From: Chryseobacterium sp. ISL-80
Lineage (GTDB): Bacteria > Bacillota > Bacilli > Bacillales > Cytobacillaceae
Assembly (NCBI GenBank): GCA_018613055.1
Contig: JAGGQZ010000013.1
Span: forward strand, 434,001-498,000
Direction of reading: 5' to 3'
DNA: 64,000 nucleotides
This document shows, piece by piece, positions 1-64,000 of this stretch. The position numbers and the translations under genes are program-made. How positions within the stretch are numbered: the first letter of the stretch is position 1; each line of letters opens with the position of its first letter. The notes beneath the pieces were generated by a model. The model was not told the origin of the DNA. It saw only the letters and a program-made list of their open reading frames with translations, and made no database searches.

Positions 1-2
1 AG

Positions 3-1307
<1,305 letters not shown>

Positions 1308-1338
1308 TCTTACGAGGAATTCAATCCCCGTAAGACCG

Positions 1339-1375
1339 AACGCCGGTAGCATGACGATGCTGCCGGCGTTTTTAT
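1339..1375 (+). terminator. Rho-independent terminator of eno
   Basis: A GC-rich hairpin (AACGCCGG arm pairing with CCGGCGTT, loop around TGACGA) runs into a short T run. It closes the enolase transcript 30 bases after the stop. Confidence 0.9.
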
Positions 1376-1402
1376 GTTCAGTATGAATGTTAATAAGGGA
1401 CC

Positions 1403-1675
1403 ATGACGGACAGAAAAGTTGTCAAAAGGGAAGAAAGTGTCCGTCATCGAGGCTATGACGGACAGAAAAGTTGGCTAAAGAGAAGAAAGTGTCCGTCATC
1501 GAGGCTATGACGGACAGAAAAGTTGTCAAAAGAGAAGAAAGTGTCCGTCATCGAGGCAATGATGGACAGAAAAGTGGACAAAAGAGAAAAAAATGTCCGT
1601 CATCAAGGCTATGACGGACAAAAAAGTTGTCAAAAGGAAAAAAGTGTTCGTAAACCAGTCCATGACGAACAAAAT
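1403..1675. repeat. 52-bp tandem repeat array with internal inverted repeats
   Basis: Five units start at 1403, 1455, 1507, 1559 and 1611, with a partial sixth at about 1662, so the period is 52 bp. Each unit opens with ATGACGGACA and closes with TGTCCGTCAT, so each can fold as a hairpin with 10-bp arms around about 25 purine-rich bases. Units 1-3 are nearly identical and units 4-6 decay. Apparent open frames across it are by-products of the repeat. It fills the gap between eno and the deacetylase gene. Nothing else is seen in the rest of this gap. Confidence 0.9.
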
Positions 1676-1779
1676 ATAAAATTTTCTCCGTTATACAAAA
1701 CAATTCATTCCTCAAATAAATAGGCTGTTTTTCCATAATACTATAACTAAAATCAACAAAGATAGGAGCCAGTTGTAAT

Positions 1780-2583
1780 ATGAAAAAGTTCCTCCTTGCT
1801 GTAATCATGATTGTTTTTTTCATACCATCAGTCTTTTCGGGGACTGCCATTGCCACATATACCAGTACTAAAGCTAAAGTATCTTCTCCGGTAAAAAAGA
1901 AAGGAGTGCCATCCTCTGTAAAAAGAGAGAAGTTCGAAAAGACGGGACACGTATTCTGGGATATCCCGGTGGAAGAGAAGCTTGTGGCGTTTACGTTTGA
2001 TGACGGGCCGGATCCTACCTACACTCCTCAAATTCTCGATGCATTGAAAAAATACAAGGCTAAGGCGACGTTTTTCGTGATTGGCGAGGAGGCGGAAAAA
2101 TACCCTGAGATCGTTAAACGGCAGGCAGCAGAAGGGCACGAAATCGGCAATCACACATATCGTCATCATTTCCGTGATGGCTATTCCCCAGCAATGTTGA
2201 AGAAAGAACTCGCTAAAAATTCCGAAGTTATCAAAAGCCTGACTGGAACTTCGCCCACTCTGTTCCGCCCGATTGCCGGCTATTATGACAAGGAAATCGT
2301 CGATACGGCGATTAAGGGCGGCTACAATGTCATCCTCTGGTCATGGCATCAGGAAACAAGGGACTGGAGCAGGCCAGGAGCAGCCAAGATTACACAAAAT
2401 GTCATTTCCGATACTCGTCCAGGCGATGTGATTATTTTTCATGATGCCGGCGGGGATCGTTCGCAAACGGTGAAGGCGGTTGAGGACATCCTCGAGATTT
2501 TATATGAGAACGGATACCAATGCACGACCGTTTCGGATCTGCTGTACAGATCGAATTCGTTGCTTCCTGCTTCATTAAACTAG
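1780..2583 (+). CDS. Secreted/anchored polysaccharide deacetylase (NodB, CE4 family)
   Basis: Extracytoplasmic carbohydrate esterase, probably acting on peptidoglycan or another N-acetylated glycan. An N-terminal hydrophobic segment (residues 1-25, KKFLLAVIMIVFF) is a signal peptide or anchor. The NodB domain fills residues about 65-255. Motif 1 is FTFDDGPDPTYT with the catalytic and metal Asp pair. Motif 2 is GNHTYRHH with the two metal His. Motif 3 is FRPIAGYYD, where the second Pro of the usual RPP is Ile. Then come WSWHQETRDW and IIFHDAGG. The ATG at 1780 follows AGGAG at good spacing. The gene stands alone. The exact substrate cannot be read from the sequence. Confidence 0.88.
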   Translation: MKKFLLAVIMIVFFIPSVFSGTAIATYTSTKAKVSSPVKKKGVPSSVKREKFEKTGHVFWDIPVEEKLVAFTFDDGPDPTYTPQILDALKKYKAKATFFVIGEEAEKYPEIVKRQAAEGHEIGNHTYRHHFRDGYSPAMLKKELAKNSEVIKSLTGTSPTLFRPIAGYYDKEIVDTAIKGGYNVILWSWHQETRDWSRPGAAKITQNVISDTRPGDVIIFHDAGGDRSQTVKAVEDILEILYENGYQCTTVSDLLYRSNSLLPASLN

Positions 2584-2709
2584 CGTAAGTGGTCAAGTAT
2601 GACATGTATGTGCCCAATAAAATTCACAACAATTCGGACAAGTATTGTTTCATTCCCGAAAATGTGATAAATTTAAAATACTGTTAGCAGTTTTATCGGG
2701 AGGTACGTC

Positions 2710-2943
2710 ATGCATACACTTTTAACCGTTCTTTTAGTGATTGTGAGCCTTGGGCTTATTGCGGTTGTTCTACTTCAGTCAGGCAAGAGTGCTGGTTTAT
2801 CCGGTGCGATTTCCGGCGGCGCTGAGCAATTGTTTGGTAAGCAGAAGGCAAGAGGGCTGGATTTAGTCCTTCACCGAGTCACGGTTGTTCTATCTGTTCT
2901 ATTTTTCGTCCTGACTATTGCCGTTACTTATTTCAAACTATAA
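2710..2943 (+). CDS. secG: Preprotein translocase subunit SecG
   Basis: Small membrane partner of SecY and SecE in the general secretion channel. It has 77 residues with two membrane helices (about 1-20 and 52-74) and the conserved cytoplasmic loop [27 protein letters not shown]-type ribosome site lies just before the ATG. It precedes est, rnr, smpB and ssrA, the order typical of Bacillus. A terminator follows directly. Confidence 0.97.
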
Positions 2944-2954
2944 TACAAACAATG

Positions 2955-2985
2955 ACCCGGCTTCCACAAGAGGCCGGGTTTTATT
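2955..2985 (+). terminator. Terminator after secG
   Basis: Hairpin with arms ACCCGGC and GCCGGGT around TTCCACAAGAG, followed by TTTTATT. Confidence 0.88.
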
Positions 2986-3109
2986 GTGTGCAAAAAACCT
3001 CACATATTTAACCTGAATGTGGGTATTTACATATATAAAGGCTTTTATTTGAATGTTACAAGCATGTTTGTTAAAACTAAGGAAGAAATCAGATAGAGGG
3101 AGTAGGAAA

Positions 3110-3856
3110 ATGAGAAAGTTAGTGCCAAGACCATTTACATTCAAAGCTGGAAAAAGAGCAGTATTGCTGCTCCATGGATTTACCGGCAACTCAGCGGACG
3201 TCAGGATGCTGGGCCGATTTTTAGAAGGAAAAGGTTATACCAGCCATGCACCAGTTTTTAAAGGACATGGGGTACCGCCCGAAGAACTTATACATACTGG
3301 ACCTGATGATTGGTGGCAGGACGCACTTGACGGGTATGAATTCCTCAAGAGTGAAGGATATGAGGAGATCGCGGTTGCCGGATTGTCGCTGGGAGGCGTG
3401 CTCTCCCTGAAGCTTGGATATACAAAGCCGCTAAAGGGAATCGTGCCGATGTGCGCACCGATGCATCTTAAGACGGAAGAATTGATGTACCGGGGCGTGC
3501 TTGAGTATGCGCGCGAATACAAGCGGATGGAAGGTAAGCCGGAAGAGCAAATCGAGACAGAGGTAAAGGCACTCGAGCAAAAATCGATGTCCACCCTGAA
3601 AGACCTTCAGGAATTGATCAAGGAAGTCCGTGGAAGCATCGATCTGATTTATGCTCCGACATTTGTTGTCCAGGCGCGCAATGACGTAATCATCGATCCT
3701 GACAGTGCGAACATCATTCACGACAGCATCGAATCTGAACATAAAAAACTCAAGTGGTACGAAGAATCAGGACATGTCATCACGCTTGATAAAGAACGTG
3801 ACCAGCTGCATGAAGATGTTTATGAGTTTCTTGAGTCGTTAGATTGGAAAGAATAA
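3110..3856 (+). CDS. est: Carboxylesterase (Est30 type)
   Basis: Cytosolic alpha/beta-hydrolase that cleaves short-chain esters, 248 residues, the size of Geobacillus Est30. Oxyanion-side HGFTGN is near residue 25. The nucleophile elbow GLSLGG is near residue 95. The acid is Asp in ARNDVIID and the catalytic His lies in ESGHVIT. I chose the ATG at 3110 because GAGGGAG precedes it. An upstream in-frame start at 3053 lacks a ribosome site. It sits between secG and rnr as in other Bacillus species. Confidence 0.95.
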
Positions 3857-3890
3857 AGTAAAAGAACCCTAAATAGAAGGAGGGATTTAT

Positions 3891-6266
3891 ATGGATGAAA
3901 ATATTAAAGGCCATATAGACAGGCTGTTGCATTATATGAAGGACGAAGCCTACAAGCCGCTTACTGTCCAGGAGCTTGAGAGTGCCTTTGGAATCGAGGA
4001 CTCCTCGACATTCAAGGAATTTGTCAAAGCGCTTGTGGTCATGGAAGAGAAGGGCCTGGTCGTCAGGACCCGAAGTGACCGGTACGGACTTCCAGAAAAA
4101 ATGAATCTAGTGCGTGGCCGTTTCAGCGCCCATGCCAAGGGATTTGCTTTTGTTATTACTGAAGAACAGGGCATGGATGACATCTTCATCCCGCCAAATG
4201 AAACGAGCAATGCGATGAACGGTGATACAGTTCTTGTCCGTGTGTCTGCGGATAGTTCAGGACAGCGCCGTGAAGGCACAGTTGTGCGCATCCTGGAAAG
4301 AGGCGTCTCGCAAATCGTCGGCACATACACCGAAAGCAAGCATTTCGGTTTCGTGATTCCGGATGATAAAAAGTTCACGAGCGACATTTTCATTCCGAAA
4401 GAAGCTGGAATGGGTGCTGTCGAAGGGCACAAGGTTGTTGTAAAACTATCGAGCTACCCAGAGGGACGCAAAAGTGCCGAGGGAGAGGTTATCGCGATTC
4501 TGGGCCATAAAAACGACCCGGGCGTCGATATTTTATCTGTCATCCACAAGCACGGATTGCCGCTGGAATTCCCTGGTGAAGTCATGGAGCAGGCGAATAA
4601 TGCCCCAGACCAGATCAACGAGAGTGAAATCGCCAACCGCCGCGACCTGCGTGATGAAGTCATCGTCACAATCGACGGCGCGGATGCCAAGGACCTCGAT
4701 GATGCTGTCCAGGTGACTAAACTTGAAAACGGAAACTATAAACTAGGTGTTCATATTGCTGATGTCACTTATTATGTTACCGAGGATTCACCGATTGACC
4801 GTGAAGCAGAGGAGCGCGGAACAAGTGTGTACCTGGTTGACCGGGTCATCCCGATGATTCCACACCGACTCTCCAATGGGATTTGTTCATTGAATCCGAG
4901 GGTCGATCGCCTGACACTGTCATGTAATATGGAAATCAGTCCAGATGGACAGGTAGTAGACCATGAAATCTACCAGAGCGTCATCAAGACAACAGAGAGA
5001 ATGACTTATTTCGATGTGAACAGGATTCTGGTTGATAAAGATGAAGAAACGCGTTCACGTTATGATTCTCTTGTTCCAATGTTTGAAATGATGGAAGAGC
5101 TGGCCGCAATCCTTCGTAAAAAGAGGATGGAGAGAGGCGCCATCGATTTTGATTTCAAAGAATCAAAGGTACTCGTTGATGAAGAAGGACACCCAACAGA
5201 TGTCGTTCTGCGCGAGCGTTCTGTCGCTGAAAAACTGATCGAAGAGTTCATGCTTGCTGCGAACGAAACCGTCGCTGAGCATTTCCACTGGTTGGATGTT
5301 CCGTTCATCTACCGTATCCACGAGGATCCAAAAGAAGACAAGCTGAGGAAGTTTTTCGAGTTCATCACGAACTTTGGCTATATTGTAAGAGGGTCGGCCA
5401 ATTCTGTCCACCCAAGGGCGTTACAGGAAATCATCGAAGAAGTCCAGGGCAAGCCTGAAGAAATGGTTGTCGGGACGGTCATGCTCCGTTCGATGCAGCA
5501 GGCAAAATATTTTCCTGAAAGCCTTGGACACTTTGGACTTTCAACCGAGTTCTACACGCATTTCACATCACCAATCCGGCGTTATCCTGACTTGATTGTC
5601 CACCGATTGATTAGGACGTATTTGATCGAGGGCAAGCTTGACCAGGCGACGAAGGAAAAATGGAATGCGATGCTGCCTGATATTGCGGAGCATTCATCCA
5701 ATATGGAACGCCGCGCAGTTGAAGCTGAACGTGAGACAGATGAACTGAAGAAAGCGGAATACATGGAAGACAAGGTAGGTACGGAATACGATGGCATCAT
5801 AAGCTCAGTCACGAACTTCGGGATGTTCGTCGAGCTTCCGAACACAATCGAAGGACTCGTCCATGTCAGTTATATGACAGATGACTACTACCGCTTCGAT
5901 GAACGCCAGATGGCAATGATCGGCGAGCGTACGGCAAATGTCTTTAGAATTGGAGATGAAATCACCGTCCGTGTCATCAACGTCAACAAGGATGAGCGAT
6001 CCATCGATTTCGAAATTGTCGGCATGAAAGGCACGCCTAGACGTGAACGTCCTGCACAGCCTAAAGTCTTCAAGACGCGCAGCAGCGAAAAGAAACCTCG
6101 CCGCGGAAAAGAAGAAGAAGGCAAGCGCCAAGGGAAAGGTTCTGGCGGAAGAGGATCAGGAGGCGGCAGAAACGGCTCCGGATCCGGTTCAAAACCAAAG
6201 AGCAAGAAGAAAAAGTTCTTTGAAAATGCTCCAGCCGCAAAACGCAAATCGAAAAAGAGAAAATAG
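3891..6266 (+). CDS. rnr: Ribonuclease R
   Basis: 3'-5' exoribonuclease that degrades structured RNA and works with tmRNA in clearing non-stop mRNAs. It has 791 residues: an N-terminal winged helix, two cold-shock domains, the RNB catalytic domain from about residue 240 with the metal site in [12 protein letters not shown], and an S1 domain from about residue 630. A very basic, Gly/Lys/Arg-rich tail of about 70 residues ends in [15 protein letters not shown] precedes the ATG. The neighbours smpB and ssrA fit a trans-translation and RNA decay cluster. A weak GC-rich hairpin at 6279-6310 follows and lacks a clear T run. Confidence 0.98.
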
Positions 6267-6384
6267 CCAACTCTTATTGGAGAGCTCCTGAAAAAGGGGC
6301 TCTCTGTTGTCCTGGCTTCCGCTTTTCGTTGTGGGAGAGGGGTTTATTTGCTAAAATGAGAGAACAGAAAAGGGGGAAGTTTTT

Positions 6385-6852
6385 ATGCCAAAAGGAGAGG
6401 GAAAAGTCGTCGCGCAAAATAAAAAGGCGAACCATGACTATTTCATCGAAGAAACGTATGAAGCCGGAGTCGTCCTCCAGGGAACAGAGATCAAATCAAT
6501 CCGTAACGGGCGCGTCCAGCTGAAGGATTCATACGCGAAAGTCCATAATGGTGAGTTATTCTTATATAATCTGCATATCAGCCCATACGAACAGGGTAAC
6601 CGTTATAACCATGATCCGCTGCGTACGAGGAAGCTTTTGCTTCACAAACGGCAAATCGCCCAGCTGATCGGTGAAACGAAGGAAGCTGGATATGCGCTAG
6701 TGCCATTGAAGATTTACCTGAAGAATGGGTATGCGAAGGTTTTAATCGGTCTTGGTAAGGGTAAAAAGAACTATGACAAGCGTGAGACCTTGAAGAAGAA
6801 GGAAGCAGGCCGCGACATTGAGCGTGCATTCCGTGAGCGCCAGAAAATGTAA
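6385..6852 (+). CDS. smpB: SsrA-binding protein SmpB
   Basis: RNA-binding partner of tmRNA, needed for ribosome rescue by trans-translation. It has 155 residues and the family signatures [35 protein letters not shown] and [12 protein letters not shown], with the basic C-terminal tail that enters the decoding site (GKKNYDKRE to RAFRERQKM). A GGGGGAAG ribosome site precedes the ATG at 6385. It lies directly upstream of ssrA. Confidence 0.98.
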
Positions 6853-6880
6853 GCTTGTCAGCTGAGGAAGAGTGTACCAG

Positions 6881-6908
6881 TTGAAAAAAGTACTCAGTGT
6901 GTTATAAT
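6881..6908 (+). promoter_or_regulatory. Probable SigA promoter of ssrA
   Basis: TTGAAA at 6881-6886 and TATAAT at 6903-6908 are separated by 16 bases. Transcription would start near 6915, leaving a leader of about 85 nt before the mature tmRNA 5' end. That leader holds three small hairpins (GTCAC/GTGAC, CTCGG/CCGAG, CTGTAT/ATACAG) that would be removed during 5' processing. Confidence 0.7.
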
Positions 6909-7001
6909 AATAACTGTCACCAGCGAGTGACAACATAACTTTTGCTCGGCTTAACCGAGTTCTCCTAACGTCTGTATCACAGATACAGCAACCTTTTATA
7001 T

Positions 7002-7633
7002 GGGGACGTTACGGATTCGACAGGGGTAGTTTGAGCTTAAGTGGCGAGTCGAGGGGATCGGCCTCGTAAAAACGTCAACGCCTATAACTGGCAAACAAAA
7101 CAACAACTTCGCTTTCGCAGCTTAATACTGCATAGCGGTTCGCCCCTCCATCGCCCATGTGGTAGGGTAGCGGACTCACTCTAAGTGGGCTACGCCGGAT
7201 TCCACCGCCTGAGGATGAAGGAAGAGAACAACCAGGCTAGCTGGCCGGCCGCCTGTCGGTAGGCAAAAGGACCAGCGAATCGCCAATATGCCGACTACAC
7301 TCGTAGAAGCTTAAGTGCCAATATCTTTGGACGTGGGTTCGATTAGTAATTAGTCGCCTTGCGTGGCAACATGCAAGTGAAAATCCGGCTTTATCGGTGA
7401 AACCTAAGTCGCCTAGAGCGATAAGGCAATGCCGAGTGGTATGTGGAGCAATCCAACAGCCATGTATCGACTTATAGGCTGCCAACCTGGCAGTACTAGG
7501 ATGCGTGATCGATCCGGGAATCCGGATAAAACTACATCTCGCATAAAACGCCGGAGGACCTGCCGATGCAGGTTCAAGATATAGTCAGTGCCATGACGAA
7601 AGCATGGAATAGCACGTCCCACCGTCTCCACCA
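7002..7633 (+). ncRNA. ssrA: tmRNA (ssrA), split by a group I intron in its T-loop
   Basis: Transfer-messenger RNA for ribosome rescue. The 5' GGGGACG pairs with CGTCTCC before the encoded CCA (7-bp acceptor stem). The tag frame at 7090-7125 runs from GGC to TAA and gives, with the charged Ala, AGKQNNNFAFAA. The conserved pseudoknot-rich body follows. The T-arm is interrupted: exon 1 ends GTGGGTTCGAT at 7343 and exon 2 begins TCCCACC at 7617. Joining them restores stem GTGGG/CCCAC with loop TTCGATT. The spliced RNA would be 359 nt. The terminator overlaps the CCA end. Confidence 0.95.
7344..7616 (+). ncRNA. Group I self-splicing intron in ssrA T-loop
   Basis: The 273-nt insert has group I hallmarks. 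The 5' splice site follows a U (7343) that forms the G.U wobble of P1: exon CGAU 7340-7343 pairs with guide GUCG 7353-7356. A P2-like hairpin CTTGC/GCAAG lies at 7358-7378. P8 is the perfect hairpin ACCTGC-CGAT-GCAGGT at 7558-7573. The classic P7/S element AAGATATAGTC follows at 7576-7586, with an ACTA partner at about 7531. A P9 hairpin (CCATG/CATGG, 7591-7607) comes before the terminal G at 7616. It contains no open frame. T-loop introns in tmRNA genes have been reported in other bacteria. Confidence 0.9.
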
Positions 7634-7662
7634 ATACATATGTTGGTGGATTTTTATTTTTT
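7628..7662 (+). terminator. Terminator of ssrA
   Basis: Hairpin CCACCAA/TTGGTGG followed by ATTTTTATTTTTT. The left arm includes the tmRNA CCA end, so terminator folding competes with the acceptor stem until the 3' end is trimmed. Confidence 0.85.
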
Positions 7663-7670
7663 GAAACTAA

Positions 7671-7707
7671 AGCATAAGTTTGCCAAGTGGCAGGCTTATG
7701 CTTTTTT
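7671..7707 (+). terminator. Second hairpin-T-run terminator
   Basis: AGCATAAG...CTTATGCT hairpin with inner pair GCC/GGC, followed by TTTTTTATTTT. It lies between ssrA and the convergent endonuclease gene and would block readthrough from ssrA. Confidence 0.7.
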
Positions 7708-7740
7708 ATTTTAAGATAGATAACGATATTCAAGCACACA

Positions 7741-8148
7741 TTAAATCTTAAAGAATAAATCTTCAAATTCAATTTTTGCTTTTAACATTTCTGGTCTATA
7801 TTTTCCATTCCGAGGAGTAACTGACTCGTAGTGTTTTAATATCCATAATGCCCGCAGCCGTTTTCGATTGATTCTTAAAAAAGGTTGTATTTGTTGTAAG
7901 GTAGATAGTACCTCTAATTTGTTTTTTATGCTTAATGTATAAGAAGACTTGTGAACTTCTGGTCTATAATTCTTTTTATTATTTATCACCCCGCCAATTA
8001 AAGACTGGATATATAGCAAAAGTTCTTTATCTGTAGAAGCAATAGTAATCGTGGGTCGACGGTGTTCCTTTTCATGCATCCTTGTTAAGGTAATGCTGCC
8101 TTCTCCATCTATAATACCTGCAATATAACTTGCTTCCCAGACTTCCAC
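7741..8148 (-). CDS. LAGLIDADG homing endonuclease, single motif, free-standing
   Basis: Predicted site-specific DNA endonuclease of 135 residues. The single LAGLIDADG helix is YIAGIIDGEGSITL at residues 8-21, so the active enzyme should be a homodimer as in I-CreI-like proteins. Further family features are the ASTDKELLLYIQSLIGG strand-helix, LSIKNKLEVLSTLQQIQPFL and RALWILKHYE. The start is GTG with GGAGG seven bases upstream. It lies 107 bp beyond the tmRNA CCA end on the opposite strand, outside the intron, unlike the usual intron-encoded location. I infer that it serves mobility of the ssrA intron. This cannot be proven here. Confidence 0.85.
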   Translation of the reverse strand: MEVWEASYIAGIIDGEGSITLTRMHEKEHRRPTITIASTDKELLLYIQSLIGGVINNKKNYRPEVHKSSYTLSIKNKLEVLSTLQQIQPFLRINRKRLRALWILKHYESVTPRNGKYRPEMLKAKIEFEDLFFKI

Positions 8149-8345
8149 TATATATCCTCCATTTCATTAAACAAAACATATGTTCTTATATTGATTTTAC
8201 CGAACCTACATAATCCTGAAAAGTGATTATTAAAATCAATATATTTTTTGCTGGTTTTCTTTTTTCCTAGACAAATCTTGTTCTTGAAAATCTTTATTTC
8301 GATCATACAAATAGTCCCATATCCAAGGAAAATGGACTCAACCAT
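8148..8345 (-). CDS. Doubtful small ORF upstream of the endonuclease gene
   Basis: A 65-residue frame whose stop codon overlaps the endonuclease GTG by one base. It is basic and lacks a convincing ribosome site at any of its ATGs. No family is recognised. It may be a decayed remnant carried with the endonuclease gene or not a gene at all. Confidence 0.25.
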   Translation of the reverse strand: MVESIFLGYGTICMIEIKIFKNKICLGKKKTSKKYIDFNNHFSGLCRFGKINIRTYVLFNEMEDI

Positions 8346-8462
8346 AGCAGGAATCAGCTTGGGTTAAAAGCACTCTTTCGCTTTATAGGAGCCAACAACC
8401 GACAGAAAATTGTATAACTCTGTCGAATCCTCTCCATGGAAGTTATGAATCCCTGCTTCTGA
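8346..8462 (+). other. Structured leader upstream of secreted-protein genes
   Basis: Nested complementary segments enclose this gap: AGCAGG (8346) with CCTGCT (8454-8459 area), GGAG with CTCC, and an inner CGACAG/CTGTCG hairpin. GAATCC occurs twice on the 3' side. The fold would place a three-level stem just upstream of the GTG start at 8477. I could not match it to a riboswitch class. Confidence 0.35.
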
Positions 8463-8476
8463 AAGGGGGTGAGATA

Positions 8477-9376
8477 GTGCGCATCCGCCATTTTATTTTG
8501 ATGGGTGTATTTTTAGGCGCGGCCGCTTTCTTTCCGATTAATGCATTTGCAGAGAAAAATAGTTCAGCCGGTCAGCCGGTACCTCAAAACTCTCAAGTAC
8601 ATGAAGTACATACTCAAGTTATACGTAAACCGGATACTCCAGAGGCTTCGAATAAAGCAATACCCGTTAATCCTGAGAACATAAATAGAAAGCCAGAACA
8701 AGCGGGTCAGAAACCAGTGCAGAAGCCTGATTCCCGGCCAGTCCAATCGGTTAAACCTGATCAAAAATCACCTGACAAGACGGGTAGGAATAATAATAAG
8801 CTTATTCCTTCTATAAAAAAGAAGATAAAGGCTGGGAAACCTCCTGAAACTGCTGTAATGGAGAAAGGCCAAGCGCCGATTCAAGCAAAGCCAAAAGTTA
8901 TGAAAGCTAAGATTAAAAAGGCTTCTAAAATGCTTCCTCCAAGTCAAAGGAGGTACCAGACTGATGGCAACAGCCACAATCTAGACGGAAAAGCAAAACC
9001 TGATACTTTTACAGAAAATAAAAAGCTTTCAATTTCAAAAAAGAAACGCAGTTCTCTGAATGTATCGGAGGAACGCTTAATCGAAGATAAACAGAAGACT
9101 CCTTCTGGCAATAGGAAGAATCCTAGAGTAATTGAGATTATGAATATTCCTCCACAACGAACGCAAACGCCTGGAGGGCAATCAAATGAGCAAATCAGCG
9201 CGGGGGCAGGTACATTAAGCTATATTGCAGGTTTGTTTGACTGCAATGAGTACTTTAGCAGGAAACATGGACGTATCTATAATACCCGTCAGGCTGATTA
9301 CCTACATCAATGGATCAATGCACCACCTTTACCACCACCAAAGGCAGCTCCTTTTTTCTTAACGTTTATTGCTTAA
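8477..9376 (+). CDS. Secreted Lys/Pro-rich protein of unknown function
   Basis: A 299-residue protein with a signal peptide (residues 1-25, hydrophobic core ILMGVFLGAAAFF, predicted cut after AFA). The mature part is a low-complexity, very basic region rich in Lys, Pro, Gln and Asn, likely disordered and able to bind anionic wall polymers. It ends in a distinct tail of about 60 residues with one Cys, aromatic residues and PPLPPPK. The start is GTG with GGGGGTGAG upstream. It lies 35 bp before a second secreted protein, so they are probably one operon. I do not recognise the family. Confidence 0.7.
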   Translation: MRIRHFILMGVFLGAAAFFPINAFAEKNSSAGQPVPQNSQVHEVHTQVIRKPDTPEASNKAIPVNPENINRKPEQAGQKPVQKPDSRPVQSVKPDQKSPDKTGRNNNKLIPSIKKKIKAGKPPETAVMEKGQAPIQAKPKVMKAKIKKASKMLPPSQRRYQTDGNSHNLDGKAKPDTFTENKKLSISKKKRSSLNVSEERLIEDKQKTPSGNRKNPRVIEIMNIPPQRTQTPGGQSNEQISAGAGTLSYIAGLFDCNEYFSRKHGRIYNTRQADYLHQWINAPPLPPPKAAPFFLTFIA

Positions 9377-9411
9377 ATAGCTAAATAAAAACGATAGTAA
9401 AAGGGAGCAAA

Positions 9412-10551
9412 ATGAGAATGAAAAACATAAAGAAACTGGTAAAAACTTTCGTCGCAACCACAGTATTGTCATTTGGTATTATTTCTGGGGGCCATTTCAC
9501 TGAAGCTGCTGCACCTGATCAAGCAAACAGTGCGCAGAATCTTCAGGGACGTGAAAAAGCATCTTCTGTCAGTTCGGCAACTCCTAAAAAGGCCGATATT
9601 GCAGTTCAGCCTAAAGCAGAAATAAAGCCGGAGGTAACTGCATCTGAAGCAGAAGCCAAATTAGAGGTGACTGCACCAAAGAAAGAAGCAAAGCCTGAAG
9701 CTGATTCCCAGCCTGAAACAGAAGAAAAGATTGTAGAGCCTTCACAGTCTAATAACGTTAAAGCCCAGCTAAAGAAAGAAAATAAAATCAGCAAATCGCA
9801 GGCAGGTTTGCATGCAAGTGAAACGGCAAGATCGCATGCTGCCGCAAATTCAGCGATTTTCTCTAACAGCCCATCCGAAGAAAAGACCGAACCTGAAGTT
9901 CAAACGGAATATTATTATGGAACTGATTCGGCTACGTCGATACCGAATCCTGCTGGGAATGATTTTTATCTTGGAAAGTTGGGATATGGTAGCATCGTTC
10001 AATTTGACGGAGGCACGGGCAGCGGAAAATTCTTCAGCAGTGCCAGAGCAGAGGAAGCTGCATATGTTTATGGTTACTGGTTTTTAACTGGTATGCAACA
10101 GGCACCTGCCGGTATCTCTGCAAGTGAATGGGGAGCGCAGCAGGCAAAATTGGCACTAGAAACCTATGAAGCTATGAAAAGCGTCTATGGTTCGAAAGTA
10201 AGACCTGTTATCTTTATTGATGTTGAACCAGCATTAACTGGTACGAAAGAATATGACTATGCAAACAATCAGGCGATCTATACCGCTTTTGTCAATTATC
10301 TGAATCAATATGGGGAAGGCGTTAAGCCTGGTACCTATTCCTCAAAATGGAGCTGGGAAGTTTCAATGGGGGAATTTTCGCCAAGCACTCCGGGAGCATA
10401 TTGGGTTGCCTATTATCCTGGTGACATTCCTGAAGATTTAACAACCAACAATCCAGACTGGGGCAATTTCCCGGGAACAACCGAAAAAGCACAAATTTGG
10501 CAGTATTATGGCGGGGAAAATGACTATAATGTAGCCTGGATGCTTCCTTAA
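9412..10551 (+). CDS. Secreted protein with GH25-like (DUF1906-type) glycoside hydrolase domain
   Basis: The 379-residue protein has a signal peptide (residues 1-33, ending SEAAA-like GGHFTEAAA), an Ala/Lys/Glu/Pro-rich linker to about residue 160, and a C-terminal TIM-barrel-like domain. Key motifs are YYYGTDSA, VYGYWFL, FIDVEPAL (acidic pair at a strand end, as in lysozyme-type GH25 enzymes), PGTYSSKW, YWVAYYPG and AQIWQYYGGENDYNVAW. The likely target is cell-wall or another extracellular glycan. GGGAG precedes the ATG. A terminator follows, so it closes the operon begun at 8477. Confidence 0.75.
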   Translation: MRMKNIKKLVKTFVATTVLSFGIISGGHFTEAAAPDQANSAQNLQGREKASSVSSATPKKADIAVQPKAEIKPEVTASEAEAKLEVTAPKKEAKPEADSQPETEEKIVEPSQSNNVKAQLKKENKISKSQAGLHASETARSHAAANSAIFSNSPSEEKTEPEVQTEYYYGTDSATSIPNPAGNDFYLGKLGYGSIVQFDGGTGSGKFFSSARAEEAAYVYGYWFLTGMQQAPAGISASEWGAQQAKLALETYEAMKSVYGSKVRPVIFIDVEPALTGTKEYDYANNQAIYTAFVNYLNQYGEGVKPGTYSSKWSWEVSMGEFSPSTPGAYWVAYYPGDIPEDLTTNNPDWGNFPGTTEKAQIWQYYGGENDYNVAWMLP

Positions 10552-10573
10552 GATATATAATCTTGCAAACCCT

Positions 10574-10608
10574 AAGCCTAACTTTTCCTTAAGGGGATTA
10601 GGCTTTTT
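10574..10608 (+). terminator. Terminator
   Basis: AAGCCTAA pairs with TTAGGCTT, followed by TTTTTGC. It ends the secreted-protein operon. Confidence 0.85.
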
Positions 10609-10765
10609 GCTGTTTCTGCTACGATAGCGGGCTTATGCAAATTAAAAGGTCGTTTCAAACTCTCATTGTAGCTTGTCTTTTTATTTTCTGTACTCCATGA
10701 CAAACACTTGTTTCAGGGTTTTGCTATATATTACAACATAATATATTTGAATCGAGGTATGTTGT

Positions 10766-11203
10766 ATGGCGATCAGAAGAGCAACTCAGGAAGAGGCAAA
10801 CCATCTTATTCAGCTGTCCGGGAAAGTGACGAAGGAAAGCTCGATGGGATATGCTGAAAATAATGTGCAGAATGCGTATAACCTTTTTATGCCCGTCATT
10901 CAAAATGGAGGTTATTTTCTCATCGATATCGAACAACGCAGACTGAGGGGATGGATTCTCCTGGTTACAGACTTGAATCCTGTGAAGGGCCAGGTCATGG
11001 GGAATTTGCTTAGTGTATATGTATACCCAAAGTACAGAAAATCGGGTGTCGCCCGGGAACTTGCGATAGCCGCGATTAATGAGTTTAAAGCGCTGGGGAT
11101 CAGGACGATCCAGCTTAATGTGTTCAATGGAAATCCTTCAAGAATACTGTGTGAAAACTTAGGATTTAAACCTATCTCGACGATAATGGAATTGAATTTT
11201 TAA
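10766..11203 (+). CDS. GNAT-family N-acetyltransferase
   Basis: A 145-residue acetyl-CoA-dependent acetyltransferase of unknown substrate. The acetyl-CoA-binding motif A region is VYVYPKYRKSGVARELAIAA at about residues 89-108, followed by IRTIQLNVFNGNPSRILCENLGFKP, the usual motif B helix. GAGG precedes the ATG at modest spacing. It stands alone. Confidence 0.85.
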   Translation: MAIRRATQEEANHLIQLSGKVTKESSMGYAENNVQNAYNLFMPVIQNGGYFLIDIEQRRLRGWILLVTDLNPVKGQVMGNLLSVYVYPKYRKSGVARELAIAAINEFKALGIRTIQLNVFNGNPSRILCENLGFKPISTIMELNF

Positions 11204-11355
11204 TAATCCATTCCGCATGCGATCATAGGATTGAATTGCTCTTGTACCATAATTGCAGTTTTATTAAGCCGGGTAGAATCAAGGTCGTGGCAGAACTGGG
11301 CCCAGACAAAATCGGCAGAACATGCATAAATATGGAGAAGAGGAGGTTTTTGAAT

Positions 11356-11793
11356 ATGCATCCATATATAAATGGTTATCAACGAAATGATTATAGATTT
11401 GGCGCTGGTTTTGGCTGGTTGCCGTTTTTAGGCGGTTTAGCGGGTGGATTCCTTGGCGGGGCTTTGGCAGCTCCCCGGCCATTGCCGCCGCCACCTTTCG
11501 GATATCCAGGAGCAGGCTTTGCTGGAGGAGGTTACTTTCCTCCTGGCGGTTATCCTGGCCCAGGCTTGGGCGGCTATCCTGGTGGCAATATAGGCGGATA
11601 CCCAGGTGGTTATGGCGGTTATCCGGGAGTGGGAGCAGCAGGCTATCCGGGTGCGGCTGGAACCGGCTACCCGATGGGACCAGGCGGAGCTGGATACCAA
11701 GCAGACGGCTATCCATTCTACGGAAATTCAAATTTAGATTCGTTCGGCTCTGGTTATCCGGATAATGCTAATAAAGCACTTTCTAAATTTTAG
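11356..11793 (+). CDS. GYPG-repeat, Gly/Pro/Tyr-rich protein (possible spore surface protein)
   Basis: A 145-residue protein: a hydrophobic Gly-rich segment at about residues 17-37 (FGWLPFLGGLAGGFLGGAL), then some ten degenerate GGYPG/AGYPG units, and a more polar end (NSNLDSFGSGYPDN). There is no signal peptide. Low-complexity GYPG proteins in spore formers are often coat or exosporium components, but that is inference. AGGAGG at 11341-11346 fixes the ATG at 11356. An in-frame start at 11236 has no ribosome site. Confidence 0.7.
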   Translation: MHPYINGYQRNDYRFGAGFGWLPFLGGLAGGFLGGALAAPRPLPPPPFGYPGAGFAGGGYFPPGGYPGPGLGGYPGGNIGGYPGGYGGYPGVGAAGYPGAAGTGYPMGPGGAGYQADGYPFYGNSNLDSFGSGYPDNANKALSKF

Positions 11794-11864
11794 CGAGTGA
11801 AAAAAGGACTCAAAGGATAACACGTTCTATTTCCAGTCGCAAAATCAATTAATATAAGTCAAAA

Positions 11865-11905
11865 TGACCATCAAATGCAGTTTAATTTGATGGTCTATTC
11901 TTTTT
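11865..11905 (+). terminator. Terminator
   Basis: ACCATCAAAT and ATTTGATGGT form a 10-bp stem around GCAGTTTA, followed by CTATTCTTTTTG. It is 70 bp after the Gly-rich gene. The remaining gap to 12029 is AT-rich and shows nothing else. Confidence 0.8.
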
Positions 11906-12029
11906 GTAATACAGACATTCTTTTTAATAAAATCTAACATTATAAAATTTGCATATCAATTTATAAACTAAAAGAAATTTATGTCCATCTAGAACTGAAT
12001 CACTTGTTAGCGAAATAAGGAACTTTATA

Positions 12030-12251
12030 TTAGATTATAATTGAATACAGAGTCATATAAATAATTAGTATTCCCATACCAATTAAAACAATTCTCCAAA
12101 ACCAATAATCACTTATAAAAGCAGGTAAATCAATTAATCCCCTATCTGATTCCTTCACACTTTTTACGAACCACTCAATTCGAAACAAACCTATCCATAA
12201 GAAAATGACACCAACTATGATAATAAATAACCCAGCTAATATATCAAGCAC
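12030..12251 (-). CDS. Small two-helix membrane protein, unknown function
   Basis: A 73-residue protein with membrane helices at about 3-24 and 51-71 joined by a charged loop (RIEWFVKSVKESDRGLIDL). The start is GTG with GAGG about ten bases upstream. The base composition is more AT-rich than the neighbouring housekeeping genes, which suggests recent acquisition. No family is recognised. Confidence 0.5.
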   Translation of the reverse strand: MLDILAGLFIIIVGVIFLWIGLFRIEWFVKSVKESDRGLIDLPAFISDYWFWRIVLIGMGILIIYMTLYSIII

Positions 12252-12409
12252 CTTAAAGATACCTCAACTCGTTTTTTATTTACTTGTTTATACGTTTCCC
12301 GATTCAATTATGTTTCATTTCACACCTTGCTAAATTACACCGCCATTTGAAAAGGCAATCGAAATTCTTATTGAACTATACTCCTCTGTATGTCTAATAA
12401 GACTCTTGG

Positions 12410-12706
12410 TTATTCAAGAAAAATGCCAATCAGGAATAAAAAGTATACAGTTGAAATTAAGATTGCTAATAAAATTAAAGCACTTCTTTTAACTCTAGAA
12501 AGTTCCTTAAATCTTGAAGAAGTATCATAAATTAAAAATAAACAAATTAGTTGAATCAAAATAGCCATAATTACTCTGTAAACATCTATAGAATCTAAAG
12601 CACTTAAGGGTTTATCGAAAACCTTACTTTCTCTGGCAAATGTATTTGTTAATCCGAGTACTCCAAACAATACAAAGAAGTATAAGAACGCTTTAATACT
12701 TTTCAT
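12410..12706 (-). CDS. Small membrane protein, unknown function
   Basis: A 98-residue protein with three likely membrane helices (about 5-23, 44-62, 73-95). The first may act as a signal anchor. GTGGGG precedes its ATG. It overlaps the end of an upstream gene remnant (12693-12839) by 14 bases, so it was once the second gene of a pair. No family is recognised. Confidence 0.5.
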   Translation of the reverse strand: MKSIKAFLYFFVLFGVLGLTNTFARESKVFDKPLSALDSIDVYRVIMAILIQLICLFLIYDTSSRFKELSRVKRSALILLAILISTVYFLFLIGIFLE

Positions 12707-12839
12707 TAAATCCCCACTTATCGTTAATATTCCTCTGGTTTTTTAATTCTTTTTTGGCCCACATCAAACAATTGACTTCCTCTATATTACTTCCTTCTGG
12801 TTCAATCCACCAGATATCTTCACTCTCTTTTTCGGCAGA
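12693..12839 (-). pseudogene. 5'-truncated gene remnant
   Basis: On the minus strand an open stretch of about 48 codons reads SAEKESEDIWWIEPEGSN and continues to NDKWGFNEKY before TAA. It has the look of real protein (acidic, Trp-rich) but is cut at its 5' side by a stop and has no start codon or ribosome site. Its end overlaps the start of the 12706 gene, a translational-coupling layout. HpaB-like coding sequence begins about 130 bp away, so a deletion or rearrangement probably removed the front. Confidence 0.4.
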
Positions 12840-12973
12840 TTAACATTTGAATTCGTGAATTGTAAAACTTCTCTCTGTTCCACTCTTCTTTAAATAAACC
12901 ATGCAATACTGCTGGAAAACATGAATAGATATAGGCATGACGGTAAAAAGCAAGAAAAGTCAGGAGTGGGAAT

Positions 12974-14410
12974 ATGCCTGCAATCAATGGAACACAGTTG
13001 AAAGAAAGAATCAGGGATTTGAAAAGCAATATCTGGTTTGATGGACAGAAAATCACTGGGGACATCATAGCACATCCTGCCTTTAAGGGAGTGATCGATA
13101 GCAAGGCCGGCTTGTATGATTTTCAGCTTGAAGAGGAAAATTTGCCGCTGATGACCTATAAATCGCCGTCAACCGGAAACCGGGTGGGCCGGTCTTTTCA
13201 TCCTACCGTCAAAAAAGAAGATCTGGAACTCAGGAGGCTTGCCGCCGGGGAGTGGGCAAAACTGACTGGCGGAATGATGGGGAGGACCCCTGATTACATG
13301 AATACAGCCTTAATGGCTCTTGGTGCTTCAGCAAATGTCTTTGAAGGAAAAAATAAATTAGGCAGGAATGTGACATATCTTTATGAAAAGGCAAGAGAGA
13401 ATGACCTTACCTTTTCTCATACGTATGTCACGCCGCAGGTGAACCGTTCGCTCGCGTATATTGAAGATAAGGAGCAGCCTATTTCTGCCCGGGTGGTCAA
13501 GGAGACAGCTGACGGGATATATATTAAGGGTGCCAGGTTATTGGCTACACAAGGCGGTATCACAGATGAACTGATGGTTTTGCCGGCCGGCGGTAAATTC
13601 ATCGAGGAAGATTATGTTTACGCCTTTTCGATTCCGAGCAACACAGAAAACTTAAAGTTTGTCTGCCGGGAATCGTTTGTCTATAATGAATCCCATTTTG
13701 ACCATCCGCTCGGGTCACGGTTTGAAGAAATGGATACGATCGTAATTTTCGACAACACCTTTGTGCCGTGGGAGAGGGTATTTTTATATAAAGATCTTAA
13801 TGCAGCGATGAATCTCTTCAACGAAACGAATTTTAATACCTTTCTGATTCATCAGACGTTATCAAGGCAGCTAACAAAATCGAGGCTGTTCCTGGGAACG
13901 GCCCAATTAATCACGGAAACGATCGGGATTGGCGAATATCAGCATGTAAAAGAAAAAATCAGTGAAATTATATGTGGTGTGGAAATGATGAAGGGGCTGC
14001 TTTTATCCTCGGAAATGCAGGCGAGGGAAAATAGTTCCGGCTTGATGGTACCGGATGCTAACCCTCTTACTGTTGCGAGTCTCATGTTTCCAAAGCTTTA
14101 TCCAAGATTCGTAGAAATCCTTCAGCTGCTGGGAGCGAGCGGCACCATCACCATTCCGACAAGCAATGATTTTAACTCGGATTTAAGAAGTGACCTCGAC
14201 CTGTATTTGCAGGGAGCAGATACCGATGCTAAGGGAAGAGTTCGATTATTCAGATTGGTGTGGGATATGTGCTCAAGTGCTTTTGCGGGACGGGAAACGA
14301 TTTACGAGCGATTCTTTTTCGGTGATCCGGCCCGGATTTCAGTGGGCCTGTATAATCAGTATGACAAGAAACCAGCTGTGGATTTGGTGAATGATTTATT
14401 GAGAAGTTGA
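12974..14410 (+). CDS. 4-hydroxyphenylacetate 3-hydroxylase (HpaB) family flavin monooxygenase
   Basis: The large component of a two-component FADH2-dependent aromatic hydroxylase, 478 residues, cytosolic. Family motifs include the start region GTQLKERI, AHPAFKG, GMMGRTPDYMN at about residue 100 and the acyl-CoA dehydrogenase-like core LIHQTLSRQLTKSRLFLGTAQLI. AGGAG precedes the ATG. No flavin reductase (HpaC) gene is adjacent, so reduced flavin must come from elsewhere. It resembles B. subtilis YoaI. The substrate could be another phenol. Confidence 0.85.
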   Translation: MPAINGTQLKERIRDLKSNIWFDGQKITGDIIAHPAFKGVIDSKAGLYDFQLEEENLPLMTYKSPSTGNRVGRSFHPTVKKEDLELRRLAAGEWAKLTGGMMGRTPDYMNTALMALGASANVFEGKNKLGRNVTYLYEKARENDLTFSHTYVTPQVNRSLAYIEDKEQPISARVVKETADGIYIKGARLLATQGGITDELMVLPAGGKFIEEDYVYAFSIPSNTENLKFVCRESFVYNESHFDHPLGSRFEEMDTIVIFDNTFVPWERVFLYKDLNAAMNLFNETNFNTFLIHQTLSRQLTKSRLFLGTAQLITETIGIGEYQHVKEKISEIICGVEMMKGLLLSSEMQARENSSGLMVPDANPLTVASLMFPKLYPRFVEILQLLGASGTITIPTSNDFNSDLRSDLDLYLQGADTDAKGRVRLFRLVWDMCSSAFAGRETIYERFFFGDPARISVGLYNQYDKKPAVDLVNDLLRS

Positions 14411-14574
14411 AAGGTAGAAAAATGATGGAAGCCTGGAAATCATCTCTGGGCTTTTTGCTGTCTTTTGGTCCAGAAAGCAATTAAGGTTCCCTACCTAGTT
14501 ATGCTGTTTTTCTCGATTCATCCTTCTGGCTACCCAGAACGGGAGATACAAAATCACGAAGGTAATCAGCGCAA

Positions 14575-15228
14575 TCACTTCCAGGGATAGGATATACCAT
14601 GGCCAAGGCCGAGATAATCAATGATCGAAGGATTGACCGGCTTTTCGGAGATATACATATAGTTGCCTTCAATCAGGAAATTGACGATGAAAATGATGAG
14701 CGTATAGACGTTCAACCAGAAAAATGCTTTCCAAATGGACTTTCCAGACGGCCGGTATCCTGCCACAAAAACCATGAACAGATTGGCTACGACGGTTCCC
14801 CCATGTGAAACGAAGAAATGGATATAGCGGTAATGGGGAAAGGTGTACAGGCTGATGTCGGGTGTGATCATCGCCTGCAATGCACTGCCGACGCCGACAA
14901 AATATGTGAATTCAAACAGGACATATCTCTTGTTTAATAGCAATATGGCAGAGAAGATGAGGGAGATGCTGCTTAAGTGAAGGGGCAATGAATACTGGTA
15001 GTTCCAGTGTCCACTCCACCAAAGCCAGATCTGCAGGCTTATTTCAGAGGCTATAAGCACAATGAATAATCCGATACGGACAGCAGTGTTGATCCCGGGT
15101 TTCCGTAAAGGCTTTCGGAATAAGAAAAGCAGAAGGATCATAAAAAAGAAAGCAGTGAGCGTCAAAAGGTGGACGCTTGAAAACAGCTGAAAAACATTTT
15201 CTGTTCCCGGTTCAAAAAATCCCTTCAT
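14575..15228 (-). CDS. YwaF/TIGR02206-type integral membrane protein
   Basis: A 217-residue protein with about six or seven membrane helices, and a start (EPGTENVFQLFSSVHLLTL) and middle section (WSGHWNYQYSLPLHLSSISLI) that fit the YwaF family of Bacillus membrane proteins. The HYRYIHFFVSHGG and YPW ending are conserved-looking. The function of the family is not known. It is convergent with the HpaB-like gene. The gap between them has only a weak hairpin near 14427-14455. Confidence 0.75.
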   Translation of the reverse strand: MKGFFEPGTENVFQLFSSVHLLTLTAFFFMILLLFLFRKPLRKPGINTAVRIGLFIVLIASEISLQIWLWWSGHWNYQYSLPLHLSSISLIFSAILLLNKRYVLFEFTYFVGVGSALQAMITPDISLYTFPHYRYIHFFVSHGGTVVANLFMVFVAGYRPSGKSIWKAFFWLNVYTLIIFIVNFLIEGNYMYISEKPVNPSIIDYLGLGHGISYPWK

Positions 15229-15347
15229 GATTCCGCCGCCCTTTGTAGAAGTTTTCCATATCCTTACTTTATCATATTCCGAGCTGGCATATATATCAGT
15301 TGAAAAACATACATTTCATACGATTACAGTTTGAGGAGGGTGGGCTT

Positions 15348-15779
15348 ATGCAATTTTACTATGGACAACAGATGCCCTTAAGGATTTTGGATGAAGCCGA
15401 GTTCTGGAAGCATCAGGAGGAGGAGCATACCGTCGTGATCCGGGAGCTGACACCTGATTTAGAACAGAAGTATGTTGATGCCCTGAAAGAATGGGAAAAA
15501 GTATTGGGAGAGACCCGCCATCAGGTTTTGAGATTCATAGAGACGGTGACGAGGACGGGAGATTACATACCTGCCCAGCTGCACCAGCATGTACTGAAGC
15601 TTACCTCCTACTATTTGCAGCAAAGCCTCGAATTCATTCAATTATGTGAGAAGATCAAAACAGAGAGTGAAGCAGTTAAAAGCAATCCAACAGCCAAAGT
15701 GGTACTGGACCATATCAGCCGTGAGTCAGAGTATTTTGTCGGGATTGCCCAGGCACTTCTGTACCAGCAGACAACTTAA
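15348..15779 (+). CDS. DUF2935-like helical protein
   Basis: A 143-residue, all-helical cytosolic protein. The segment AEFWKHQEEEHTVVIRELTPDLE resembles the repeated helix-bundle unit of DUF2935 proteins, in which His and Glu may bind metal (FWKHQEEEH; the second half has HQHVLKL and HISRESEYF). DUF2935 proteins usually hold two such units, so this may be a single-unit version. GAGGAGGG fixes the ATG at 15348. An upstream frame start at 15300 lacks a ribosome site. Single gene with its own terminator. Confidence 0.65.
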   Translation: MQFYYGQQMPLRILDEAEFWKHQEEEHTVVIRELTPDLEQKYVDALKEWEKVLGETRHQVLRFIETVTRTGDYIPAQLHQHVLKLTSYYLQQSLEFIQLCEKIKTESEAVKSNPTAKVVLDHISRESEYFVGIAQALLYQQTT

Positions 15780-15791
15780 TAGCCTATCTAA

Positions 15792-15820
15792 AATCAGCCA
15801 GTGATTGGCTGATTTTTTTA
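15792..15820 (+). terminator. Terminator
   Basis: AATCAGCCA/TGGCTGATT hairpin with TTTTTTT, ending the DUF2935-like gene. Confidence 0.9.
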
Positions 15821-15910
15821 TTTCACGGCTTATAACACTCTGAAACTTTTTACCCAAAAGTTCCGTTTAATGATCGAGTATATATTAAAAATTCCTGGAG
15901 GAGCCTTCGG

Positions 15911-16777
15911 ATGAGATTTTTCATTCACTACCTGATCAGAGGATTATGCATTTTAGCGGGAATCGTACTTTTTCTATCGATTCCGCAGCTTTTTTATGTG
16001 AAGGGAAAACAGCTGATATTTGGACCAGAGTTTTTCTTGTCAGCACTGAAGGAGACCGCTGGGCAGATTTTGCATTTTAATGTGTTGCCGATTGTCCAGC
16101 AATGGACGACCACAAGCATGGGCGAGCGCTACTTTTACTCCATGGAGATCCTCTTGCTGTCGCTGCTGGCTATGGTGATTGGAGGCATTCTCCTTACAGG
16201 GATTTTCATCATAACCCCAAGAAAACTTCAGTCAAGGCTGAAGGACCTGATTAATTTTAGTGAAGCGGTCCCCGATTTGCTGATTATTTTCATCCTGCAA
16301 TTTGTCGTGATTTATTTGTATAAGGAAACAGGTTTTAAGCTGTTGAGGCTATATGGCTTGAGCGAGAAATCCTATCTCTTGCCTATCTTGACTGTCTCAC
16401 TTCTGCCATCGTTTTTTATGGCACAGTTCCTGATCAAGGAAATCGAGGCTGAGTGGGGTAAGGATTATGTCATTTTCGCCAAATCAAAAGGACTGCCTGA
16501 TCTGGCAATTTACTTTGTGCATATTTTGCGCAATATTTTCCCGATGGCGATCATTCAATTGAGGACGTTCATCTGGACTCTGTTATCGAACCTTGTCTTA
16601 ATAGAATATCTTTTTGCCCTGCAGGGGTTTACGACTGATTTGGATGATGTATTCACAAAGGATGCGTCTTCAGTGATTATTTTTTGCATGCTGCTTGCGG
16701 TTCCTATTCTGGTTATCGACTTCCTGGCCAGGATCACAGCCTATTTTTACCGGGGGAAGGATGAGGTTCAATTATGA
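15911..16777 (+). CDS. ABC transporter permease, Opp/Dpp type (B-like)
   Basis: A 288-residue membrane protein with about six helices. The cytoplasmic EAA-type loop, which contacts the ATPase, is at EAEWGKDYVIFAKSKGLPDL followed by HILRNIFP. This fits the OppB/DppB group for peptides, nickel or similar solutes. GGAGGAG precedes the ATG. Its stop overlaps the start of the next permease by four bases (ATGA). Unusually, no ATPase or binding-protein gene is beside the pair. Confidence 0.8.
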   Translation: MRFFIHYLIRGLCILAGIVLFLSIPQLFYVKGKQLIFGPEFFLSALKETAGQILHFNVLPIVQQWTTTSMGERYFYSMEILLLSLLAMVIGGILLTGIFIITPRKLQSRLKDLINFSEAVPDLLIIFILQFVVIYLYKETGFKLLRLYGLSEKSYLLPILTVSLLPSFFMAQFLIKEIEAEWGKDYVIFAKSKGLPDLAIYFVHILRNIFPMAIIQLRTFIWTLLSNLVLIEYLFALQGFTTDLDDVFTKDASSVIIFCMLLAVPILVIDFLARITAYFYRGKDEVQL

Positions 16778-17808
16778 AAAATTACCGGAAGACAATTATT
16801 GGATCTCTCCTGATCATCGGCCTTTTCACTGTCAGCCTTATGTATCCTTTATATGGCGACAAAGATTTTCATGAAGAATTCTATATTTATGATAAAAACG
16901 GATCGATCATTGATAGGGCGCCAACGCCGCCAACACTTGACCATCCATTAGGCACCGACCGAAACGGGCAGGATATGGTCTATATCCATTTATACGGAGC
17001 GAAATTCACGATCGCTGCTGTGTTTACGATCACTGCGTTAAGGATTCTAATAGGTGTCCTGACGGGGATTGTGATCGCCATTTGGCTTCCGGGGATGAAA
17101 ATCTATTTCAAAGATTTTTTCCTTGGATTCCGCTATGTGCCGGGTTTGATCATCGTGCTGTTCCTGATGGCACCTGTGACCGGGCATTATACCGGAATGT
17201 CCGTCTGGATTGCCGTAGCCTATCAAATTGGCGTGCTTACACTGGTTGCGTACCCGGCAATTGTCATACTGGTGATTGAATTTATAGAAGAATTGCAGAA
17301 AAAGTCTTTCGTTCTATCTTCCTATTTAATGGGAGGCAGCTCTTTCCATATATTAAAGAAACATATGTGGCCCTTCCTGAAGTCGACGGGAACGCTGATG
17401 ATTGTCCAGCAGATACTCAGTACACTGGTGATAATCATGCATCTGGGGATTTTTGAATATTTCCTTGGCGGCCGGACGAAAGGCGGAATCTTCACCCTGC
17501 CCGGGGATATCCCCGTCGCCGAAACTCTATCGAATGAATGGGGCGGCCTGATCGGACAAAACTCCAGGGTTATGCTCCAATATCCATGGATGGTGCTGAG
17601 TACCATGGTGTTCTTCTTTTTCCTGATTGTTGTCCTGAATATGATGAAAAAGGAGCTTGAGGGGAATCTGGAGACTGATCGCATTGATTTTAACAGTAAG
17701 CGGAAGAAAACGAAACAATTGCAAGCTGACAGGAGCGCCAGCCCCGTTGCTTTTAGGCTGATCAATGACCAAAAACAGGGTAACGACCAAAATGGGTTTA
17801 CTGGATAA
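16774..17808 (+). CDS. ABC transporter permease, Opp/Dpp type (C-like)
   Basis: A 344-residue partner permease. It begins with one helix and an extracellular stretch, then HPLGTDRNGQDMVYIHLYGAK, the typical OppC/DppC entry motif (LGTDxxGRD), followed by five helices. The cytoplasmic coupling region around KKSFVLSSYLMGGSSFHILKK is degenerate. The C-terminal 50 residues are basic and polar (KRKKTKQLQADRS). It is translationally coupled to the preceding gene. The substrate is unknown. Confidence 0.8.
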   Translation: MKNYRKTIIGSLLIIGLFTVSLMYPLYGDKDFHEEFYIYDKNGSIIDRAPTPPTLDHPLGTDRNGQDMVYIHLYGAKFTIAAVFTITALRILIGVLTGIVIAIWLPGMKIYFKDFFLGFRYVPGLIIVLFLMAPVTGHYTGMSVWIAVAYQIGVLTLVAYPAIVILVIEFIEELQKKSFVLSSYLMGGSSFHILKKHMWPFLKSTGTLMIVQQILSTLVIIMHLGIFEYFLGGRTKGGIFTLPGDIPVAETLSNEWGGLIGQNSRVMLQYPWMVLSTMVFFFFLIVVLNMMKKELEGNLETDRIDFNSKRKKTKQLQADRSASPVAFRLINDQKQGNDQNGFTG

Positions 17809-17933
17809 TAGGATAAATATACTCATCTTCAGGGTGAGTTTTTTTAAGACAAAACTCCTAGTTTTAAAACTTTCGCTTATAGAAAGATATCTGTTATGAT
17901 GATATTGGAATAAAGAAAAGGAGGAATTTTCCT

Positions 17934-18497
17934 ATGTATGATGTAGCAATTATCGGAGCAGGCCCTGCAGGCGGAAGCGCAGCGATTTTCGCAGCAAAGG
18001 CTGGCAAGAAAACAATCGTGCTGGACAACAATAAAAGCGTAACGAAGCGTGCATGGATGGAGAACCACTATGGCGCTCCTGAAATCGCAGGCCCTGACTT
18101 AGTAGAGACAGGCATCAAGCAAGCGGAAAAATTCGGTGCTGAGTTTGTTGAAACGACAGTGACTTCTGTCAGCAAAACAGACAGCGGCGTTAAAGTTGTA
18201 ACTGAAAACGGCGAGTATGAAGCAAAGCATGTCATCATCGCTTCTGGCATGATGACGGATGTAGCTGAAGCATCAGGCCTTGCAACAAAAGATGGCACAG
18301 AACCAAGAATCAAAACGATTTTTGATGTTAATGCTGCCGGAAAAACAAATGTTGAAGGCGTTTGGGCTGCAGGCACTTGTGCAGGCGTCAGCATGCACAC
18401 CATCATCACAGCTGGTGACGGTGCGAAGGTTGCTATCAATGTCATCAGTGAACTGAATGGCGAGCGTTATGTAGACCATGATGTTCTAAAAGCATAA
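17934..18497 (+). CDS. Short single-domain FAD flavoprotein (thioredoxin reductase-like)
   Basis: A 187-residue protein with the FAD-binding Rossmann motif IIGAGPAGGSAAIFAAKAG at residues 6-24 and the C-terminal FAD motif GVWAAGTCAGVSMHTIITAGDGAKVA. It is like thioredoxin reductase with the NADPH domain and the CxxC redox centre removed, leaving one Cys. The middle keeps VIIASGM. The reductant and substrate are not evident. AGGAGG precedes the ATG, and TATGAT about 35 bases upstream may be a -10 box. Not truncated: its own terminator follows. Confidence 0.8.
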   Translation: MYDVAIIGAGPAGGSAAIFAAKAGKKTIVLDNNKSVTKRAWMENHYGAPEIAGPDLVETGIKQAEKFGAEFVETTVTSVSKTDSGVKVVTENGEYEAKHVIIASGMMTDVAEASGLATKDGTEPRIKTIFDVNAAGKTNVEGVWAAGTCAGVSMHTIITAGDGAKVAINVISELNGERYVDHDVLKA

Positions 18498-18504
18498 ATA
18501 GTTG

Positions 18505-18533
18505 AAGCCTTGCAGGAATCTGCAAGGCTTTGA
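18505..18533 (+). terminator. Terminator
   Basis: AAGCCTTGCAG/CTGCAAGGCTT hairpin around GAAT, then TTGATT. Ends the flavoprotein gene. Confidence 0.85.
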
Positions 18534-18554
18534 TTATGGCAAGAAGTTAGTAAT

Positions 18555-18818
18555 CTAGTTGCTATAATTAAACTGGTCCTCAATCTTCCCGTCTTCATCG
18601 TGAATATAAGCCATTGTGCCAGCTTCTTCAGCCATACGCTTAGCTTCATTCACAGCCTCGGATTTTGAACCAGTGGTCAATTCAGGGTCATCTTGTCCCT
18701 CTTTTTTGACTGCCCACCCCTCTTCGTCATGGGGTACGGCATGGAATCTTGCTTCATCTGTTCCTGCCCGGTCCTTGAAGTATTCTTCACGTTCCATATC
18801 ATTTTTGTTTTCAGCCAT
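18555..18818 (-). CDS. DUF2188-domain small protein
   Basis: An 87-residue acidic cytosolic protein. The DUF2188 pattern is visible: FHAVPHDEEGWAVKKEG, then KSEAVNEAKRMAEEAGTMAYIHDEDGKI. Small proteins of this family often occur in spore formers, but their role is unknown. AAGGAGGG precedes the ATG. Confidence 0.8.
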   Translation of the reverse strand: MAENKNDMEREEYFKDRAGTDEARFHAVPHDEEGWAVKKEGQDDPELTTGSKSEAVNEAKRMAEEAGTMAYIHDEDGKIEDQFNYSN

Positions 18819-18931
18819 CTTAATCCCTCCTTGGTTTTTTGGTTTGCACCTGTTAAAGGTATTAAGATTTTACCCGCTAAAAACAAACAAAAACGCGCCT
18901 GGACAGTATGGATATTTTTGGCGGAGCATTC

Positions 18932-19369
18932 TCAGAGGATCCTGTTATCTTCCTGTCTGTCAGTTCCAGCAGCCTGTCGTGGGTAGGTCACCTGTAAAAT
19001 CCCATCTTGGAAGGAGGATTGAATGAACCTTGTCTCGGTAGGTTCGGGAAGAGGGATCAGGCGCTCGAATTCACCATAAAATCTCTCCCTTTTTACCTCC
19101 ATATCAGCAGGGAACAAGGCTCTCGCAATCCCCTTCACCACCAGAGTATCTCCCTGTCTTAGAGCCACGGATAAATCGCTTCTGCTTAAGCCGGGAACCT
19201 CAATGATCAGGCAGATGGCGGAATCATTTTTGTAGATATCATATAATGGGAAATCATCAGCATGAACCACCCTCTCCGGGATACCATGATTGAATAACCC
19301 ACGCCAAAAATCATCTTTTTGGTATTTATTCGTCAACTCGAGCCACATTTTCACTTTCTCCATATCCAT
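18932..19369 (-). CDS. Small heat-shock protein Hsp20/alpha-crystallin family (spore-type)
   Basis: A 145-residue chaperone-like protein. The alpha-crystallin domain spans about residues 37-135 (FPLYDIYKNDSAICLIIEVPGL, GDTLVVKGIAR, RFYGEFERLIPLPE, DGILQVTYP). The conserved G-x-L ending is ILQVTYP. The gene starts 24 bp after a GerPA-family gene on the same strand with GGGAGGG upstream, so it probably belongs to a sporulation operon, as other spore Hsp20-like coat proteins do. Confidence 0.85.
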   Translation of the reverse strand: MDMEKVKMWLELTNKYQKDDFWRGLFNHGIPERVVHADDFPLYDIYKNDSAICLIIEVPGLSRSDLSVALRQGDTLVVKGIARALFPADMEVKRERFYGEFERLIPLPEPTETRFIQSSFQDGILQVTYPRQAAGTDRQEDNRIL

Positions 19370-19393
19370 GTCATGGCCCTCCCAATGAAGGTT

Positions 19394-19636
19394 TTAAATT
19401 TGGTTCGCAATAGGTGCAGAAGGGTTGGCAATCTGATCCTGATCACTGACATCTGGATCAAAAACCCCGGTATTCTGGAAAGAAGATGATGGGGAGAAAT
19501 CACCGAGAGACAAGTTGACACCGAAGTTCTTGTTATTCGACGTGTGACTATTATGAACGGTTGGTCCAATATCCAGGTTTCCGTTTGAAGAGATTCCATT
19601 GACTTTGATATTAAAAATATTAATTTGGTAAGGCAT
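19394..19636 (-). CDS. GerPA-family spore germination protein
   Basis: An 80-residue protein with the family layout: short beta-start (YQINIFNIKVNGISSNGNLDIG), NSHTSNNKNFG, and the closing FDPDVSDQDQIANP. Proteins of this group help germinants pass the spore coat. AAGGAGG sets the ATG at 19636. An upstream in-frame start lacks a ribosome site. It lies between a paralogue and the Hsp20 gene. Confidence 0.75.
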   Translation of the reverse strand: MPYQINIFNIKVNGISSNGNLDIGPTVHNSHTSNNKNFGVNLSLGDFSPSSSFQNTGVFDPDVSDQDQIANPSAPIANQI

Positions 19637-19715
19637 CGAAAACCTCCTTATCAATACTAAATGCTGTACTAGCACGCGTTTTTTACACGGATTTACCTTT
19701 GTTTTCCAAAGGAGA

Positions 19716-19991
19716 CTAAATGATGGGCTCATCAACAGGAACAGGGGCCAGAGGGACGCCCTGATAGGTGGAATCCGCTGTCGCAATCGCAGCTTGATCA
19801 TTTACATCCGGATCAATATAGACATTATCCATCAATGCTTCTGTTGGTGACGCATCACCAAAAGAAGAATTCATTCCTTGTGACTTATCGTTGGCTGTAT
19901 GGCTGTTATGGATGGCTGATCCAATGGTGATGGAGCCATTTCCCGAAACGCTGTTAACTTTGAAATAAAAGAGGTTAATCGTGACTGGCAT
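19716..19991 (-). CDS. GerPA-family spore germination protein, paralogue
   Basis: A 91-residue protein aligned closely with the 80-residue neighbour: VTINLFYFKVNSVSGNGSITIG, NSHTANDKSQG, and IDPDVNDQAAIAT. It carries an extra Pro-rich tail (GVPLAPVPVDEPII). GGATGA precedes the ATG. It is the first gene of a three-gene operon with 19636 and the Hsp20 gene. The 300-bp gap upstream shows no gene. Sporulation promoters are expected there but I cannot place them safely. Confidence 0.75.
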   Translation of the reverse strand: MPVTINLFYFKVNSVSGNGSITIGSAIHNSHTANDKSQGMNSSFGDASPTEALMDNVYIDPDVNDQAAIATADSTYQGVPLAPVPVDEPII

Positions 19992-20296
19992 AGCATTTCA
20001 TCCTTATTCCGTCTTTGAGGTACTATATGCAGTCTTTGGCCCAAACGTTCTTTTATATTAAGGGAGCATGCTCTACTTGAAAAATGGACAAATACCCATA
20101 AAATTTTTGGCAGATGGATATACACCCAGGAAAGTTTTCGCTTTTGAATAATCTTTAGTAACCTAACCTTTTTAAAAATCAATCAAACACCATACCCATT
20201 CTATGGCTCCAAACTATTGGTAGTGATAAACATTATTATGTGATAGCACAAGCCTTCTGAAAATAAGATGTAATATTAAACGGTGGAGGTTTTGCC

Positions 20297-20725
20297 ATGG
20301 CAGTTGTGAAGCATACAGAGGCGGATATCGGTTTGTTGGCGAGACTTCTGAGGGCAGAGGGTGAGAGCGAAGGCCAGCAGGGAATGCTGATGATCGGAAA
20401 TGTGGGAATAAACCGAATCCGGGGGAACTGTTCTGATTTTAAAGGATTAAGGACGATCCCGCAGATGATTTACCAGGAGCATGCATTTGAAGCAGTCCAA
20501 AAGGGCTATTTTTACCAGAGAGCCAGGGAAGTGGAAAAGAGGCTTGCGAGGCGGGCTGTAAAAGGCGAACGTCTATGGCCGTCCAAATTCGCGCTCTGGT
20601 ATTTCCGGCCGCCGGGCGACTGTCCTCCTACCTGGTACAATCAGCCGCTCGCCGGCCGTTTTAAGCTGCACTGTTTCTATGAGCCGACTGGAGAAGAGTG
20701 TGAAAACATCTATAATACTTTTTGA
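20297..20725 (+). CDS. cwlJ: Spore cortex/cell wall hydrolase, CwlJ/SleB family
   Basis: A 142-residue enzyme without a signal peptide, the layout of CwlJ, which acts from the spore coat on cortex peptidoglycan at germination. The catalytic Glu is in LARLLRAEGESEGQQGM (about residue 21). The family pattern VGNVGINR, FEAVQKGYFYQRA and ALWYFRPPGDCPPTWYNQPLAGRFKLHCFY follows. GTGGAGG precedes the ATG. It faces away from the GerPA-Hsp20 group. Whether it is CwlJ itself or a close relative cannot be decided here. Confidence 0.88.
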   Translation: MAVVKHTEADIGLLARLLRAEGESEGQQGMLMIGNVGINRIRGNCSDFKGLRTIPQMIYQEHAFEAVQKGYFYQRAREVEKRLARRAVKGERLWPSKFALWYFRPPGDCPPTWYNQPLAGRFKLHCFYEPTGEECENIYNTF

Positions 20726-20776
20726 TTGGCTGCCAATACTATTTGGCAGTCATTTTTTTGTGAGATAAGAAAGTAT

Positions 20777-20915
20777 AAAATTCACTTTGAGTATAATCCA
20801 GCTCCAGCGCCTAGCCCCTCGAGACGTTTCGGTCCGCCCAATGAAGTCAAAGAACGACTTCACCGGTCGGCCCTCCAACGCTTGTCGGGGCTGACCAAGG
20901 CGCTTGCGCTTTTTT
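20777..20915. repeat. Dispersed Bacillus-type intergenic element, short copy
   Basis: About 140 bp beginning TTCACTTTGAGTATAATCCAGC and ending GGCGCTTGCGCTTTTTT. It contains the inverted pair AGCGCC/GGCGCT near its ends and a central AAGTC-AAAGAAC-GACTT hairpin. A second copy lies at 56741-56972. I recall this word (CCAGCTCCAGCGCCTAG...) as frequent between genes in Bacillus-like genomes. It carries no gene. Confidence 0.8.
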
Positions 20916-21020
20916 ATCTTGACAGCAAAATGAAATGGGATTAAAGTTAAAAAGGTTAATAGTTAAACAGTTGAACAGTTAAACAATAGAATGATTTTAA
21001 GGCGAGGTGACTACATAAAT

Positions 21021-21476
21021 ATGTGTGATCAATCGATAAAGGATTTAGTGGATCACTATATCCATGTTTCTTTTTCGGTCAACAAGATTGCCGAGGGGAT
21101 GGTCAAGGAAGAAATCGGTTCGGACTTAACGAACGACCAGCACTATACATTGCGCTATATCAACAAAGTAGGTTCCTGCACGTCCTCGGAGCTGGCTGAA
21201 GTCTTCGATGTCAAAAAAAGCGCCATCACCGCCATCATCACCCGTTTGTGGGAAAAGGGCCTGATCCTGAGAACTAGGGATGAAAATGACCGGCGATTGG
21301 TCTATCTGACTTTGACTGACAAGGGAAATGAATTGTTCCAAAAGACGGAGGAGCGGATCCAGGCACTGGTTGAGTCAATTATTACCAAGTTCGACCAGGA
21401 TGAAATAGTCCAGTTCCTTAAGACGTACGATAAACTAAATGAAATTTTAATAGATAGAAAGAGCAGGGTGGAATAA
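21021..21476 (+). CDS. MarR-family transcriptional regulator
   Basis: A 151-residue winged-helix DNA-binding protein. The MarR core is LTNDQHYTLRYINKVGSCTS, ELAEVFDVKKSAITAIITRLWEKGLI (recognition helix) and the wing RDENDRRLVYLTLTDKG. I chose the ATG at 21021, preceded by GGCGAGGTGA. The earlier in-frame ATG at 20991 would put that site inside the gene. It is one base from the exporter gene and likely represses this operon until a drug or lipid ligand binds. Confidence 0.9.
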   Translation: MCDQSIKDLVDHYIHVSFSVNKIAEGMVKEEIGSDLTNDQHYTLRYINKVGSCTSSELAEVFDVKKSAITAIITRLWEKGLILRTRDENDRRLVYLTLTDKGNELFQKTEERIQALVESIITKFDQDEIVQFLKTYDKLNEILIDRKSRVE

Positions 21477-21477
21477 C

Positions 21478-24400
21478 GTGAACTTCATTATTAAGCAGAA
21501 ATGGTTGGTCATTATTGCATGGATTCTGGTGGCTGCAGGGATGTTCATGGCTGCACCGAATATGGCGGAACTTGTCAGGGAAAAAGGGCAGATCACCGTG
21601 CCTGATGAATACTCCTCGACGCTGGCTGGCAAAATCATGGAGGAGGTCAGGGAGCAGGAAGGCGGAGGCGATGAAACACAGGTCGCACTCGTCTTCCACA
21701 GCGAGAAAAAGTTGACACAGGCAGAAATCAAGGAAGCGGAAAAAGCCATCCGCGAGCTTGAGAAAAATCGTGACAAAATTGGGATCACCAATATCCTGAC
21801 ACACTTCAATGAAGAAAGCCTGAAAGAACAGCTTGTCTCTGAAGATGGAAAGTCAATCCTGTCCTCGGTAACGGTCAGCTGGAACGACCGCGAACCGGCT
21901 GAAGTAAGGAAGCTGCTTTATGGCACAATAGAGGATGTTGACGTCGACCACTATTATACGAGCCAGTGGCTGATCAACGAGGATCTGATGACCAGTTCGG
22001 AAGAAGGATTGAAAAAGACTGAGGGAATCACCGTTGTTTTTATTCTTGTCGTGCTTCTCCTCGTCTTCAGGTCCGTTATCGCTCCGGTCATTCCATTACT
22101 GACAGTTGGTATGGCATACCTGGTTTCACAGTCGATTGTATCGATGCTCGTTGACCAATTCGATTTTCCGCTCTCAAACTATACGCAAATTTTCCTTGTT
22201 GCCGTATTGTTTGGAATTGGGACGGACTACTGTATTTTACTGCTCAGCCGTTTTAAGGAAGAGCTCACGCATCATGAAAGTGTCCCTGCGGCGATTGTCG
22301 CAACCTACAAAAATGCTGGGCGCACCGTATTTTTCAGTGGGATAGCAGTTATGATCGGCTTTGCCGCCATTGGCTTCTCACAATTCATTTTATATCAGTC
22401 CGCAGCCGCGGTAGCGATTGGTGTCGCCATGCTTTTGCTCGGATTATTCACTATAGTCCCGTTTTTCATGGCGTTATTGGGGCAAAAGATTTTCTGGCCG
22501 TCAAAACAGAGCGCAGAGCATGGTGAAAGCAAGCTATGGGGATCAGTCGGACGATTTTCACTGGCTCGCCCATTTCTGAGCCTGCTGATTGTCGCAGCAG
22601 TTTGCGTACCTTTCCTCGTGGCTTACGATGGAGAGTTAAGCTACAATTCATTGGATGAAATCAGCGGTGACGTAAACTCAATTAAGGCATTCAATGCAAT
22701 CGCTGGCAGCTTCGGGCCAGGCGAATCGATGCCGACCCAGATCATATTGAAAAATGACGAAAGAATGGACTCAGCCGAATACATTGAACTCGCTGAAAAA
22801 ATCAGCACCGAGCTGAAAAAGGTCGACATGGTCGACACAGTTCGTTCGGTCACAAGACCAACAGGAGAGCCAATTGAAGACTTCTTCGTCTCCAAACAGG
22901 CCGAAACACTCGGTTCGGGACTTGGAGAAGGAAAGGAAGGCCTCGATAAAATCAGTGAAGGCCTGCATGAAGCAGAAACAGAACTGTCAAAGTCAGCTCC
23001 GGAACTCGAAGGCGCCTCTGACGGTATCAATGAGTTGATTAATGGAACAACCGCCATTAAGTCAGGCCTTGGAGAAGTCCAGACTAACCTCTCGAAAATC
23101 GAGGACGGCATTCGCAAGGGTTCTGCGGGATCAGATGAGATACAGGCAGGGTTGGCGGAAGCAAAGGCGGGAGCCGAGGCGTTGCTGGCTGGGTATAAGG
23201 AGCTGCAGGGCAAATATGTAGAAATGCAGGGTGGCTTGGCAGAGCTTGAAGCGGGATATAAGCAAGCTGGTGATGGTATTGCCAAACTCTCTGGTGGAAT
23301 CTCTCAGACAAACGGCCAGCTCTTTGGCTATTTAGAAAATAGAGATGAAACGTTAAAAGAAGACCAAAACTATCAGAAAATAAAAGGTCAGCTCGCTTAC
23401 ATGCAGACGGAACTTGCAAAAGCTTCAGCAGGTCTGGATAAACTTAATGAGGTAATGCCGCAGCTAACCGGCGGCATGTCCCAAGCTAACGAAGCCTTTG
23501 CCGGGGCACTTGCCAAGCAGGCTGGATTTGGTCCCGGGCTCCAACAGCTCATCGACGGAATCGAGCAGCAGCAGGCAGGATTAAATCAGCTTGCTGACGG
23601 ACAGGGCAAAATCGTCGATAATTTCCCTAAGCTGACAAATGGTTTGACTGGAATCAATGCGGGCCAGCAGCAGCTTTTGGCTGGCTTTGGCGGATTGGGT
23701 ACCCAGTTGGATGAGCTGACAAACGGACTCAGCCAGAGCACGGATGGGCTGAATCAGGTTTCTGAAGGTCTTGGTTCCGCGCAGGATTACCTGAACGGCC
23801 TGGCCACCTCAGATTCCAACGGGTTTTACCTGCCTGAGGATGTCCTTGAAAGTGAAGACTTCGCACAGGTATTTGATGTCTATTTCTCAAAAGACCGAAA
23901 AGTCATGACGATGGATGTCATTTTTGAAGCAAATCCATATTCCAACAAAGCGATGGCACAGATTCCTGAACTTAAGGAAGCTGTTGAGCGTGCAACGAAG
24001 GGGACGAAGCTTGAAAATGCCGATGTAGCCGTTGGCGGGATCACGAGCACGAATGCTGACCTCGATACGATGTCTGGCCAGGATTATACTCGCACAGTGA
24101 TTTTAATGCTGCTTGGCATCGGCATCATCCTTGTATTCTTGTTCCGCTCCATCATCATGCCGATTTACATTATCGGATCATTGATTTTAACGTATTATAC
24201 GTCAATGGCGATCAATGAAGTCATCTATGTCGATATCCTCGGATACTCAGGCATCAGCTGGGCGGTACCGTTTTTCGCCTTTGTCATCCTGGTTGCCCTT
24301 GGTGTCGACTACAGTATCTTCCTGATGGACCGTTTCAACGAATATAAGGATCTGTCCATCTCAGAAGCGATGCTGCTTTCGATGAAAAAGATGGGAACGG

Positions 24401-24597
24401 TCATCATCTCAGCAGCTGTCATCCTTGGCGGAACCTTCGCCGCGATGATGCCTTCCGGAATGATGTCGTTACTGCAAATCGCATCAATCCTCCTTGCAGG
24501 ATTATTCTTGTACGCGTTCATCATGCTGCCGCTGTTCATCCCGGTTCTGGTGAAGAACTTTGGCGAAGCAAACTGGTGGCCTTTTAAAAGAGCATAA
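21478..24597 (+). CDS. MMPL/RND-family membrane exporter
   Basis: A 1039-residue protein with 12 membrane helices in two sets: one before about residue 20 plus five at 185-385, and one at about 400 plus five near 880-1030. Conserved membrane sequences GIGTDYCILLLSRFKEEL and ALGVDYSIFLMDRFNEY hold the Asp-Tyr proton relay. The second extracellular region (about 480-790) is a long helical stretch with repeats of the type GLxQLxDGxxQ, as in YdfJ/YhgE-like proteins. GTG start with AGGGTGG upstream. Coupled to MarR, so probably drug or lipid export. Confidence 0.9.
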   Translation: MNFIIKQKWLVIIAWILVAAGMFMAAPNMAELVREKGQITVPDEYSSTLAGKIMEEVREQEGGGDETQVALVFHSEKKLTQAEIKEAEKAIRELEKNRDKIGITNILTHFNEESLKEQLVSEDGKSILSSVTVSWNDREPAEVRKLLYGTIEDVDVDHYYTSQWLINEDLMTSSEEGLKKTEGITVVFILVVLLLVFRSVIAPVIPLLTVGMAYLVSQSIVSMLVDQFDFPLSNYTQIFLVAVLFGIGTDYCILLLSRFKEELTHHESVPAAIVATYKNAGRTVFFSGIAVMIGFAAIGFSQFILYQSAAAVAIGVAMLLLGLFTIVPFFMALLGQKIFWPSKQSAEHGESKLWGSVGRFSLARPFLSLLIVAAVCVPFLVAYDGELSYNSLDEISGDVNSIKAFNAIAGSFGPGESMPTQIILKNDERMDSAEYIELAEKISTELKKVDMVDTVRSVTRPTGEPIEDFFVSKQAETLGSGLGEGKEGLDKISEGLHEAETELSKSAPELEGASDGINELINGTTAIKSGLGEVQTNLSKIEDGIRKGSAGSDEIQAGLAEAKAGAEALLAGYKELQGKYVEMQGGLAELEAGYKQAGDGIAKLSGGISQTNGQLFGYLENRDETLKEDQNYQKIKGQLAYMQTELAKASAGLDKLNEVMPQLTGGMSQANEAFAGALAKQAGFGPGLQQLIDGIEQQQAGLNQLADGQGKIVDNFPKLTNGLTGINAGQQQLLAGFGGLGTQLDELTNGLSQSTDGLNQVSEGLGSAQDYLNGLATSDSNGFYLPEDVLESEDFAQVFDVYFSKDRKVMTMDVIFEANPYSNKAMAQIPELKEAVERATKGTKLENADVAVGGITSTNADLDTMSGQDYTRTVILMLLGIGIILVFLFRSIIMPIYIIGSLILTYYTSMAINEVIYVDILGYSGISWAVPFFAFVILVALGVDYSIFLMDRFNEYKDLSISEAMLLSMKKMGTVIISAAVILGGTFAAMMPSGMMSLLQIASILLAGLFLYAFIMLPLFIPVLVKNFGEANWWPFKRA

Positions 24598-24600
24598 ATG

Positions 24601-24631
24601 AAAAGAGGCAGCCAATAGGCTGCCTCTTTTT
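24601..24631. terminator. Bidirectional terminator
   Basis: AAAAGAGGCAGCC/GGCTGCCTCTTTTT perfect hairpin with three-base loop, serving the exporter gene and the convergent FrnE-like gene. Confidence 0.93.
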
Positions 24632-24635
24632 GCAA

Positions 24636-25268
24636 TTAACATCCATCCACTCCACAGGACATTCCTTCCTCTGGGTTATCCATCTCTGAAAGAATGATTT
24701 GCTCAAGGGCTTCTTTCGACCTCATTCCCGGAACGACTCTGTCTCCAACGATGAAAGTCGGAACAGCGGTGATGTCCACCTCATTATAAGCATGATTCAG
24801 AGCTTGTCGATGAGCTTCTTTATACTTACGGCTTTCGAGCGCGTGACGATATTCATCTTGATCGAGACCAACTTCACCAGCCAGCATTGTTAAAATCTCG
24901 ACGTCCCCAATATCAAGCCCTCTCTGGAAAAAAGCCTTCAGCATATGGTCGTTATACTCGTTTCCTTTCCCTTGCTCCTTCGCATACTGGTACCCCTCAA
25001 ATGCAAGGTGTGTGTATGGCTGGGGAGACACATCCGGAAGGACAATCTCCACTCCCATCCGCTCAGCCATCGGGTAAACAGATTGCTTCCATGTGCTTTG
25101 CAAGTAATGTTCCTCAGGCTTTAACGTCTTGTTCGGATAGGGCCGTAATTCAAAAGGCATCCATTCCAGCTCGACATCCTTTCCATCAATGGCTTCCTTC
25201 AGCGGAAACTCCGCCAAAAAACAGAACGGTCAAACATAGTCTGAATAAATCTTGATCTTCAGTGTCAT
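24636..25268 (-). CDS. FrnE-like DsbA-family oxidoreductase with in-frame TGA (predicted selenoprotein)
   Basis: Read through one TGA, this is a complete 210-residue FrnE/DsbA-type protein: ATG at 25268 behind GGAGG, then MTLKIKIYSDYV, TGA at 25232-25230, then PFCFLAEFPLKE and the rest without interruption. TGA replaces the first Cys of the CPFC active site, giving UPFC at residues 13-16. The other family parts are intact: WMPFELRPYP, FFQRGLDIGD, the cis-Pro loop VDITAVPTFIVGDR, and a Cys-rich end SCGVDGC. A SECIS-like hairpin follows the TGA. Ordinary annotation would miss the first 17 residues. The alternatives are a nonsense mutation or base error. Confidence 0.78.
25195..25232 (-). promoter_or_regulatory. 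Predicted bacterial SECIS element of the FrnE-like gene
   Basis: Eight bases after the TGA, a stem of 12 pairs (including G.U pairs) closes on a GUU loop at 25209-25207. The top is GCGGA-GUU-UCCGC, fully Watson-Crick. The TGA-to-loop distance is 20 nt. Bacterial SECIS elements need a stem-loop at 16-37 nt with a G in the first two loop bases, which is met. Confidence 0.65.
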
Positions 25269-25486
25269 AGCAGCCTCCTCCATATTCTTAACAGTATTAG
25301 GGTTCGTTTGGATTATACCTTTATACAAACTGGCTAAACTTTTAGGAGGATTTTCATTGCTGAAATCGAGATTGAACCATATAATGGAAATATCATAACT
25401 CAAAGGGGATAGAATATTGCGTACATATAGATTGGTTTCTTCATATAAAGAGGTGAATTTTTTATAATAGAATGGGAGACTAAAAA

Positions 25487-26032
25487 ATGACAACAAATCT
25501 TTTTCGCGGAAAAACTTTAAAGCTAACAGCAAAAAGGGAAGGGGATATTGACATCATCGCTTCCTGGGATGAAGATCCGGAGTACCTGAGAAATGTGGAC
25601 ACGGATATTGCCGTACCTCGGCCGGCAGAGCATTTTGAAGATGAGGGGAATCCTGGCTCGAACAGCTTTTACTTCCGCTTAAGGACAATTGAGGATGACA
25701 GACTGATCGGATTTATCGTCATTCACAGCATCGAATGGAATAACAGAGCAGGAACGCTTGCGATGGGCATCGGCCATGCCAATGACCGTGGGAAAGGATA
25801 TGGATCCGAGGCCTTGCAGCTGATCCTTCGATACGCCTTCCATGAACTGAATTTGAACAGGGTTGGCCTCGATGTCATTGAATACAATGAACGGGGAATC
25901 CGTGCCTACGAAAAAGCCGGCTTTAAGGTCGAAGGCAGGATGAGGCAGGCAGTGCAGCGAGACGGAAAGCTTTGTGACCGAATCATAATGGGAATTCTCC
26001 GTTCGGAATGGGAAGTCGAAAATAAGATGTAA
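25487..26032 (+). CDS. GNAT acetyltransferase, RimJ/RimL-like
   Basis: A 181-residue acetyltransferase of the RimJ/RimL group. After the start KLTAKREGDIDIIASWDEDPEYLRN (split here: KLTAKREGD) come IGFIVIHSIEWNNRAG, the acetyl-CoA motif NDRGKGYGSEALQLILRYAF and LNRVGLDVIEYNERGIRAYEKAGF. The substrate is unknown; members modify protein N-termini, amino acids or antibiotics. GGGAG precedes the ATG. Single gene. Confidence 0.85.
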   Translation: MTTNLFRGKTLKLTAKREGDIDIIASWDEDPEYLRNVDTDIAVPRPAEHFEDEGNPGSNSFYFRLRTIEDDRLIGFIVIHSIEWNNRAGTLAMGIGHANDRGKGYGSEALQLILRYAFHELNLNRVGLDVIEYNERGIRAYEKAGFKVEGRMRQAVQRDGKLCDRIIMGILRSEWEVENKM

Positions 26033-26070
26033 AAAAAGCTGTACAGATTTAGTTCTGTACAGCTTTTTTT
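26031..26070. terminator. Bidirectional terminator
   Basis: AAAAAAAGCTGTACAG/CTGTACAGCTTTTTTT hairpin between the convergent acetyltransferase and brnQ genes. Confidence 0.93.
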
Positions 26071-26106
26071 ACATCTTATAGCAATTTTTATTACCCAGTC
26101 ATCAGG

Positions 26107-27438
26107 TTATTCAGATGCCGGGTTCAATCCTTTTGAAGAGACAAGCTTGTCGAATACCCATCCAGCCAGTCCGCCGATTAAAGCAGGCAGGAGCCAGCCA
26201 AGTCCTTCTCCATATAACGGAAGTGAGTTAAGAAGGGACAGCATTGCATCTGATTCAACGCCAAATGTCTTCAGTCCGTCTATAACGCTGACCATTCCGG
26301 CGGCAAAAACAGCTCCGACATAGACCCCGCGCGCGCCTTTGAAAAAGCGGTCCAGGAAGGAGAGGATAACGAGAACGATCGTGATTGGATATAGAACGAT
26401 CAAAACAGGTACTGAAATTGAAATGATTTGGTTCAGGCCAAGGTTTGCGATTAACAAGCTGACCAATGTTACCGCAGATGTGAAGACCTTGTATGGAACC
26501 TGCGGCATCATTTTGTTAAAAAATTGGCTGGTTGCCGCTACAAGACCAACAGCAGTCGTGAAGCAAGCAAGGGTGACAATCAACCCTAAAAGCAGCATAC
26601 CTGGTACGCCAAAAATAAACTCCGCAGCTGATGTTAAAATTTCACCGCCATTTTCGAACTGACCGACTGAAGCCATTTTTGCTCCCATCAGGCCAACTGT
26701 TACATAGACAAAAGCCAAGCCGATTCCAGCAATGATGCCGGCTTTCAATGTTTCCCTAACAATCTGCCTGCGCTCAAGCGCCTTTTTCTGCTGGATAGCT
26801 CCAACGACGATGATGCCGAATGCCAGTGCAGCGATGGTATCCATTGTCAGGTACCCCTCAAGGAAACCAGTGGCAAAGGGTGCAGCCGTATATTTTTCAG
26901 AAACAGCTCCAAATGACCCATCCAGTTTGAAAAAGCTTCCGAGTACCAGCAGAACGATGGCAGCAAGCAAAACAGGCGTTAAAATGCTGCCAATCCGCTC
27001 AACCATTTTTGATGGATTCAATGTCACCCAGTAAACAAGTGCAAAAAACGCAACTGTGAAAAGCAAGAGTACAGCTGTATGCGGTCCGCCCTCTGCCAGG
27101 AATGGCTTGACGGACATTTCAAAAGCAACATTGGCGCTTCGCGGAATCCCGAAAAATGGCCCAATTGACAAATATACAGCAGCGCTGAAAACAACTGCAA
27201 AAACAGGATGGACCCTTGAACCGATTTCTTTGACGCCACCCTTAGCCATTGAAATGACAACGACCGTCAATAGCGGCAGCCCAACCCCGGTTACGACAAA
27301 ACCAAGCATGGCCGGCCAGAAGTTCGCTCCTGCTTCCTGCCCTAAAAATGGCGGGAAAATCAGATTCCCAGCCCCAAAAAATAATGCAAATAACATCAAA
27401 CCGATTGTGAGTGTTTCTTTACCCTTTAAACTTCCCAT
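26107..27438 (-). CDS. brnQ: Branched-chain amino acid:cation symporter BrnQ (LivCS)
   Basis: A 443-residue carrier with 12 membrane helices that imports Leu, Ile and Val with Na+ or H+. The family start is GKETLTIGLMLFALFFGAGNLIFPP at residues about 4-28 (core FALFFGAGNLIFPP), then PLLTVVVISMAKGG and IGPFFGIPRSANVAFE. The ATG at 27438 has AGGAGG upstream; a start 11 codons earlier would bury it. A T-box leader precedes it on the same strand, so expression follows tRNA charging. Confidence 0.95.
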   Translation of the reverse strand: MGSLKGKETLTIGLMLFALFFGAGNLIFPPFLGQEAGANFWPAMLGFVVTGVGLPLLTVVVISMAKGGVKEIGSRVHPVFAVVFSAAVYLSIGPFFGIPRSANVAFEMSVKPFLAEGGPHTAVLLLFTVAFFALVYWVTLNPSKMVERIGSILTPVLLAAIVLLVLGSFFKLDGSFGAVSEKYTAAPFATGFLEGYLTMDTIAALAFGIIVVGAIQQKKALERRQIVRETLKAGIIAGIGLAFVYVTVGLMGAKMASVGQFENGGEILTSAAEFIFGVPGMLLLGLIVTLACFTTAVGLVAATSQFFNKMMPQVPYKVFTSAVTLVSLLIANLGLNQIISISVPVLIVLYPITIVLVILSFLDRFFKGARGVYVGAVFAAGMVSVIDGLKTFGVESDAMLSLLNSLPLYGEGLGWLLPALIGGLAGWVFDKLVSSKGLNPASE

Positions 27439-27514
27439 CCTTTTTCTCCTCCTAATATAATGTCCTGGCACTGAGAGTATAGGAATTTTGGAACGGAATG
27501 TTATATGTTGAAAA

Positions 27515-27745
27515 ATAAAAACCCGCCCCTAAAACTAGGGACGAGTTATCCTCGCGTTACCACCCTGATTCCGCACAAAAAAATGCGGCCCTCATCAACG
27601 TACCATCATACGTGTTCCCTTTAACGGCGGACAATCCGGCAAAGCTTACTGCCAATAAGGTTCAGCTTCGCATCTCAGAGATGATGCCCCTCTATAACCT
27701 GAACACCGGCTTGCAGCAGATCACCGGCTCTCTGTAGATCAGTTC
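27515..27745 (-). promoter_or_regulatory. T-box riboswitch of brnQ, probably isoleucine-specific
   Basis: On the minus strand the T-box sequence AGGGTGGTAACGCG and the terminator CGTCCCTAGTTTTAGGGGCG with TTTTTATTTTT end the leader. Stem I has a base pairing CAGAG with CTCTG. Directly before the latter, ATC at 27685-27683 is followed by A, the expected specifier position, so tRNA-Ile is the likely ligand. Uncharged tRNA would pair with TGGT of the antiterminator and allow transcription. Confidence 0.88.
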
Positions 27746-27875
27746 CATAAAGGACGTGTTCTCGTCATCGATTTTATTATTTTGAAATATATTTACATGA
27801 ACTATAATAATATTCAGATAATAATATGTCAATACTATTATACAAGGAAAGTTTTTCATTATTAATTTTATCATT

Positions 27876-28066
27876 GAATGTCCAAGGGAAGACATGTTTA
27901 ATACATTTTGATGCCCGTCACGCTGCGAATTGTCCAAGAAGTGTTGTTTAATAGACATTTTGAAGCTCAACCCATTCTGAAATGTCCAAGAAGTGGTGTT
28001 TAATAGACATTTTATAGCTCATCACGTTCCGAAATGTCTATGAAATAAAATATAGTGTCTATAACA
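27876..28066. repeat. 51-52-bp tandem repeat array between brnQ and the LysR gene
   Basis: Units begin at 27876, 27927, 27979 and 28031, so steps are 51, 52 and 52 bp. The common pattern is GAAATGTCCAAGAAGTG, a spacer, then AATAGACATTTT. AAATGTC and GACATTT are complementary, so each unit can fold. The first and last units are degenerate. It occupies the divergent promoter region. The 27745-27875 stretch is AT-rich with nothing else seen. Confidence 0.8.
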
Positions 28067-28116
28067 GTACAATCCATATTAAAATGGGGTTATAAGTCTA
28101 AAAATGGAGAAATGCC

Positions 28117-29007
28117 ATGAATTTTAAAAAGCTTGATGCGTTCATTATGGTTGTGGAAAAGAACAGTTTTTCAGAGGCCGCAGCTGCGCTTAAAAGTTCC
28201 CAGCCATCGGTTAGCCTGAAAATCAAAAGTCTTGAAGATGAACTTGGTTTCGAACTGCTCGACAGGGGGGCGGCTGGAATCAGGCCAACGTCTGCAGGAA
28301 TGCTGGTATACAGTGCTGCAAAGGACATTAAGAGCAGGTGGAAAACACTCGAGGATGAGCTCGGAGAATTTCACGGTACGTTGACAGGGACTCTTACCAT
28401 TGGTGCGAGCACGATACCGGGCACATATCTGCTTCCAGGCTGGATCAAAAAATTCAGAAGCCTGTTTCCGAAGGTGGATGTAAAGATCGATATTGGCGAT
28501 TCGAAGAAAGTGCTTGATCAATTGCAGAATCATCAGATTGACGCAGGCATCATTGGGATGAAAGTCGACTCACGCCTGGTGACGAGCAAGCCGATTGCCT
28601 CCGATTCATTGGTATTGGTCACACCAGTGGGGCATCCATTAACGCTTGCCGAAGCACCGGATTTTTCCCAAATTCAGCAATATGATTTCGTCCTCCGTGA
28701 AGAAGGGTCAGGAACACGGAAAATGATGGAGCATTACCTAGTGGAAAAAGGTCTGTCGCTTGATGATCTAGACGTTGCTGTCTCGATCGGAAGCACGGAA
28801 TCCGTGATCGCAGCCGTGGAAGCTGAACTAGGCATCAGCTTCGTTTCCAGGCTGGCGGCAATGCCTGCAGTGAAAGCAGGACGTATAGCCATTATTGACA
28901 GCTTTGCCCCGTACGAAAGGGAGTTTTACCTTGTGGCCCATTCGGATGCCGAAAATCGCCCGCTGATTAAGCAGTTCACCGACGCAGTCATGAATACCAG
29001 TTTGTGA
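28117..29007 (+). CDS. LysR-family transcriptional regulator
   Basis: A 296-residue regulator. The winged helix is at residues 1-60 (FKKLDAFIMVVEKNSFSEAA, SSQPSVSLKIKSLEDELG), and the effector domain from about 90 starts GTLTIGASTIPGTYLLPGWI. The linker and domain pattern (STIPGTYLLP, VKIDIGDSKKVLDQL, IDAGIIG) is like the CysL group and the LysR group linked with selenium metabolism. The second reading is attractive given the neighbouring TGA genes, but I cannot confirm it. It precedes moaD by 88 bp and may share its transcript. Confidence 0.85.
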   Translation: MNFKKLDAFIMVVEKNSFSEAAAALKSSQPSVSLKIKSLEDELGFELLDRGAAGIRPTSAGMLVYSAAKDIKSRWKTLEDELGEFHGTLTGTLTIGASTIPGTYLLPGWIKKFRSLFPKVDVKIDIGDSKKVLDQLQNHQIDAGIIGMKVDSRLVTSKPIASDSLVLVTPVGHPLTLAEAPDFSQIQQYDFVLREEGSGTRKMMEHYLVEKGLSLDDLDVAVSIGSTESVIAAVEAELGISFVSRLAAMPAVKAGRIAIIDSFAPYEREFYLVAHSDAENRPLIKQFTDAVMNTSL

Positions 29008-29095
29008 GGCAAACGATTCCCTTTTTAAAAGAAAGTGCTGATGACAATTTATAATTTTCACATTATTATTAAAGTAAGAGAAAGGGGCGTTTGCG

Positions 29096-29368
29096 ATGCA
29101 GGTAAAGGTATTTGCTAATCTTAGGGAAATATGCGGAGGCGTGACAGTCGAGGTTCTTCCCGACGGTGACCGGGTAATGGATGTACTGGACAAGATGTGC
29201 GAAATGTTTCCGGATTTGCATGAGGAAATTTTTACTGAAGAAAAGACATTAAAGCCATTTGTCCATGTTTACATCAATGGACGCAATATCGTCCACGACC
29301 AGGAGCTAGAAACGGTTGTGAAAGACAGCGACCAGTTCGCACTGTTCCCTCCGGTAGCTGGTGGCTGA
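29096..29368 (+). CDS. MoaD/ThiS-family sulfur carrier protein
   Basis: A 90-residue ubiquitin-fold protein with the obligatory C-terminal Gly-Gly (LFPPVAGG). It starts MQVKVFANLREICGG, and INGRNIVHDQ and DSDQFALFPPVAGG are typical of MoaD. Adenylated and thiolated at the C terminus, it would give sulfur for the dithiolene of the pterin cofactor. The location beside a tungsten-type oxidoreductase and an E1-like protein suggests a dedicated tungstopterin role. GGGG precedes the ATG. Confidence 0.88.
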   Translation: MQVKVFANLREICGGVTVEVLPDGDRVMDVLDKMCEMFPDLHEEIFTEEKTLKPFVHVYINGRNIVHDQELETVVKDSDQFALFPPVAGG

Positions 29369-29369
29369 T

Positions 29370-29642
29370 ATGGTAGATAGAATACTAGAATTCCGCGGAA
29401 TCAACCGGGATCATCTTGGCATGTATTTTGAAGAGCTGGGCGGCAGACTCATGACGGACTCCTTCCCATTCGTGTATGAAGCAGACAGCTGGATAGCGGA
29501 AATTCTGAGCGAGGATGAGCTTGCTTTTACGAAAACCTTCATCGTCAATGCCGTACATATCCGCTTTGAGGCGGAAAGCCAGGATGAGCTTGAACAATTG
29601 ATTAAAAATTACCGTTATAAAACAACCCGGGTGGGCGGGTAG
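29370..29642 (+). CDS. Small protein with C-terminal Gly-Gly, coupled to moaD
   Basis: A 90-residue protein beginning at ATG 29370, one base after the moaD stop, with GGTGG inside the moaD end as ribosome site. A GTG at 29361 is the alternative. The sequence (MYFEELGGRLMTDSFPFVYE, HIRFEAESQDELEQLI) looks alpha/beta and ends TTRVGG. I do not recognise the family. The Gly-Gly end beside a MoaD gene and an E1-like gene could mean a second modifier, or could be chance. Confidence 0.7.
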   Translation: MVDRILEFRGINRDHLGMYFEELGGRLMTDSFPFVYEADSWIAEILSEDELAFTKTFIVNAVHIRFEAESQDELEQLIKNYRYKTTRVGG

Positions 29643-29795
29643 CAGAGGTTTCGGCAACTTTTTTTGCCGGGGCCTTTATTTTTTGCCGGAGGCGGGTTAT
29701 TTCTAGGCGAAAATCGATGTTGCTGCTGCTTGGTATCGCTCAATGAGTGCTTTTCACTCAAATAATTACACCTCAGAGGTGGCCATTCTCGAAGG

Positions 29796-29935
29796 TATCG
29801 ACCACAATTTGATTTTATTGGCGAATTTTTAGATTTATCGACCACATTTTAAGATATATCGACCACATTTTGAATTATATCAGCGAATTAATAAATATAT
29901 CGACCACATTTCACAATATATCAACCAAGTCGATT
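29796..29935. repeat. 20-21-bp phased word array (TATCGACCACATTTT)
   Basis: The word TATCGACCACATTT or a close variant starts at 29796, 29836, 29857, 29898 and 29919. The positions between (about 29816 and 29877) hold a different word, GGCGAATTTTT or CAGCGAATTAA. Counting both, seven units follow at 20-21 bp. It fills the gap between two convergent genes. The remainder from 29643 has a CGGCAA/TTGCCG hairpin with T run near 29649-29668 that may end the moaD operon. Confidence 0.85.
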
Positions 29936-29943
29936 TTTCCACG

Positions 29944-29976
29944 AAAAAAACCAGGCGGAAAATCACCTGGTTTTCC
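29944..29976 (-). terminator. Terminator of the AOR gene
   Basis: AAAACCAGGTGAT on the minus strand pairs with CCTGGTTTTTTT after a short loop, ending the 31826-29985 gene. Confidence 0.85.
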
Positions 29977-29984
29977 TCAACCTA

Positions 29985-31826
29985 TTAAACTTCTTCTGTA
30001 GCTGGAGCTGTTTCCTCGCCGATAATGCCGAGTTCGCGAAGTTTTTCTTCGGTTACAACGCCATCTTTCCAGCCGCGGACATTATAATAGTCTTCCAGCA
30101 TGATATCCATGCGGGAAACAAGTCCTTCACTGTTGCCAGAAGCTCCTTCTTCAGTGAAGCGTTTTGGCAGGAAGTCATCCTCGCGCTTGTTGAAGCCAGC
30201 TAGGTTATTGTAGTAACGCTCTAGGTTGTAGATTCTTTCCCCTGCAAGCATGACGTCATCCGCTGTCATTGGGATGCCTGTCATGGTGCTGTATTGCTCA
30301 GCATAGTGCTCTGCATTTTCAGAGAAAGAAGAGAATTTACAGATATTCATAGAGTCAGAGAATGAAAGCAGGTTCTGGAATACATTCAGAAGCTCAGCTT
30401 TTCCTTCTGCTACTGTACGGTCTGTTGGCTCAGGAATGCCGGCTATTTCAGATGCGATTGTGTATCCGCGAAGGTGGCATGCACCACGGTTACTTGTCGC
30501 ATAGCCAAGGCCGATACCCTGGATTCCGCGTGGATCGTAAGCTGGGATGGACTGGCCTTTAACTGACATAGACAGTTCAGGAACGCCCCATGCAGCAGTC
30601 GCGCGTGCAGGACCTTCAGCAAGGATGCCGCCGAAGCCTTCACGGAATGCGATTTTGCGGGCGACTTCGATCATGCCGTCAGCATCGCCCCAGTCAAGCT
30701 TCTCGTCAACGATGCCTTTTTCATAGGCTTCCATTGTGACAGAGATGGCGTGGCCAAGCTCGATTGTATCCATTCCATATTCGTTACAGATGTCGATTAA
30801 GTATGCAATCGCCTCAGAGTCGCTCAATCCGCTGTTCGCACCAAGTGCCCATGCAGATTCAAACTCAAAGCTCTCAACGCGAGTCTTATATTTGCCTTCC
30901 TTGACCTCAACCTCAATCTTACAGCCGACTGGGCAAGCGTGGCATGTATTGTTCGCAACAAGCAGATGCTCGTTTACATACTCGCCAGAGTGCTTTTCAG
31001 CTTCATCCCAGTGTGTCAATTGAGAGTTGCGTGTTGGAAGCGCTCCCACTTCATTGATCAAGTTGGTAAGGACGTTTGTTCCGTATACGGATAGTCCGCC
31101 CTTGTTAGGAGCTGTCAAACCGCCTTCAAGAATCGCTTTAACCGCTTTCTTGTTAGCCTGGTTGTAATCATCTTTCTGAGCAGGTTCAGGCATGTTGCCT
31201 TTTTGTGCTGCTTTGATGACGATTGCCTTAAGCTTTTTGTAGCCTGCAACCGCACCAGTACCACCGCGTCCAGCCGCACGGTCATGCTCGTTCATGAAAC
31301 CGGCAAAACGCACGCCGTTCTCGCCAGCCTGGCCGATTGTCATGACGCTTAGGTTTTCTTCGCCATGAGCGTCTTTCATAGCCTGTACAGTCGCGCGCGT
31401 GCCCAATCCCCACAATTGAGAAGCGTCACGGATTTCTGCTTTACCGTCCTCGATATAGAGGTAAACAGGCTTGTCGCTCTTGCCTTTGAAAATCACGTTG
31501 TCGATGCCGGACCACTTCAGGCGAGCGGCAGTCCATCCACCCATATGAGAGTCGGTAACTGTGCCAGTCAGCGGCGACTTCGTTACAACAGCAAGACGTC
31601 CGCTCATTGAAGAACGGGAACCTGTTACCGGTCCAGTCATGATACATAGGATGTTTTCTTCTGACAGAGGCTCAACTTCTGGTCCGTTGTCCAGTACATA
31701 CTTGACTCCAAGTCCGCGGCCGCCGATATACTTCCTGACATCATCTTCATTGATGCCCCGGTAATCGACCGTGCCATTTGTCAGGTCAACTACGACTTCT
31801 TTGTTTTTAAATCCCCCAAGATTCAT
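29985..31826 (-). CDS. Aldehyde ferredoxin oxidoreductase family protein (tungsten-type)
   Basis: A 613-residue cytosolic enzyme that should oxidise aldehydes to acids with ferredoxin, using a tungsten bis-pterin and one 4Fe-4S cluster. N-terminal domain: VVVDLTNGTVDYRGI, YIGGRGLGVKYV, GPVTGSRSSMSGRLAVVTKSP (pterin contacts). The cluster motif is CHACPVGC at about residue 295, and the fourth Cys is in NICKFSSF near 505. Other AOR parts are ESAWALGANSG, DTIELGHAIS and YDPRGIQGIGLGYATSNRGACHLRGY. AGAGGTGG precedes the ATG. Full length. The pterin genes and tupABC nearby support tungsten. Confidence 0.93.
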   Translation of the reverse strand: MNLGGFKNKEVVVDLTNGTVDYRGINEDDVRKYIGGRGLGVKYVLDNGPEVEPLSEENILCIMTGPVTGSRSSMSGRLAVVTKSPLTGTVTDSHMGGWTAARLKWSGIDNVIFKGKSDKPVYLYIEDGKAEIRDASQLWGLGTRATVQAMKDAHGEENLSVMTIGQAGENGVRFAGFMNEHDRAAGRGGTGAVAGYKKLKAIVIKAAQKGNMPEPAQKDDYNQANKKAVKAILEGGLTAPNKGGLSVYGTNVLTNLINEVGALPTRNSQLTHWDEAEKHSGEYVNEHLLVANNTCHACPVGCKIEVEVKEGKYKTRVESFEFESAWALGANSGLSDSEAIAYLIDICNEYGMDTIELGHAISVTMEAYEKGIVDEKLDWGDADGMIEVARKIAFREGFGGILAEGPARATAAWGVPELSMSVKGQSIPAYDPRGIQGIGLGYATSNRGACHLRGYTIASEIAGIPEPTDRTVAEGKAELLNVFQNLLSFSDSMNICKFSSFSENAEHYAEQYSTMTGIPMTADDVMLAGERIYNLERYYNNLAGFNKREDDFLPKRFTEEGASGNSEGLVSRMDIMLEDYYNVRGWKDGVVTEEKLRELGIIGEETAPATEEV

Positions 31827-31899
31827 CTTAACTAATCCACCTCTTTCGCTTTTTATAGTAAAAAACTCCTAAGAGGAGACATTCCCTCTTAATATTTAG

Positions 31900-31919
31900 T
31901 ATAGTGAAAATTTTCTATA
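31900..31919. promoter_or_regulatory. Candidate operator palindrome between AOR and ThiF/MoeB genes
   Basis: TATAGTGAAAATTTTCTATA is a palindrome with one inserted base, centred on GAAAATTTTC at 31906-31915, in the 140-bp divergent region. A second inverted repeat, AAGAGG/CCTCTT, is at 31871-31887 in the AOR leader. TATAAT at about 31941 may be the -10 of the ThiF gene. The binding protein is unknown; the LysR or Tup regulators are candidates. Confidence 0.35.
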
Positions 31920-31970
31920 AAAAAAAGCTTTATTTAAAGATATAATCTAAATAGAAGTGAGGGGATGTCC

Positions 31971-32999
31971 ATGACAGAAATGAAGCGTTATTCAAGACAA
32001 ATTTTATTCCAGCCAATCGGAACTGAAGGACAGAAAAAGCTGCTGAACAGTTCTGCAGTCATTGTCGGCATGGGGGCGCTCGGCACAGTGATCTCGAATC
32101 ATCTGGTCCGTTCGGGCGTGGGGCATGTCCGCTTCATTGACCGTGACCTTGTCGAGCTGTCCAATCTCCAGCGCCAGACTCTCTATGATGAAGAAGATAC
32201 ACGCGAAAACCTGCCAAAGGTGATAGCTGCTGAAAAAAAACTGAAAAAAATCAATTCCGAGGTGAAATTGGAGCCAATCATTGCCGACCTGACGCTGGAT
32301 AATGCGGAGGACCTGCTTGCTGGTTTTGATGTGATCGTCGATGGGACCGATAATTTCATGGCCCGATATCTTATAAATGATGTTGCTGTAAAACATGGCA
32401 TTCCGTGGGTGTATGGCGGGGCTGTCAGTTCGCGGGGCATGTTCGCTGTCATCAAACCGGGGGAGACACCGTGCTATCGATGCCTGTTTCCTTCCGTCCC
32501 TGCAGGACTTGGAGATACTTGCGACAGCATCGGTGTGCTTTCACCGATCACAGACATCATCGGTTCGTTCGAAGCGGTCGAAGCGCTGAAGCTGCTTGTC
32601 AGTGCGGAGTCGAATCCCAATCTTGAACAGATGGATATCTGGTATAACTCGTTTTTGCAAATGGACGTCAGCCAGGGGCGCAATCCGGAATGCCCGGCAT
32701 GTGTCCATCATCAATATGAATTTCTCGATCGCTCATCAGAGCAGCAGATTAACTATGCATCGCTTTGCGGGCGCAACACAATCCAGATCAATCCGCGACA
32801 GAAGGCAAAACTGGACCTTGAAAAGCTGGCAGGACGTTTGAAAAATAATGGCGAAGTAAAAGGCAACCCGTTCCTGTTACGTTTCATGCCTGATGACGAA
32901 ATCACCATGGTCATCTTCCAGGATGGAAGGGTGCTTGTCCACGGCACGAATGATTTGGTAAAAGCGAAAACCTATTATGCCAGATACATGGGGTCCTAA
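31971..32999 (+). CDS. ThiF/MoeB/HesA-family E1-like adenylyltransferase
   Basis: A 342-residue ATP-dependent enzyme that adenylates the Gly-Gly end of a MoaD/ThiS carrier. Nucleotide-binding VIVGMGALGTVISNHLVRSG near residue 28, then DRDLVELSNLQRQTLY (Arg finger), VDGTDNFMARYLIND, zinc Cys pairs CYRC and CPAC, and a Cys in GDTCDS. About 80 further residues follow the E1 core (QKAKLDLEKLAGRLKNN onward). ATG 31971 is six bases after GAGGGG; an ATG at 31965 is too close. Divergent from AOR, upstream of the FAD oxidase. Confidence 0.9.
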   Translation: MTEMKRYSRQILFQPIGTEGQKKLLNSSAVIVGMGALGTVISNHLVRSGVGHVRFIDRDLVELSNLQRQTLYDEEDTRENLPKVIAAEKKLKKINSEVKLEPIIADLTLDNAEDLLAGFDVIVDGTDNFMARYLINDVAVKHGIPWVYGGAVSSRGMFAVIKPGETPCYRCLFPSVPAGLGDTCDSIGVLSPITDIIGSFEAVEALKLLVSAESNPNLEQMDIWYNSFLQMDVSQGRNPECPACVHHQYEFLDRSSEQQINYASLCGRNTIQINPRQKAKLDLEKLAGRLKNNGEVKGNPFLLRFMPDDEITMVIFQDGRVLVHGTNDLVKAKTYYARYMGS

Positions 33000-33060
33000 T
33001 GGGATTGAAAACTACATAGGATGGCAGCAAGATGAATTTTACGATAAAGGGGAGAGGGAC

Positions 33061-34428
33061 TTGGAAGGCTATATTGATGAGCTGAAAAAAGTGATCGGAG
33101 AAGAACTTGTAAGTGTGAATGAGACGATTCTGGAACTTCATGGCCGCGATGAGTCGTATCACGAACCGCGCCTGCCTGATGTCGTTGTATTTCCGCGCAA
33201 TAAAGAAGATGTCAGCAAGATCCTTAAATTTGCGGACGAAAGAAGGATTCCGGTCGTGCCATTCGGGTTGGGCACCAGTCTTGAAGGCCATGTCATTCCA
33301 GTGAATGGAGGAATCTCTCTCGACCTATCTCATATGAATGCGATCCTCGAAGTGAAGGAAAACGACTTCCTGGTTAAAGTCCAGCCTGGCGTGACCAGGT
33401 CTGTGTTGAATAAAGAACTGAAGAAATACGGTTTGTTCTTCACAGTCGATCCCGGTGCAGATGCGACACTCGGCGGGATGGCAGCAACGAATGCGAGCGG
33501 TACGACTTCTGTCAGGTACGGAATCATGCGGGACCAGGTCAGAGATCTGGAAGTCGTTCTCGCAAACGGTGAAATCATCCATACCGGCGGCCTGTCAGCG
33601 AAGTCTTCTTCAGGAATCCACCTGAACGGCATGTTTGTCGGCTCGGAAGGAACGCTTGGCGTCATCACAGAACTCACGTTGAAAGTGTACGGAATCCCGG
33701 AAGCGATTACCGCAGCACGGGCGGTTTTTCCTTCTGTAAAAAAAGCCGTCGATGCCGTAGTCGGCATTTTGGCAGGCGGCATCCCCGTTGCCCGGATTGA
33801 ATTTGTCGATGGAGAATCTGTTAAAAAAGTGAATGAATATATGGAAACTCAATATGAAGAAGACACGACGCTATTCATGGAATTTCACGGCAACGAAGCA
33901 GGGCTGGCTCAGGATGTTGAATTCGCCACGGAAATATTGAAGGACCACGGCTGTACAAGCTTTCAATTCGAGGCCGATTCCAAAGCGCGCAACCAGCTGT
34001 GGGAAGCGAGGCATAACCTGCTTTACGCCTACAAACACACCGCCGGCAACAAAAGCATCATGCTGACAGATGTCAGTGTCCCGATCTCCGAATTGACCGG
34101 AGCGATTCTCCACACCCGCGAATTAATCGATGCTTCGAGGATTGAAGGTTCGATTGTCGGCCATGTCGGCGACGGCAACTATCATGTTTTGCTGCTGCTG
34201 GATAAAGAAAATCCTGAAGAAGTAAACGAAGCTGAACGGATCAATGAAGAAATTGTCCATTATGCACTAAAACGCGGCGGTACCTGCACCGGCGAGCACG
34301 GAGTAGGACTGGGAAAAGCCAAATACCAGCGCCTCGAGCACGGGGCAGCCTATGAAGTGATGAAAACTATTAAAAAAAGCCTGGATCCGAATGGGATTTT
34401 GAATCCGGGGAAGATTTTTATAGACTAA
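33061..34428 (+). CDS. FAD-linked oxidase, GlcD/D-lactate dehydrogenase type
   Basis: A 455-residue flavoprotein that oxidises a 2-hydroxy acid such as glycolate or D-lactate. The FAD-binding PCMH domain has RLPDVVVFPRNKEDVSKILKFA, PVVPFGLGTSLEGHVIP and GADATLGGMAATNASGTTSVRYG. The C-terminal oxidase domain has the metal-site HVGDGNYHVLLLLD and GGTCTGEHGVGLGK. TTG at 33061 has GGGGAG six bases upstream and fits family length. An in-frame ATG at 32977 inside the ThiF gene is less likely. Its link to the tungsten genes is only by position. Confidence 0.88.
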   Translation: MEGYIDELKKVIGEELVSVNETILELHGRDESYHEPRLPDVVVFPRNKEDVSKILKFADERRIPVVPFGLGTSLEGHVIPVNGGISLDLSHMNAILEVKENDFLVKVQPGVTRSVLNKELKKYGLFFTVDPGADATLGGMAATNASGTTSVRYGIMRDQVRDLEVVLANGEIIHTGGLSAKSSSGIHLNGMFVGSEGTLGVITELTLKVYGIPEAITAARAVFPSVKKAVDAVVGILAGGIPVARIEFVDGESVKKVNEYMETQYEEDTTLFMEFHGNEAGLAQDVEFATEILKDHGCTSFQFEADSKARNQLWEARHNLLYAYKHTAGNKSIMLTDVSVPISELTGAILHTRELIDASRIEGSIVGHVGDGNYHVLLLLDKENPEEVNEAERINEEIVHYALKRGGTCTGEHGVGLGKAKYQRLEHGAAYEVMKTIKKSLDPNGILNPGKIFID

Positions 34429-34430
34429 TG

Positions 34431-34461
34431 AAAAAAAAGCGGCCATTGTGCCGCTTTTTTT
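34431..34461. terminator. Terminator after the FAD oxidase
   Basis: AAAAAAAAGCGGC/GCCGCTTTTTTT hairpin, A-rich on one side and T-rich on the other, so it can act in both directions. Confidence 0.92.
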
Positions 34462-34487
34462 AAGTGAAAATTGCTATTTTACGAGGC

Positions 34488-34610
34488 AATCTCTACGACT
34501 TGCCCAATAATCTCTACGGTAAAAGAAATCATCTCTACGATTTATTCGATAATCTCTACGAAAAGTTGATTAATCTCTACGATTTACCCCATAATCTCTA
34601 CATTTTCCAA
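34488..34610. repeat. Exact 21-bp phased word array (AATCTCTACGA)
   Basis: ATCTCTACG (last copy ATCTCTACA) begins at 34489, 34510, 34531, 34552, 34573 and 34594, six copies with a constant 21-bp step while the bases between differ. A translated reading gives an artificial heptad NLYDLPN, so the open frame here is not a gene. It lies between convergent genes. Confidence 0.9.
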
Positions 34611-34626
34611 AAAATAGAAGCTACTC

Positions 34627-35646
34627 TTAATAAAACAGTCTCACAAGCAAATACCCAAACACCGAAAGCAGCACTGACCCGGCAAGTCCAGCTGTCAATG
34701 CCTTTCCGCCCATTTGGCGGAAAGACTTGAAATCGACATTCAGTCCTAGTCCGGCCATGGCCATGCCGATGAGCAGGTAGGCGAAGCTGACGATTGCCGA
34801 AGCGGCGCCTTCGCTGACCAGCCCTGTTGTATTGAAGGCGCTGACAGCGAGGAAACCGAGGATGAACCAGGGAATCGGAAGGGAGGCGAGCGTCATTTTC
34901 TGCCCTGTTGCTCCGGTTTCCCTGCGTTGAAGCAGGATGCCGATTAAAATCGCAACTGGGACAAGCAGTGCTACTCTCGTTAATTTTACGATGATGGCAA
35001 GATCAAGCGCAGCCTTTCCAGCCGGGTCGGCAGCGGCGACGACGTGGGCGATCTCATGCAAAGTACCTCCGGCGAACACACCGTAGTCCAGTGCATCCAA
35101 CCCAAGATAAGAGAAAATAAGCGTATAAAGAATCGTGAAAATCGTTCCTAGCACCGCAACATTGGCTGCGCCGACGGCTGTTTCCTTTTCATTCGCCTTG
35201 ATGACCGGTGCGATGGCGACAACGGCGGCAGCACCACATATCGCTGTGCCACAGGCAGTCAGGATGCCGAGTCTCTTCTCCACCTTGAAAAGCCTGCTCA
35301 GTCCATAAACCACCAGCAAGGCAAACGTCAGATTCGCGAAGGCGATGAAAAAGACAGTTCCCCCTGCATTGTAAATATCATTAAGATTCAGCCTGAAACC
35401 CAGCAAAATGATTCCGAGCCGAAGCAGCTTTTTGCTGGAATAGGAGGCACCCTCCAACAAACCATTATCCACTCCAACGGCAGCACGCCACACCATTCCG
35501 AGCATGATGGCGATGACAAGCTGGCCCATGATCGCGAAGAATGGCAGGCCTGCGATCAGGCGCGCAGCCAGTGCCAGGACCAACGTTAAAGCAATCCCTT
35601 TGAACACCGGCATGCTATAACGAGGCAAAAGTTCATTCATTTTCAT
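34627..35646 (-). CDS. YeiH-family putative anion (sulfate-type) exporter
   Basis: A 339-residue membrane protein with about ten helices. Family features are LGMVWRA, YSSKKLLRLGIILLGFRLNLNDI, TACGTAICGAAAVVAIAPVIKA, GVFAGGTLHEIAHVVAA and VKLTRVALLVPVAI. GAGGAAG precedes the ATG at 35646; the frame extends 12 codons further without a ribosome site. Family members have been linked to sulfate or taurine export but the substrate is unproven. Confidence 0.88.
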   Translation of the reverse strand: MKMNELLPRYSMPVFKGIALTLVLALAARLIAGLPFFAIMGQLVIAIMLGMVWRAAVGVDNGLLEGASYSSKKLLRLGIILLGFRLNLNDIYNAGGTVFFIAFANLTFALLVVYGLSRLFKVEKRLGILTACGTAICGAAAVVAIAPVIKANEKETAVGAANVAVLGTIFTILYTLIFSYLGLDALDYGVFAGGTLHEIAHVVAAADPAGKAALDLAIIVKLTRVALLVPVAILIGILLQRRETGATGQKMTLASLPIPWFILGFLAVSAFNTTGLVSEGAASAIVSFAYLLIGMAMAGLGLNVDFKSFRQMGGKALTAGLAGSVLLSVFGYLLVRLFY

Positions 35647-35837
35647 ATTATTACACTTCCTCTGAATCAATCTATCTACCACTTTATCGAATTAAAGAAA
35701 AATAGCAAAACCCATATATGTATCCAAACCCAAATTGTCAATATTCACAAAACGGATATATGTGGGCTAAGCCTTGGGCCATGATGGTGATTATAATGAA
35801 AGTAACTATACGACCTCCAAAAGCAGGTGAGCAAAAA

Positions 35838-37043
35838 ATGGAGAAAAGCATGTCGGAGGGAAGATTCCTAATCTATACCATTGCTGCAGTCATGTTGTTC
35901 ATGCTGATTCATCTTTATCACTCCGATCTTTCACCCTACTTGAATCCTGAAAACTATATTGCCATCCATACCATTTTGGAATTTTTCAGCATTGCCGTTT
36001 CCTTTTCGATACTTTCATATGGCTGGAAATTATCTGGCTTCACTAAGTCAAGAAAAATCCTGATGCTGTCATTTTTGTTTTTCATTGTCGGTGTGCTTGA
36101 TTTATTGCACACGCTTACGTTCAAAGGGATGCCGTTTTTTATTACTGAAAGCTCGATCGCAAAGGCGACATCATTCTGGGTTATTGCCAGGCTGGCCGAG
36201 TCATTGTTGATGGTCCTTGTCCTCATCCTGCCTGAACGCCAGCTGAAGCAGGACCCAAGACGAATCTGCCTGGCATTCTGCACTTTTTTTCTCGGTGCCA
36301 TTATGTATGTGGTTTTCAGGTATGAGCAAAGTCTGCCGCTGCTCGTCATTGAAGGGGAAGGAACGACACTTTTAAAAAATGTCATTGAATATGGTGTCAG
36401 TTTCCTGCACTTTATTTCCATCGTGATTTCGCTTTATTTTTATTATGAAGGGAAGGAGGGCCAGCATCTGTATGTGGCCCTCGCATTTACGTTTTTATTC
36501 CTTTCGGAGCTCGTTTTTACCATCTATCAGAGCGTATATGATATCGATAATTTCACCGGACATTTATACAAGGCAATTGGCTACTTTTTCATCATGAGAG
36601 GCTTCTACTTCTCGACAATTGCCGATGACAGCTTTTTTAAAGGTCCCCGGGAAAAAGTTTGGTCTCAGACTGAAGAGATGATCCAGAGTCATTACGGAAT
36701 TATCTTCAGGCTGACGAAGCAGGGAAATGACTTTATCCATAAGATTGTCGGCGGTGGATTGCTTGAAGATCTTGGCTTCACTCCGAATGAAATCAACGGC
36801 AAGACGTTGAGGGAGTTTTTGCCCGAAAAGGCGGGAAGAGTGGAGAAGTATTATGAATGTGTCTGGAAAAATAACGAGAAGATTGTCTTTGACATCGATA
36901 TTGGCGGAAACACATATGCCATTTCACTTATGCCGGTCATGATGCATGGGGAAGTAGTCGAGGTCGCCGGTGCGGTGATGGGAATCGTCCAGTATTCCCG
37001 GCTGGACCGTTGTTCAAGAAGTACAAAGACGAATGCTTTGTGA
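35838..37043 (+). CDS. MASE3-PAS membrane sensor without an output domain
   Basis: A 401-residue protein. Seven to eight membrane helices in residues 10-270 fit the MASE3 sensory module (GVLDLLHTLTFKGMP, FWVIARLAESLLMV, GHLYKAIGYFFIMRGFYFSTI). A PAS-like domain follows (QSHYGIIFRLTKQG, DLGFTPNEINGKTLREFLP, YAISLMPVMMHGEVVEVAG). MASE3 proteins normally continue into a kinase, GGDEF or EAL domain. This one ends with a short odd tail (QYSRLDRCSRSTKTNAL). AGGTGA sets the ATG; earlier frame starts lack one. It may be a truncation. Confidence 0.75.
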   Translation: MEKSMSEGRFLIYTIAAVMLFMLIHLYHSDLSPYLNPENYIAIHTILEFFSIAVSFSILSYGWKLSGFTKSRKILMLSFLFFIVGVLDLLHTLTFKGMPFFITESSIAKATSFWVIARLAESLLMVLVLILPERQLKQDPRRICLAFCTFFLGAIMYVVFRYEQSLPLLVIEGEGTTLLKNVIEYGVSFLHFISIVISLYFYYEGKEGQHLYVALAFTFLFLSELVFTIYQSVYDIDNFTGHLYKAIGYFFIMRGFYFSTIADDSFFKGPREKVWSQTEEMIQSHYGIIFRLTKQGNDFIHKIVGGGLLEDLGFTPNEINGKTLREFLPEKAGRVEKYYECVWKNNEKIVFDIDIGGNTYAISLMPVMMHGEVVEVAGAVMGIVQYSRLDRCSRSTKTNAL

Positions 37044-37128
37044 TGTTCCATATATTTCAAGTTCCTGTCGGCATCAATGCGGGTAAAATAATCATGGTCG
37101 TTGATACTAACTGCAGGAGGGATTCATC

Positions 37129-37320
37129 ATGAAAAAGGATAAATTTGTGAACATCGATGCAAACGCACAGCCTGCGAACCAGGGTGATTTGGGAGAGCAA
37201 TTGAAAACTGCGGAAGCGAACATGAAACTCCAGGATGCTTTTTACGACGAAAACAAAAGCGATGGAGTTGATCCCGCAAACCTGAATAACCAGTCAGCCA
37301 TACTTACGGAAATGGACTAA
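37129..37320 (+). CDS. Small acidic Asn/Gln/Asp-rich protein
   Basis: A 63-residue soluble protein of low complexity (NIDANAQPANQGDLGEQLKT, ANLNNQSAILTEMD) with no membrane segment or Cys. AGGAGGG precedes the ATG and a perfect terminator follows at once, so it is a real single-gene unit. It may be a small spore or stress protein. The family is not recognised. Confidence 0.65.
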   Translation: MKKDKFVNIDANAQPANQGDLGEQLKTAEANMKLQDAFYDENKSDGVDPANLNNQSAILTEMD

Positions 37321-37346
37321 AGCCGGCAGATGATTGCCGGCTTTTT
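37321..37346 (+). terminator. Terminator
   Basis: AGCCGGCA/TGCCGGCT hairpin with TTTTT directly after the 37129 gene. Confidence 0.92.
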
Positions 37347-37364
37347 GCCCTGTAAGGAATACTT

Positions 37365-37520
37365 TTATTGATGGCGGTCCGTTTTATCGCTCTGGTCTTT
37401 GTTGCGTTTGTTGCCCTTGCTGTTATCCCCGCTCGTCAGCTCACCAGAAAACTCAGCCATCTGGTTGCCAAGCTTCGGTGAATTTTGATTTTTGCTGCCC
37501 TTATTGTTCTTTTTGGTCAT
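37365..37520 (-). CDS. Small Lys/Asn/Gln-rich protein, 51 residues
   Basis: The minus-strand frame begins MTKKNNKGSKNQNSPKLGNQ and ends RNKDQSDKTDRHQ. AGGAGGG lies nine bases before the ATG at 37520. It is highly hydrophilic, with a short helix-like core (MAEFSGELTS). Compositionally it resembles small spore proteins of Bacillus, but no named family is recognised. It converges with the 37129 gene on one terminator. Confidence 0.6.
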   Translation of the reverse strand: MTKKNNKGSKNQNSPKLGNQMAEFSGELTSGDNSKGNKRNKDQSDKTDRHQ

Positions 37521-37600
37521 TATAAGCCCTCCTAGTATTTAGTTCAGGTTAGTTTTCCCGGAAAGCATGGAGCAATATGTACTGTTTTCTTAGGATGCAT

Positions 37601-37633
37601 AAAAAAGGAGCAGCTGGCTGGCAGCTGCCCCCT
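37601..37633 (-). terminator. Terminator
   Basis: On the minus strand GGGGCAGCTGCC pairs with AGCAGCTGGC-type arm (GGCAGCTG/CAGCTGCTCC) and runs into TTTTTTATG. It ends the 37639-37947 gene. Confidence 0.75.
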
Positions 37634-37638
37634 TCTGT

Positions 37639-37947
37639 TTACTCTTTGATCACTTGTTCAATTTCTTTTTCGCTCACATTTGTTACTTGAGCCGTCTCCT
37701 TCAATTGCTGGATCAGCTCATTTGCTTCCTCATAAAGCGTGTCATCGGTGAATTCCTCGGAATAGTACAAGGAATCATCCAGCACGGCCTTAACCCGCAG
37801 CCTTGTACCGGACTCTGTGTCCTCGTCGCCAAGTGTGACTGCAGAACGGGAGGTCTCATGCTGGCTGAGCAAAATTTTCTTCGCATTTTGATCTTCTTTT
37901 ACAGCTTCAACAATTTCCGCCAACGAATGAACTCGTTTCAATGACAT
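37639..37947 (-). CDS. Small conserved-looking protein of unknown function
   Basis: A 102-residue soluble acidic protein. It appears to have two helices (VHSLAEIVEAVKEDQNAKK and EEANELIQQLKETAQ) around a strand-rich middle (SRSAVTLGDEDTESGTRLRVKA). GAGGGGTG lies right before the ATG at 37947; the longer frame to 37995 has no site. It follows the sensor kinase gene on the same strand. No family is recognised. Confidence 0.6.
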   Translation of the reverse strand: MSLKRVHSLAEIVEAVKEDQNAKKILLSQHETSRSAVTLGDEDTESGTRLRVKAVLDDSLYYSEEFTDDTLYEEANELIQQLKETAQVTNVSEKEIEQVIKE

Positions 37948-37991
37948 CACCCCTCTATTATGTATTCCATATTTAAGGACTTTAAAACCAA

Positions 37992-39341
37992 TCAAAGAAT
38001 AATTTCAAAAATTGTCCCTTTGCCAGGCTCGCTTTTGAGTTTGATTTTGCCGCCATGCGCCTCCACAAGCTCTTTTACGATCGCAAGTCCGAGGCCGGAG
38101 CCGCCCAGGGAGGACGATCGCGACTTGTCGACGCGATAAAAGCGGTCGAAAACCCATGCCTGATCCTCTTTCGGGATGCCTTTTCCTTCATCTTCAATCG
38201 TGAGATGTGTACGGCCGCTCTTTTTAAACGCATGAATTGAGGCTGTTGTGCCTGCATCAGAATACTTCCGGGCATTATCCAGCAGGTTGATGATGATCTG
38301 CTCAAAACGGACTGGGTCAGCCTCGATATAGCTTTCCCCGTCACAGGTTAAATTAAGCTTGATATTTTTCTCGTTAAAAGAGGGAAGCATCTTCATCTGG
38401 ATGCTATGCAAAAATCCGCAAAGTTCCACAGTCTCTTTTTGGATGGAAAAAGTATTCTCATCCATTTTGGCTAGATCAAATAAACTCTTGACGAGACCGG
38501 ACAGCCTGGCTGCTTCTTCATTGATAATTTGCAGGTATTTGCTTTTGTCCTCTGGACTTGTTGATGCCCTTCCAGCAATGTCTGCATAGCCTTTTATATA
38601 TGTCAGCGGTGTCCGGAGTTCATGCGAAATGCTTGCGAGAAACTCACTGCGCTGCTGCTTGATATGGTTGAGGTCATCTGCCAGCACTTTGATCGATTCC
38701 CCCAGTTCCCCCAGCTCATCTTTCCCAAGATGGGGCAAAGCGACAGAATAGTCGCCCTGGCGGATTTTCAAGGTCGCCTCATTCATTTTGATCACTGGCT
38801 TTGTAATGAATCTGGAAAGGAAAAGTGTGATGATCACCATTGAAGAAAGCAGCAGGATTCCTGCAAGCCAGAAATGCTTGTTAAGCTTGGCGATCAGCCC
38901 CTGGACACGCTGCGTGTTCTTGAACATATAGACATTTCCTTTTTCCGCTAAAGGGCTGACCGAAGCAATGTATTTCTTGTCCTGCCAGTCATCCTCCAGG
39001 ATCAAGCCGGAACGCCGAATGTTCATTGGAGCCGCCGTAATAATATTTTGTATGTATTGGTCAACAGGAATGGAGGAAGCAACAACTTCACCACTCTGGT
39101 CGGTGATGACAACATGAGTTTCCGTCCTGGATTCCATCGTCGTAATATGGTGGATCGTTTCAGCAGTATAGGAGGTTTCCAGAATATCTCGATGGTTATT
39201 CCCGCGTGTCAGCAGGGAATCCAGTTCTTCATCAATCCTTGAATGGATGATTGACGAGTGAAGGTAGTAAAACAGGAAGCCCTCAACCATCGATATTGTT
39301 AAAAAAAATACAATGCCTATTTTAAGTGAAATGCGATCCAT
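37992..39341 (-). CDS. Membrane sensor histidine kinase
   Basis: A 449-residue kinase. One helix (about 8-28), an extracytoplasmic sensor region of about 120 residues, a second helix (about 152-174), HAMP (RFITKPVIKMNEATLKIRQG), HisKA with the phospho-His in FLASISHELRTPLTYIKGYA, then the ATPase boxes IIINLLDNARKYS (N), DEGKGIPKEDQ (G1), FDRFYR (F) and GGSGLGLAIVKELVEAHGG (G2). GGAGTGAG precedes the ATG. No response regulator gene is adjacent on either side, so its partner is elsewhere or lost. Confidence 0.93.
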   Translation of the reverse strand: MDRISLKIGIVFFLTISMVEGFLFYYLHSSIIHSRIDEELDSLLTRGNNHRDILETSYTAETIHHITTMESRTETHVVITDQSGEVVASSIPVDQYIQNIITAAPMNIRRSGLILEDDWQDKKYIASVSPLAEKGNVYMFKNTQRVQGLIAKLNKHFWLAGILLLSSMVIITLFLSRFITKPVIKMNEATLKIRQGDYSVALPHLGKDELGELGESIKVLADDLNHIKQQRSEFLASISHELRTPLTYIKGYADIAGRASTSPEDKSKYLQIINEEAARLSGLVKSLFDLAKMDENTFSIQKETVELCGFLHSIQMKMLPSFNEKNIKLNLTCDGESYIEADPVRFEQIIINLLDNARKYSDAGTTASIHAFKKSGRTHLTIEDEGKGIPKEDQAWVFDRFYRVDKSRSSSLGGSGLGLAIVKELVEAHGGKIKLKSEPGKGTIFEIIL

Positions 39342-39408
39342 ATTTGCTCACTCCAAAGGATATCTTTACATTCATCATACTATAAAGGGAATCTCATTCC
39401 ACTAAATG

Positions 39409-39441
39409 AAAAAAGGCATGGCATCTTGCAGCCATGCTTTT
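39409..39441 (-). terminator. Terminator of the tup operon
   Basis: Minus-strand GCATGGC/GCCATGC hairpin around TGCAAGAT followed by CTTTTTTC, seven bases after tupC. Confidence 0.88.
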
Positions 39442-39447
39442 AAGCAA

Positions 39448-40179
39448 CTAATCGAGAAGGCTTTTCCAATCATTTATAAAAGTGGAAGCAGATGCGTTGG
39501 GGGATGACAACACTTCCTCTGTGGGACCAGTCTGTTTCAGCTCGCCATCCATGAGAATTGCAAGCGTTCCAGCAAGGAATTTCAGTTCCATGAGATCGTG
39601 ACTGACAAAAACTGTTGTCGTTTTCGTCTGCCCTATGATCGACTTAATATCCTTCAATAGCTGCACCTTCGTGGGGAAGTCAAGTGCAGAGAAGGGTTCA
39701 TCGAGGAACAGGACTTCCGGCTCGAGCACCATTGACCGGGCAAGGTTGACACGCTGAGCCTCGCCGCCGGACAAGTATGCTGCGTGTTTTTTGGCAAGAT
39801 GGCTAATCTGGAATTTTTCGAGCCAGTAGCCAACCTTTTGTTTTACTTCCTGGCGGGGAAGATTCCTTAGCTTCAAGCCAATCGCAACATTCTGAAAAAC
39901 GGTTGTATCAAGAAGCAGCGGCTGCTGCATCGCGACAGCGAATTTTCTTCGCATCTTAAGTGACAGATCATCAGAGATATCCTGATCTTTGAAAAAAATC
40001 GAGCCCTGAGCTGGTTTTTCCAGCAAGGATAAAGCCTTGATAAAAGTACTTTTTCCAGCACCATTCGGACCCATGATCCCAAGGATTTCCCCGTCTTGTA
40101 TCTCAAAATGGGGGATGGAAAGCAGGTTTTTCTTTCCTGCTCTCACTTCTAAATTTTTTACAGTAATCAGTGGGGTCAT
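39448..40179 (-). CDS. tupC: Tungstate ABC transporter ATP-binding protein
   Basis: A 243-residue ATPase that powers tungstate import. Walker A is GPNGAGKSTFIKALS near residue 36, the Q-loop is MQQPLLLD, the signature is YLSGGEAQRVNLARSM, Walker B is EVLFLDEPFSALD, and the switch His is in VFVSHDLMEL. Its ATG overlaps the tupB stop by four bases. The family assignment as Tup rather than Mod rests on tupA and tupB below. Confidence 0.9.
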   Translation of the reverse strand: MTPLITVKNLEVRAGKKNLLSIPHFEIQDGEILGIMGPNGAGKSTFIKALSLLEKPAQGSIFFKDQDISDDLSLKMRRKFAVAMQQPLLLDTTVFQNVAIGLKLRNLPRQEVKQKVGYWLEKFQISHLAKKHAAYLSGGEAQRVNLARSMVLEPEVLFLDEPFSALDFPTKVQLLKDIKSIIGQTKTTTVFVSHDLMELKFLAGTLAILMDGELKQTGPTEEVLSSPNASASTFINDWKSLLD

Positions 40180-40874
40180 AGGCTCCGCTTCCTTTGCTGT
40201 AAATAAGTCAGGCTAAATGTGATGATGAACGCCAATGTCATTAAGATGAATGAAAGTGCAAGGGCGATATCGAAATTACCTTTCGATACTTCCATGACGA
40301 TCGAAGTGGTAAGGATCCGCGTTTCGCCGCTGAGATTGCCGCCGACCATCATCGCGGCGCCGACCTCGGCAATGACTCGTCCGAAGCCTGCGATGATGGC
40401 TGCAAGAATCGCAAGCTTTACTTCTTTCATCAAAATCCAATATAGCTGGAACTTCGTCGCTCCAAGAGCTTTGACCTGAAGGATCAGTTTAGGGTTGATC
40501 TGCTGGAATGCCGTGCTCGTCAGCGCAGTGACAATCGGCAGTGAAACGAGAATCTGTGCCATGATTATTGCCGTGGGCGTATACAGCCAGGCCAGGTCGC
40601 CAAGCGGACCTGAGCGCCACAGGAAAAGAGTGATCCATAGGCCGGCAACGACAGGAGGGAGGCCCATGCCGATATTGATGATGGCAAGGAGCAGCTTCCT
40701 TCCCGGAAACCGGGCAAGCCCAAGGAACATACCTGCCGGAATACCGATCATCGTGCTGATCAGCACAGCTGTAATCGAAACCCTCAGCGTCAGCAGGGTA
40801 ATCTCGAGGATTTCCCTGTCCCCTGACAGGATCATTTCTATCGCTTTTTTCAATCCTTCTAGTAAAAGTTCCAT
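40176..40874 (-). CDS. tupB: Tungstate ABC transporter permease
   Basis: A 232-residue permease with five or six helices, typical TupB length. LGLARFPGRKLLLAIINIGMGLPPVVAGLW at about 50-80 (core NIGMGLPPVVAGLWITLFLW) and the ATPase-contact loop KALGATKFQLYWILMKEVKLAI are family marks, with AGFGRVIAEVGAAMMVGGNL after. The ribosome site is weak. ATG at 40874 is the likely start; a TTG two codons earlier is possible. Confidence 0.9.
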   Translation of the reverse strand: MELLLEGLKKAIEMILSGDREILEITLLTLRVSITAVLISTMIGIPAGMFLGLARFPGRKLLLAIINIGMGLPPVVAGLWITLFLWRSGPLGDLAWLYTPTAIIMAQILVSLPIVTALTSTAFQQINPKLILQVKALGATKFQLYWILMKEVKLAILAAIIAGFGRVIAEVGAAMMVGGNLSGETRILTTSIVMEVSKGNFDIALALSFILMTLAFIITFSLTYLQQRKRSL

Positions 40875-40914
40875 GCGCAATCAGACTTTCTTTCAAATTT
40901 TGTCTAGTAAAAAT

Positions 40915-41784
40915 CTATTCAAATAGGAAAAATAGGGGCTCCCCGTATTCATCGGTGCCAAATTCCTTGATCATCTTCTTTGTATCTTCTGAAGTCATAT
41001 AATCGACAAATGCTTTCGCACCCTCTGCATTTACTTTATCATGTTTTTCGTCGTTCACTTGCATAACGTGATAAATATTCAGCAGGCTTTCGTCACCTTC
41101 AACCAAAATTTCCGTGTCAGGCATGTTCTTTTTCTGAGCCAGGTATGTAGCACGGTCTGTCAAAGTATAAGCCTGTTTCTCTGAAGCAATCTGCAGCGTT
41201 GCGCCCATCCCTTGTCCAGCTTCTATGTATGCATCACCAAGGCTTTTCGGGTCAAGTGAGGATTTCTTCCACAGCTCAAGCTCTTTTTTATGAGTGCCGG
41301 AATCATCACCGCGAGATACGAATGCTGCTTTTGAATCGATGATTTTTTTCAAAGTTTCAGGAACTGTTAGGCCTTTTACTTTTGCTGGGTCTTCAGCTGG
41401 CCCAACAATGATGAAGTCATTGTACATGACCTTCTGGCGGTTGATGGCATCGCCGCTTTTTACGATCTCTTCTTCCGCTGCAGGTGCGTGCACAAGAAGG
41501 ACATCCGCTTCACCTCGTGTTCCCATTTCTAGTGCCTGACCGGTACCAACGGCAATGATCTTCAGATTATAATTGTTTTTTTCTTCAAAATCAGGCTTCA
41601 GGACATCAAGCAGTCCGCTATCCTGGGTGCTGGTAGTTGTCGCGAGGATCAAATCCGTTTTTTCTGTTTTTTCCGTTTTGGTCTCTGGCTGATTTTCAGC
41701 TTCCTTTGTCGATGAGTCAGAACAACCTGTTACAAAAGCGAACATAAGTACAAGCAATAGTGAAATTACATGTTTGAATTTCAT
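40915..41784 (-). CDS. tupA: Tungstate-binding lipoprotein
   Basis: A 289-residue solute-binding protein anchored by a lipobox (FAFVTGC, Cys 21). The TupA ligand motif TTTSTQDSGLLDVLKP lies at about residues 50-65, with the anion-binding Thr/Ser cluster. VGTGQALEMGTRGEADVLLVHAP and FVSRGDDSGTHKKELELW are further TupA hallmarks that separate it from ModA. GGAGG precedes the ATG. It lies three bases after the regulator gene. Confidence 0.93.
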   Translation of the reverse strand: MKFKHVISLLLVLMFAFVTGCSDSSTKEAENQPETKTEKTEKTDLILATTTSTQDSGLLDVLKPDFEEKNNYNLKIIAVGTGQALEMGTRGEADVLLVHAPAAEEEIVKSGDAINRQKVMYNDFIIVGPAEDPAKVKGLTVPETLKKIIDSKAAFVSRGDDSGTHKKELELWKKSSLDPKSLGDAYIEAGQGMGATLQIASEKQAYTLTDRATYLAQKKNMPDTEILVEGDESLLNIYHVMQVNDEKHDKVNAEGAKAFVDYMTSEDTKKMIKEFGTDEYGEPLFFLFE

Positions 41785-41787
41785 TCC

Positions 41788-42708
41788 TTATTCCTCCGTT
41801 GAGTGATTTGCATAAATGATGGTTCCGAATTCTTCAGCATCATAGCCATCAAGGTCTGCGATGCTATCTTTGAAATTGGTGAGCTGAATCAGGTCAATCA
41901 AGTGCTGCAGGGCTTCTCTGTTTCCAGGAGTCCAGCGGAACACTAAGTCAAACTGTTCCTTTGTAAGCGGGATAAAATCGAGACCAAGCTGGCTTGCTGC
42001 GCACCTGATTCCTAAGGCTGCATCTGCTGTACCCCTGCTGATATAGGCTGCCGCTCCAAGGTGGGTCCACTCTTCGTTGTCGTACCCCTTCACATTTGTC
42101 GGCTCAATTTTTTCATTGGCGAGGAAGGAATCGAGCAGGAAACGGGTGCCGGCTCCTTTTTGGCGATTGACAATCGTGACGTCAGTCCTTGCCAGATCCT
42201 TGACTCCGGTAATGTCTTTTGGATTGCCCTTCGCGACAATCATGCCCTGTTCCCTTGAAGCAAGCCTCATGACGGTAATCGGCTCATGGACAAACAGCTG
42301 GCGGATAAAGGGAAGATTGTATTGCTGCGATGTCGGGTCGAGCAGATGGACTGCCGCGATATCCGCACTGCCGCGATACAGCATCATCAAACCTTCGAGA
42401 CTGCCGATGTAGGAGGGAGTGATCGAGAGTCCCGTTCCTTCAGAGGCTATGTACTTTACAAGCTGTTCGACCAGGAAATCATGGCTGCCAGCCAGCTGCA
42501 AAGAATGCAGGGGATTCCCCTTTGATTCCTGAGCCCTGGCAGGGGTTGCGGACATGTTAGCTTTGTATCTTTCAAACTCGCTTTCTTCAATGCGCATTTT
42601 ATTGCCCACTTTGAAAGCAGCAAGGTCTCCGCGCTTGATCATTTCATAAACGGTATGTTTGGATATTTTCAGCATGGAGGCGATTTCGTCCGGAGTATAA
42701 ATTTGCAA
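41788..42708 (-). CDS. Helix-turn-helix regulator with periplasmic-binding-like domain (tup operon)
   Basis: A 306-residue protein: an excisionase/MerR-like helix-turn-helix (YTPDEIASMLKISKHTVYEM, KRGDLAAFKVGNKMRI) at residues 3-50, then a PBP-like domain (SLQLAGSHDFLVEQL, GSADIAAVHLLDP, NRQKGAGTRFLLDSFL, DAALGIRCAASQLGLDFIPL) related to oxyanion binders. It probably senses tungstate or molybdate and controls its own operon. TTG start with AGGAGG at good spacing. First gene of the operon with tupA, tupB and tupC. Confidence 0.88.
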   Translation of the reverse strand: MQIYTPDEIASMLKISKHTVYEMIKRGDLAAFKVGNKMRIEESEFERYKANMSATPARAQESKGNPLHSLQLAGSHDFLVEQLVKYIASEGTGLSITPSYIGSLEGLMMLYRGSADIAAVHLLDPTSQQYNLPFIRQLFVHEPITVMRLASREQGMIVAKGNPKDITGVKDLARTDVTIVNRQKGAGTRFLLDSFLANEKIEPTNVKGYDNEEWTHLGAAAYISRGTADAALGIRCAASQLGLDFIPLTKEQFDLVFRWTPGNREALQHLIDLIQLTNFKDSIADLDGYDAEEFGTIIYANHSTEE

Positions 42709-42743
42709 TCGGGTTTCCTCCTTTTCTTATTAATCTAAATATA

Positions 42744-42757
42744 ATAAAATATTTTAT
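42744..42757. promoter_or_regulatory. Candidate operator palindrome upstream of the tup operon
   Basis: ATAAAATATTTTAT is a perfect 14-bp palindrome 36 bp upstream of the regulator start, overlapping AT-rich promoter-like sequence. It could be the autoregulatory site. The rest of the gap to 42955 has no other clear signal. Confidence 0.35.
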
Positions 42758-42955
42758 AGAATGGTAGAGTTATTGTTAGGTTTTGTTTATTTTTGTTTGG
42801 TTTCGTCAGGGATATATCATATTTTGTTCACAATTAAGGAATTATTTTTCCAAATAAAACCTTCACAAAATACTCCGGGCAGTATTGTGTATTTCTGATT
42901 CAATACATGGTAAACTAAACTCTAGAATATTTGATGCAGAAAGGAAAACGGGAGA

Positions 42956-43231
42956 ATGCAGATTTCAGATAAAGCGCGCGACATTTTAAAAGAAATCCTC
43001 GCAGAGCGCAAAGCAGAAGGTATCCGCGTCTACTTCGGAGGCTTTGGCTGAGGAGGCCCGCAGATTGGTCTGGCTCTGGAGGAGCCGGAAGAAGATGATC
43101 ATGTAACAGTAATCAATGAAATCCAGGTCGCGATTGAATCCAATATCGTCGACTATACAGAAGGCATGGCGCTGGAATATGACGAATACCGTGAAGGACT
43201 AGTCCTCATGGGCGGCGACGGTGGCTGCTGA
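42956..43231 (+). CDS. HesB/IscA-like protein with in-frame TGA (predicted selenoprotein)
   Basis: ATG at 42956 behind GGGAG opens MQISDKARDILKEILAERKA and leads to GIRVYFGGFG, TGA at 43049-43051 (residue 32), then GGPQIGLALEEPEEDDHVTV and an uninterrupted run to GLVLMGGDGGC, 91 residues. The family normally has Cys here (GFGCGGP), the first ligand of the Fe-S carrier fold, so this is a predicted Sec. A SECIS-like hairpin follows. Usual gene calling finds no protein here. The frame ends TGC TGA TAA; relatives with a Cys-Cys end make the last TGA worth checking. It is divergent from the tup operon. Confidence 0.82.
43049..43089 (+). promoter_or_regulatory. Predicted bacterial SECIS element of the HesB-like gene
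   Basis: Seventeen bases after the TGA an 8-bp stem TCTGGCTC/GAGCCGGA closes on loop TGGAG (43077-43081). The loop starts 25 nt from the TGA and has G as its second base, as bacterial SECIS elements require. Confidence 0.65.
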
Positions 43232-43270
43232 TAAATGCACACTACTCTGTGCAAATGCCTGACATAGAAA

Positions 43271-43306
43271 AATGCACACCATCCTGTGAATGGTGTGCAT
43301 TTTTTC
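43271..43306 (+). terminator. Terminator of the HesB-like gene
   Basis: AATGCACACCAT/ATGGTGTGCATT, a 12-bp stem, with TTTTTTC. A smaller hairpin, TGCACA/TGTGCA, is at 43236-43253 just after the stop codons. Confidence 0.93.
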
Positions 43307-43312
43307 TTATGA

Positions 43313-43442
43313 GCGAAAAAACTGGAAAAAATCGAGCTAAATTTCCAGTTCGCTATATAAATGAAAAACTCGCTATAAAAAATGAAAAGTCGCTATATAA
43401 TCAAGATTTGCGCTATAAAGAGTTTCAGAACTGCCCGCTATA
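43313..43442. repeat. 20-bp phased word array (CGCTATA)
   Basis: CGCTATA starts at 43351, 43371, 43391 and 43411, an exact 20-bp step, with looser copies before (CGAGCTAA near 43333, GCGAAAA at 43313) and after (CGCTATA at 43436). Spacer bases differ. It lies between the convergent HesB-like and uppP genes and reaches the end of uppP. Confidence 0.85.
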
Positions 43443-44207
43443 CTGAAAATACAGCACAATTAGCCCGATTACCCATACATAAATCGCAAAAGGTTTCAAT
43501 GAGCGCTTTTTTAAATAGCCAATCATCCATTTTACGGCGATATAACCGAAAATCGCTGCTGAAATGATGCCGATTAGCAAAGCTTGAAGTGAAATTGTCT
43601 CGCTCCCGCCGCTGAAGAGGTCTTTTCCCTGAAGGACGATGGCCCCGAGAATGGCTGGCGTGGAAAGCAGAAAAGAGAAGTAAGCTGCTGTCTCACGGTC
43701 CAGCTTTCGCCAGAGTGCGGCGACGATGGTCAGCCCTGAACGGGAAATGGCCGGGAAAATCGCAGCAGCCTGGAAGGTCCCGATTACAAGGGCATCTGTA
43801 TAGCTGATGTCATCCATCTTTTTGCGCCCGTTTTTAATCGAATCCGCAAACCACATCAATGTTCCGGTAATAAGGAATTCCCAGCCGATCGTCACGCCTG
43901 TTTTGGATATTTCATCAAAATAATCCTCAAACAGCAATCCGACAACGACAGCGGGAAGCGTACCGACAACCAGCAGGAAAGTCAGCTTCCCGAACGGATT
44001 TTTCAACATCTTGATGAATTCATACCTGTAAAACACAAATACGGCCAACAGTGTACCAACATGGAGCATCGTGTCGAGCAGAAGGCCAGCTTCCTCAAGC
44101 CCGAAAAGGTTCCGACCGAGATAAAGGTGCCCGGTCGAGCTGATTGGCAAGAACTCGGTCAGCCCCTGAATCAAACCCAGAATAAAAGCTTCAATTTTTG
44201 ATAGCAT
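43425..44207 (-). CDS. uppP: Undecaprenyl-diphosphatase UppP (BacA)
   Basis: A 260-residue membrane enzyme that recycles undecaprenyl pyrophosphate for wall synthesis and gives bacitracin tolerance. Motif 1 is GLIQGLTEFLPISSTGH at residues about 10-26, with the catalytic Glu. Motif 2 is GTFQAAAIFPAISRSG near residue 155, with the key Ser-Arg. About eight helices. GTGGGG precedes the ATG at 44207. Confidence 0.95.
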   Translation of the reverse strand: MLSKIEAFILGLIQGLTEFLPISSTGHLYLGRNLFGLEEAGLLLDTMLHVGTLLAVFVFYRYEFIKMLKNPFGKLTFLLVVGTLPAVVVGLLFEDYFDEISKTGVTIGWEFLITGTLMWFADSIKNGRKKMDDISYTDALVIGTFQAAAIFPAISRSGLTIVAALWRKLDRETAAYFSFLLSTPAILGAIVLQGKDLFSGGSETISLQALLIGIISAAIFGYIAVKWMIGYLKKRSLKPFAIYVWVIGLIVLYFQYSGQF

Positions 44208-44380
44208 GAAGAATCCCCACTTTTTCAAAGACTTTGTCCATTACAAAGCTATGAGACATGTCCCGGTGGTATGCAAGCTATTTGAAGACGCCGCCAAAAT
44301 GCCACCACCCTCCACCTGTGTCAATATGCCTGATTACAACAAATTTGGATATGTAATAATAACCATTTCAGAGTCAGAAG

Positions 44381-44409
44381 TTGTGATTTATTGTCGAAAA
44401 AAATATAAT
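44381..44409 (+). promoter_or_regulatory. Probable SigA promoter of the FtsW/RodA gene
   Basis: TTGTGA at 44381 and TATAAT at 44404 with a 17-base spacer. It lies in the 268-bp divergent gap before 44476. Nothing else is seen there. Confidence 0.6.
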
Positions 44410-44475
44410 GAAGTATTGAACAGTTCTTCTGATCTTTCGGCAGAAAACGTCCTTCATTTAAAAAGGGGAATAAAC

Positions 44476-45651
44476 ATGACAACGAATCAAAAAAATAATT
44501 CCCGGCTTGACTATGGGCTGGTTACGATATTGATTTTCCTATTTCTTGCAAGCTGTATTGCCATTTACAGTGCCCAGACGACGGGCCAGTATGGCTCTGA
44601 AAACTTCCTGATCAAACAGATTATCTGGTATATCATCGGTGCTGGCATCATTACGGCCGTCATTACCCTGGATTCCGACCAGCTGCAAAAGTTGAGCTGG
44701 TATGCGTATGGGTTTGGCCTGTTGCTGCTTGCGGGGCTCATCATTGCTCCAACAGGCATCGCTCCGGTCATCAACGGTGCCAAAAGCTGGTACAAGGTGC
44801 CGGCGATGGGGACACTCCAGCCATCGGAGCTGGTGAAGGTTTTCATCATCCTGGCGCTTGCGAGAGTCATTGTCGACCATCACCAGAAATACCGGTTGAA
44901 GACAATGCAGACTGATTTTTGGTTATTGGTGAAAATCGGTTTGGTGACTATGGTGCCGCTCTTGCTCGTCATGCAGCAGCCTGACCTTGGTACCTCGCTC
45001 GTGTATATTGCGATCATGCTCGGGATGATTTTCATTTCCGGCATCACATGGAAGCTGCTTGTGCCGATTTTTGGGACAGGCCTTACCTTGGTTTCTATTA
45101 TTTTCTACTTTGTCATCTGGAAGCCAGAAATTCTTGAGAAATACCTTGGCGTAAAAGAATATCAATTCGGCCGGATCTATTCGTGGCTGGATCCATATAA
45201 TTACCAGAGTTCCACCGGGTTCCAGCTGACGAGATCGCTGCTGGCAATCGGCTCCGGTGAAACAGTCGGGAAAGGGTATGGAACAAGGGAGGTATATCTC
45301 CCGGAAAGCCATACGGACTTCATATTCAGTATCATCGGTGAGGAATTCGGATTTGTTGGGGCAAGTGTTCTTGTCAGCTTGTTTTTCCTGCTGATTTACC
45401 AGATCACGAAAATCGGGATGGAAACAAAAAACGATTTTTACACCTATATTTGTGTGGGTGTTATCAGCATGATCACCTTCCACGTGTTCCAGAATATCGG
45501 CATGACGATCGGCCTTCTGCCAATCACGGGAATCCCGCTGCCATTCATCAGCTACGGAGGCAGCTCCCTGATGGGGAATATGCTCGCTGTCAGCCTGATA
45601 TTCTCGATAAGGTACCATTACAAAAAATATATGTTCTCAACATCCGCATAA
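44476..45651 (+). CDS. FtsW/RodA/SpoVE-family peptidoglycan polymerase
   Basis: A 391-residue membrane protein with ten helices that polymerises lipid II with a partner penicillin-binding protein. The SEDS marks are visible: GAKSWYKVPAMGTLQPSELVKV near residue 100, QQPDLGTSLVY (catalytic Asp), GYGTREVYLPESHTDFIFSIIGEEFGF near 270 (core LPESHTDFIFSIIGEEFGF), and GIPLPFISYGGSSLMGNM near 350. GGGGAAT precedes the ATG at 44476; the longer frame from 44206 has no support. It most resembles RodA of Bacillus, but the subgroup is uncertain. Confidence 0.9.
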   Translation: MTTNQKNNSRLDYGLVTILIFLFLASCIAIYSAQTTGQYGSENFLIKQIIWYIIGAGIITAVITLDSDQLQKLSWYAYGFGLLLLAGLIIAPTGIAPVINGAKSWYKVPAMGTLQPSELVKVFIILALARVIVDHHQKYRLKTMQTDFWLLVKIGLVTMVPLLLVMQQPDLGTSLVYIAIMLGMIFISGITWKLLVPIFGTGLTLVSIIFYFVIWKPEILEKYLGVKEYQFGRIYSWLDPYNYQSSTGFQLTRSLLAIGSGETVGKGYGTREVYLPESHTDFIFSIIGEEFGFVGASVLVSLFFLLIYQITKIGMETKNDFYTYICVGVISMITFHVFQNIGMTIGLLPITGIPLPFISYGGSSLMGNMLAVSLIFSIRYHYKKYMFSTSA

Positions 45652-45687
45652 AAACGAGCAGGATTCAATCCCTGCTCGTTTTTTATG
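45651..45687. terminator. Bidirectional terminator
   Basis: AAAACGAGCAGG/CCTGCTCGTTTTTT hairpin between the convergent ftsW-like and gerC genes. Confidence 0.93.
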
Positions 45688-45704
45688 CTAGAGAAAAACT
45701 TTTC

Positions 45705-46772
45705 TTACTCAATAATTCCTACCTCAGTAATGACCACATCGGTGTTTACATGCACGGTCAGATTTTTGTATTCATCTTCCCATCTTTTAAAATCAAAGCC
45801 TCTCGTTTGGGTTTTAATGAACTGGCCGAATCCTACGGGATCGATGCCCTTTTCCTGAAAATCTTTGATCATCGCGGTGGCCTCTTTGTTGACCTGTGTT
45901 TCGAATTGTTTTTCGATATCTTTTATAACCGCTGGTGTTACGCTATTTCCGGTATATTCCCGGATCAGGCCTTTAATTTTGATATCCATTGTAATGGTGT
46001 AAGGGTCCCGTTTTGTCAGTTTTATTTTATGTTTTGAATCCAGATCTTTTATAACGACTTTATTATTATCCACAAAAAGCTTAAAAGACCCTTCGCTGAA
46101 CTTATCTGTCAGCAGTTTGAAAAAGAACATTTTTTCAGCAGGGAGCTCGCTTATAAGGTGATCATCTTTAAATAATGCAATCCCTACAATATCAACGATT
46201 TCTGGCTCCACCTTTTTTAAGATGGGAAGATAGGGATCTTTTCCTTCCTGATAAAGGTCGAAGGTAAACAAGTGCATATTTGTGACAGGGAGATTCCGGT
46301 TTTTCATATTATGATCGATCAGCTGGGATAAGTGGACGGCGTTCCCGCGGTTGCCATATGTGCCGGTTAAAATGCTTTTTGCTGACTCATCAGCTACGGC
46401 AAAATACACCCCTGCGCCGATACTGGCATCGCGCTGAAAAGCATCGGAATACTCGCTGATGCCTTTTTTGGCAATATCCTCTCCGAACAAGGCGATTTCC
46501 AGTGAGCCGGTGACAATTGGCTGCGCAGACTTCCGCTGTACCTCCTGGATAAGGTCCATACCGCTTGCGGCTTTGGCAGAATAGGTGAAATTGCCGATCT
46601 TTTTATCAGGATTGAAAATGGGGATCATGACAGTTCCCTCAATCTTGTCATCCTCAACCAGGTCATAACCGACGCCCATTTCGATATTGACGTCATCAAT
46701 AATTTCCTTTTCGACGCAACCGGAAAGGATGGCTACAGCAACAGCAAGCAGAAATAGTATTTTAATTCTCAT
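45705..46772 (-). CDS. Germinant receptor C subunit, Ger(x)C lipoprotein
   Basis: A 355-residue lipoprotein (lipobox AILSGC, Cys 19) of the spore inner membrane. GYDLVEDDKIEGTVMIPIF and the C-terminal domain (DKFSEGSFKLFVDNNKVVIK to GFDFKRWEDEYKNL) match the GerAC/GerBC family. Its start overlaps the permease gene by 11 bases. Third gene of the receptor operon. Confidence 0.92.
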   Translation of the reverse strand: MRIKILFLLAVAVAILSGCVEKEIIDDVNIEMGVGYDLVEDDKIEGTVMIPIFNPDKKIGNFTYSAKAASGMDLIQEVQRKSAQPIVTGSLEIALFGEDIAKKGISEYSDAFQRDASIGAGVYFAVADESAKSILTGTYGNRGNAVHLSQLIDHNMKNRNLPVTNMHLFTFDLYQEGKDPYLPILKKVEPEIVDIVGIALFKDDHLISELPAEKMFFFKLLTDKFSEGSFKLFVDNNKVVIKDLDSKHKIKLTKRDPYTITMDIKIKGLIREYTGNSVTPAVIKDIEKQFETQVNKEATAMIKDFQEKGIDPVGFGQFIKTQTRGFDFKRWEDEYKNLTVHVNTDVVITEVGIIE

Positions 46773-47859
46773 TTTTATTTTTCACCTTCTTCGCAATCCA
46801 TGTGGCGATAAATAAAAAGGGGATATAAACATAGGTCACGGCGAAGCCGATTTTAGCAGTCCAGTCATTCAGGAGATTGATTTTAGCACGAGTATCAAAG
46901 AACATGATCGCAATTAAAGAGATCAAGGCAAGGCCAATGACGCCTTTTCTTTGCCGCAGCTTGAAAGCCCTTTTTAAAAGCATGCTGCCACCCCAAAGAG
47001 CAATGCAGACATTCGGGAGGATGATCAGATTCCAGTTGGCAATCCCGATATATTCGAACCTTTCGACGAAGGGCATCGTAACAATCTTCCACATGTCAAG
47101 GGTAGCCCAAATGGATTTTGCGAGCTGTGCTTCTGAAAAAAAACTGAATGTAATGATTGCCAGGATGGTATAGATTATGGTTGTCAAAAAGACGCCTAGA
47201 TGTGCCCACTTTTGGGATTTTGGTGCATCTTTAATGAATGGATAGAAAAAAAGTGGGATCTCGAATCCGATATAGGTCAAGGACATATTATAGGCGCTGG
47301 TTGCAAGTTCTTTAAAGGAATGATCAAAAATGGGCAGAAGATTTCTGAATTCAGCATATTTAAGTGCGAAACCGAATGTCAACAGCAGATAACTCGGCAG
47401 GACGATGCAGAAAAAGGCAACACCGGTTACTGTGCGAAACCCTCCAAATACGATATAGATAGAAAGAATCAAAAAAACAAGGCTATACCAGAATGTGCTG
47501 ATTTCAGGAAACATCCAGACCTGGATGACTTCAATAAAGGTCCGTAATACAGCTGTTGAAAAAATAAGCAGGTAGATAATGAAAACGGCGCTTATCATCT
47601 TGCCGATTTTGTTGCCAAACACATAGACATTTGCCGCGACAATATCTCCTTCAACGGTCCCGCAAATTTTATAAATCATCCAGATGATGATATGGATGCT
47701 AAAACCGGCAGCAAGAACGGATATCCAGGCATCATAGCCTGCAGCCTTTGCGATGATCCGCTGATAACCCAGGACCCCGATACCGATTTGCATAGACATG
47801 ATTAAATAGAGAACGAGAAAGGGTGAAACTTGCAATCTTTCGGGTACTGGCTGCTGCAT
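46762..47859 (-). CDS. Germinant receptor B subunit, amino acid permease-like
   Basis: A 365-residue protein with ten membrane helices of the GerAB/GerBB family, the subunit that binds the germinant. LVLYLIMSMQIGIGVLGYQR is the family start, followed by DAWISVLAAGFSIHIIIWMI, NMSLTYIGFEIPLFFYPFI and ANWNLIILPNVCIALWG. Nineteen bases separate it from the A subunit. The germinant cannot be read from the sequence. Confidence 0.93.
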   Translation of the reverse strand: MQQPVPERLQVSPFLVLYLIMSMQIGIGVLGYQRIIAKAAGYDAWISVLAAGFSIHIIIWMIYKICGTVEGDIVAANVYVFGNKIGKMISAVFIIYLLIFSTAVLRTFIEVIQVWMFPEISTFWYSLVFLILSIYIVFGGFRTVTGVAFFCIVLPSYLLLTFGFALKYAEFRNLLPIFDHSFKELATSAYNMSLTYIGFEIPLFFYPFIKDAPKSQKWAHLGVFLTTIIYTILAIITFSFFSEAQLAKSIWATLDMWKIVTMPFVERFEYIGIANWNLIILPNVCIALWGGSMLLKRAFKLRQRKGVIGLALISLIAIMFFDTRAKINLLNDWTAKIGFAVTYVYIPFLFIATWIAKKVKNKNEN

Positions 47860-47878
47860 GACTCATAACCTCCAATGC

Positions 47879-49423
47879 TCATTCATCAATGTCCTTCTTT
47901 TCCTTTGCCTTTTTCTCACTGAAGCGGGAAGGATTTTCTGTCCTCAAATATTGTGGCCGATTGTATTGCATCGTAAACGGAAGACGGATGATCGCATCCT
48001 TGAAATCAGTGACTCTGGGAGGGTAAAGAGGCTCCAAAAATGGCCGTCCCAGTGATGTCAGTCTAAGCAAATGGGTCAGAAGGAACGAAAAGGCAACGAC
48101 GATTCCGAGCAAACCCCAGAGCTCTGCGAACAAAAGGAATGGGAAACGAAGCAACCTGATCGTGTTGCCCATTCGATAAACAGGTGTTGTAAAGGATGCC
48201 AGTGCGGCCAACGCAACAATAATCAGCAGGACGTTACTGGTCAGGCCGGCTTCAACGGAAGCTGTCCCGATAACGATACCGCCCACGATACCGATCGTCT
48301 GGCCGACCTTGGTTGGCAGCCGGGCTCCAGCCTCTCGCAGGAGTTCAATTGTTAGCTCAAGGAACAATGCTTCCAGGATAGGAGGAAGCGGAATTTCTCT
48401 TCTAGATGTAATCAATGTGCTTAGCAGGTCCTTCGGGATCAATTCATAGTGATACGACAATGTTGCCACATAAATCGGCGTAATCAGAATCGAGAAGGCA
48501 ACAGCGAACAAACGAACCAAACGGAAAAAAGAAGACAGTAAATAATTCAGGAAATAGTCTTCGAATGACCCGAAAAATTCGACCAGGGTCGTAGGGCCGA
48601 TCAGCGCATGTGGTGAACCGTCAACAAGGATGGCGACTTTCCCCTCTGCGAGAACTGCCGCAATCCGGTCCGGCCTTTCCGTATCGAGCAATTGCGGGAA
48701 AGGAGAATTCTGGTTATCAGAAATTAGTTGCACAATATAAGAACTATCCGTAATCTCATCGAACTCGATATCCTTAATTCGCTGGATTACCGTATCGACA
48801 TTATCCTTGTTCGTAATCCCGTCTATGTATAGGATGGCAACTCCGCTTTTTGACAGTGAACCAACCGTGTAGTTTTCGACGATCAGCTCTTTAACAGGAA
48901 CCCTTTTCCGAATCATATTAAGATTCTGGTCAATTGACTCAACAAAAGACTCTTTAGGACCGATAACACTGAACTCGACTTCTGGCATCCCGACTGCTCG
49001 GACAATTTCCTTCTGTGCCGCGATGAACGCAAAATATTTCTCTTCATTTTCAAGGGTCAGCAAAACATACCCGTTAAAGAGCTTTGCTTCAATATCCTCG
49101 TTCTTTTCCGATACCTGGACATCAGCGACGGGAACCAGCTTTTTGACATCTGCAATGGTTGAAAAGTCACCTTCAAGCAGGCCGGGGAGAGCATTATTCT
49201 GCAGGAGGCTTTCATCCACAAGCGTGGAAATGAAGGAAAAGCAGAATTTTTTTCCTGATTTCTGGTTCACGTAAAAAGTTTTTTTATAATCGTGGGACTT
49301 GAAAAGTGTATTTTCCCATTCATGGTCATTTAAATATTGGTCAGGCTTTTGGCCTTCTGTATCCTGTCTGGCCGCTTCTTTTTCGATGTCTTCCAGCAGT
49401 TTTTTCTTGAATAGCTTTTTCAT
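47879..49423 (-). CDS. Germinant receptor A subunit, GerA family
   Basis: A 514-residue protein of the spore inner membrane. The N-terminal soluble region holds two domains (to about residue 270) with LLQNNALPGLLEGDF, ELIVENYTVGSLSKSGVAIL and DGSPHALIGPTTLVEFFGS. Four or five membrane helices follow with ISIT-like RREIPLPPILEALFLELTIELLREAGARLP (core PLPPILEALFLELTIELLRE) and KVGQTIGIVGGIVIG. ATG 49423 has GGAGAG upstream; the frame extends five codons to a TTG. First gene of the ABC receptor operon, expected to be forespore-expressed. Confidence 0.94.
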   Translation of the reverse strand: MKKLFKKKLLEDIEKEAARQDTEGQKPDQYLNDHEWENTLFKSHDYKKTFYVNQKSGKKFCFSFISTLVDESLLQNNALPGLLEGDFSTIADVKKLVPVADVQVSEKNEDIEAKLFNGYVLLTLENEEKYFAFIAAQKEIVRAVGMPEVEFSVIGPKESFVESIDQNLNMIRKRVPVKELIVENYTVGSLSKSGVAILYIDGITNKDNVDTVIQRIKDIEFDEITDSSYIVQLISDNQNSPFPQLLDTERPDRIAAVLAEGKVAILVDGSPHALIGPTTLVEFFGSFEDYFLNYLLSSFFRLVRLFAVAFSILITPIYVATLSYHYELIPKDLLSTLITSRREIPLPPILEALFLELTIELLREAGARLPTKVGQTIGIVGGIVIGTASVEAGLTSNVLLIIVALAALASFTTPVYRMGNTIRLLRFPFLLFAELWGLLGIVVAFSFLLTHLLRLTSLGRPFLEPLYPPRVTDFKDAIIRLPFTMQYNRPQYLRTENPSRFSEKKAKEKKDIDE

Positions 49424-49556
49424 CGCACTCTCCGCCAATCTTGGTTTACGTTTATCATTTCCGAAATTGGGAGGAATATGAAAAGTCTTTAGGTAATTTT
49501 GTTAAAGATGGTTCCTATTATCAACCTGGTGCAAAATTGGAAACTGGATAAAAAGA

Positions 49557-49583
49557 AAAAACCCGCCTAACTTTGCGGGTTTC
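49557..49583 (-). terminator. Terminator
   Basis: Minus-strand AAACCCGC/GCGGGTTTTTT hairpin. It ends the siderophore-binding protein gene and lies upstream of gerA. Confidence 0.88.
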
Positions 49584-49637
49584 CTGCTTTATATATATGG
49601 GGAAGGGGGATTAGTAAAATAAAATCTTGGGGGGATT

Positions 49638-50600
49638 TTATTTTAACATGTGTTTTTCAAGATCATCGAGCATCAGGTTGGCAGCTTTAACTCCGCCGGC
49701 TGTATTCCAGATGGCATCATCAACTTTGTATACTTCACCTTTTTTCGCTACTTGAAGATTTTGGAATAACGGGTCCTCGATCCATTCTTTTTCGACTTCA
49801 GTTGCTTTGCCGTCGCCTTCATCATAGGTGAAGTAGAACAGGACATCTCCATCCATTGCCGGGATTCTTTCCTTCGTTACGCCTTTTTCGGCAAAGTCTT
49901 CTTGATCCTGGCTTTCTGGGCGGGCCAGGCCAATTTGTTCAAGAATGACTCCGGAGAAGGAATCCTTGTGGTAGATACGAACGTCACCTGCCATAAAACG
50001 GACCATTGATACTTTCGTATTAATTTTATCTCTAAGCTTTTCTTTTAAGTCTTCAATACGCTTGTCATAGGCAGCTAGTACTTCCTTGCCTTTTTCCTCT
50101 TTGTTCACGGCTTTGGCATAAAGCTCGAAGTTATTTTTCCAGTTTCCGCGAAGGTCTTCGGCAAAAACTGTCGGAGCGATTGCTTTAAGCTGTTCATAAA
50201 TATCTTCCTGGCGCATTTTATTGCCAATGATCAGGTCTGGCTGCAGCGCTGCTATTGCTTCTACGTTTACCTGGCTTTCAACGCCAACGACTTCCACATC
50301 TTTCATATCATCCGCGATATGGTCATACCATGGGTCTCCTGTCCATGACTGGACCGCTCCCACTGGAGTGACTCCAAGGGCAAGAAGTGCTTCCGTTCCT
50401 TCATTGGTCAGGATAACAACCTTTTGAGGAGTCTTTTCCAGGGTGGTTGTACCCATCGCATGTTCCACCGTATAGCTTTCTTCTTTTTCCTTTGGCTTTT
50501 CAGCTGTGTCCTTCGCCTGATCCTCATCTGTCCCGCATGCTGCCAAAAGCAGGATGGTGAAAATGCTGATAAGAGCCAGCAGGTGTTTGGTAACTTTCAT
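49638..50600 (-). CDS. Iron-siderophore-binding lipoprotein (YfiY-like)
   Basis: A 320-residue lipoprotein (lipobox LLLAAC, Cys 22) with a TroA/FepB-type binding fold: PQKVVILTNEGTEALLALGV, DDMKDVEVVGVESQVNVEAI and QPDLIIGNKMRQEDIYEQL. It delivers ferri-siderophore to the divergent permease genes. The operon content (with DUF2573 and FhuF genes) suggests the hydroxamate system YfiY-YfiZ-YfhA-YusV of B. subtilis. A Fur-box-like site is in its promoter. Confidence 0.9.
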   Translation of the reverse strand: MKVTKHLLALISIFTILLLAACGTDEDQAKDTAEKPKEKEESYTVEHAMGTTTLEKTPQKVVILTNEGTEALLALGVTPVGAVQSWTGDPWYDHIADDMKDVEVVGVESQVNVEAIAALQPDLIIGNKMRQEDIYEQLKAIAPTVFAEDLRGNWKNNFELYAKAVNKEEKGKEVLAAYDKRIEDLKEKLRDKINTKVSMVRFMAGDVRIYHKDSFSGVILEQIGLARPESQDQEDFAEKGVTKERIPAMDGDVLFYFTYDEGDGKATEVEKEWIEDPLFQNLQVAKKGEVYKVDDAIWNTAGGVKAANLMLDDLEKHMLK

Positions 50601-50621
50601 ATGTATTTCCTCCTAGGTTGT

Positions 50622-50643
50622 TATTGATAATCATTTTCAATTA
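50622..50643. promoter_or_regulatory. Fur box before the siderophore-binding protein gene
   Basis: TTGATAATCATTTTCAATTA matches the GATAATGATAATCATTATC-type iron box in its central GATAATCATT part. It is 22 bases upstream of the minus-strand ATG at 50600. Confidence 0.75.
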
Positions 50644-50688
50644 CTGCATCCTTATGATAAAATGTAAGAGTAGACACTGTCAATACTA

Positions 50689-50709
50689 ATTGATAATGAT
50701 TTTCATCAT
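50689..50709. promoter_or_regulatory. Fur box in the divergent siderophore promoter region
   Basis: ATTGATAATGATTTTCATCA is a second strong Fur-type site in the 239-bp divergent region. It probably controls the rightward permease operon, or both directions. Confidence 0.75.
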
Positions 50710-50839
50710 CAATGACAATTTTGTGAATATGTCTCGTCAAATGATGAAAAGAGTGCTGATTTCACGTACAGTATTAAACAACATAAGTAACTAACTTAAT
50801 TTATAAAGCCACATTGTTATCAAGAAAGGTTAAATTCAT

Positions 50840-51845
50840 TATGCTGTTAAAAACCAATGGTCAAAGATTGGCGGGACTCATTGCCGCCATCGTCTTCATC
50901 ATCTTATTAATATGTGCCAGTATCGTTTACGGATATACTGATACTTCGTGGGGAACAGCTTTTGATGCTTTCACCAATTACGACGGATCGAATGAACATA
51001 TCATCATTCAATCCGTCCGGCTTCCTCGTGCACTGATTGCCGCAGCAGTCGGTGCTAGCCTGGCGATTGCGGGTGTCCTGATGCAGACATTGACGAAGAA
51101 CCCGCTGGCATCACCCGGCATATTTGGTGTGAATGCGGGAGCTGGTTTCGCGGTCGTAGTGGCGGTGACGATTTTTTCAGTCGGCAGCCTCCAGGCTTTT
51201 GCGTGGATTTCCTTTTTAGGCGCTGCACTTGCTGCAATCAGCGTCTATGTGATCGGATCGGCAGGACGTGAGGGATTAACACCGATGAAATTGACGCTTG
51301 CCGGCGCTGCGATGAGCGCGATGTTTTCATCGTTCACACAAGGTCTGCTCGTGTTGGATGAAGCTGCACTTGAACAGGTGCTATACTGGCTGGCGGGGTC
51401 TATCCAGGGACGTAAACTGGAAACACTGATCGGTGTCCTGCCATATCTGGCAATTGGCTGGATCGCAGCGATTCTGATTTCCTCTAAAATGAATGTACTG
51501 TCAATGGGTGAAGATGTGGCCAAGGGTCTTGGTTTGAATACCGGTTTTGTAAAGCTTGGCGCTGGCGTAATCATTGTCCTTTTATCGGGTGGTGCTGTGG
51601 CAGTGGCGGGTCCAATTGGGTTTATCGGGATTGTAATCCCGCATTTGACAAGGGCAGTAGTTGGCATTGACCACCGCTGGGTCATTCTTTTCTCGGCGAT
51701 TTTTGGAGGGATGCTGCTATTGGCGGCGGATATCGCCGCCCGATATGTGCTAATGCCGCAGGAAATCCCGGTTGGTGTCATGACCGCGATGATCGGAACT
51801 CCATTTTTCATTTATATCGCGAGAAAGGGGTTCAACGGAAAATGA
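50840..51845 (+). CDS. Siderophore ABC transporter permease, FecCD family (YfiZ-like)
   Basis: A 334-residue permease with nine or ten helices. Family marks: SVRLPRALIAAAVGASLAIAG, MQTLTKNPLASPGIFGVNAGAGF, and GPIGFIGIVIPHLTR. ATG 50840 is chosen; AAAGG precedes it at 12 bases. A TTG at 50814 is the alternative. It shares ATGA with the next permease. Confidence 0.92.
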
Positions 51846-52897
51846 GCCAGTTTAAAAGCTTAAGACTTTTTAAGGATAGAGTATCCTTTCTAATCGATAA
51901 AAAAGCCGCAGCTATTATGATTGGCCTGCTGGTTACGGCATTTGCCGTATTTGTCATCAGTACTGGACTAGGCGATATGGACATCAGCCCAATCAGCGTG
52001 CTTGCTGTATTTTTTGGCGGGGGAAGCGATATGGAGAGATTGGTTGTACAATCTTTCCGTCTTCCGAGAATTATTGTTGCTCTCATGGTCGGAATAAGTT
52101 TGGCTGTTGCCGGGGGACTTTTGCAGGGGATGATCCGGAACCCGCTTGCTTCACCTGATATTTTGGGGATCACCGGAGGAGCATCGGTTGCAGTAGTTGG
52201 ATTTTTAGCTATTTTCAGTGATGACAATAATGCTTTGACAGTAAGTATAGAATGGATGCCGGTTGCCGCATTTGCTGGTGCCGCGATCGTAGCCTTCCTC
52301 GTTTATTTTCTTTCTTGGAAAAATGGTGTTTCGCCTGTACGCCTCGTCCTAATTGGTATAGGGATTTCCGCGATGATGCAGGCTTTGACCACACTGATGA
52401 TGATCATGGGTCCAATTTACCGGGCCAGCCAGGCGAATATCTGGATCACCGGTACGGTCTACGGATCGACATGGGGAAATGTAGCGGTGCTCGTACCGTG
52501 GACAATCATCATGCTTTTAATTTCCTTCATCCTTGCGAGAAAAGTGAATGTACAGGAACTAGGGGAAGATATCGCTACTGGTGTCGGGGGACATGTCCAG
52601 CGCCAGCGTTTTGCACTTTTACTCGTCAGCACCGCACTTATAGCCAGTTCAGTTGCTTTTGCCGGTGGAATTGGTTTCGTCGGCCTGATGGCCCCGCATA
52701 TGGCGAGAAGGCTTGTCGGATCAGCATTCGGTGCGCTTTTGCCAGTATCAGCTTTGATTGGCGGCATTCTTGTCATGCTTGCTGATTTAATCGGGCGGAC
52801 GATGTTTTCGCCATTGGAAGTCCCTGCAGGTGTTTTCACCGCAGGCATTGGAGCGCCTTATTTTATATACCTGTTATTCAAGACACGAAATTCTTAA
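51842..52897 (+). CDS. Siderophore ABC transporter permease, FecCD family (YfhA-like)
   Basis: A 351-residue second permease, forming a heterodimer with the first. Marks are SFRLPRIIVALMVGISLAVAG, GMIRNPLASPDILGITGGAS and GGIGFVGLMAPHMARRLVG. The start overlaps the preceding stop by four bases. Confidence 0.93.
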   Translation: MSQFKSLRLFKDRVSFLIDKKAAAIMIGLLVTAFAVFVISTGLGDMDISPISVLAVFFGGGSDMERLVVQSFRLPRIIVALMVGISLAVAGGLLQGMIRNPLASPDILGITGGASVAVVGFLAIFSDDNNALTVSIEWMPVAAFAGAAIVAFLVYFLSWKNGVSPVRLVLIGIGISAMMQALTTLMMIMGPIYRASQANIWITGTVYGSTWGNVAVLVPWTIIMLLISFILARKVNVQELGEDIATGVGGHVQRQRFALLLVSTALIASSVAFAGGIGFVGLMAPHMARRLVGSAFGALLPVSALIGGILVMLADLIGRTMFSPLEVPAGVFTAGIGAPYFIYLLFKTRNS

Positions 52898-52919
52898 GTT
52901 GACAGAAAGGGGAATGGAC

Positions 52920-53741
52920 ATGACCTCGGCTATCGAAACGGAAAAACTGACGCTCTCCTATGGAGATTGTATCATCATAAATGAGTTAGACATTCAAATT
53001 CCAAAAGGTGAGATTACTGTTTTTATAGGAGGGAATGGCTGCGGCAAGTCGACCTTGCTCCGCTCAATCGCCAGACTTCTTAAGCCCAGGGAAGGATCGA
53101 TTCTGCTTGAAGGCGAGTCAATCGCGAAGCTGTCAACAAAGGAAGTTGCCCGCAAAATGGCGATTCTTCCCCAATCTCCGTCAGCTCCGGAAGGATTAAC
53201 AGTCCTGCAACTTGTGAAACAGGGAAGATATCCATACCAGACATGGCTGAAGCAATGGTCCGAAGAGGATGAAAAAAGTGTAGAGAATGCGTTGAAGGCA
53301 ACAGGGATTGATCAGCTTAAAGATCGAACAGTCGATTCATTGTCCGGGGGACAGCGGCAGCGTGCCTGGATTGCGATGACCCTTGCCCAGGACACTGATA
53401 TCATCCTTCTCGACGAACCAACGACATATCTGGACATGACCCACCAGATCGAGATTCTTGATCTGCTTTATGAGTTGAATGAAAATGAAGGCAGAACGAT
53501 TGTCATGGTTTTGCATGATTTGAACCTGGCATGCAGATATGCACATAATATTGTGGCGATCAAGGATCAGAAGATTTTTGACCAGGGAAAACCGGAAATT
53601 GTCATTAATTGCGGTCTTGTGAAGCATGTTTTCGGAATGGATTGCGAAGTGACGATTGACCCGCTGTTCGGTACGCCATTATGCATTCCGCATGGAAAAG
53701 GCCGCCGGATCCTAAAGGACGAGGCAGGAGCAACGACATGA
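52920..53741 (+). CDS. Siderophore ABC transporter ATP-binding protein (YusV-like)
   Basis: A 273-residue ATPase of the FecE/FhuC type. Walker A GGNGCGKSTLLRSIARLL near residue 38, Q-loop LPQSPSAPEGLTV, GRYPYQTW as in FhuC-like proteins, signature DSLSGGQRQRAWIAM, Walker B ILLDEPTTYLD and switch His MVLHDLNLACRYA. ATG 52920 has AAAGGGG seven bases upstream. It overlaps the reductase gene by four bases. Confidence 0.94.
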   Translation: MTSAIETEKLTLSYGDCIIINELDIQIPKGEITVFIGGNGCGKSTLLRSIARLLKPREGSILLEGESIAKLSTKEVARKMAILPQSPSAPEGLTVLQLVKQGRYPYQTWLKQWSEEDEKSVENALKATGIDQLKDRTVDSLSGGQRQRAWIAMTLAQDTDIILLDEPTTYLDMTHQIEILDLLYELNENEGRTIVMVLHDLNLACRYAHNIVAIKDQKIFDQGKPEIVINCGLVKHVFGMDCEVTIDPLFGTPLCIPHGKGRRILKDEAGATT

Positions 53742-54502
53742 AGGCTGAATTAACTTCAAATGAAATAGCGATTCTTGCAAATTATCGTTTTGTTGTTGCT
53801 GAACCTGAAAAGGATGTGCAAATCGATTTCAAGCCATTCATGGATGAATCAATGATGGGAGCTTATCTGGATCGGTTCAATGAAGGGCTGAAGGCACCGG
53901 ATGCAAAAACGGCCGCTTCTGTATTCATGAAAAGACATGCCTTCCTCGCGGTCCTATATTTATATTCAATGACCGCTTTTAATAAAAGGATTGATGTTTC
54001 ACCTGAAAATATTATCCTTGCAGATGCGATCAAGGATGGGCTTTGGCTTCCGGAGTTTTATCTAAAAAGCAAGATTGCCGATGTATGTCCCGACGAGGAA
54101 CGGCAAGAGTGGCGGATGGAAGCAGTAAGGCACTTGTTTGTCGATAATTTGTTTCCTGTCATGGATGCCATCTCGAAGTCTGCGAAAATTTCAAAGTTGG
54201 TCCTCTGGGAAAATGTAGCGGTCTATGTCTTTTGGCTTTATGAAAAAATCCTGAATGAGTCCAGTGATCCAGATATCAGGGTGAGGGCCGAAGAGGACTT
54301 TACCTTTTTGGTTGAGTCAGCACCCGGCAGACTATTCGGAAGGTATCATAAAAATCCAATTGCTAGATATTACACTAAACCAGTTTATCAAGAAGAAGTG
54401 GATTCTTTTATCAGGGTGCGAAAAACCTGCTGTTATAGCTACAAGCTGAAGGAAAAAGGTGGTTACTGCAAAACTTGTCCGCGTACATGCGAAAAGGAGT
54501 AG
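53738..54502 (+). CDS. FhuF-like ferric-siderophore reductase
   Basis: A 254-residue protein with an all-helical body (SVFMKRHAFLAVLYLYSMTA, LVLWENVAVYVFWLYEKIL) and the C-terminal 2Fe-2S motif RKTCCYSYKLKEKGGYCKTCP shortened here to CC, then C and C: Cys-Cys-x10-Cys-x2-Cys, typical of FhuF. It would release iron from imported siderophore. ATGA overlap with the ATPase gene shows one operon. Confidence 0.88.
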   Translation: MKAELTSNEIAILANYRFVVAEPEKDVQIDFKPFMDESMMGAYLDRFNEGLKAPDAKTAASVFMKRHAFLAVLYLYSMTAFNKRIDVSPENIILADAIKDGLWLPEFYLKSKIADVCPDEERQEWRMEAVRHLFVDNLFPVMDAISKSAKISKLVLWENVAVYVFWLYEKILNESSDPDIRVRAEEDFTFLVESAPGRLFGRYHKNPIARYYTKPVYQEEVDSFIRVRKTCCYSYKLKEKGGYCKTCPRTCEKE

Positions 54503-54506
54503 GATG

Positions 54507-54749
54507 ATGGAGAATAATTTGAATGAACAAATCAACGGATTGCTGGAAAAGTATACTGAACTTCTGGTTGGCGAAAGTTCACCTGAAAACATCGAAAAGG
54601 TAAAAACATGGATTTTGTACGGCCATATCGCCAAGTCAATGCCGCCGCTGGCCAAGCACTGGAATGCGGAATATCCAGAGGCGAAGGAGCAGATCAAGAA
54701 CGTGATTGCCGAGATCAAAGAAATGAATGAGCGGAACCGCCAGAAATAA
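54507..54749 (+). CDS. DUF2573 protein (YusU-like)
   Basis: An 80-residue helical protein (LNEQINGLLEKYTELLVGES, VKTWILYGHIAKSMPPLAKH). YusU sits next to yusV in B. subtilis, so this order is conserved. The function is unknown. GGAG precedes two adjacent ATGs; the second is used. Last gene of the iron operon. Confidence 0.75.
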   Translation: MENNLNEQINGLLEKYTELLVGESSPENIEKVKTWILYGHIAKSMPPLAKHWNAEYPEAKEQIKNVIAEIKEMNERNRQK

Positions 54750-54754
54750 CGAAG

Positions 54755-54784
54755 AACCATCTCCAAGCGAGGTGGTTTTTTTGT
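54755..54784 (+). terminator. Terminator of the iron operon
   Basis: AACCATCTC/GAGGTGGTT hairpin (with G.T pairs) and TTTTTTT. Confidence 0.85.
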
Positions 54785-54854
54785 AGGGAAAAATCCTTCT
54801 TGGGGTTCAATCTCAAACCGAAAGTGAAAAGGAGAAGACAGGGGAAGGAATTTT

Positions 54855-54890
54855 AACCATAAAAACCGGGCGTTTTGCCCGGTTTGGTTA
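54855..54890 (-). terminator. Terminator of the coat protein genes
   Basis: Minus-strand AAACCGGGC/GCCCGGTTT hairpin with TTTTATGG, 14 bases after the gene ending at 54904. It is near symmetric and could work both ways. Confidence 0.85.
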
Positions 54891-54903
54891 AACACATGGG
54901 GTA

Positions 54904-55251
54904 TTACTGAAGCTGCTGCCCGCCATAAGGGAATTGATTCGTGTAGCCCTGGAATTGCTGGTGTGACTGCTGAAGCTTTTGCGCGTCAGCTGCCTCAACT
55001 GCATACCAGCCCTTTTTGAACATCATGTTATAAAGGCTGCGCTGTGCGTTTGCAGTTTCTGTGTAGATGGCAAGTACATCCTGGTACAGCTGGTCGTGGC
55101 TGGCTTCATGGAGTGCCTGTGTGTAAGCGTCGGTCATGTATTTTTCCGTCGTTAAAATATCATTGATAAAATCACGGTCATTCATTTGCGGTGTCTTTTG
55201 CACCTGTGTTTCTGGATTTTGGATTTTTTGCTGATTCTGGTTCTGGTTCAT
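54904..55251 (-). CDS. CotF-like spore coat protein
   Basis: A 115-residue protein with a Gln/Asn-rich start (MNQNQNQQKIQNPETQ), then the CotF-type helix-bundle segment DRDFINDILTTEKYMTDAYT, LYQDVLAIYTETANAQRSLY, and a Gln-rich tail. CotF-like YusN occupies this place in B. subtilis. AGGAGG sets the ATG at 55251. Operon with the gene upstream, 26 bp apart. Confidence 0.85.
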   Translation of the reverse strand: MNQNQNQQKIQNPETQVQKTPQMNDRDFINDILTTEKYMTDAYTQALHEASHDQLYQDVLAIYTETANAQRSLYNMMFKKGWYAVEAADAQKLQQSHQQFQGYTNQFPYGGQQLQ

Positions 55252-55277
55252 CCGCTTTTTCCTCCTGTCTAGTTCGA

Positions 55278-55562
55278 TTATTGCATTCCCGGTGATTGGG
55301 AATATGCCTGGTTTTGCGGGCTGTTCAGGTGCGTAAGGATTTTCTCGTAATGCTTCTGGTGCATTTGGCCGCACTTTTCGATTTCCATCTTTAGCTCCTG
55401 GTCCTGGCATTGCTGTGCAAAGAAATGTGCTTTTTTCATGGCAAGTAAATTCCATGAAAGCATATCTGTTAAGTATAGGGAATCCTTAGTGGATACAACG
55501 GATGGCGGCGACTGCATGATCCCTTGCTGCTGGCTTTGAAAATTCATGTTTTGCTGCTGCAT
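55278..55562 (-). CDS. CotF-like spore coat protein, smaller paralogue
   Basis: A 94-residue protein: Gln-rich start (MQQQNMNFQSQQQGIMQS), then STKDSLYLTDMLSWNLLAMK and FAQQCQDQELKMEIEKCGQM, helices like those of CotF/YusN. AGGAGG precedes the ATG at 55562. The two probably form one coat-associated unit. Confidence 0.8.
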   Translation of the reverse strand: MQQQNMNFQSQQQGIMQSPPSVVSTKDSLYLTDMLSWNLLAMKKAHFFAQQCQDQELKMEIEKCGQMHQKHYEKILTHLNSPQNQAYSQSPGMQ

Positions 55563-55779
55563 AATAGAACCTCCTGTTTTATGATCATTCCTACGGATAT
55601 TATCGTTCCCGCGCCGAAATAAAGTATGCAGATCAAGATTCGTCAAAAAAGAACATTTTTCTACGAAAGTAATACTCAAAGTTATTAAAAAGTGATAAAA
55701 TGATTTTGCAAAATAGATATAGATGAAGCAATTTTTTTAAAGGGTAATGTAATCGGTTTCATTAAGGGGAGGAAAAGCT

Positions 55780-56697
55780 ATGGAACAATTAATGAGGAAC
55801 TTTTTTCTTTTTCTATCAAAAAATAAATTTTTCACGAAGATGGCCAAGAAATACGGCCTTCGCTTAGGAGCAAAACGCTTTGTCTCAGGCGAAACGGTCG
55901 AGCAGTCAGTCGCAGTAATCAAAGAGCTAAACAGCAAGAATCTTGCGGCAACCGTCGACTTTCTCGGTGAATTCGTCGACAATGAAAAAGAGGCCAACGA
56001 GAGAGCGGAAAGTTCAATTGCAATGATCAAAGCAATTGGCCGCGAAAAATTAAATGCCCAGATGAGCGTCAAAATGACTTCACTCGGCTTTGACATCTCT
56101 GAGAAAGTAGTCATGAACAATATGCGCCGAATCATGGATACTGCCAAGGAGAATAATGTATTTGTGACCATCGACATGGAAGACTATGAACGCTGCCAGA
56201 AGACGCTGGATATTTTCAAACAGCTGAAGTCCGAATACGATAATATCGGTACTGTCATCCAGGCATACCTGTACCGTACTGAAAAAGATATTGAGGATTT
56301 GAATCAATACTCACCAAATCTCCGTCTTGTGAAGGGAGCTTACAAAGAATCTCCGGAAGTAGCTTTCCCTGAGAAGAAGGATGTAGATGAGAACTTCAAA
56401 AAAATTATCAAAATGCATATGCTGAATGGTAACTACACAGCAGTTGCCTCACACGATGACAATATTATCAACTTCACCAAGGAATTCGCAAAGGCGAACA
56501 ACATTCCGAAAACCCAGTTCGAATTCCAGATGCTCTTCGGGATCATGCCGGAAAGACAGCTACAGCTTGCTGAAGAAGGCTATACGATGCGCGTATATGT
56601 GCCTTTCGGAACAGACTGGTACGGCTATTTCATGCGCCGCCTTGCAGAACGCCCGGCAAACGTAGCATTTGTGCTAAAAGGAATGATGAAGAAATAA
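55780..56697 (+). CDS. fadM: Proline dehydrogenase-family flavoenzyme (FadM/PutB type)
   Basis: A 305-residue FAD-dependent TIM-barrel enzyme oxidising proline to pyrroline-5-carboxylate. Marks: AATVDFLGEFVDNEKEA, MSVKMTSLGFDIS, VTIDMEDYERCQKTLDIF, RLVKGAYKESPEVAFP, AVASHDD, EFQMLFGIMPERQ and RVYVPFGTDWYGYFMRRLAE (flavin and substrate contacts). The location by the fad operon matches yusM/fadM. GGGGAGG precedes the ATG. Its own terminator follows. Confidence 0.93.
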   Translation: MEQLMRNFFLFLSKNKFFTKMAKKYGLRLGAKRFVSGETVEQSVAVIKELNSKNLAATVDFLGEFVDNEKEANERAESSIAMIKAIGREKLNAQMSVKMTSLGFDISEKVVMNNMRRIMDTAKENNVFVTIDMEDYERCQKTLDIFKQLKSEYDNIGTVIQAYLYRTEKDIEDLNQYSPNLRLVKGAYKESPEVAFPEKKDVDENFKKIIKMHMLNGNYTAVASHDDNIINFTKEFAKANNIPKTQFEFQMLFGIMPERQLQLAEEGYTMRVYVPFGTDWYGYFMRRLAERPANVAFVLKGMMKK

Positions 56698-56702
56698 ATC
56701 CG

Positions 56703-56728
56703 CAGGCTGACAATTGTCAGCCTGTTTT
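56703..56728 (+). terminator. Terminator of fadM
   Basis: CAGGCTGAC/GTCAGCCTG hairpin and TTTTATTT. Confidence 0.9.
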
Positions 56729-56740
56729 ATTTAGGAAGAT

Positions 56741-56972
56741 GTAAAACTCTACTTTGAGAATTATCCAGCTCCAGCGCCTAGCCAGTTTTCATCCCTGAAA
56801 AGGCTTCCTGGAGAATCTTGCGAGAAGCGTTAGCTTTGAGCATCTCGAGACCTGTCTAGCTGCGACTCCTAACTCCTCGAGACGCTTCGGTCCTGCCAAT
56901 GAAGTCAAAGAACGACTTCAATGGGCGGACCTCCAACGCTTGTCGAGGCTGACCAAGGCGCTTACGCTTTTA
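56741..56972. repeat. Dispersed Bacillus-type intergenic element, long copy
   Basis: Same element as 20777-20915, with TATCCAGCTCCAGCGCCTAG and CTTCGGTCC...GGCGCTT shared, but 91 bases (56784-56874) are inserted between GCGCCTAGCC and CCTCGAGACG. The insert itself holds another CTCGAGAC copy, suggesting an internal duplication. The central hairpin (AATGAAGTC/GACTTCAAT) is complete here. It ends on the yuzL stop codon. Confidence 0.8.
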
Positions 56973-57101
56973 TTTTTTATATTGGCTATTCTGGCTGTTC
57001 TGCTTTCTTTCTCCGCCCTTGCCCATTGAAGGGCCTGCATCGCCTTTTACGCTTGCTGCACTTACGCCAGCCTTGGATGGATCTTTTTTCATTCTTGCCA
57101 T
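56970..57101 (-). CDS. yuzL: YuzL-like small protein, 43 residues
   Basis: The minus-strand frame MARMKKDPSKAGVSAASVKG to QNSQYKK fits the YuzL family of tiny Bacillus proteins, which lies between fadM and fadN in B. subtilis as here. GGAGG precedes the ATG by seven bases. It is basic, hydrophilic and likely spore-associated, but the role is unknown. Confidence 0.8.
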   Translation of the reverse strand: MARMKKDPSKAGVSAASVKGDAGPSMGKGGERKQNSQNSQYKK

Positions 57102-57295
57102 GATCATACCTCCGTGTTTTTAAGTGATAAAAGTATCGCCTTTATAGAATGCCCAAGTGTTTAAGAATAAGCATATGGATTAAAGATTCAAAAAATTTTA
57201 TTTTTTCCACACCTTATTATTGCGGAAATTTTTTAAATATTTTATAGTAGTAATTAACAGAGCTCATTTATATGCATATTTTTTTTGGTGCAAAA

Positions 57296-57314
57296 ATGAA
57301 TGAGTATTCATTCA
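57296..57314 (+). promoter_or_regulatory. FadR operator of the fad operon
   Basis: ATGAATGAGTATTCATTCA contains a full TGAATGA-N4-TCATTCA palindrome, the Bacillus FadR consensus. FadR, released by long-chain acyl-CoA, represses fadN-fadA-fadE. It lies 29 bases before the fadN start. Confidence 0.88.
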
Positions 57315-57342
57315 AAAAGAGTCAAAGGGGGAGACAAATTTG

Positions 57343-59724
57343 ATGCGACAAATTCAAAAGGCAGCGGTGCTTGGTTCAGGTGTCATGGGATCAGGAATTG
57401 CCGCACATCTGGCCAACATCGGAATCCCGACATTGCTGCTGGACATTGTACCTCGGGAATTAACGGAACAGGAAAAAGCGAAAGGCCTGACAATTGAAGA
57501 TAAGCAGGTGCGCAACCGAATCAGTGCAGGAGCACTGCAGAAGTTATTGAAGCAAAAACCGGCACCTTTGGCCTCCAAAAAGAATCTTGCTCTAATTGAA
57601 GCGGGCAACTTTGAAGATGATATGGAAAAACTCAAGGATGTAGACTGGGTAATCGAAGTAGTCGTTGAGAACCTTGATATTAAAAAGAGAGTTTTTACCG
57701 ATGTAGATAAATATCGAAAGCAGGGAAGCATCATCAGCTCCAACACTTCCGGAATTTCTGTCGAAGCAATGGCAGAAGGACGTTCAGAAGATTTCAGGAA
57801 GCACTTCCTGGGAACGCACTTCTTCAACCCGCCACGTTACCTGAAGCTGCTTGAAGTGATTCCTACCAAAGATACGGATCCTGAAGTCCTTGCCTTCATG
57901 AAAACATTCGGTGAAGACCAGCTCGGAAAAGGTGTTGTTGAAGCGAAGGATACACCAAACTTCATCGCCAACCGAATCGGTACTTACGGATTGCTTGTGA
58001 CCGTGAGGGAAATGGTGAAAGGCGGATACAGTGTTGGTGAGGTAGACTCCATTACTGGGCCAATGATCGGCCGTCCTAAGAGCGCAACATTCCGCACACT
58101 TGATGTAGTGGGTCTTGATACTTTCGCTCATGTTGCAAAAAATGTGTATGACCAGGTAGAAGGAGAAGAAAAGGAAGTCTTTGAAGTACCTGAGTTCATG
58201 AAGAAGATGCTCGAGAACGGCTGGATTGGAAGCAAGTCTGGTCAGGGATTCTTCCTGAAGCAGGGCAAGGAAATCCTTGAGCTGGACTCGCAGACTTTGG
58301 AATACGGACCTCGTAAAAAACTAAAAACAGCGTCTACTGAAATGGCCAAGCAGGAAAAAGGGCTTGCCAATAAAATGAAAGCGCTTGTTTATGCAAAGGA
58401 CCGCGCTGGAGAGCTTTTATGGAACATCTTCAGTCCTGTGCTTGTTTATTCAGCTGATTTGCTGGGCACGATTGCTGACGATATCGTCGCCGTGGACCGT
58501 GCAATGAAGTGGGGCTTCGGCTGGGAAATGGGGCCTTTCGAAGCATGGGATGCACTTGGTGTAGAGAAGGCAATCAGCAAAATGGAGTCTGAAGGCAAGA
58601 CCGTTCCTGTATGGGTAAAAGAAATGGTCGAAAAAGGCTTCACTGCTTTCTATAAGGAAGAGGATGGGAGACTGAGCTATTACCACAATGGTGAATACGT
58701 AGCTGTAGAGGAAAATCCAAAGGCAATCAACCTGAAGCTTTTGAAGAAGCAAAAGGGTGTCATTAAAAAGAATGGCGGCGCAAGCCTGATCGACCTTGGC
58801 GACGGTATCGCCCTTCTGGAATTCCATTCTCACAGCAACTCGATCGGGCCTGATATCCTCCAGATGATCAACTTCGCGATCGATGAAGTGGAAAAGAACT
58901 ACAAAGGACTTGTCATCGGCAACCAGGGCAAAAACTTCTCGGTTGGTGCCAACCTGGCGATGATCCTGATGGAAGCGCAAGACGATAACATCTGGGATCT
59001 TGATATGGTCGTTCGCCAGTTCCAGCAGACGACGATGAAAATCAAATACTCATCTAAGCCTGTTGTCGCTGCTCCGTTTGGAATGACGCTTGGCGGCGGC
59101 GCTGAAATGTGCTTGCCGGCAGCTCATATACAGGCATCGATGGAAACTTACATGGGGCTTGTTGAAGCGGGAGTTGGCCTCATCCCTGGCGGAGGCGGAA
59201 ACAAGGAGCTTTACATCAAGCATCTTGAAGGCCTGCCAAAAGGCGTTGAGTTTGACCTTCAAAAGGTTGCGAATAAAGTATTTGAAACCATTGCGATGGC
59301 TAAGGTCTCCACTTCAGGAGAGGAAGCTCGTGAAAATAACTTCCTGAATGAAGCAGACGGCATCAGTGTCAATAGCGATCACTTACTATACGATGCAAAA
59401 CAGGCGGCATTGAACTTATATGAAAGCGGCTATAAAGCACCGGTCAGAAAGAAAGTTCCTGTAACCGGCGAGCCAGGATATGCAACCCTGCTGCTAGGTG
59501 CCCAGACAATGCATCTGTCAGGTTACATTTCTGAGCATGACCTGAAGATTGCGAAAAAGCTTGCGTATGTCATCTCTGGCGGTAAAGTGCCATACGGAAC
59601 CGAAGTCGATGAGCAATACTTGCTTGACCTTGAAAGGGAAGCGTTCCTGAGCCTTGTGGCAGAACCTAAATCACAGCAGCGCATGCAGCATATGCTCGTT
59701 AAAGGAAAGCCATTGCGCAACTAA
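57343..59724 (+). CDS. fadN: 3-hydroxyacyl-CoA dehydrogenase/enoyl-CoA hydratase FadN
   Basis: A 793-residue bifunctional beta-oxidation enzyme. The NAD-binding domain is at the N-terminus (AAVLGSGVMGSGIAAHLAN), followed by SNTSGISVEAMAEG and LGTHFFNPPRYLKLLEVIP with the catalytic His. The hydratase/crotonase part is C-terminal (residues about 480-700: LLEFHSHSNSIGPDILQMIN, GNQGKNFSVGANLAMIL, APFGMTLGGGAEMCLPAAH). AAGGGGGAG precedes; ATG 57343 preferred over the TTG one codon earlier. Confidence 0.96.
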   Translation: MRQIQKAAVLGSGVMGSGIAAHLANIGIPTLLLDIVPRELTEQEKAKGLTIEDKQVRNRISAGALQKLLKQKPAPLASKKNLALIEAGNFEDDMEKLKDVDWVIEVVVENLDIKKRVFTDVDKYRKQGSIISSNTSGISVEAMAEGRSEDFRKHFLGTHFFNPPRYLKLLEVIPTKDTDPEVLAFMKTFGEDQLGKGVVEAKDTPNFIANRIGTYGLLVTVREMVKGGYSVGEVDSITGPMIGRPKSATFRTLDVVGLDTFAHVAKNVYDQVEGEEKEVFEVPEFMKKMLENGWIGSKSGQGFFLKQGKEILELDSQTLEYGPRKKLKTASTEMAKQEKGLANKMKALVYAKDRAGELLWNIFSPVLVYSADLLGTIADDIVAVDRAMKWGFGWEMGPFEAWDALGVEKAISKMESEGKTVPVWVKEMVEKGFTAFYKEEDGRLSYYHNGEYVAVEENPKAINLKLLKKQKGVIKKNGGASLIDLGDGIALLEFHSHSNSIGPDILQMINFAIDEVEKNYKGLVIGNQGKNFSVGANLAMILMEAQDDNIWDLDMVVRQFQQTTMKIKYSSKPVVAAPFGMTLGGGAEMCLPAAHIQASMETYMGLVEAGVGLIPGGGGNKELYIKHLEGLPKGVEFDLQKVANKVFETIAMAKVSTSGEEARENNFLNEADGISVNSDHLLYDAKQAALNLYESGYKAPVRKKVPVTGEPGYATLLLGAQTMHLSGYISEHDLKIAKKLAYVISGGKVPYGTEVDEQYLLDLEREAFLSLVAEPKSQQRMQHMLVKGKPLRN

Positions 59725-59783
59725 TAGATTGATAGATTGAAAGTGAAATACATTTTAACATCCAAGGAAAGAGAGGGAATGAG

Positions 59784-60959
59784 ATGAGAGAAGCGGTAAT
59801 CGTAGCCGGAGCCAGGACACCGGTCGGAAAAGCGAAAAAAGGTACTCTTGCTAACGTCCGGCCTGATGATCTTGGAGCTCTTGTAGTAAGAGAAACTCTA
59901 AAGCGTGCAGGCAATTATGAAGGGAATATTGATGATTTGATCATCGGCTGTGCTATGCCAGAAGCAGAGCAGGGCTTGAATATGGCACGTAATATCGGCG
60001 CACTGGCCGGTCTGTCTCATGAAGTGCCGGCAATCACAATCAACCGTTATTGTTCTTCAGGACTTCAGGCGATTGCTAATGCATCCGAGCGCATCATGCT
60101 TGGCCATGCAGACACAATCATTGCCGGCGGTGCGGAATCAATGAGCCTTGTACCGATGATGGGTCATGTGGTCCGTCCGAACTCTAAGCTGGCTGAAACA
60201 GCTCCGCAATACTATATGGGAATGGGGCATACAGCTGAGGAAGTCGCAAAGAAATACGGTATTTCCCGTGAAGACCAGGATGCTTTTGCAGTAAGAAGCC
60301 ATCAGCGCGCAGCAAAAGCAATCCAGGAAGGCAAGTTCGAGGATGAGATTGTTCCTGTCGATGTAACACTCCGTTCCGTAGGAAAAGACAATAAGCTTGT
60401 CGAAAATACAATCCAATTCAAACAGGATGAAGGCGTACGTCCAGATACGAACATGGAAACACTTGCGAAACTGCGTCCGGCATTCAATATCAAAGGCACA
60501 GTCACTGCTGGGAACTCCTCACAGACAAGTGACGGAGCAGCAGCTGTTATGGTCATGGACCGTGAAAAGGCTGAATCACTTGGGTTGAAGCCGCTCGCTA
60601 AATTCCGTTCATTCGCACTTGGCGGAGTGCCACCTGAAATCATGGGAATCGGCCCTGTCGTAGCAATTCCTAAAGCATTGAAGCTTGCTGGACTGCAGGT
60701 TTCTGATATCGGTGTATTTGAATTGAACGAAGCATTTGCTTCCCAGTCCATCCAGGTCATCCGTGAGCTTGGTCTAGATGAGGATAAGGTCAACGTCAAC
60801 GGCGGAGCGATCGCATTGGGACACCCGCTGGGAACAACTGGCGCAAAATTGACTTTGACAGTCATCCACGAAATGAAACGCAGGAATGAGCAATTCGGTG
60901 TTGTCACGATGTGTATCGGCGGCGGCATGGGAGCAGCTGGAGTATTTGAGCTTTTATAA
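59784..60959 (+). CDS. fadA: Acetyl-CoA acyltransferase (thiolase) FadA
   Basis: A 391-residue thiolase that cleaves 3-ketoacyl-CoA. The acyl-accepting Cys is in [16 protein letters not shown] near residue 91. The second active-site elements are [16 protein letters not shown] (His) and [19 protein letters not shown] (Cys). GAGAGGGAATGAG precedes the ATG. Second gene of the fad operon, 59 bp after fadN. Confidence 0.97.
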
Positions 60960-61013
60960 AATGAAAATTGGAGGGGCTGGGCCCCTCCTCAAAATGGATA
61001 GGAGGAACATTAA

Positions 61014-62798
61014 ATGGGTAACCAAACAGAAAAGCTTGTAAAAGGCGGAAGCTTCTTAATCGAAGATGTATCATATGACCATGTTTTCACTCCAGAGGAT
61101 TACACAGACGAGCACAAAATGATTGCAAAAACGACTGAGGATTTCGTGACAAACGAAGTATTGCCTCAGGTTGAATATATCGAGCAGCACGAGTTCGACC
61201 GTACGGTAAAATTATTGAAGGAAGCTGGAGAGCTTGGCCTTCTTGGAGCAGACGTTCCTGAAGAGTATGGCGGCCTGAGCCTAGATAAAATCAGCTCCGC
61301 TTTGATCGCAGAAAAAATGGCAGTTGCAGGCGGCTTCTCAATCTCGCACGGTGCACACGTAGGGATCGGGTCATTGCCAATCGTTCTTTTCGGTAATGAA
61401 GAACAAAAGCAAAAATATCTTCCTGCACTGGCAACTGGCGAAAAGCTTGCAGCCTATGCACTTACTGAGCCAGGTTCAGGATCAGACGCATTGGGTGCAA
61501 AGACAACAGCTAAACTGAATGCTGAAGGAACTCACTACGTCCTTAACGGAGAAAAGCAATGGATCACAAACGCTGGCTTTGCGGATGTATTCGTTGTGTA
61601 TGCAAAAATCGACGGAGAACAGTTCACTGCTTTCATCGTTGAAAGAGAATATCCAGGCGTTTCAGTAGGTGCAGAAGAAAAGAAAATGGGAATCAAAAGC
61701 TCATCAACACGAACATTGATTCTTGAAGATGCCCAGGTACCTGTGGAGAACCTTCTTGGTGAAGCAGGAAAAGGCCATCTTATCGCCTTCAATATCCTGA
61801 ACATCGGACGTTATAAGCTGGGTGTAGGCGCAACTGGCGGAGCGAAGCAGGCATTTGGTCTGACTGTAAAATATGCTAATCAGCGCCAGCAGTTCAAGAC
61901 ACCTATTTCACAATTCAACCTTACAAAAGAAAAGCTTGCGACAATGGCTTCGAAAATCTATGCAACTGAAAGCTCTGTATATCGTACAGTAGGCTTGTTC
62001 GAGGAAAGAATGAACCAGTTGTCAGAAGAAGAAATCAACAATGGAAAAGCCGTTGCCGATTCAATCGCTGAATATGCAATTGAGTGTTCAATGAATAAAG
62101 TATTCGCAACTGAGACACTTGATTATGTTGTTGATGAAGGCGTCCAGATCCACGGTGGATACGGCTTCATGCAAGAGTATGAAATCGAAAGAGCTTACCG
62201 TGATTCAAGGATCAACCGTATTTTTGAAGGAACAAATGAAATCAACCGTCTTCTTGTACCGGGAACATTCCTGCGCAAGGCAATGAAAGGCGAGCTGCCA
62301 TTATTGCAAAAAGCACAGCAGCTTCAGGAAGAACTGATGATGCTAATGCCAGAAGAGCCAGGCGATGAGCCACTTGCACAGGAAAAATATCTTGTGAAAA
62401 ACGCGAAGAAGATCGGCTTGCTTGCAGCTGGATTAGCAGCACAGAAATTCGGGAAAGCTCTGGAAAAAGAACAGGAAATCCTCGTCAATATCGCAGATAT
62501 CATCTCAAATGCGTATTCAATGGAATCTGCAGTTCTTCGTACAGAAAAAGCAATCGCAAAAGATGGCGTAGAGAAGAGCAAGCAAAAGCTTCTTTACACA
62601 CAAATCTTCTGCCAGGAAGCATTCAATGAAATCGAGCGAGACGCAAAGGAAACACTTGTGGCTACAGAAGAAGGCGACGCACTTCGCATGCTGACTTCCG
62701 CATTGCGCAAGTTCACAAGACACACTCCAATCAACGTCATCGCGAAGAAGCGTGAAGCAGCTGAAAAGCTGATCGATGCAGAACGCTTTATCGTTTAA
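61014..62798 (+). CDS. fadE: Acyl-CoA dehydrogenase FadE
   Basis: A 594-residue FAD enzyme for the first beta-oxidation step. It has the acyl-CoA dehydrogenase core (LGADVPEEYGGLSLDKIS, YALTEPGSGSDALGAKTTA, KQWITNAGFADVFVVYAKI, GVGATGGAKQAFGLTVKYAN, VQIHGGYGFMQEYEIERAYR with the region of the base, INRIFEGTNEINR) and a 190-residue C-terminal extension as in YusJ and mammalian VLCAD. AGGAGG precedes the ATG. A GGAGGGG/CCCCTCC hairpin lies between fadA and fadE. Confidence 0.97.
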   Translation: MGNQTEKLVKGGSFLIEDVSYDHVFTPEDYTDEHKMIAKTTEDFVTNEVLPQVEYIEQHEFDRTVKLLKEAGELGLLGADVPEEYGGLSLDKISSALIAEKMAVAGGFSISHGAHVGIGSLPIVLFGNEEQKQKYLPALATGEKLAAYALTEPGSGSDALGAKTTAKLNAEGTHYVLNGEKQWITNAGFADVFVVYAKIDGEQFTAFIVEREYPGVSVGAEEKKMGIKSSSTRTLILEDAQVPVENLLGEAGKGHLIAFNILNIGRYKLGVGATGGAKQAFGLTVKYANQRQQFKTPISQFNLTKEKLATMASKIYATESSVYRTVGLFEERMNQLSEEEINNGKAVADSIAEYAIECSMNKVFATETLDYVVDEGVQIHGGYGFMQEYEIERAYRDSRINRIFEGTNEINRLLVPGTFLRKAMKGELPLLQKAQQLQEELMMLMPEEPGDEPLAQEKYLVKNAKKIGLLAAGLAAQKFGKALEKEQEILVNIADIISNAYSMESAVLRTEKAIAKDGVEKSKQKLLYTQIFCQEAFNEIERDAKETLVATEEGDALRMLTSALRKFTRHTPINVIAKKREAAEKLIDAERFIV

Positions 62799-62813
62799 AA
62801 ACTGATTTAACCG

Positions 62814-62846
62814 AACACTCCTTTCCATTCCGGGAGGAGTGTTTTT
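62814..62846 (+). terminator. Terminator of the fad operon
   Basis: AACACTCCT/AGGAGTGTT hairpin with TTTTT. The gap to 63017 holds no other clear feature beyond AT-rich promoter-like sequence. Confidence 0.88.
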
Positions 62847-63017
62847 GCTAATCTTTTTAAAAAGGCAGGATTTTTGCAAACATTGTTGAATTTAATAAAA
62901 GGATGTTAAAATTAAAGGGTTGATCAGGCACTGAATGATAGTATTTCACCTTGATAATATGTTACTATCCGTTTAGAGGGTTTAATCTATGGGATACTAG
63001 CAAAGGGTGGTGAAATC

Positions 63018-63374
63018 ATGGAAAAAACGTTTTATTGGTACCCTAAATGTGGTACATGCAGGAATGCGAAGAAATGGCTGGACCAGCATGAAGTTGCCTA
63101 TAACGAAGTACATATTGTAGAAAATCCGCCATCCCAGTCACAGCTGGAAGAAATGTTGGAGAAAAGCGGCCTCGAAATCAAGAAGTTTTTTAACACAAGC
63201 GGCCAAAAATATCGTGAGCTTGGGTTGAAAGACAAGGTCAAGACGGCTTCCAGTAGTGAATTGCTGGAACTGCTGGCATCTGACGGTATGCTCATCAAAC
63301 GCCCGCTGATGACAGATGGCGAAAAAGTGACCGTTGGTTTCAAAGAAGATGAGTATGAAAAAGCATGGCTGTAA
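63018..63374 (+). CDS. yusI: ArsC/Spx-family thioredoxin-fold protein YusI
   Basis: A 118-residue protein of the ArsC/Spx family with the N-terminal CxxC redox motif YPKCGTCRNAKKWLDQH at residues 7-23. LLASDGMLIKRPLM and VGFKEDEYEKAWL are typical of the YffB/YusI group, not of the RNA polymerase-binding Spx. GGGTGG precedes the ATG. The role is unknown. It sits between fadE and gcvH as in B. subtilis. Confidence 0.9.
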   Translation: MEKTFYWYPKCGTCRNAKKWLDQHEVAYNEVHIVENPPSQSQLEEMLEKSGLEIKKFFNTSGQKYRELGLKDKVKTASSSELLELLASDGMLIKRPLMTDGEKVTVGFKEDEYEKAWL

Positions 63375-63427
63375 TTTTGGTCCCATCGATATTAATCGAT
63401 AGAGATATACAATTGGAGGGATAGTCA

Positions 63428-63808
63428 ATGAATACACCAAAAGATTTACGTTATTCAGCAGAACACGAATGGGTAAAAGTTGAAGGAGAAAAGGTTCGCG
63501 TGGGCATTACTGATTTCGCGCAATCCGAGCTAGGTGACATCGTATTCGTCGAACTTCCAGAAGTCGGAGACGAGATCACTCTGGACCAGCCTTTTGGAAG
63601 CGTTGAATCAGTAAAGACCGTATCTGAGCTATATGCACCAGTGAGCGGCAAGGTTGTTGAAATCAACGAAGAACTGAACGACAGCCCTGAATTCGTTAAC
63701 GAATCTCCATATGAAAAAGCATGGATGATTACAGTTGAACTGACAGACAGCAGTGAAGTAGAAAAGCTGATGACACCAGAACAATACGAAGAAATGATCA
63801 AAGAATAA
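63428..63808 (+). CDS. gcvH: Glycine cleavage system H protein
   Basis: A 126-residue lipoyl carrier of the glycine cleavage complex. In Bacillus it is also the relay for lipoate assembly. The lipoylated Lys is in [18 protein letters not shown] near residue 63. The start [17 protein letters not shown] and the end [16 protein letters not shown] are typical. GGAGGG precedes the ATG. Alone with its own terminator. Confidence 0.98.
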
Positions 63809-63816
63809 GATTCGCC

Positions 63817-63844
63817 GACGCCTTGAGCTTTCAAGGCGTTTTTC
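63817..63844 (+). terminator. Terminator of gcvH
   Basis: ACGCCTTGA/TCAAGGCGT hairpin and TTTTTC. Confidence 0.9.
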
Positions 63845-63942
63845 ATTTCCCACTCTTGAAAAACTCCTTCATTTTTCCATCACTTCATTCCAGCAGTTCG
63901 GACAAACTAATGTTAATGACTATTTAAAAAGGGTGAAAAATC

Positions 63943-64000
63943 ATGGCGTTGAACCAGCAAAAAGTTGAAATCACAGACAGGGTAACAGGAAAACTGGAAA
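63943..64000 (+). CDS. 5' part of a YusG-like (DUF2553) gene
   Basis: ATG at 63943 follows AGGGTGA and reads MALNQQKVEITDRVTGKLE up to the window edge. Position after gcvH and this start suggest the small YusG/DUF2553 protein. Only 19 codons are visible, so the call rests mainly on gene order. Confidence 0.55.
   Translation, partial: MALNQQKVEITDRVTGKLE

Follow-up and report, generated by a model that had tools for sequence, protein, structure and literature searches.

A predicted selenocysteine-containing FrnE-like protein of the DsbA family in a bacterium related to Mesobacillus

DsbA-like selenoproteins (COG2761/pfam01323; we take COG2761 to be the FrnE group) have the DsbA fold, selenocysteine (Sec) in place of the first Cys of the CxxC motif, a SECIS element directly after the UGA codon, and widespread Cys homologues. 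They share all of this with the gene analyzed here, as it is predicted to be decoded. A 2005 study of the Sargasso Sea (PMC1088965) had filed nine UxxC members under COG2761, so this kind of selenoprotein was already known. DsbA 1 and 2 selenoproteins were described in the GOS data in 2008 (PMC2398784), DsbA-like selenoproteins were recorded in 41 organisms in 2016 (PMC5029168), and they are covered in reviews (PMC9312934, PMC13188914). The members found named come from marine metagenome reads and from anaerobes such as Anaeromyxobacter, Desulfovibrio, and Desulfotomaculum (PMC1794560). For Bacillales, the latter paper, of 2006, gives three selenoproteins of three families, and a DsbA-like member may already be among these three.

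Compared with these known proteins, the present one differs in that it belongs to a Bacillaceae clade with a fixed GCGGAG-NNN-CCG hairpin core and with loss of a C-terminal tail in part of the Sec forms, none of which was found described in the available parts of those sources. A literature search with most subscription journals outside its scope yielded no specific description of a selenoprotein FrnE or of the Bacillaceae UPFC form, and the word FrnE is absent from PMC9312934, PMC2398784, PMC13188914, PMC12013277, and PMC1088965.

By sequence, the protein belongs to the same subfamily as D. radiodurans FrnE (drFrnE; DR_0659; PDB 5cnw, 5co3, and others), with which it shares a CP(W/F)C-type active site and a C-terminal CX4C motif. 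However, drFrnE uses Cys, is 260 residues long compared to 210 in the protein described here, and is related to it at modest identity. It was predicted to be cytoplasmic (PMC8945050). A cytoplasmic location is also predicted for our protein, since no leader precedes its first strand at residue 3.

The gene lies in the window (the whole stretch of 64,000 nucleotides that was analyzed), which is part of a host assembly of 4.75 Mb in 35 contigs. Among the nearest named loci listed were those of "Cytobacillus oceanisediminis" DE0166 (93% protein identity), Bacillus sp. ISL-41 (86%), Mesobacillus subterraneus (86%), and Mesobacillus selenatarsenatis SF-1 (85%). Judged by these relatives' sequences, the host genome is placed near Mesobacillus. 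The gene and its surroundings contain the following features.

24636..25268, minus strand: FrnE/DsbA-family gene predicted to contain Sec, 210 codons and a TAA stop (from the Pfam match, the FrnE match, and the model)
25274..25281, minus strand: ribosome binding site GGAGGAGG (from the sequence)
25230..25232, minus strand: in-frame TGA at residue 13, on the first Cys of CPFC, giving UPFC (from the sequence and the relatives)
25221..25223, minus strand: codon of Cys16, the second active-site Cys, invariant in the 42-row alignment A1
24639..24656, minus strand: CGVDGC at the C-terminus (C205 and C210), the FrnE CX4C pair (from the sequence)
24601..24630, no strand: terminator-like inverted repeat GAGGCAGCC-tatt-GGCTGCCTC flanked by A/T runs (read by eye)

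The frame consists of an ATG (25268-25266), 12 sense codons, the TGA, 197 sense codons, and TAA. This confirmed what an earlier note, made from the sequence, had described as an ATG with its upstream ribosome binding site, followed by 12 codons, TGA, and 197 codons. When the TGA is read as Sec, the predicted translation is MTLKIKIYSDYV-U-PFC.... The terminator-like repeat sits between the FrnE gene and the convergent gene at 21478-24597.

The Pfam model DSBA (PF01323) matched residues 5-191 of the protein (5.5e-30), and drFrnE (5cnw) matched it with 1.3e-17, its first active-site Cys being aligned to the TGA. Both alignments bore out the claim that the TGA stands exactly at the first Cys of CPFC. 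The drFrnE structure 5cnw was also the closest solved relative by sequence, as the best among three distinct sequences with E ≤0.001. An AlphaFold2 model built from 42 sequences (pLDDT 93.1; pTM 0.86) has a strand at residues 3-9 and a helix at residues 14-27. In this model, residue 13 immediately precedes the first long helix, which is where the active site of a thioredoxin fold should be. The final ten residues, which include the CX4C motif, were modeled with a pLDDT below 50. In alignment A1 (42 rows), Y8, D10, P14, and C16 are invariant and the sequence on either side of residue 13 is conserved; V169-P170, the putative cis-Pro loop, is also invariant there.

No NCBIfam model recognized the protein above its cut-off. 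The Rcas_1661 family of (seleno)lipoproteins (NF041057) is likewise thioredoxin-like and can hold Sec, but with 25.7 bits compared to a cut-off of 190, our protein is not a member. The table-11 ORF listing opens at TTG 25217, corresponding to residue 18, and gives 193 amino acids without the active site; the loss of the active site through such a start had been foreseen correctly. Because the ORF listing drops the active site and no NCBIfam model recognizes the protein above cut-off, Sec-containing FrnE would be misannotated in many Bacillaceae. The existence of this ORF is also what could be expected if the working form were a truncated protein starting at TTG18, and the sequence is compatible with unspecific read-through of the UGA (e.g., as Trp). 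However, neither the first strand nor the active site would be present in a truncated protein. The 42-row alignment nevertheless shows conservation across residues 1-17, and the ribosome binding site precedes the ATG. The distribution of selA, described below, bears on both possibilities.

At residue 13, the 174 aligned rows (redundant copies included; relatives were taken as the best 80 of 177, so that frequencies are not a census) held TGA in 65 cases and Cys in 109, and never TAA or TAG. The alignment proposed in the earlier note, with Cys or TGA as the expected alternatives at this residue, thus gave only these two. TGA13 is shared by 53 distinct genes, down to approximately 47% protein identity; here, distinct genes are distinct 75-nt contexts (53 Sec and 84 Cys, with L115 and L180 included). 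In a search of the window's family, FrnE was found at 38 places in 37 of 193 genomes. A TGA was present at 22 of the 38 places, in all 22 at residue 13. Over the 591 nt past the TGA, dN/dS was 0.041 to 0.068 in comparison with seven congeners (dS 0.48 to 2.2), and we conclude from these values that purifying selection acts on the protein sequence encoded past the TGA.

These data argue against the view that a nonsense mutation or a sequencing error put the TGA into an ordinary, decaying Cys gene, since dN/dS is about 0.05 past the TGA in the window's genus, and TGA13 is spread over the 53 distinct genes with TAA and TAG never found in its place. What that view can point to is a small number of relatives. 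Random stops in the same gene of close relatives, which the earlier note would have held against Sec, do occur elsewhere in a few copies, although none affects the active-site codon. The second FrnE copy of Litchfieldia salsa (L115/L157) has TGA13 and the hairpin, with another TGA in place of the Trp36 of its relatives; it is probably decaying, the alternative being that this other codon is recoded as well. In genome G029, the FrnE copy L180 has a TAA at residue 75. Furthermore, in genome G563 (99% complete), L164 keeps TGA13 and an intact conserved hairpin, and this genome showed no selA and a best tRNA-Sec score of 42.7 bits compared to a cut-off of 47. Either there is an assembly gap in G563 or a recent loss of the sel genes left a dead gene. 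The codons of the hairpin, to which we return below, also bear on a decay of the gene.

At the level of the phylum, FrnE was rare: a sample contained it in 4 of 398 genomes (E ≤1e-30). In two of these loci, L201 and L202 (same phylum, other class; 36-37% identity), the codon at this site is likewise TGA; selA is present in both genomes, and the C-terminal Cys pair is absent. No convincing hairpin was found after the TGA in L201 and L202 (z −0.44 and −0.29); perhaps they use another SECIS class. A plasmid search gave 25 records, the best of which (71% identity), the one examined at residue 13, has the Cys form.

The machinery for Sec insertion is encoded in the host genome. A check for selA, selB, selC (tRNA-Sec), and selD, as suggested in the earlier note, detected all four: the tRNA-Sec scored 60.6 bits (gathering score 47) and was assigned the anticodon TCA by ARAGORN, and selA (562.9 bits), selB (372.5 bits), and selD (399.5 bits) were all above cut-off. 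In a sample of the order, 90 of 397 genomes hold FrnE (E ≤1e-40). Among them, selA was present in 33 of the 34 genomes with TGA13 compared to 16 of the 56 genomes without it (same order; Fisher 2e-11, a value that, like the Fisher value given below, ignores shared descent). The 56 genomes include G456, in which the match covers residues 10-103 only and contains two TAA codons; for those order-sample genomes whose sequence was not retrieved, a lack of TGA was deduced from the stop count of the table. In the window's own family the association is uninformative, since selA is present in 172 of 193 genomes there. In the order, however, the TGA tracks selA, and this is not what a truncated product or unspecific read-through would lead one to expect. 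Taken together, these two possibilities are very improbable, and the decoding of the UGA as Sec is the reading we prefer.

Any Sec-UGA makes expression selenium-dependent. The UGA could thus act mainly as a selenium sensor, the gene reporting selenium status with no need for Sec chemistry. In line with such a role, a gene for a regulator associated with selenium metabolism is located 3 kb from the FrnE gene.

28117..29007, plus strand: LysR regulator of the selenium-metabolism-associated kind (NF040786, 304.8 bits; cut-off 250)

However, this gene is on the opposite strand and does not form an operon with the FrnE gene. Moreover, Sec is located at the catalytic Cys, as chemistry would predict, and the FrnE product shows no sign of a regulatory role. 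We give the sensor function a slim chance and retain a catalytic Sec as the favored explanation.

Several other observations were made in the window and in the genome. An aldehyde ferredoxin oxidoreductase-related gene (198.9 bits, below its cut-off of 868) adjoins a MoeB/ThiF-like gene (window positions 29985-32999), and a set of ABC importer genes, read by eye, together with a gene for a helix-turn-helix/molybdopterin-biosynthesis-like protein is found some kb away (39448-42708). Together, these two regions are a possible tungsten/molybdenum cofactor region. Three long window frames that are open if TGA is read as U (12974-14590, 47699-49438, and 57220-59724; inspected out of 180 listed) were rejected as selenoprotein genes, their TGA codons being located in an upstream leader or past the apparent normal C-terminus. 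Elsewhere in the genome, selD itself (L018, 1501-2427) has an in-frame TGA near the N-terminus and is a candidate selenoprotein gene. Past this TGA there is a hairpin of 7 pairs, whose loop, also GUU, lies at a distance of 33 nt. The SelD candidate therefore shares an N-terminal in-frame TGA and a GUU-loop hairpin with FrnE, but its loop is 33 nt instead of 20 nt from the TGA, and the stem sequence differs.

In the FrnE gene, the sequence after the TGA can form the following structure.

25195..25221, minus strand: SECIS-like hairpin of 12 pairs with the loop GUU at 25207-25209 (fold −12.3 kcal/mol)
25201-25215, minus strand: conserved hairpin core NGCGGA-GNN-TCCGCT (from the comparison of Sec with Cys genes)

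The hairpin begins 8 nt and its loop 20 nt past the TGA, and the 12 pairs, the GUU loop, and both distances were found as originally noted. Published rules for bacterial SECIS elements specify a loop of 3-9 nt, a stem of 4-16 bp, a G in the first two loop positions, a spacing of 16-37 nt, and a minimum free energy of at most −7.5 (PMC13188914). In our own implementation of these rules, the FrnE hairpin (GUU, 12 bp, 20 nt, −12.3 kcal/mol) lies within them. However, 18 of 200 dinucleotide shuffles of a 40-nt stretch and 31 of 200 shuffles of a 48-nt stretch folded equally well, and 445 of the 2,711 TGA triplets in the window also agree with the rules, as do all 53 Sec genes and 31 of the 84 Cys genes. 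Taken alone, the hairpin is weak evidence, within what is expected by chance, and the rules are unspecific. In view of the shuffles and the background count, its energy was dropped as an argument, although Sec genes fold somewhat better on average than Cys genes (mean −13.7 kcal/mol in 26 distinct Sec contexts compared to −10.5 kcal/mol in 69 distinct Cys contexts). Accordingly, the earlier note went too far, on the hairpin alone, in calling it unlikely that a SECIS-like fold would survive a random nonsense mutation. An Rfam scan of positions 24600-25400 gave no match with E up to 1.

The evidence beyond chance comes from the relatives. The codons GCG-GAG-NNN-CCG are present in all 53 distinct Sec genes, but only in 2 of the 84 distinct Cys genes. 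The amino acids Ala19-Glu20-x-Pro22, in comparison, are encoded in 53 of 53 Sec and in 64 of 84 Cys contexts, and among the Cys genes that keep them, the codons GCG-GAG-NNN-CCG were found in 2 of 64 (Fisher 2e-31). In eight window genes, the local shares of these codons are 21% for GCG, 31% for GAG, and 38% for CCG. Furthermore, the first base of the loop is G in each of the 53 distinct Sec genes. The lower stem is not conserved among the relatives, and the core varies so little in Sec genes that a covariation test of its base pairs is without power. The decisive point for the hairpin is the synonymous codon choice, which is fixed in Sec genes and not in Cys genes. Such fixation also speaks against a nonsense mutation or a sequencing error in a decaying Cys gene, which we consider extremely improbable.

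The sel genes, the pattern at residue 13, and the hairpin codons fixed in Sec genes all support the decoding of Sec that had been proposed for this gene. Its product is very probably a selenoprotein belonging to the FrnE subfamily within the DsbA family, with residue 13 predicted to be Sec. SelB, bound to the GUU/GGU-type loop, would deliver Sec-tRNA(Sec) at UGA13, yielding the full-length protein, whose active site would be Sec13-Cys16; if selenium is absent, translation would end after 12 residues. Homology to drFrnE at modest identity suggests a catalytic role, probably as a cytoplasmic disulfide reductase, and by analogy the enzyme could act as a reductase/isomerase in oxidative or metal stress. 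In such an enzyme, the selenolate would attack substrate disulfides and Cys16 would resolve the intermediate, and regeneration of the oxidized active site may be aided by the C205/C210 tail from another molecule.

The distribution of Sec and Cys in the family was analyzed using trees of 137 distinct proteins (53 Sec and 84 Cys). This is a different set from the 53 and 84 genes: L115, L157, and L180 were excluded from it as too short, although they were kept among the 174 rows. A quick tree that included the tail columns required at least 9 Sec/Cys changes, 5 of them forced by supported branches. A careful tree without the tail gave 11 changes (9-11 in bootstrap trees; a single change in 0 of 200), with 3 forced by supported branches and a bootstrap that was not fully settled. 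Both trees are rooted at the midpoint and in part unresolved, and gains and losses of Sec are indistinguishable in them. By this sequence analysis, Sec and Cys have been interchanged repeatedly in the FrnE family. The two Cys genes with the hairpin core, L106 and L107 (Paenibacillus), were grouped beside a Sec clade together with L119 (support 81), a Cys copy without the core. L192, also a Cys copy, was placed with Sec copies (support 100) and is one base off the core. L106, L107, and L192 likely carry SECIS remnants after Sec-to-Cys reversion, as shown for FdhA and a HesB-like protein (PMC1794560).

Sec and Cys proteins also differ at the C-terminus. Of the 53 Sec proteins, 26 have a C-x(3-7)-C tail and 27 do not; of the 84 Cys proteins, 80 have it and 4 lack it. 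With the stricter spacing of x4-5, 28 Sec proteins are tailless, and 27 of these contain just one Cys in the sequence starting at position 13, so that Sec13 and Cys16 would often be the sole redox residues there. In L052 and a few others, the tail may have been lost by a frameshift near the end. A test for correlated evolution of Sec and tail gave a likelihood ratio of 17.0 (p 0.002) on the tree with the tail columns and of 15.6 (p 0.004) on the second tree, from which they were left out. On both trees, the fitted loss of the tail was faster in Sec lineages. An independent-pairs test found 5 pairs on supported branches, a number that gives it no power. The correlation between Sec and the tail is possibly new.

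In drFrnE, the CX4C motif extends to the active site of a second molecule and was proposed to aid the regeneration of that site. Mutation or deletion of the tail cysteines lowers the reduction of DTNB with thioredoxin reductase and NADPH and does not lower the reduction of insulin with DTT, and tailless FrnE proteins are also present in D. maricopensis and Streptomyces roseofulvus (all according to PMC8945050). We put forward, as a hypothesis and not as a result, that with Sec, FrnE can do without its C-terminal CX4C relay, and we give it somewhat less than an even chance. If it is true, the selenenylsulfide would be turned over directly by the general reductant of the cell, while the dithiol form would usually need a resolving relay in trans. 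The four tailless Cys proteins, the tailless FrnE proteins elsewhere, and the tail that the Sec protein of the window itself keeps (CGVDGC, residues 205-210) count against it.

These bacteria are mostly known for Sec use of the formate dehydrogenase type. The predicted FrnE selenoprotein would add a thiol-disulfide selenoenzyme to their Sec repertoire. Furthermore, the many close pairs of Sec and Cys forms, of which some share one genome and others are unlike in the CX4C tail, provide a natural experiment that may serve the long-standing question of why evolution keeps or gives up selenocysteine.
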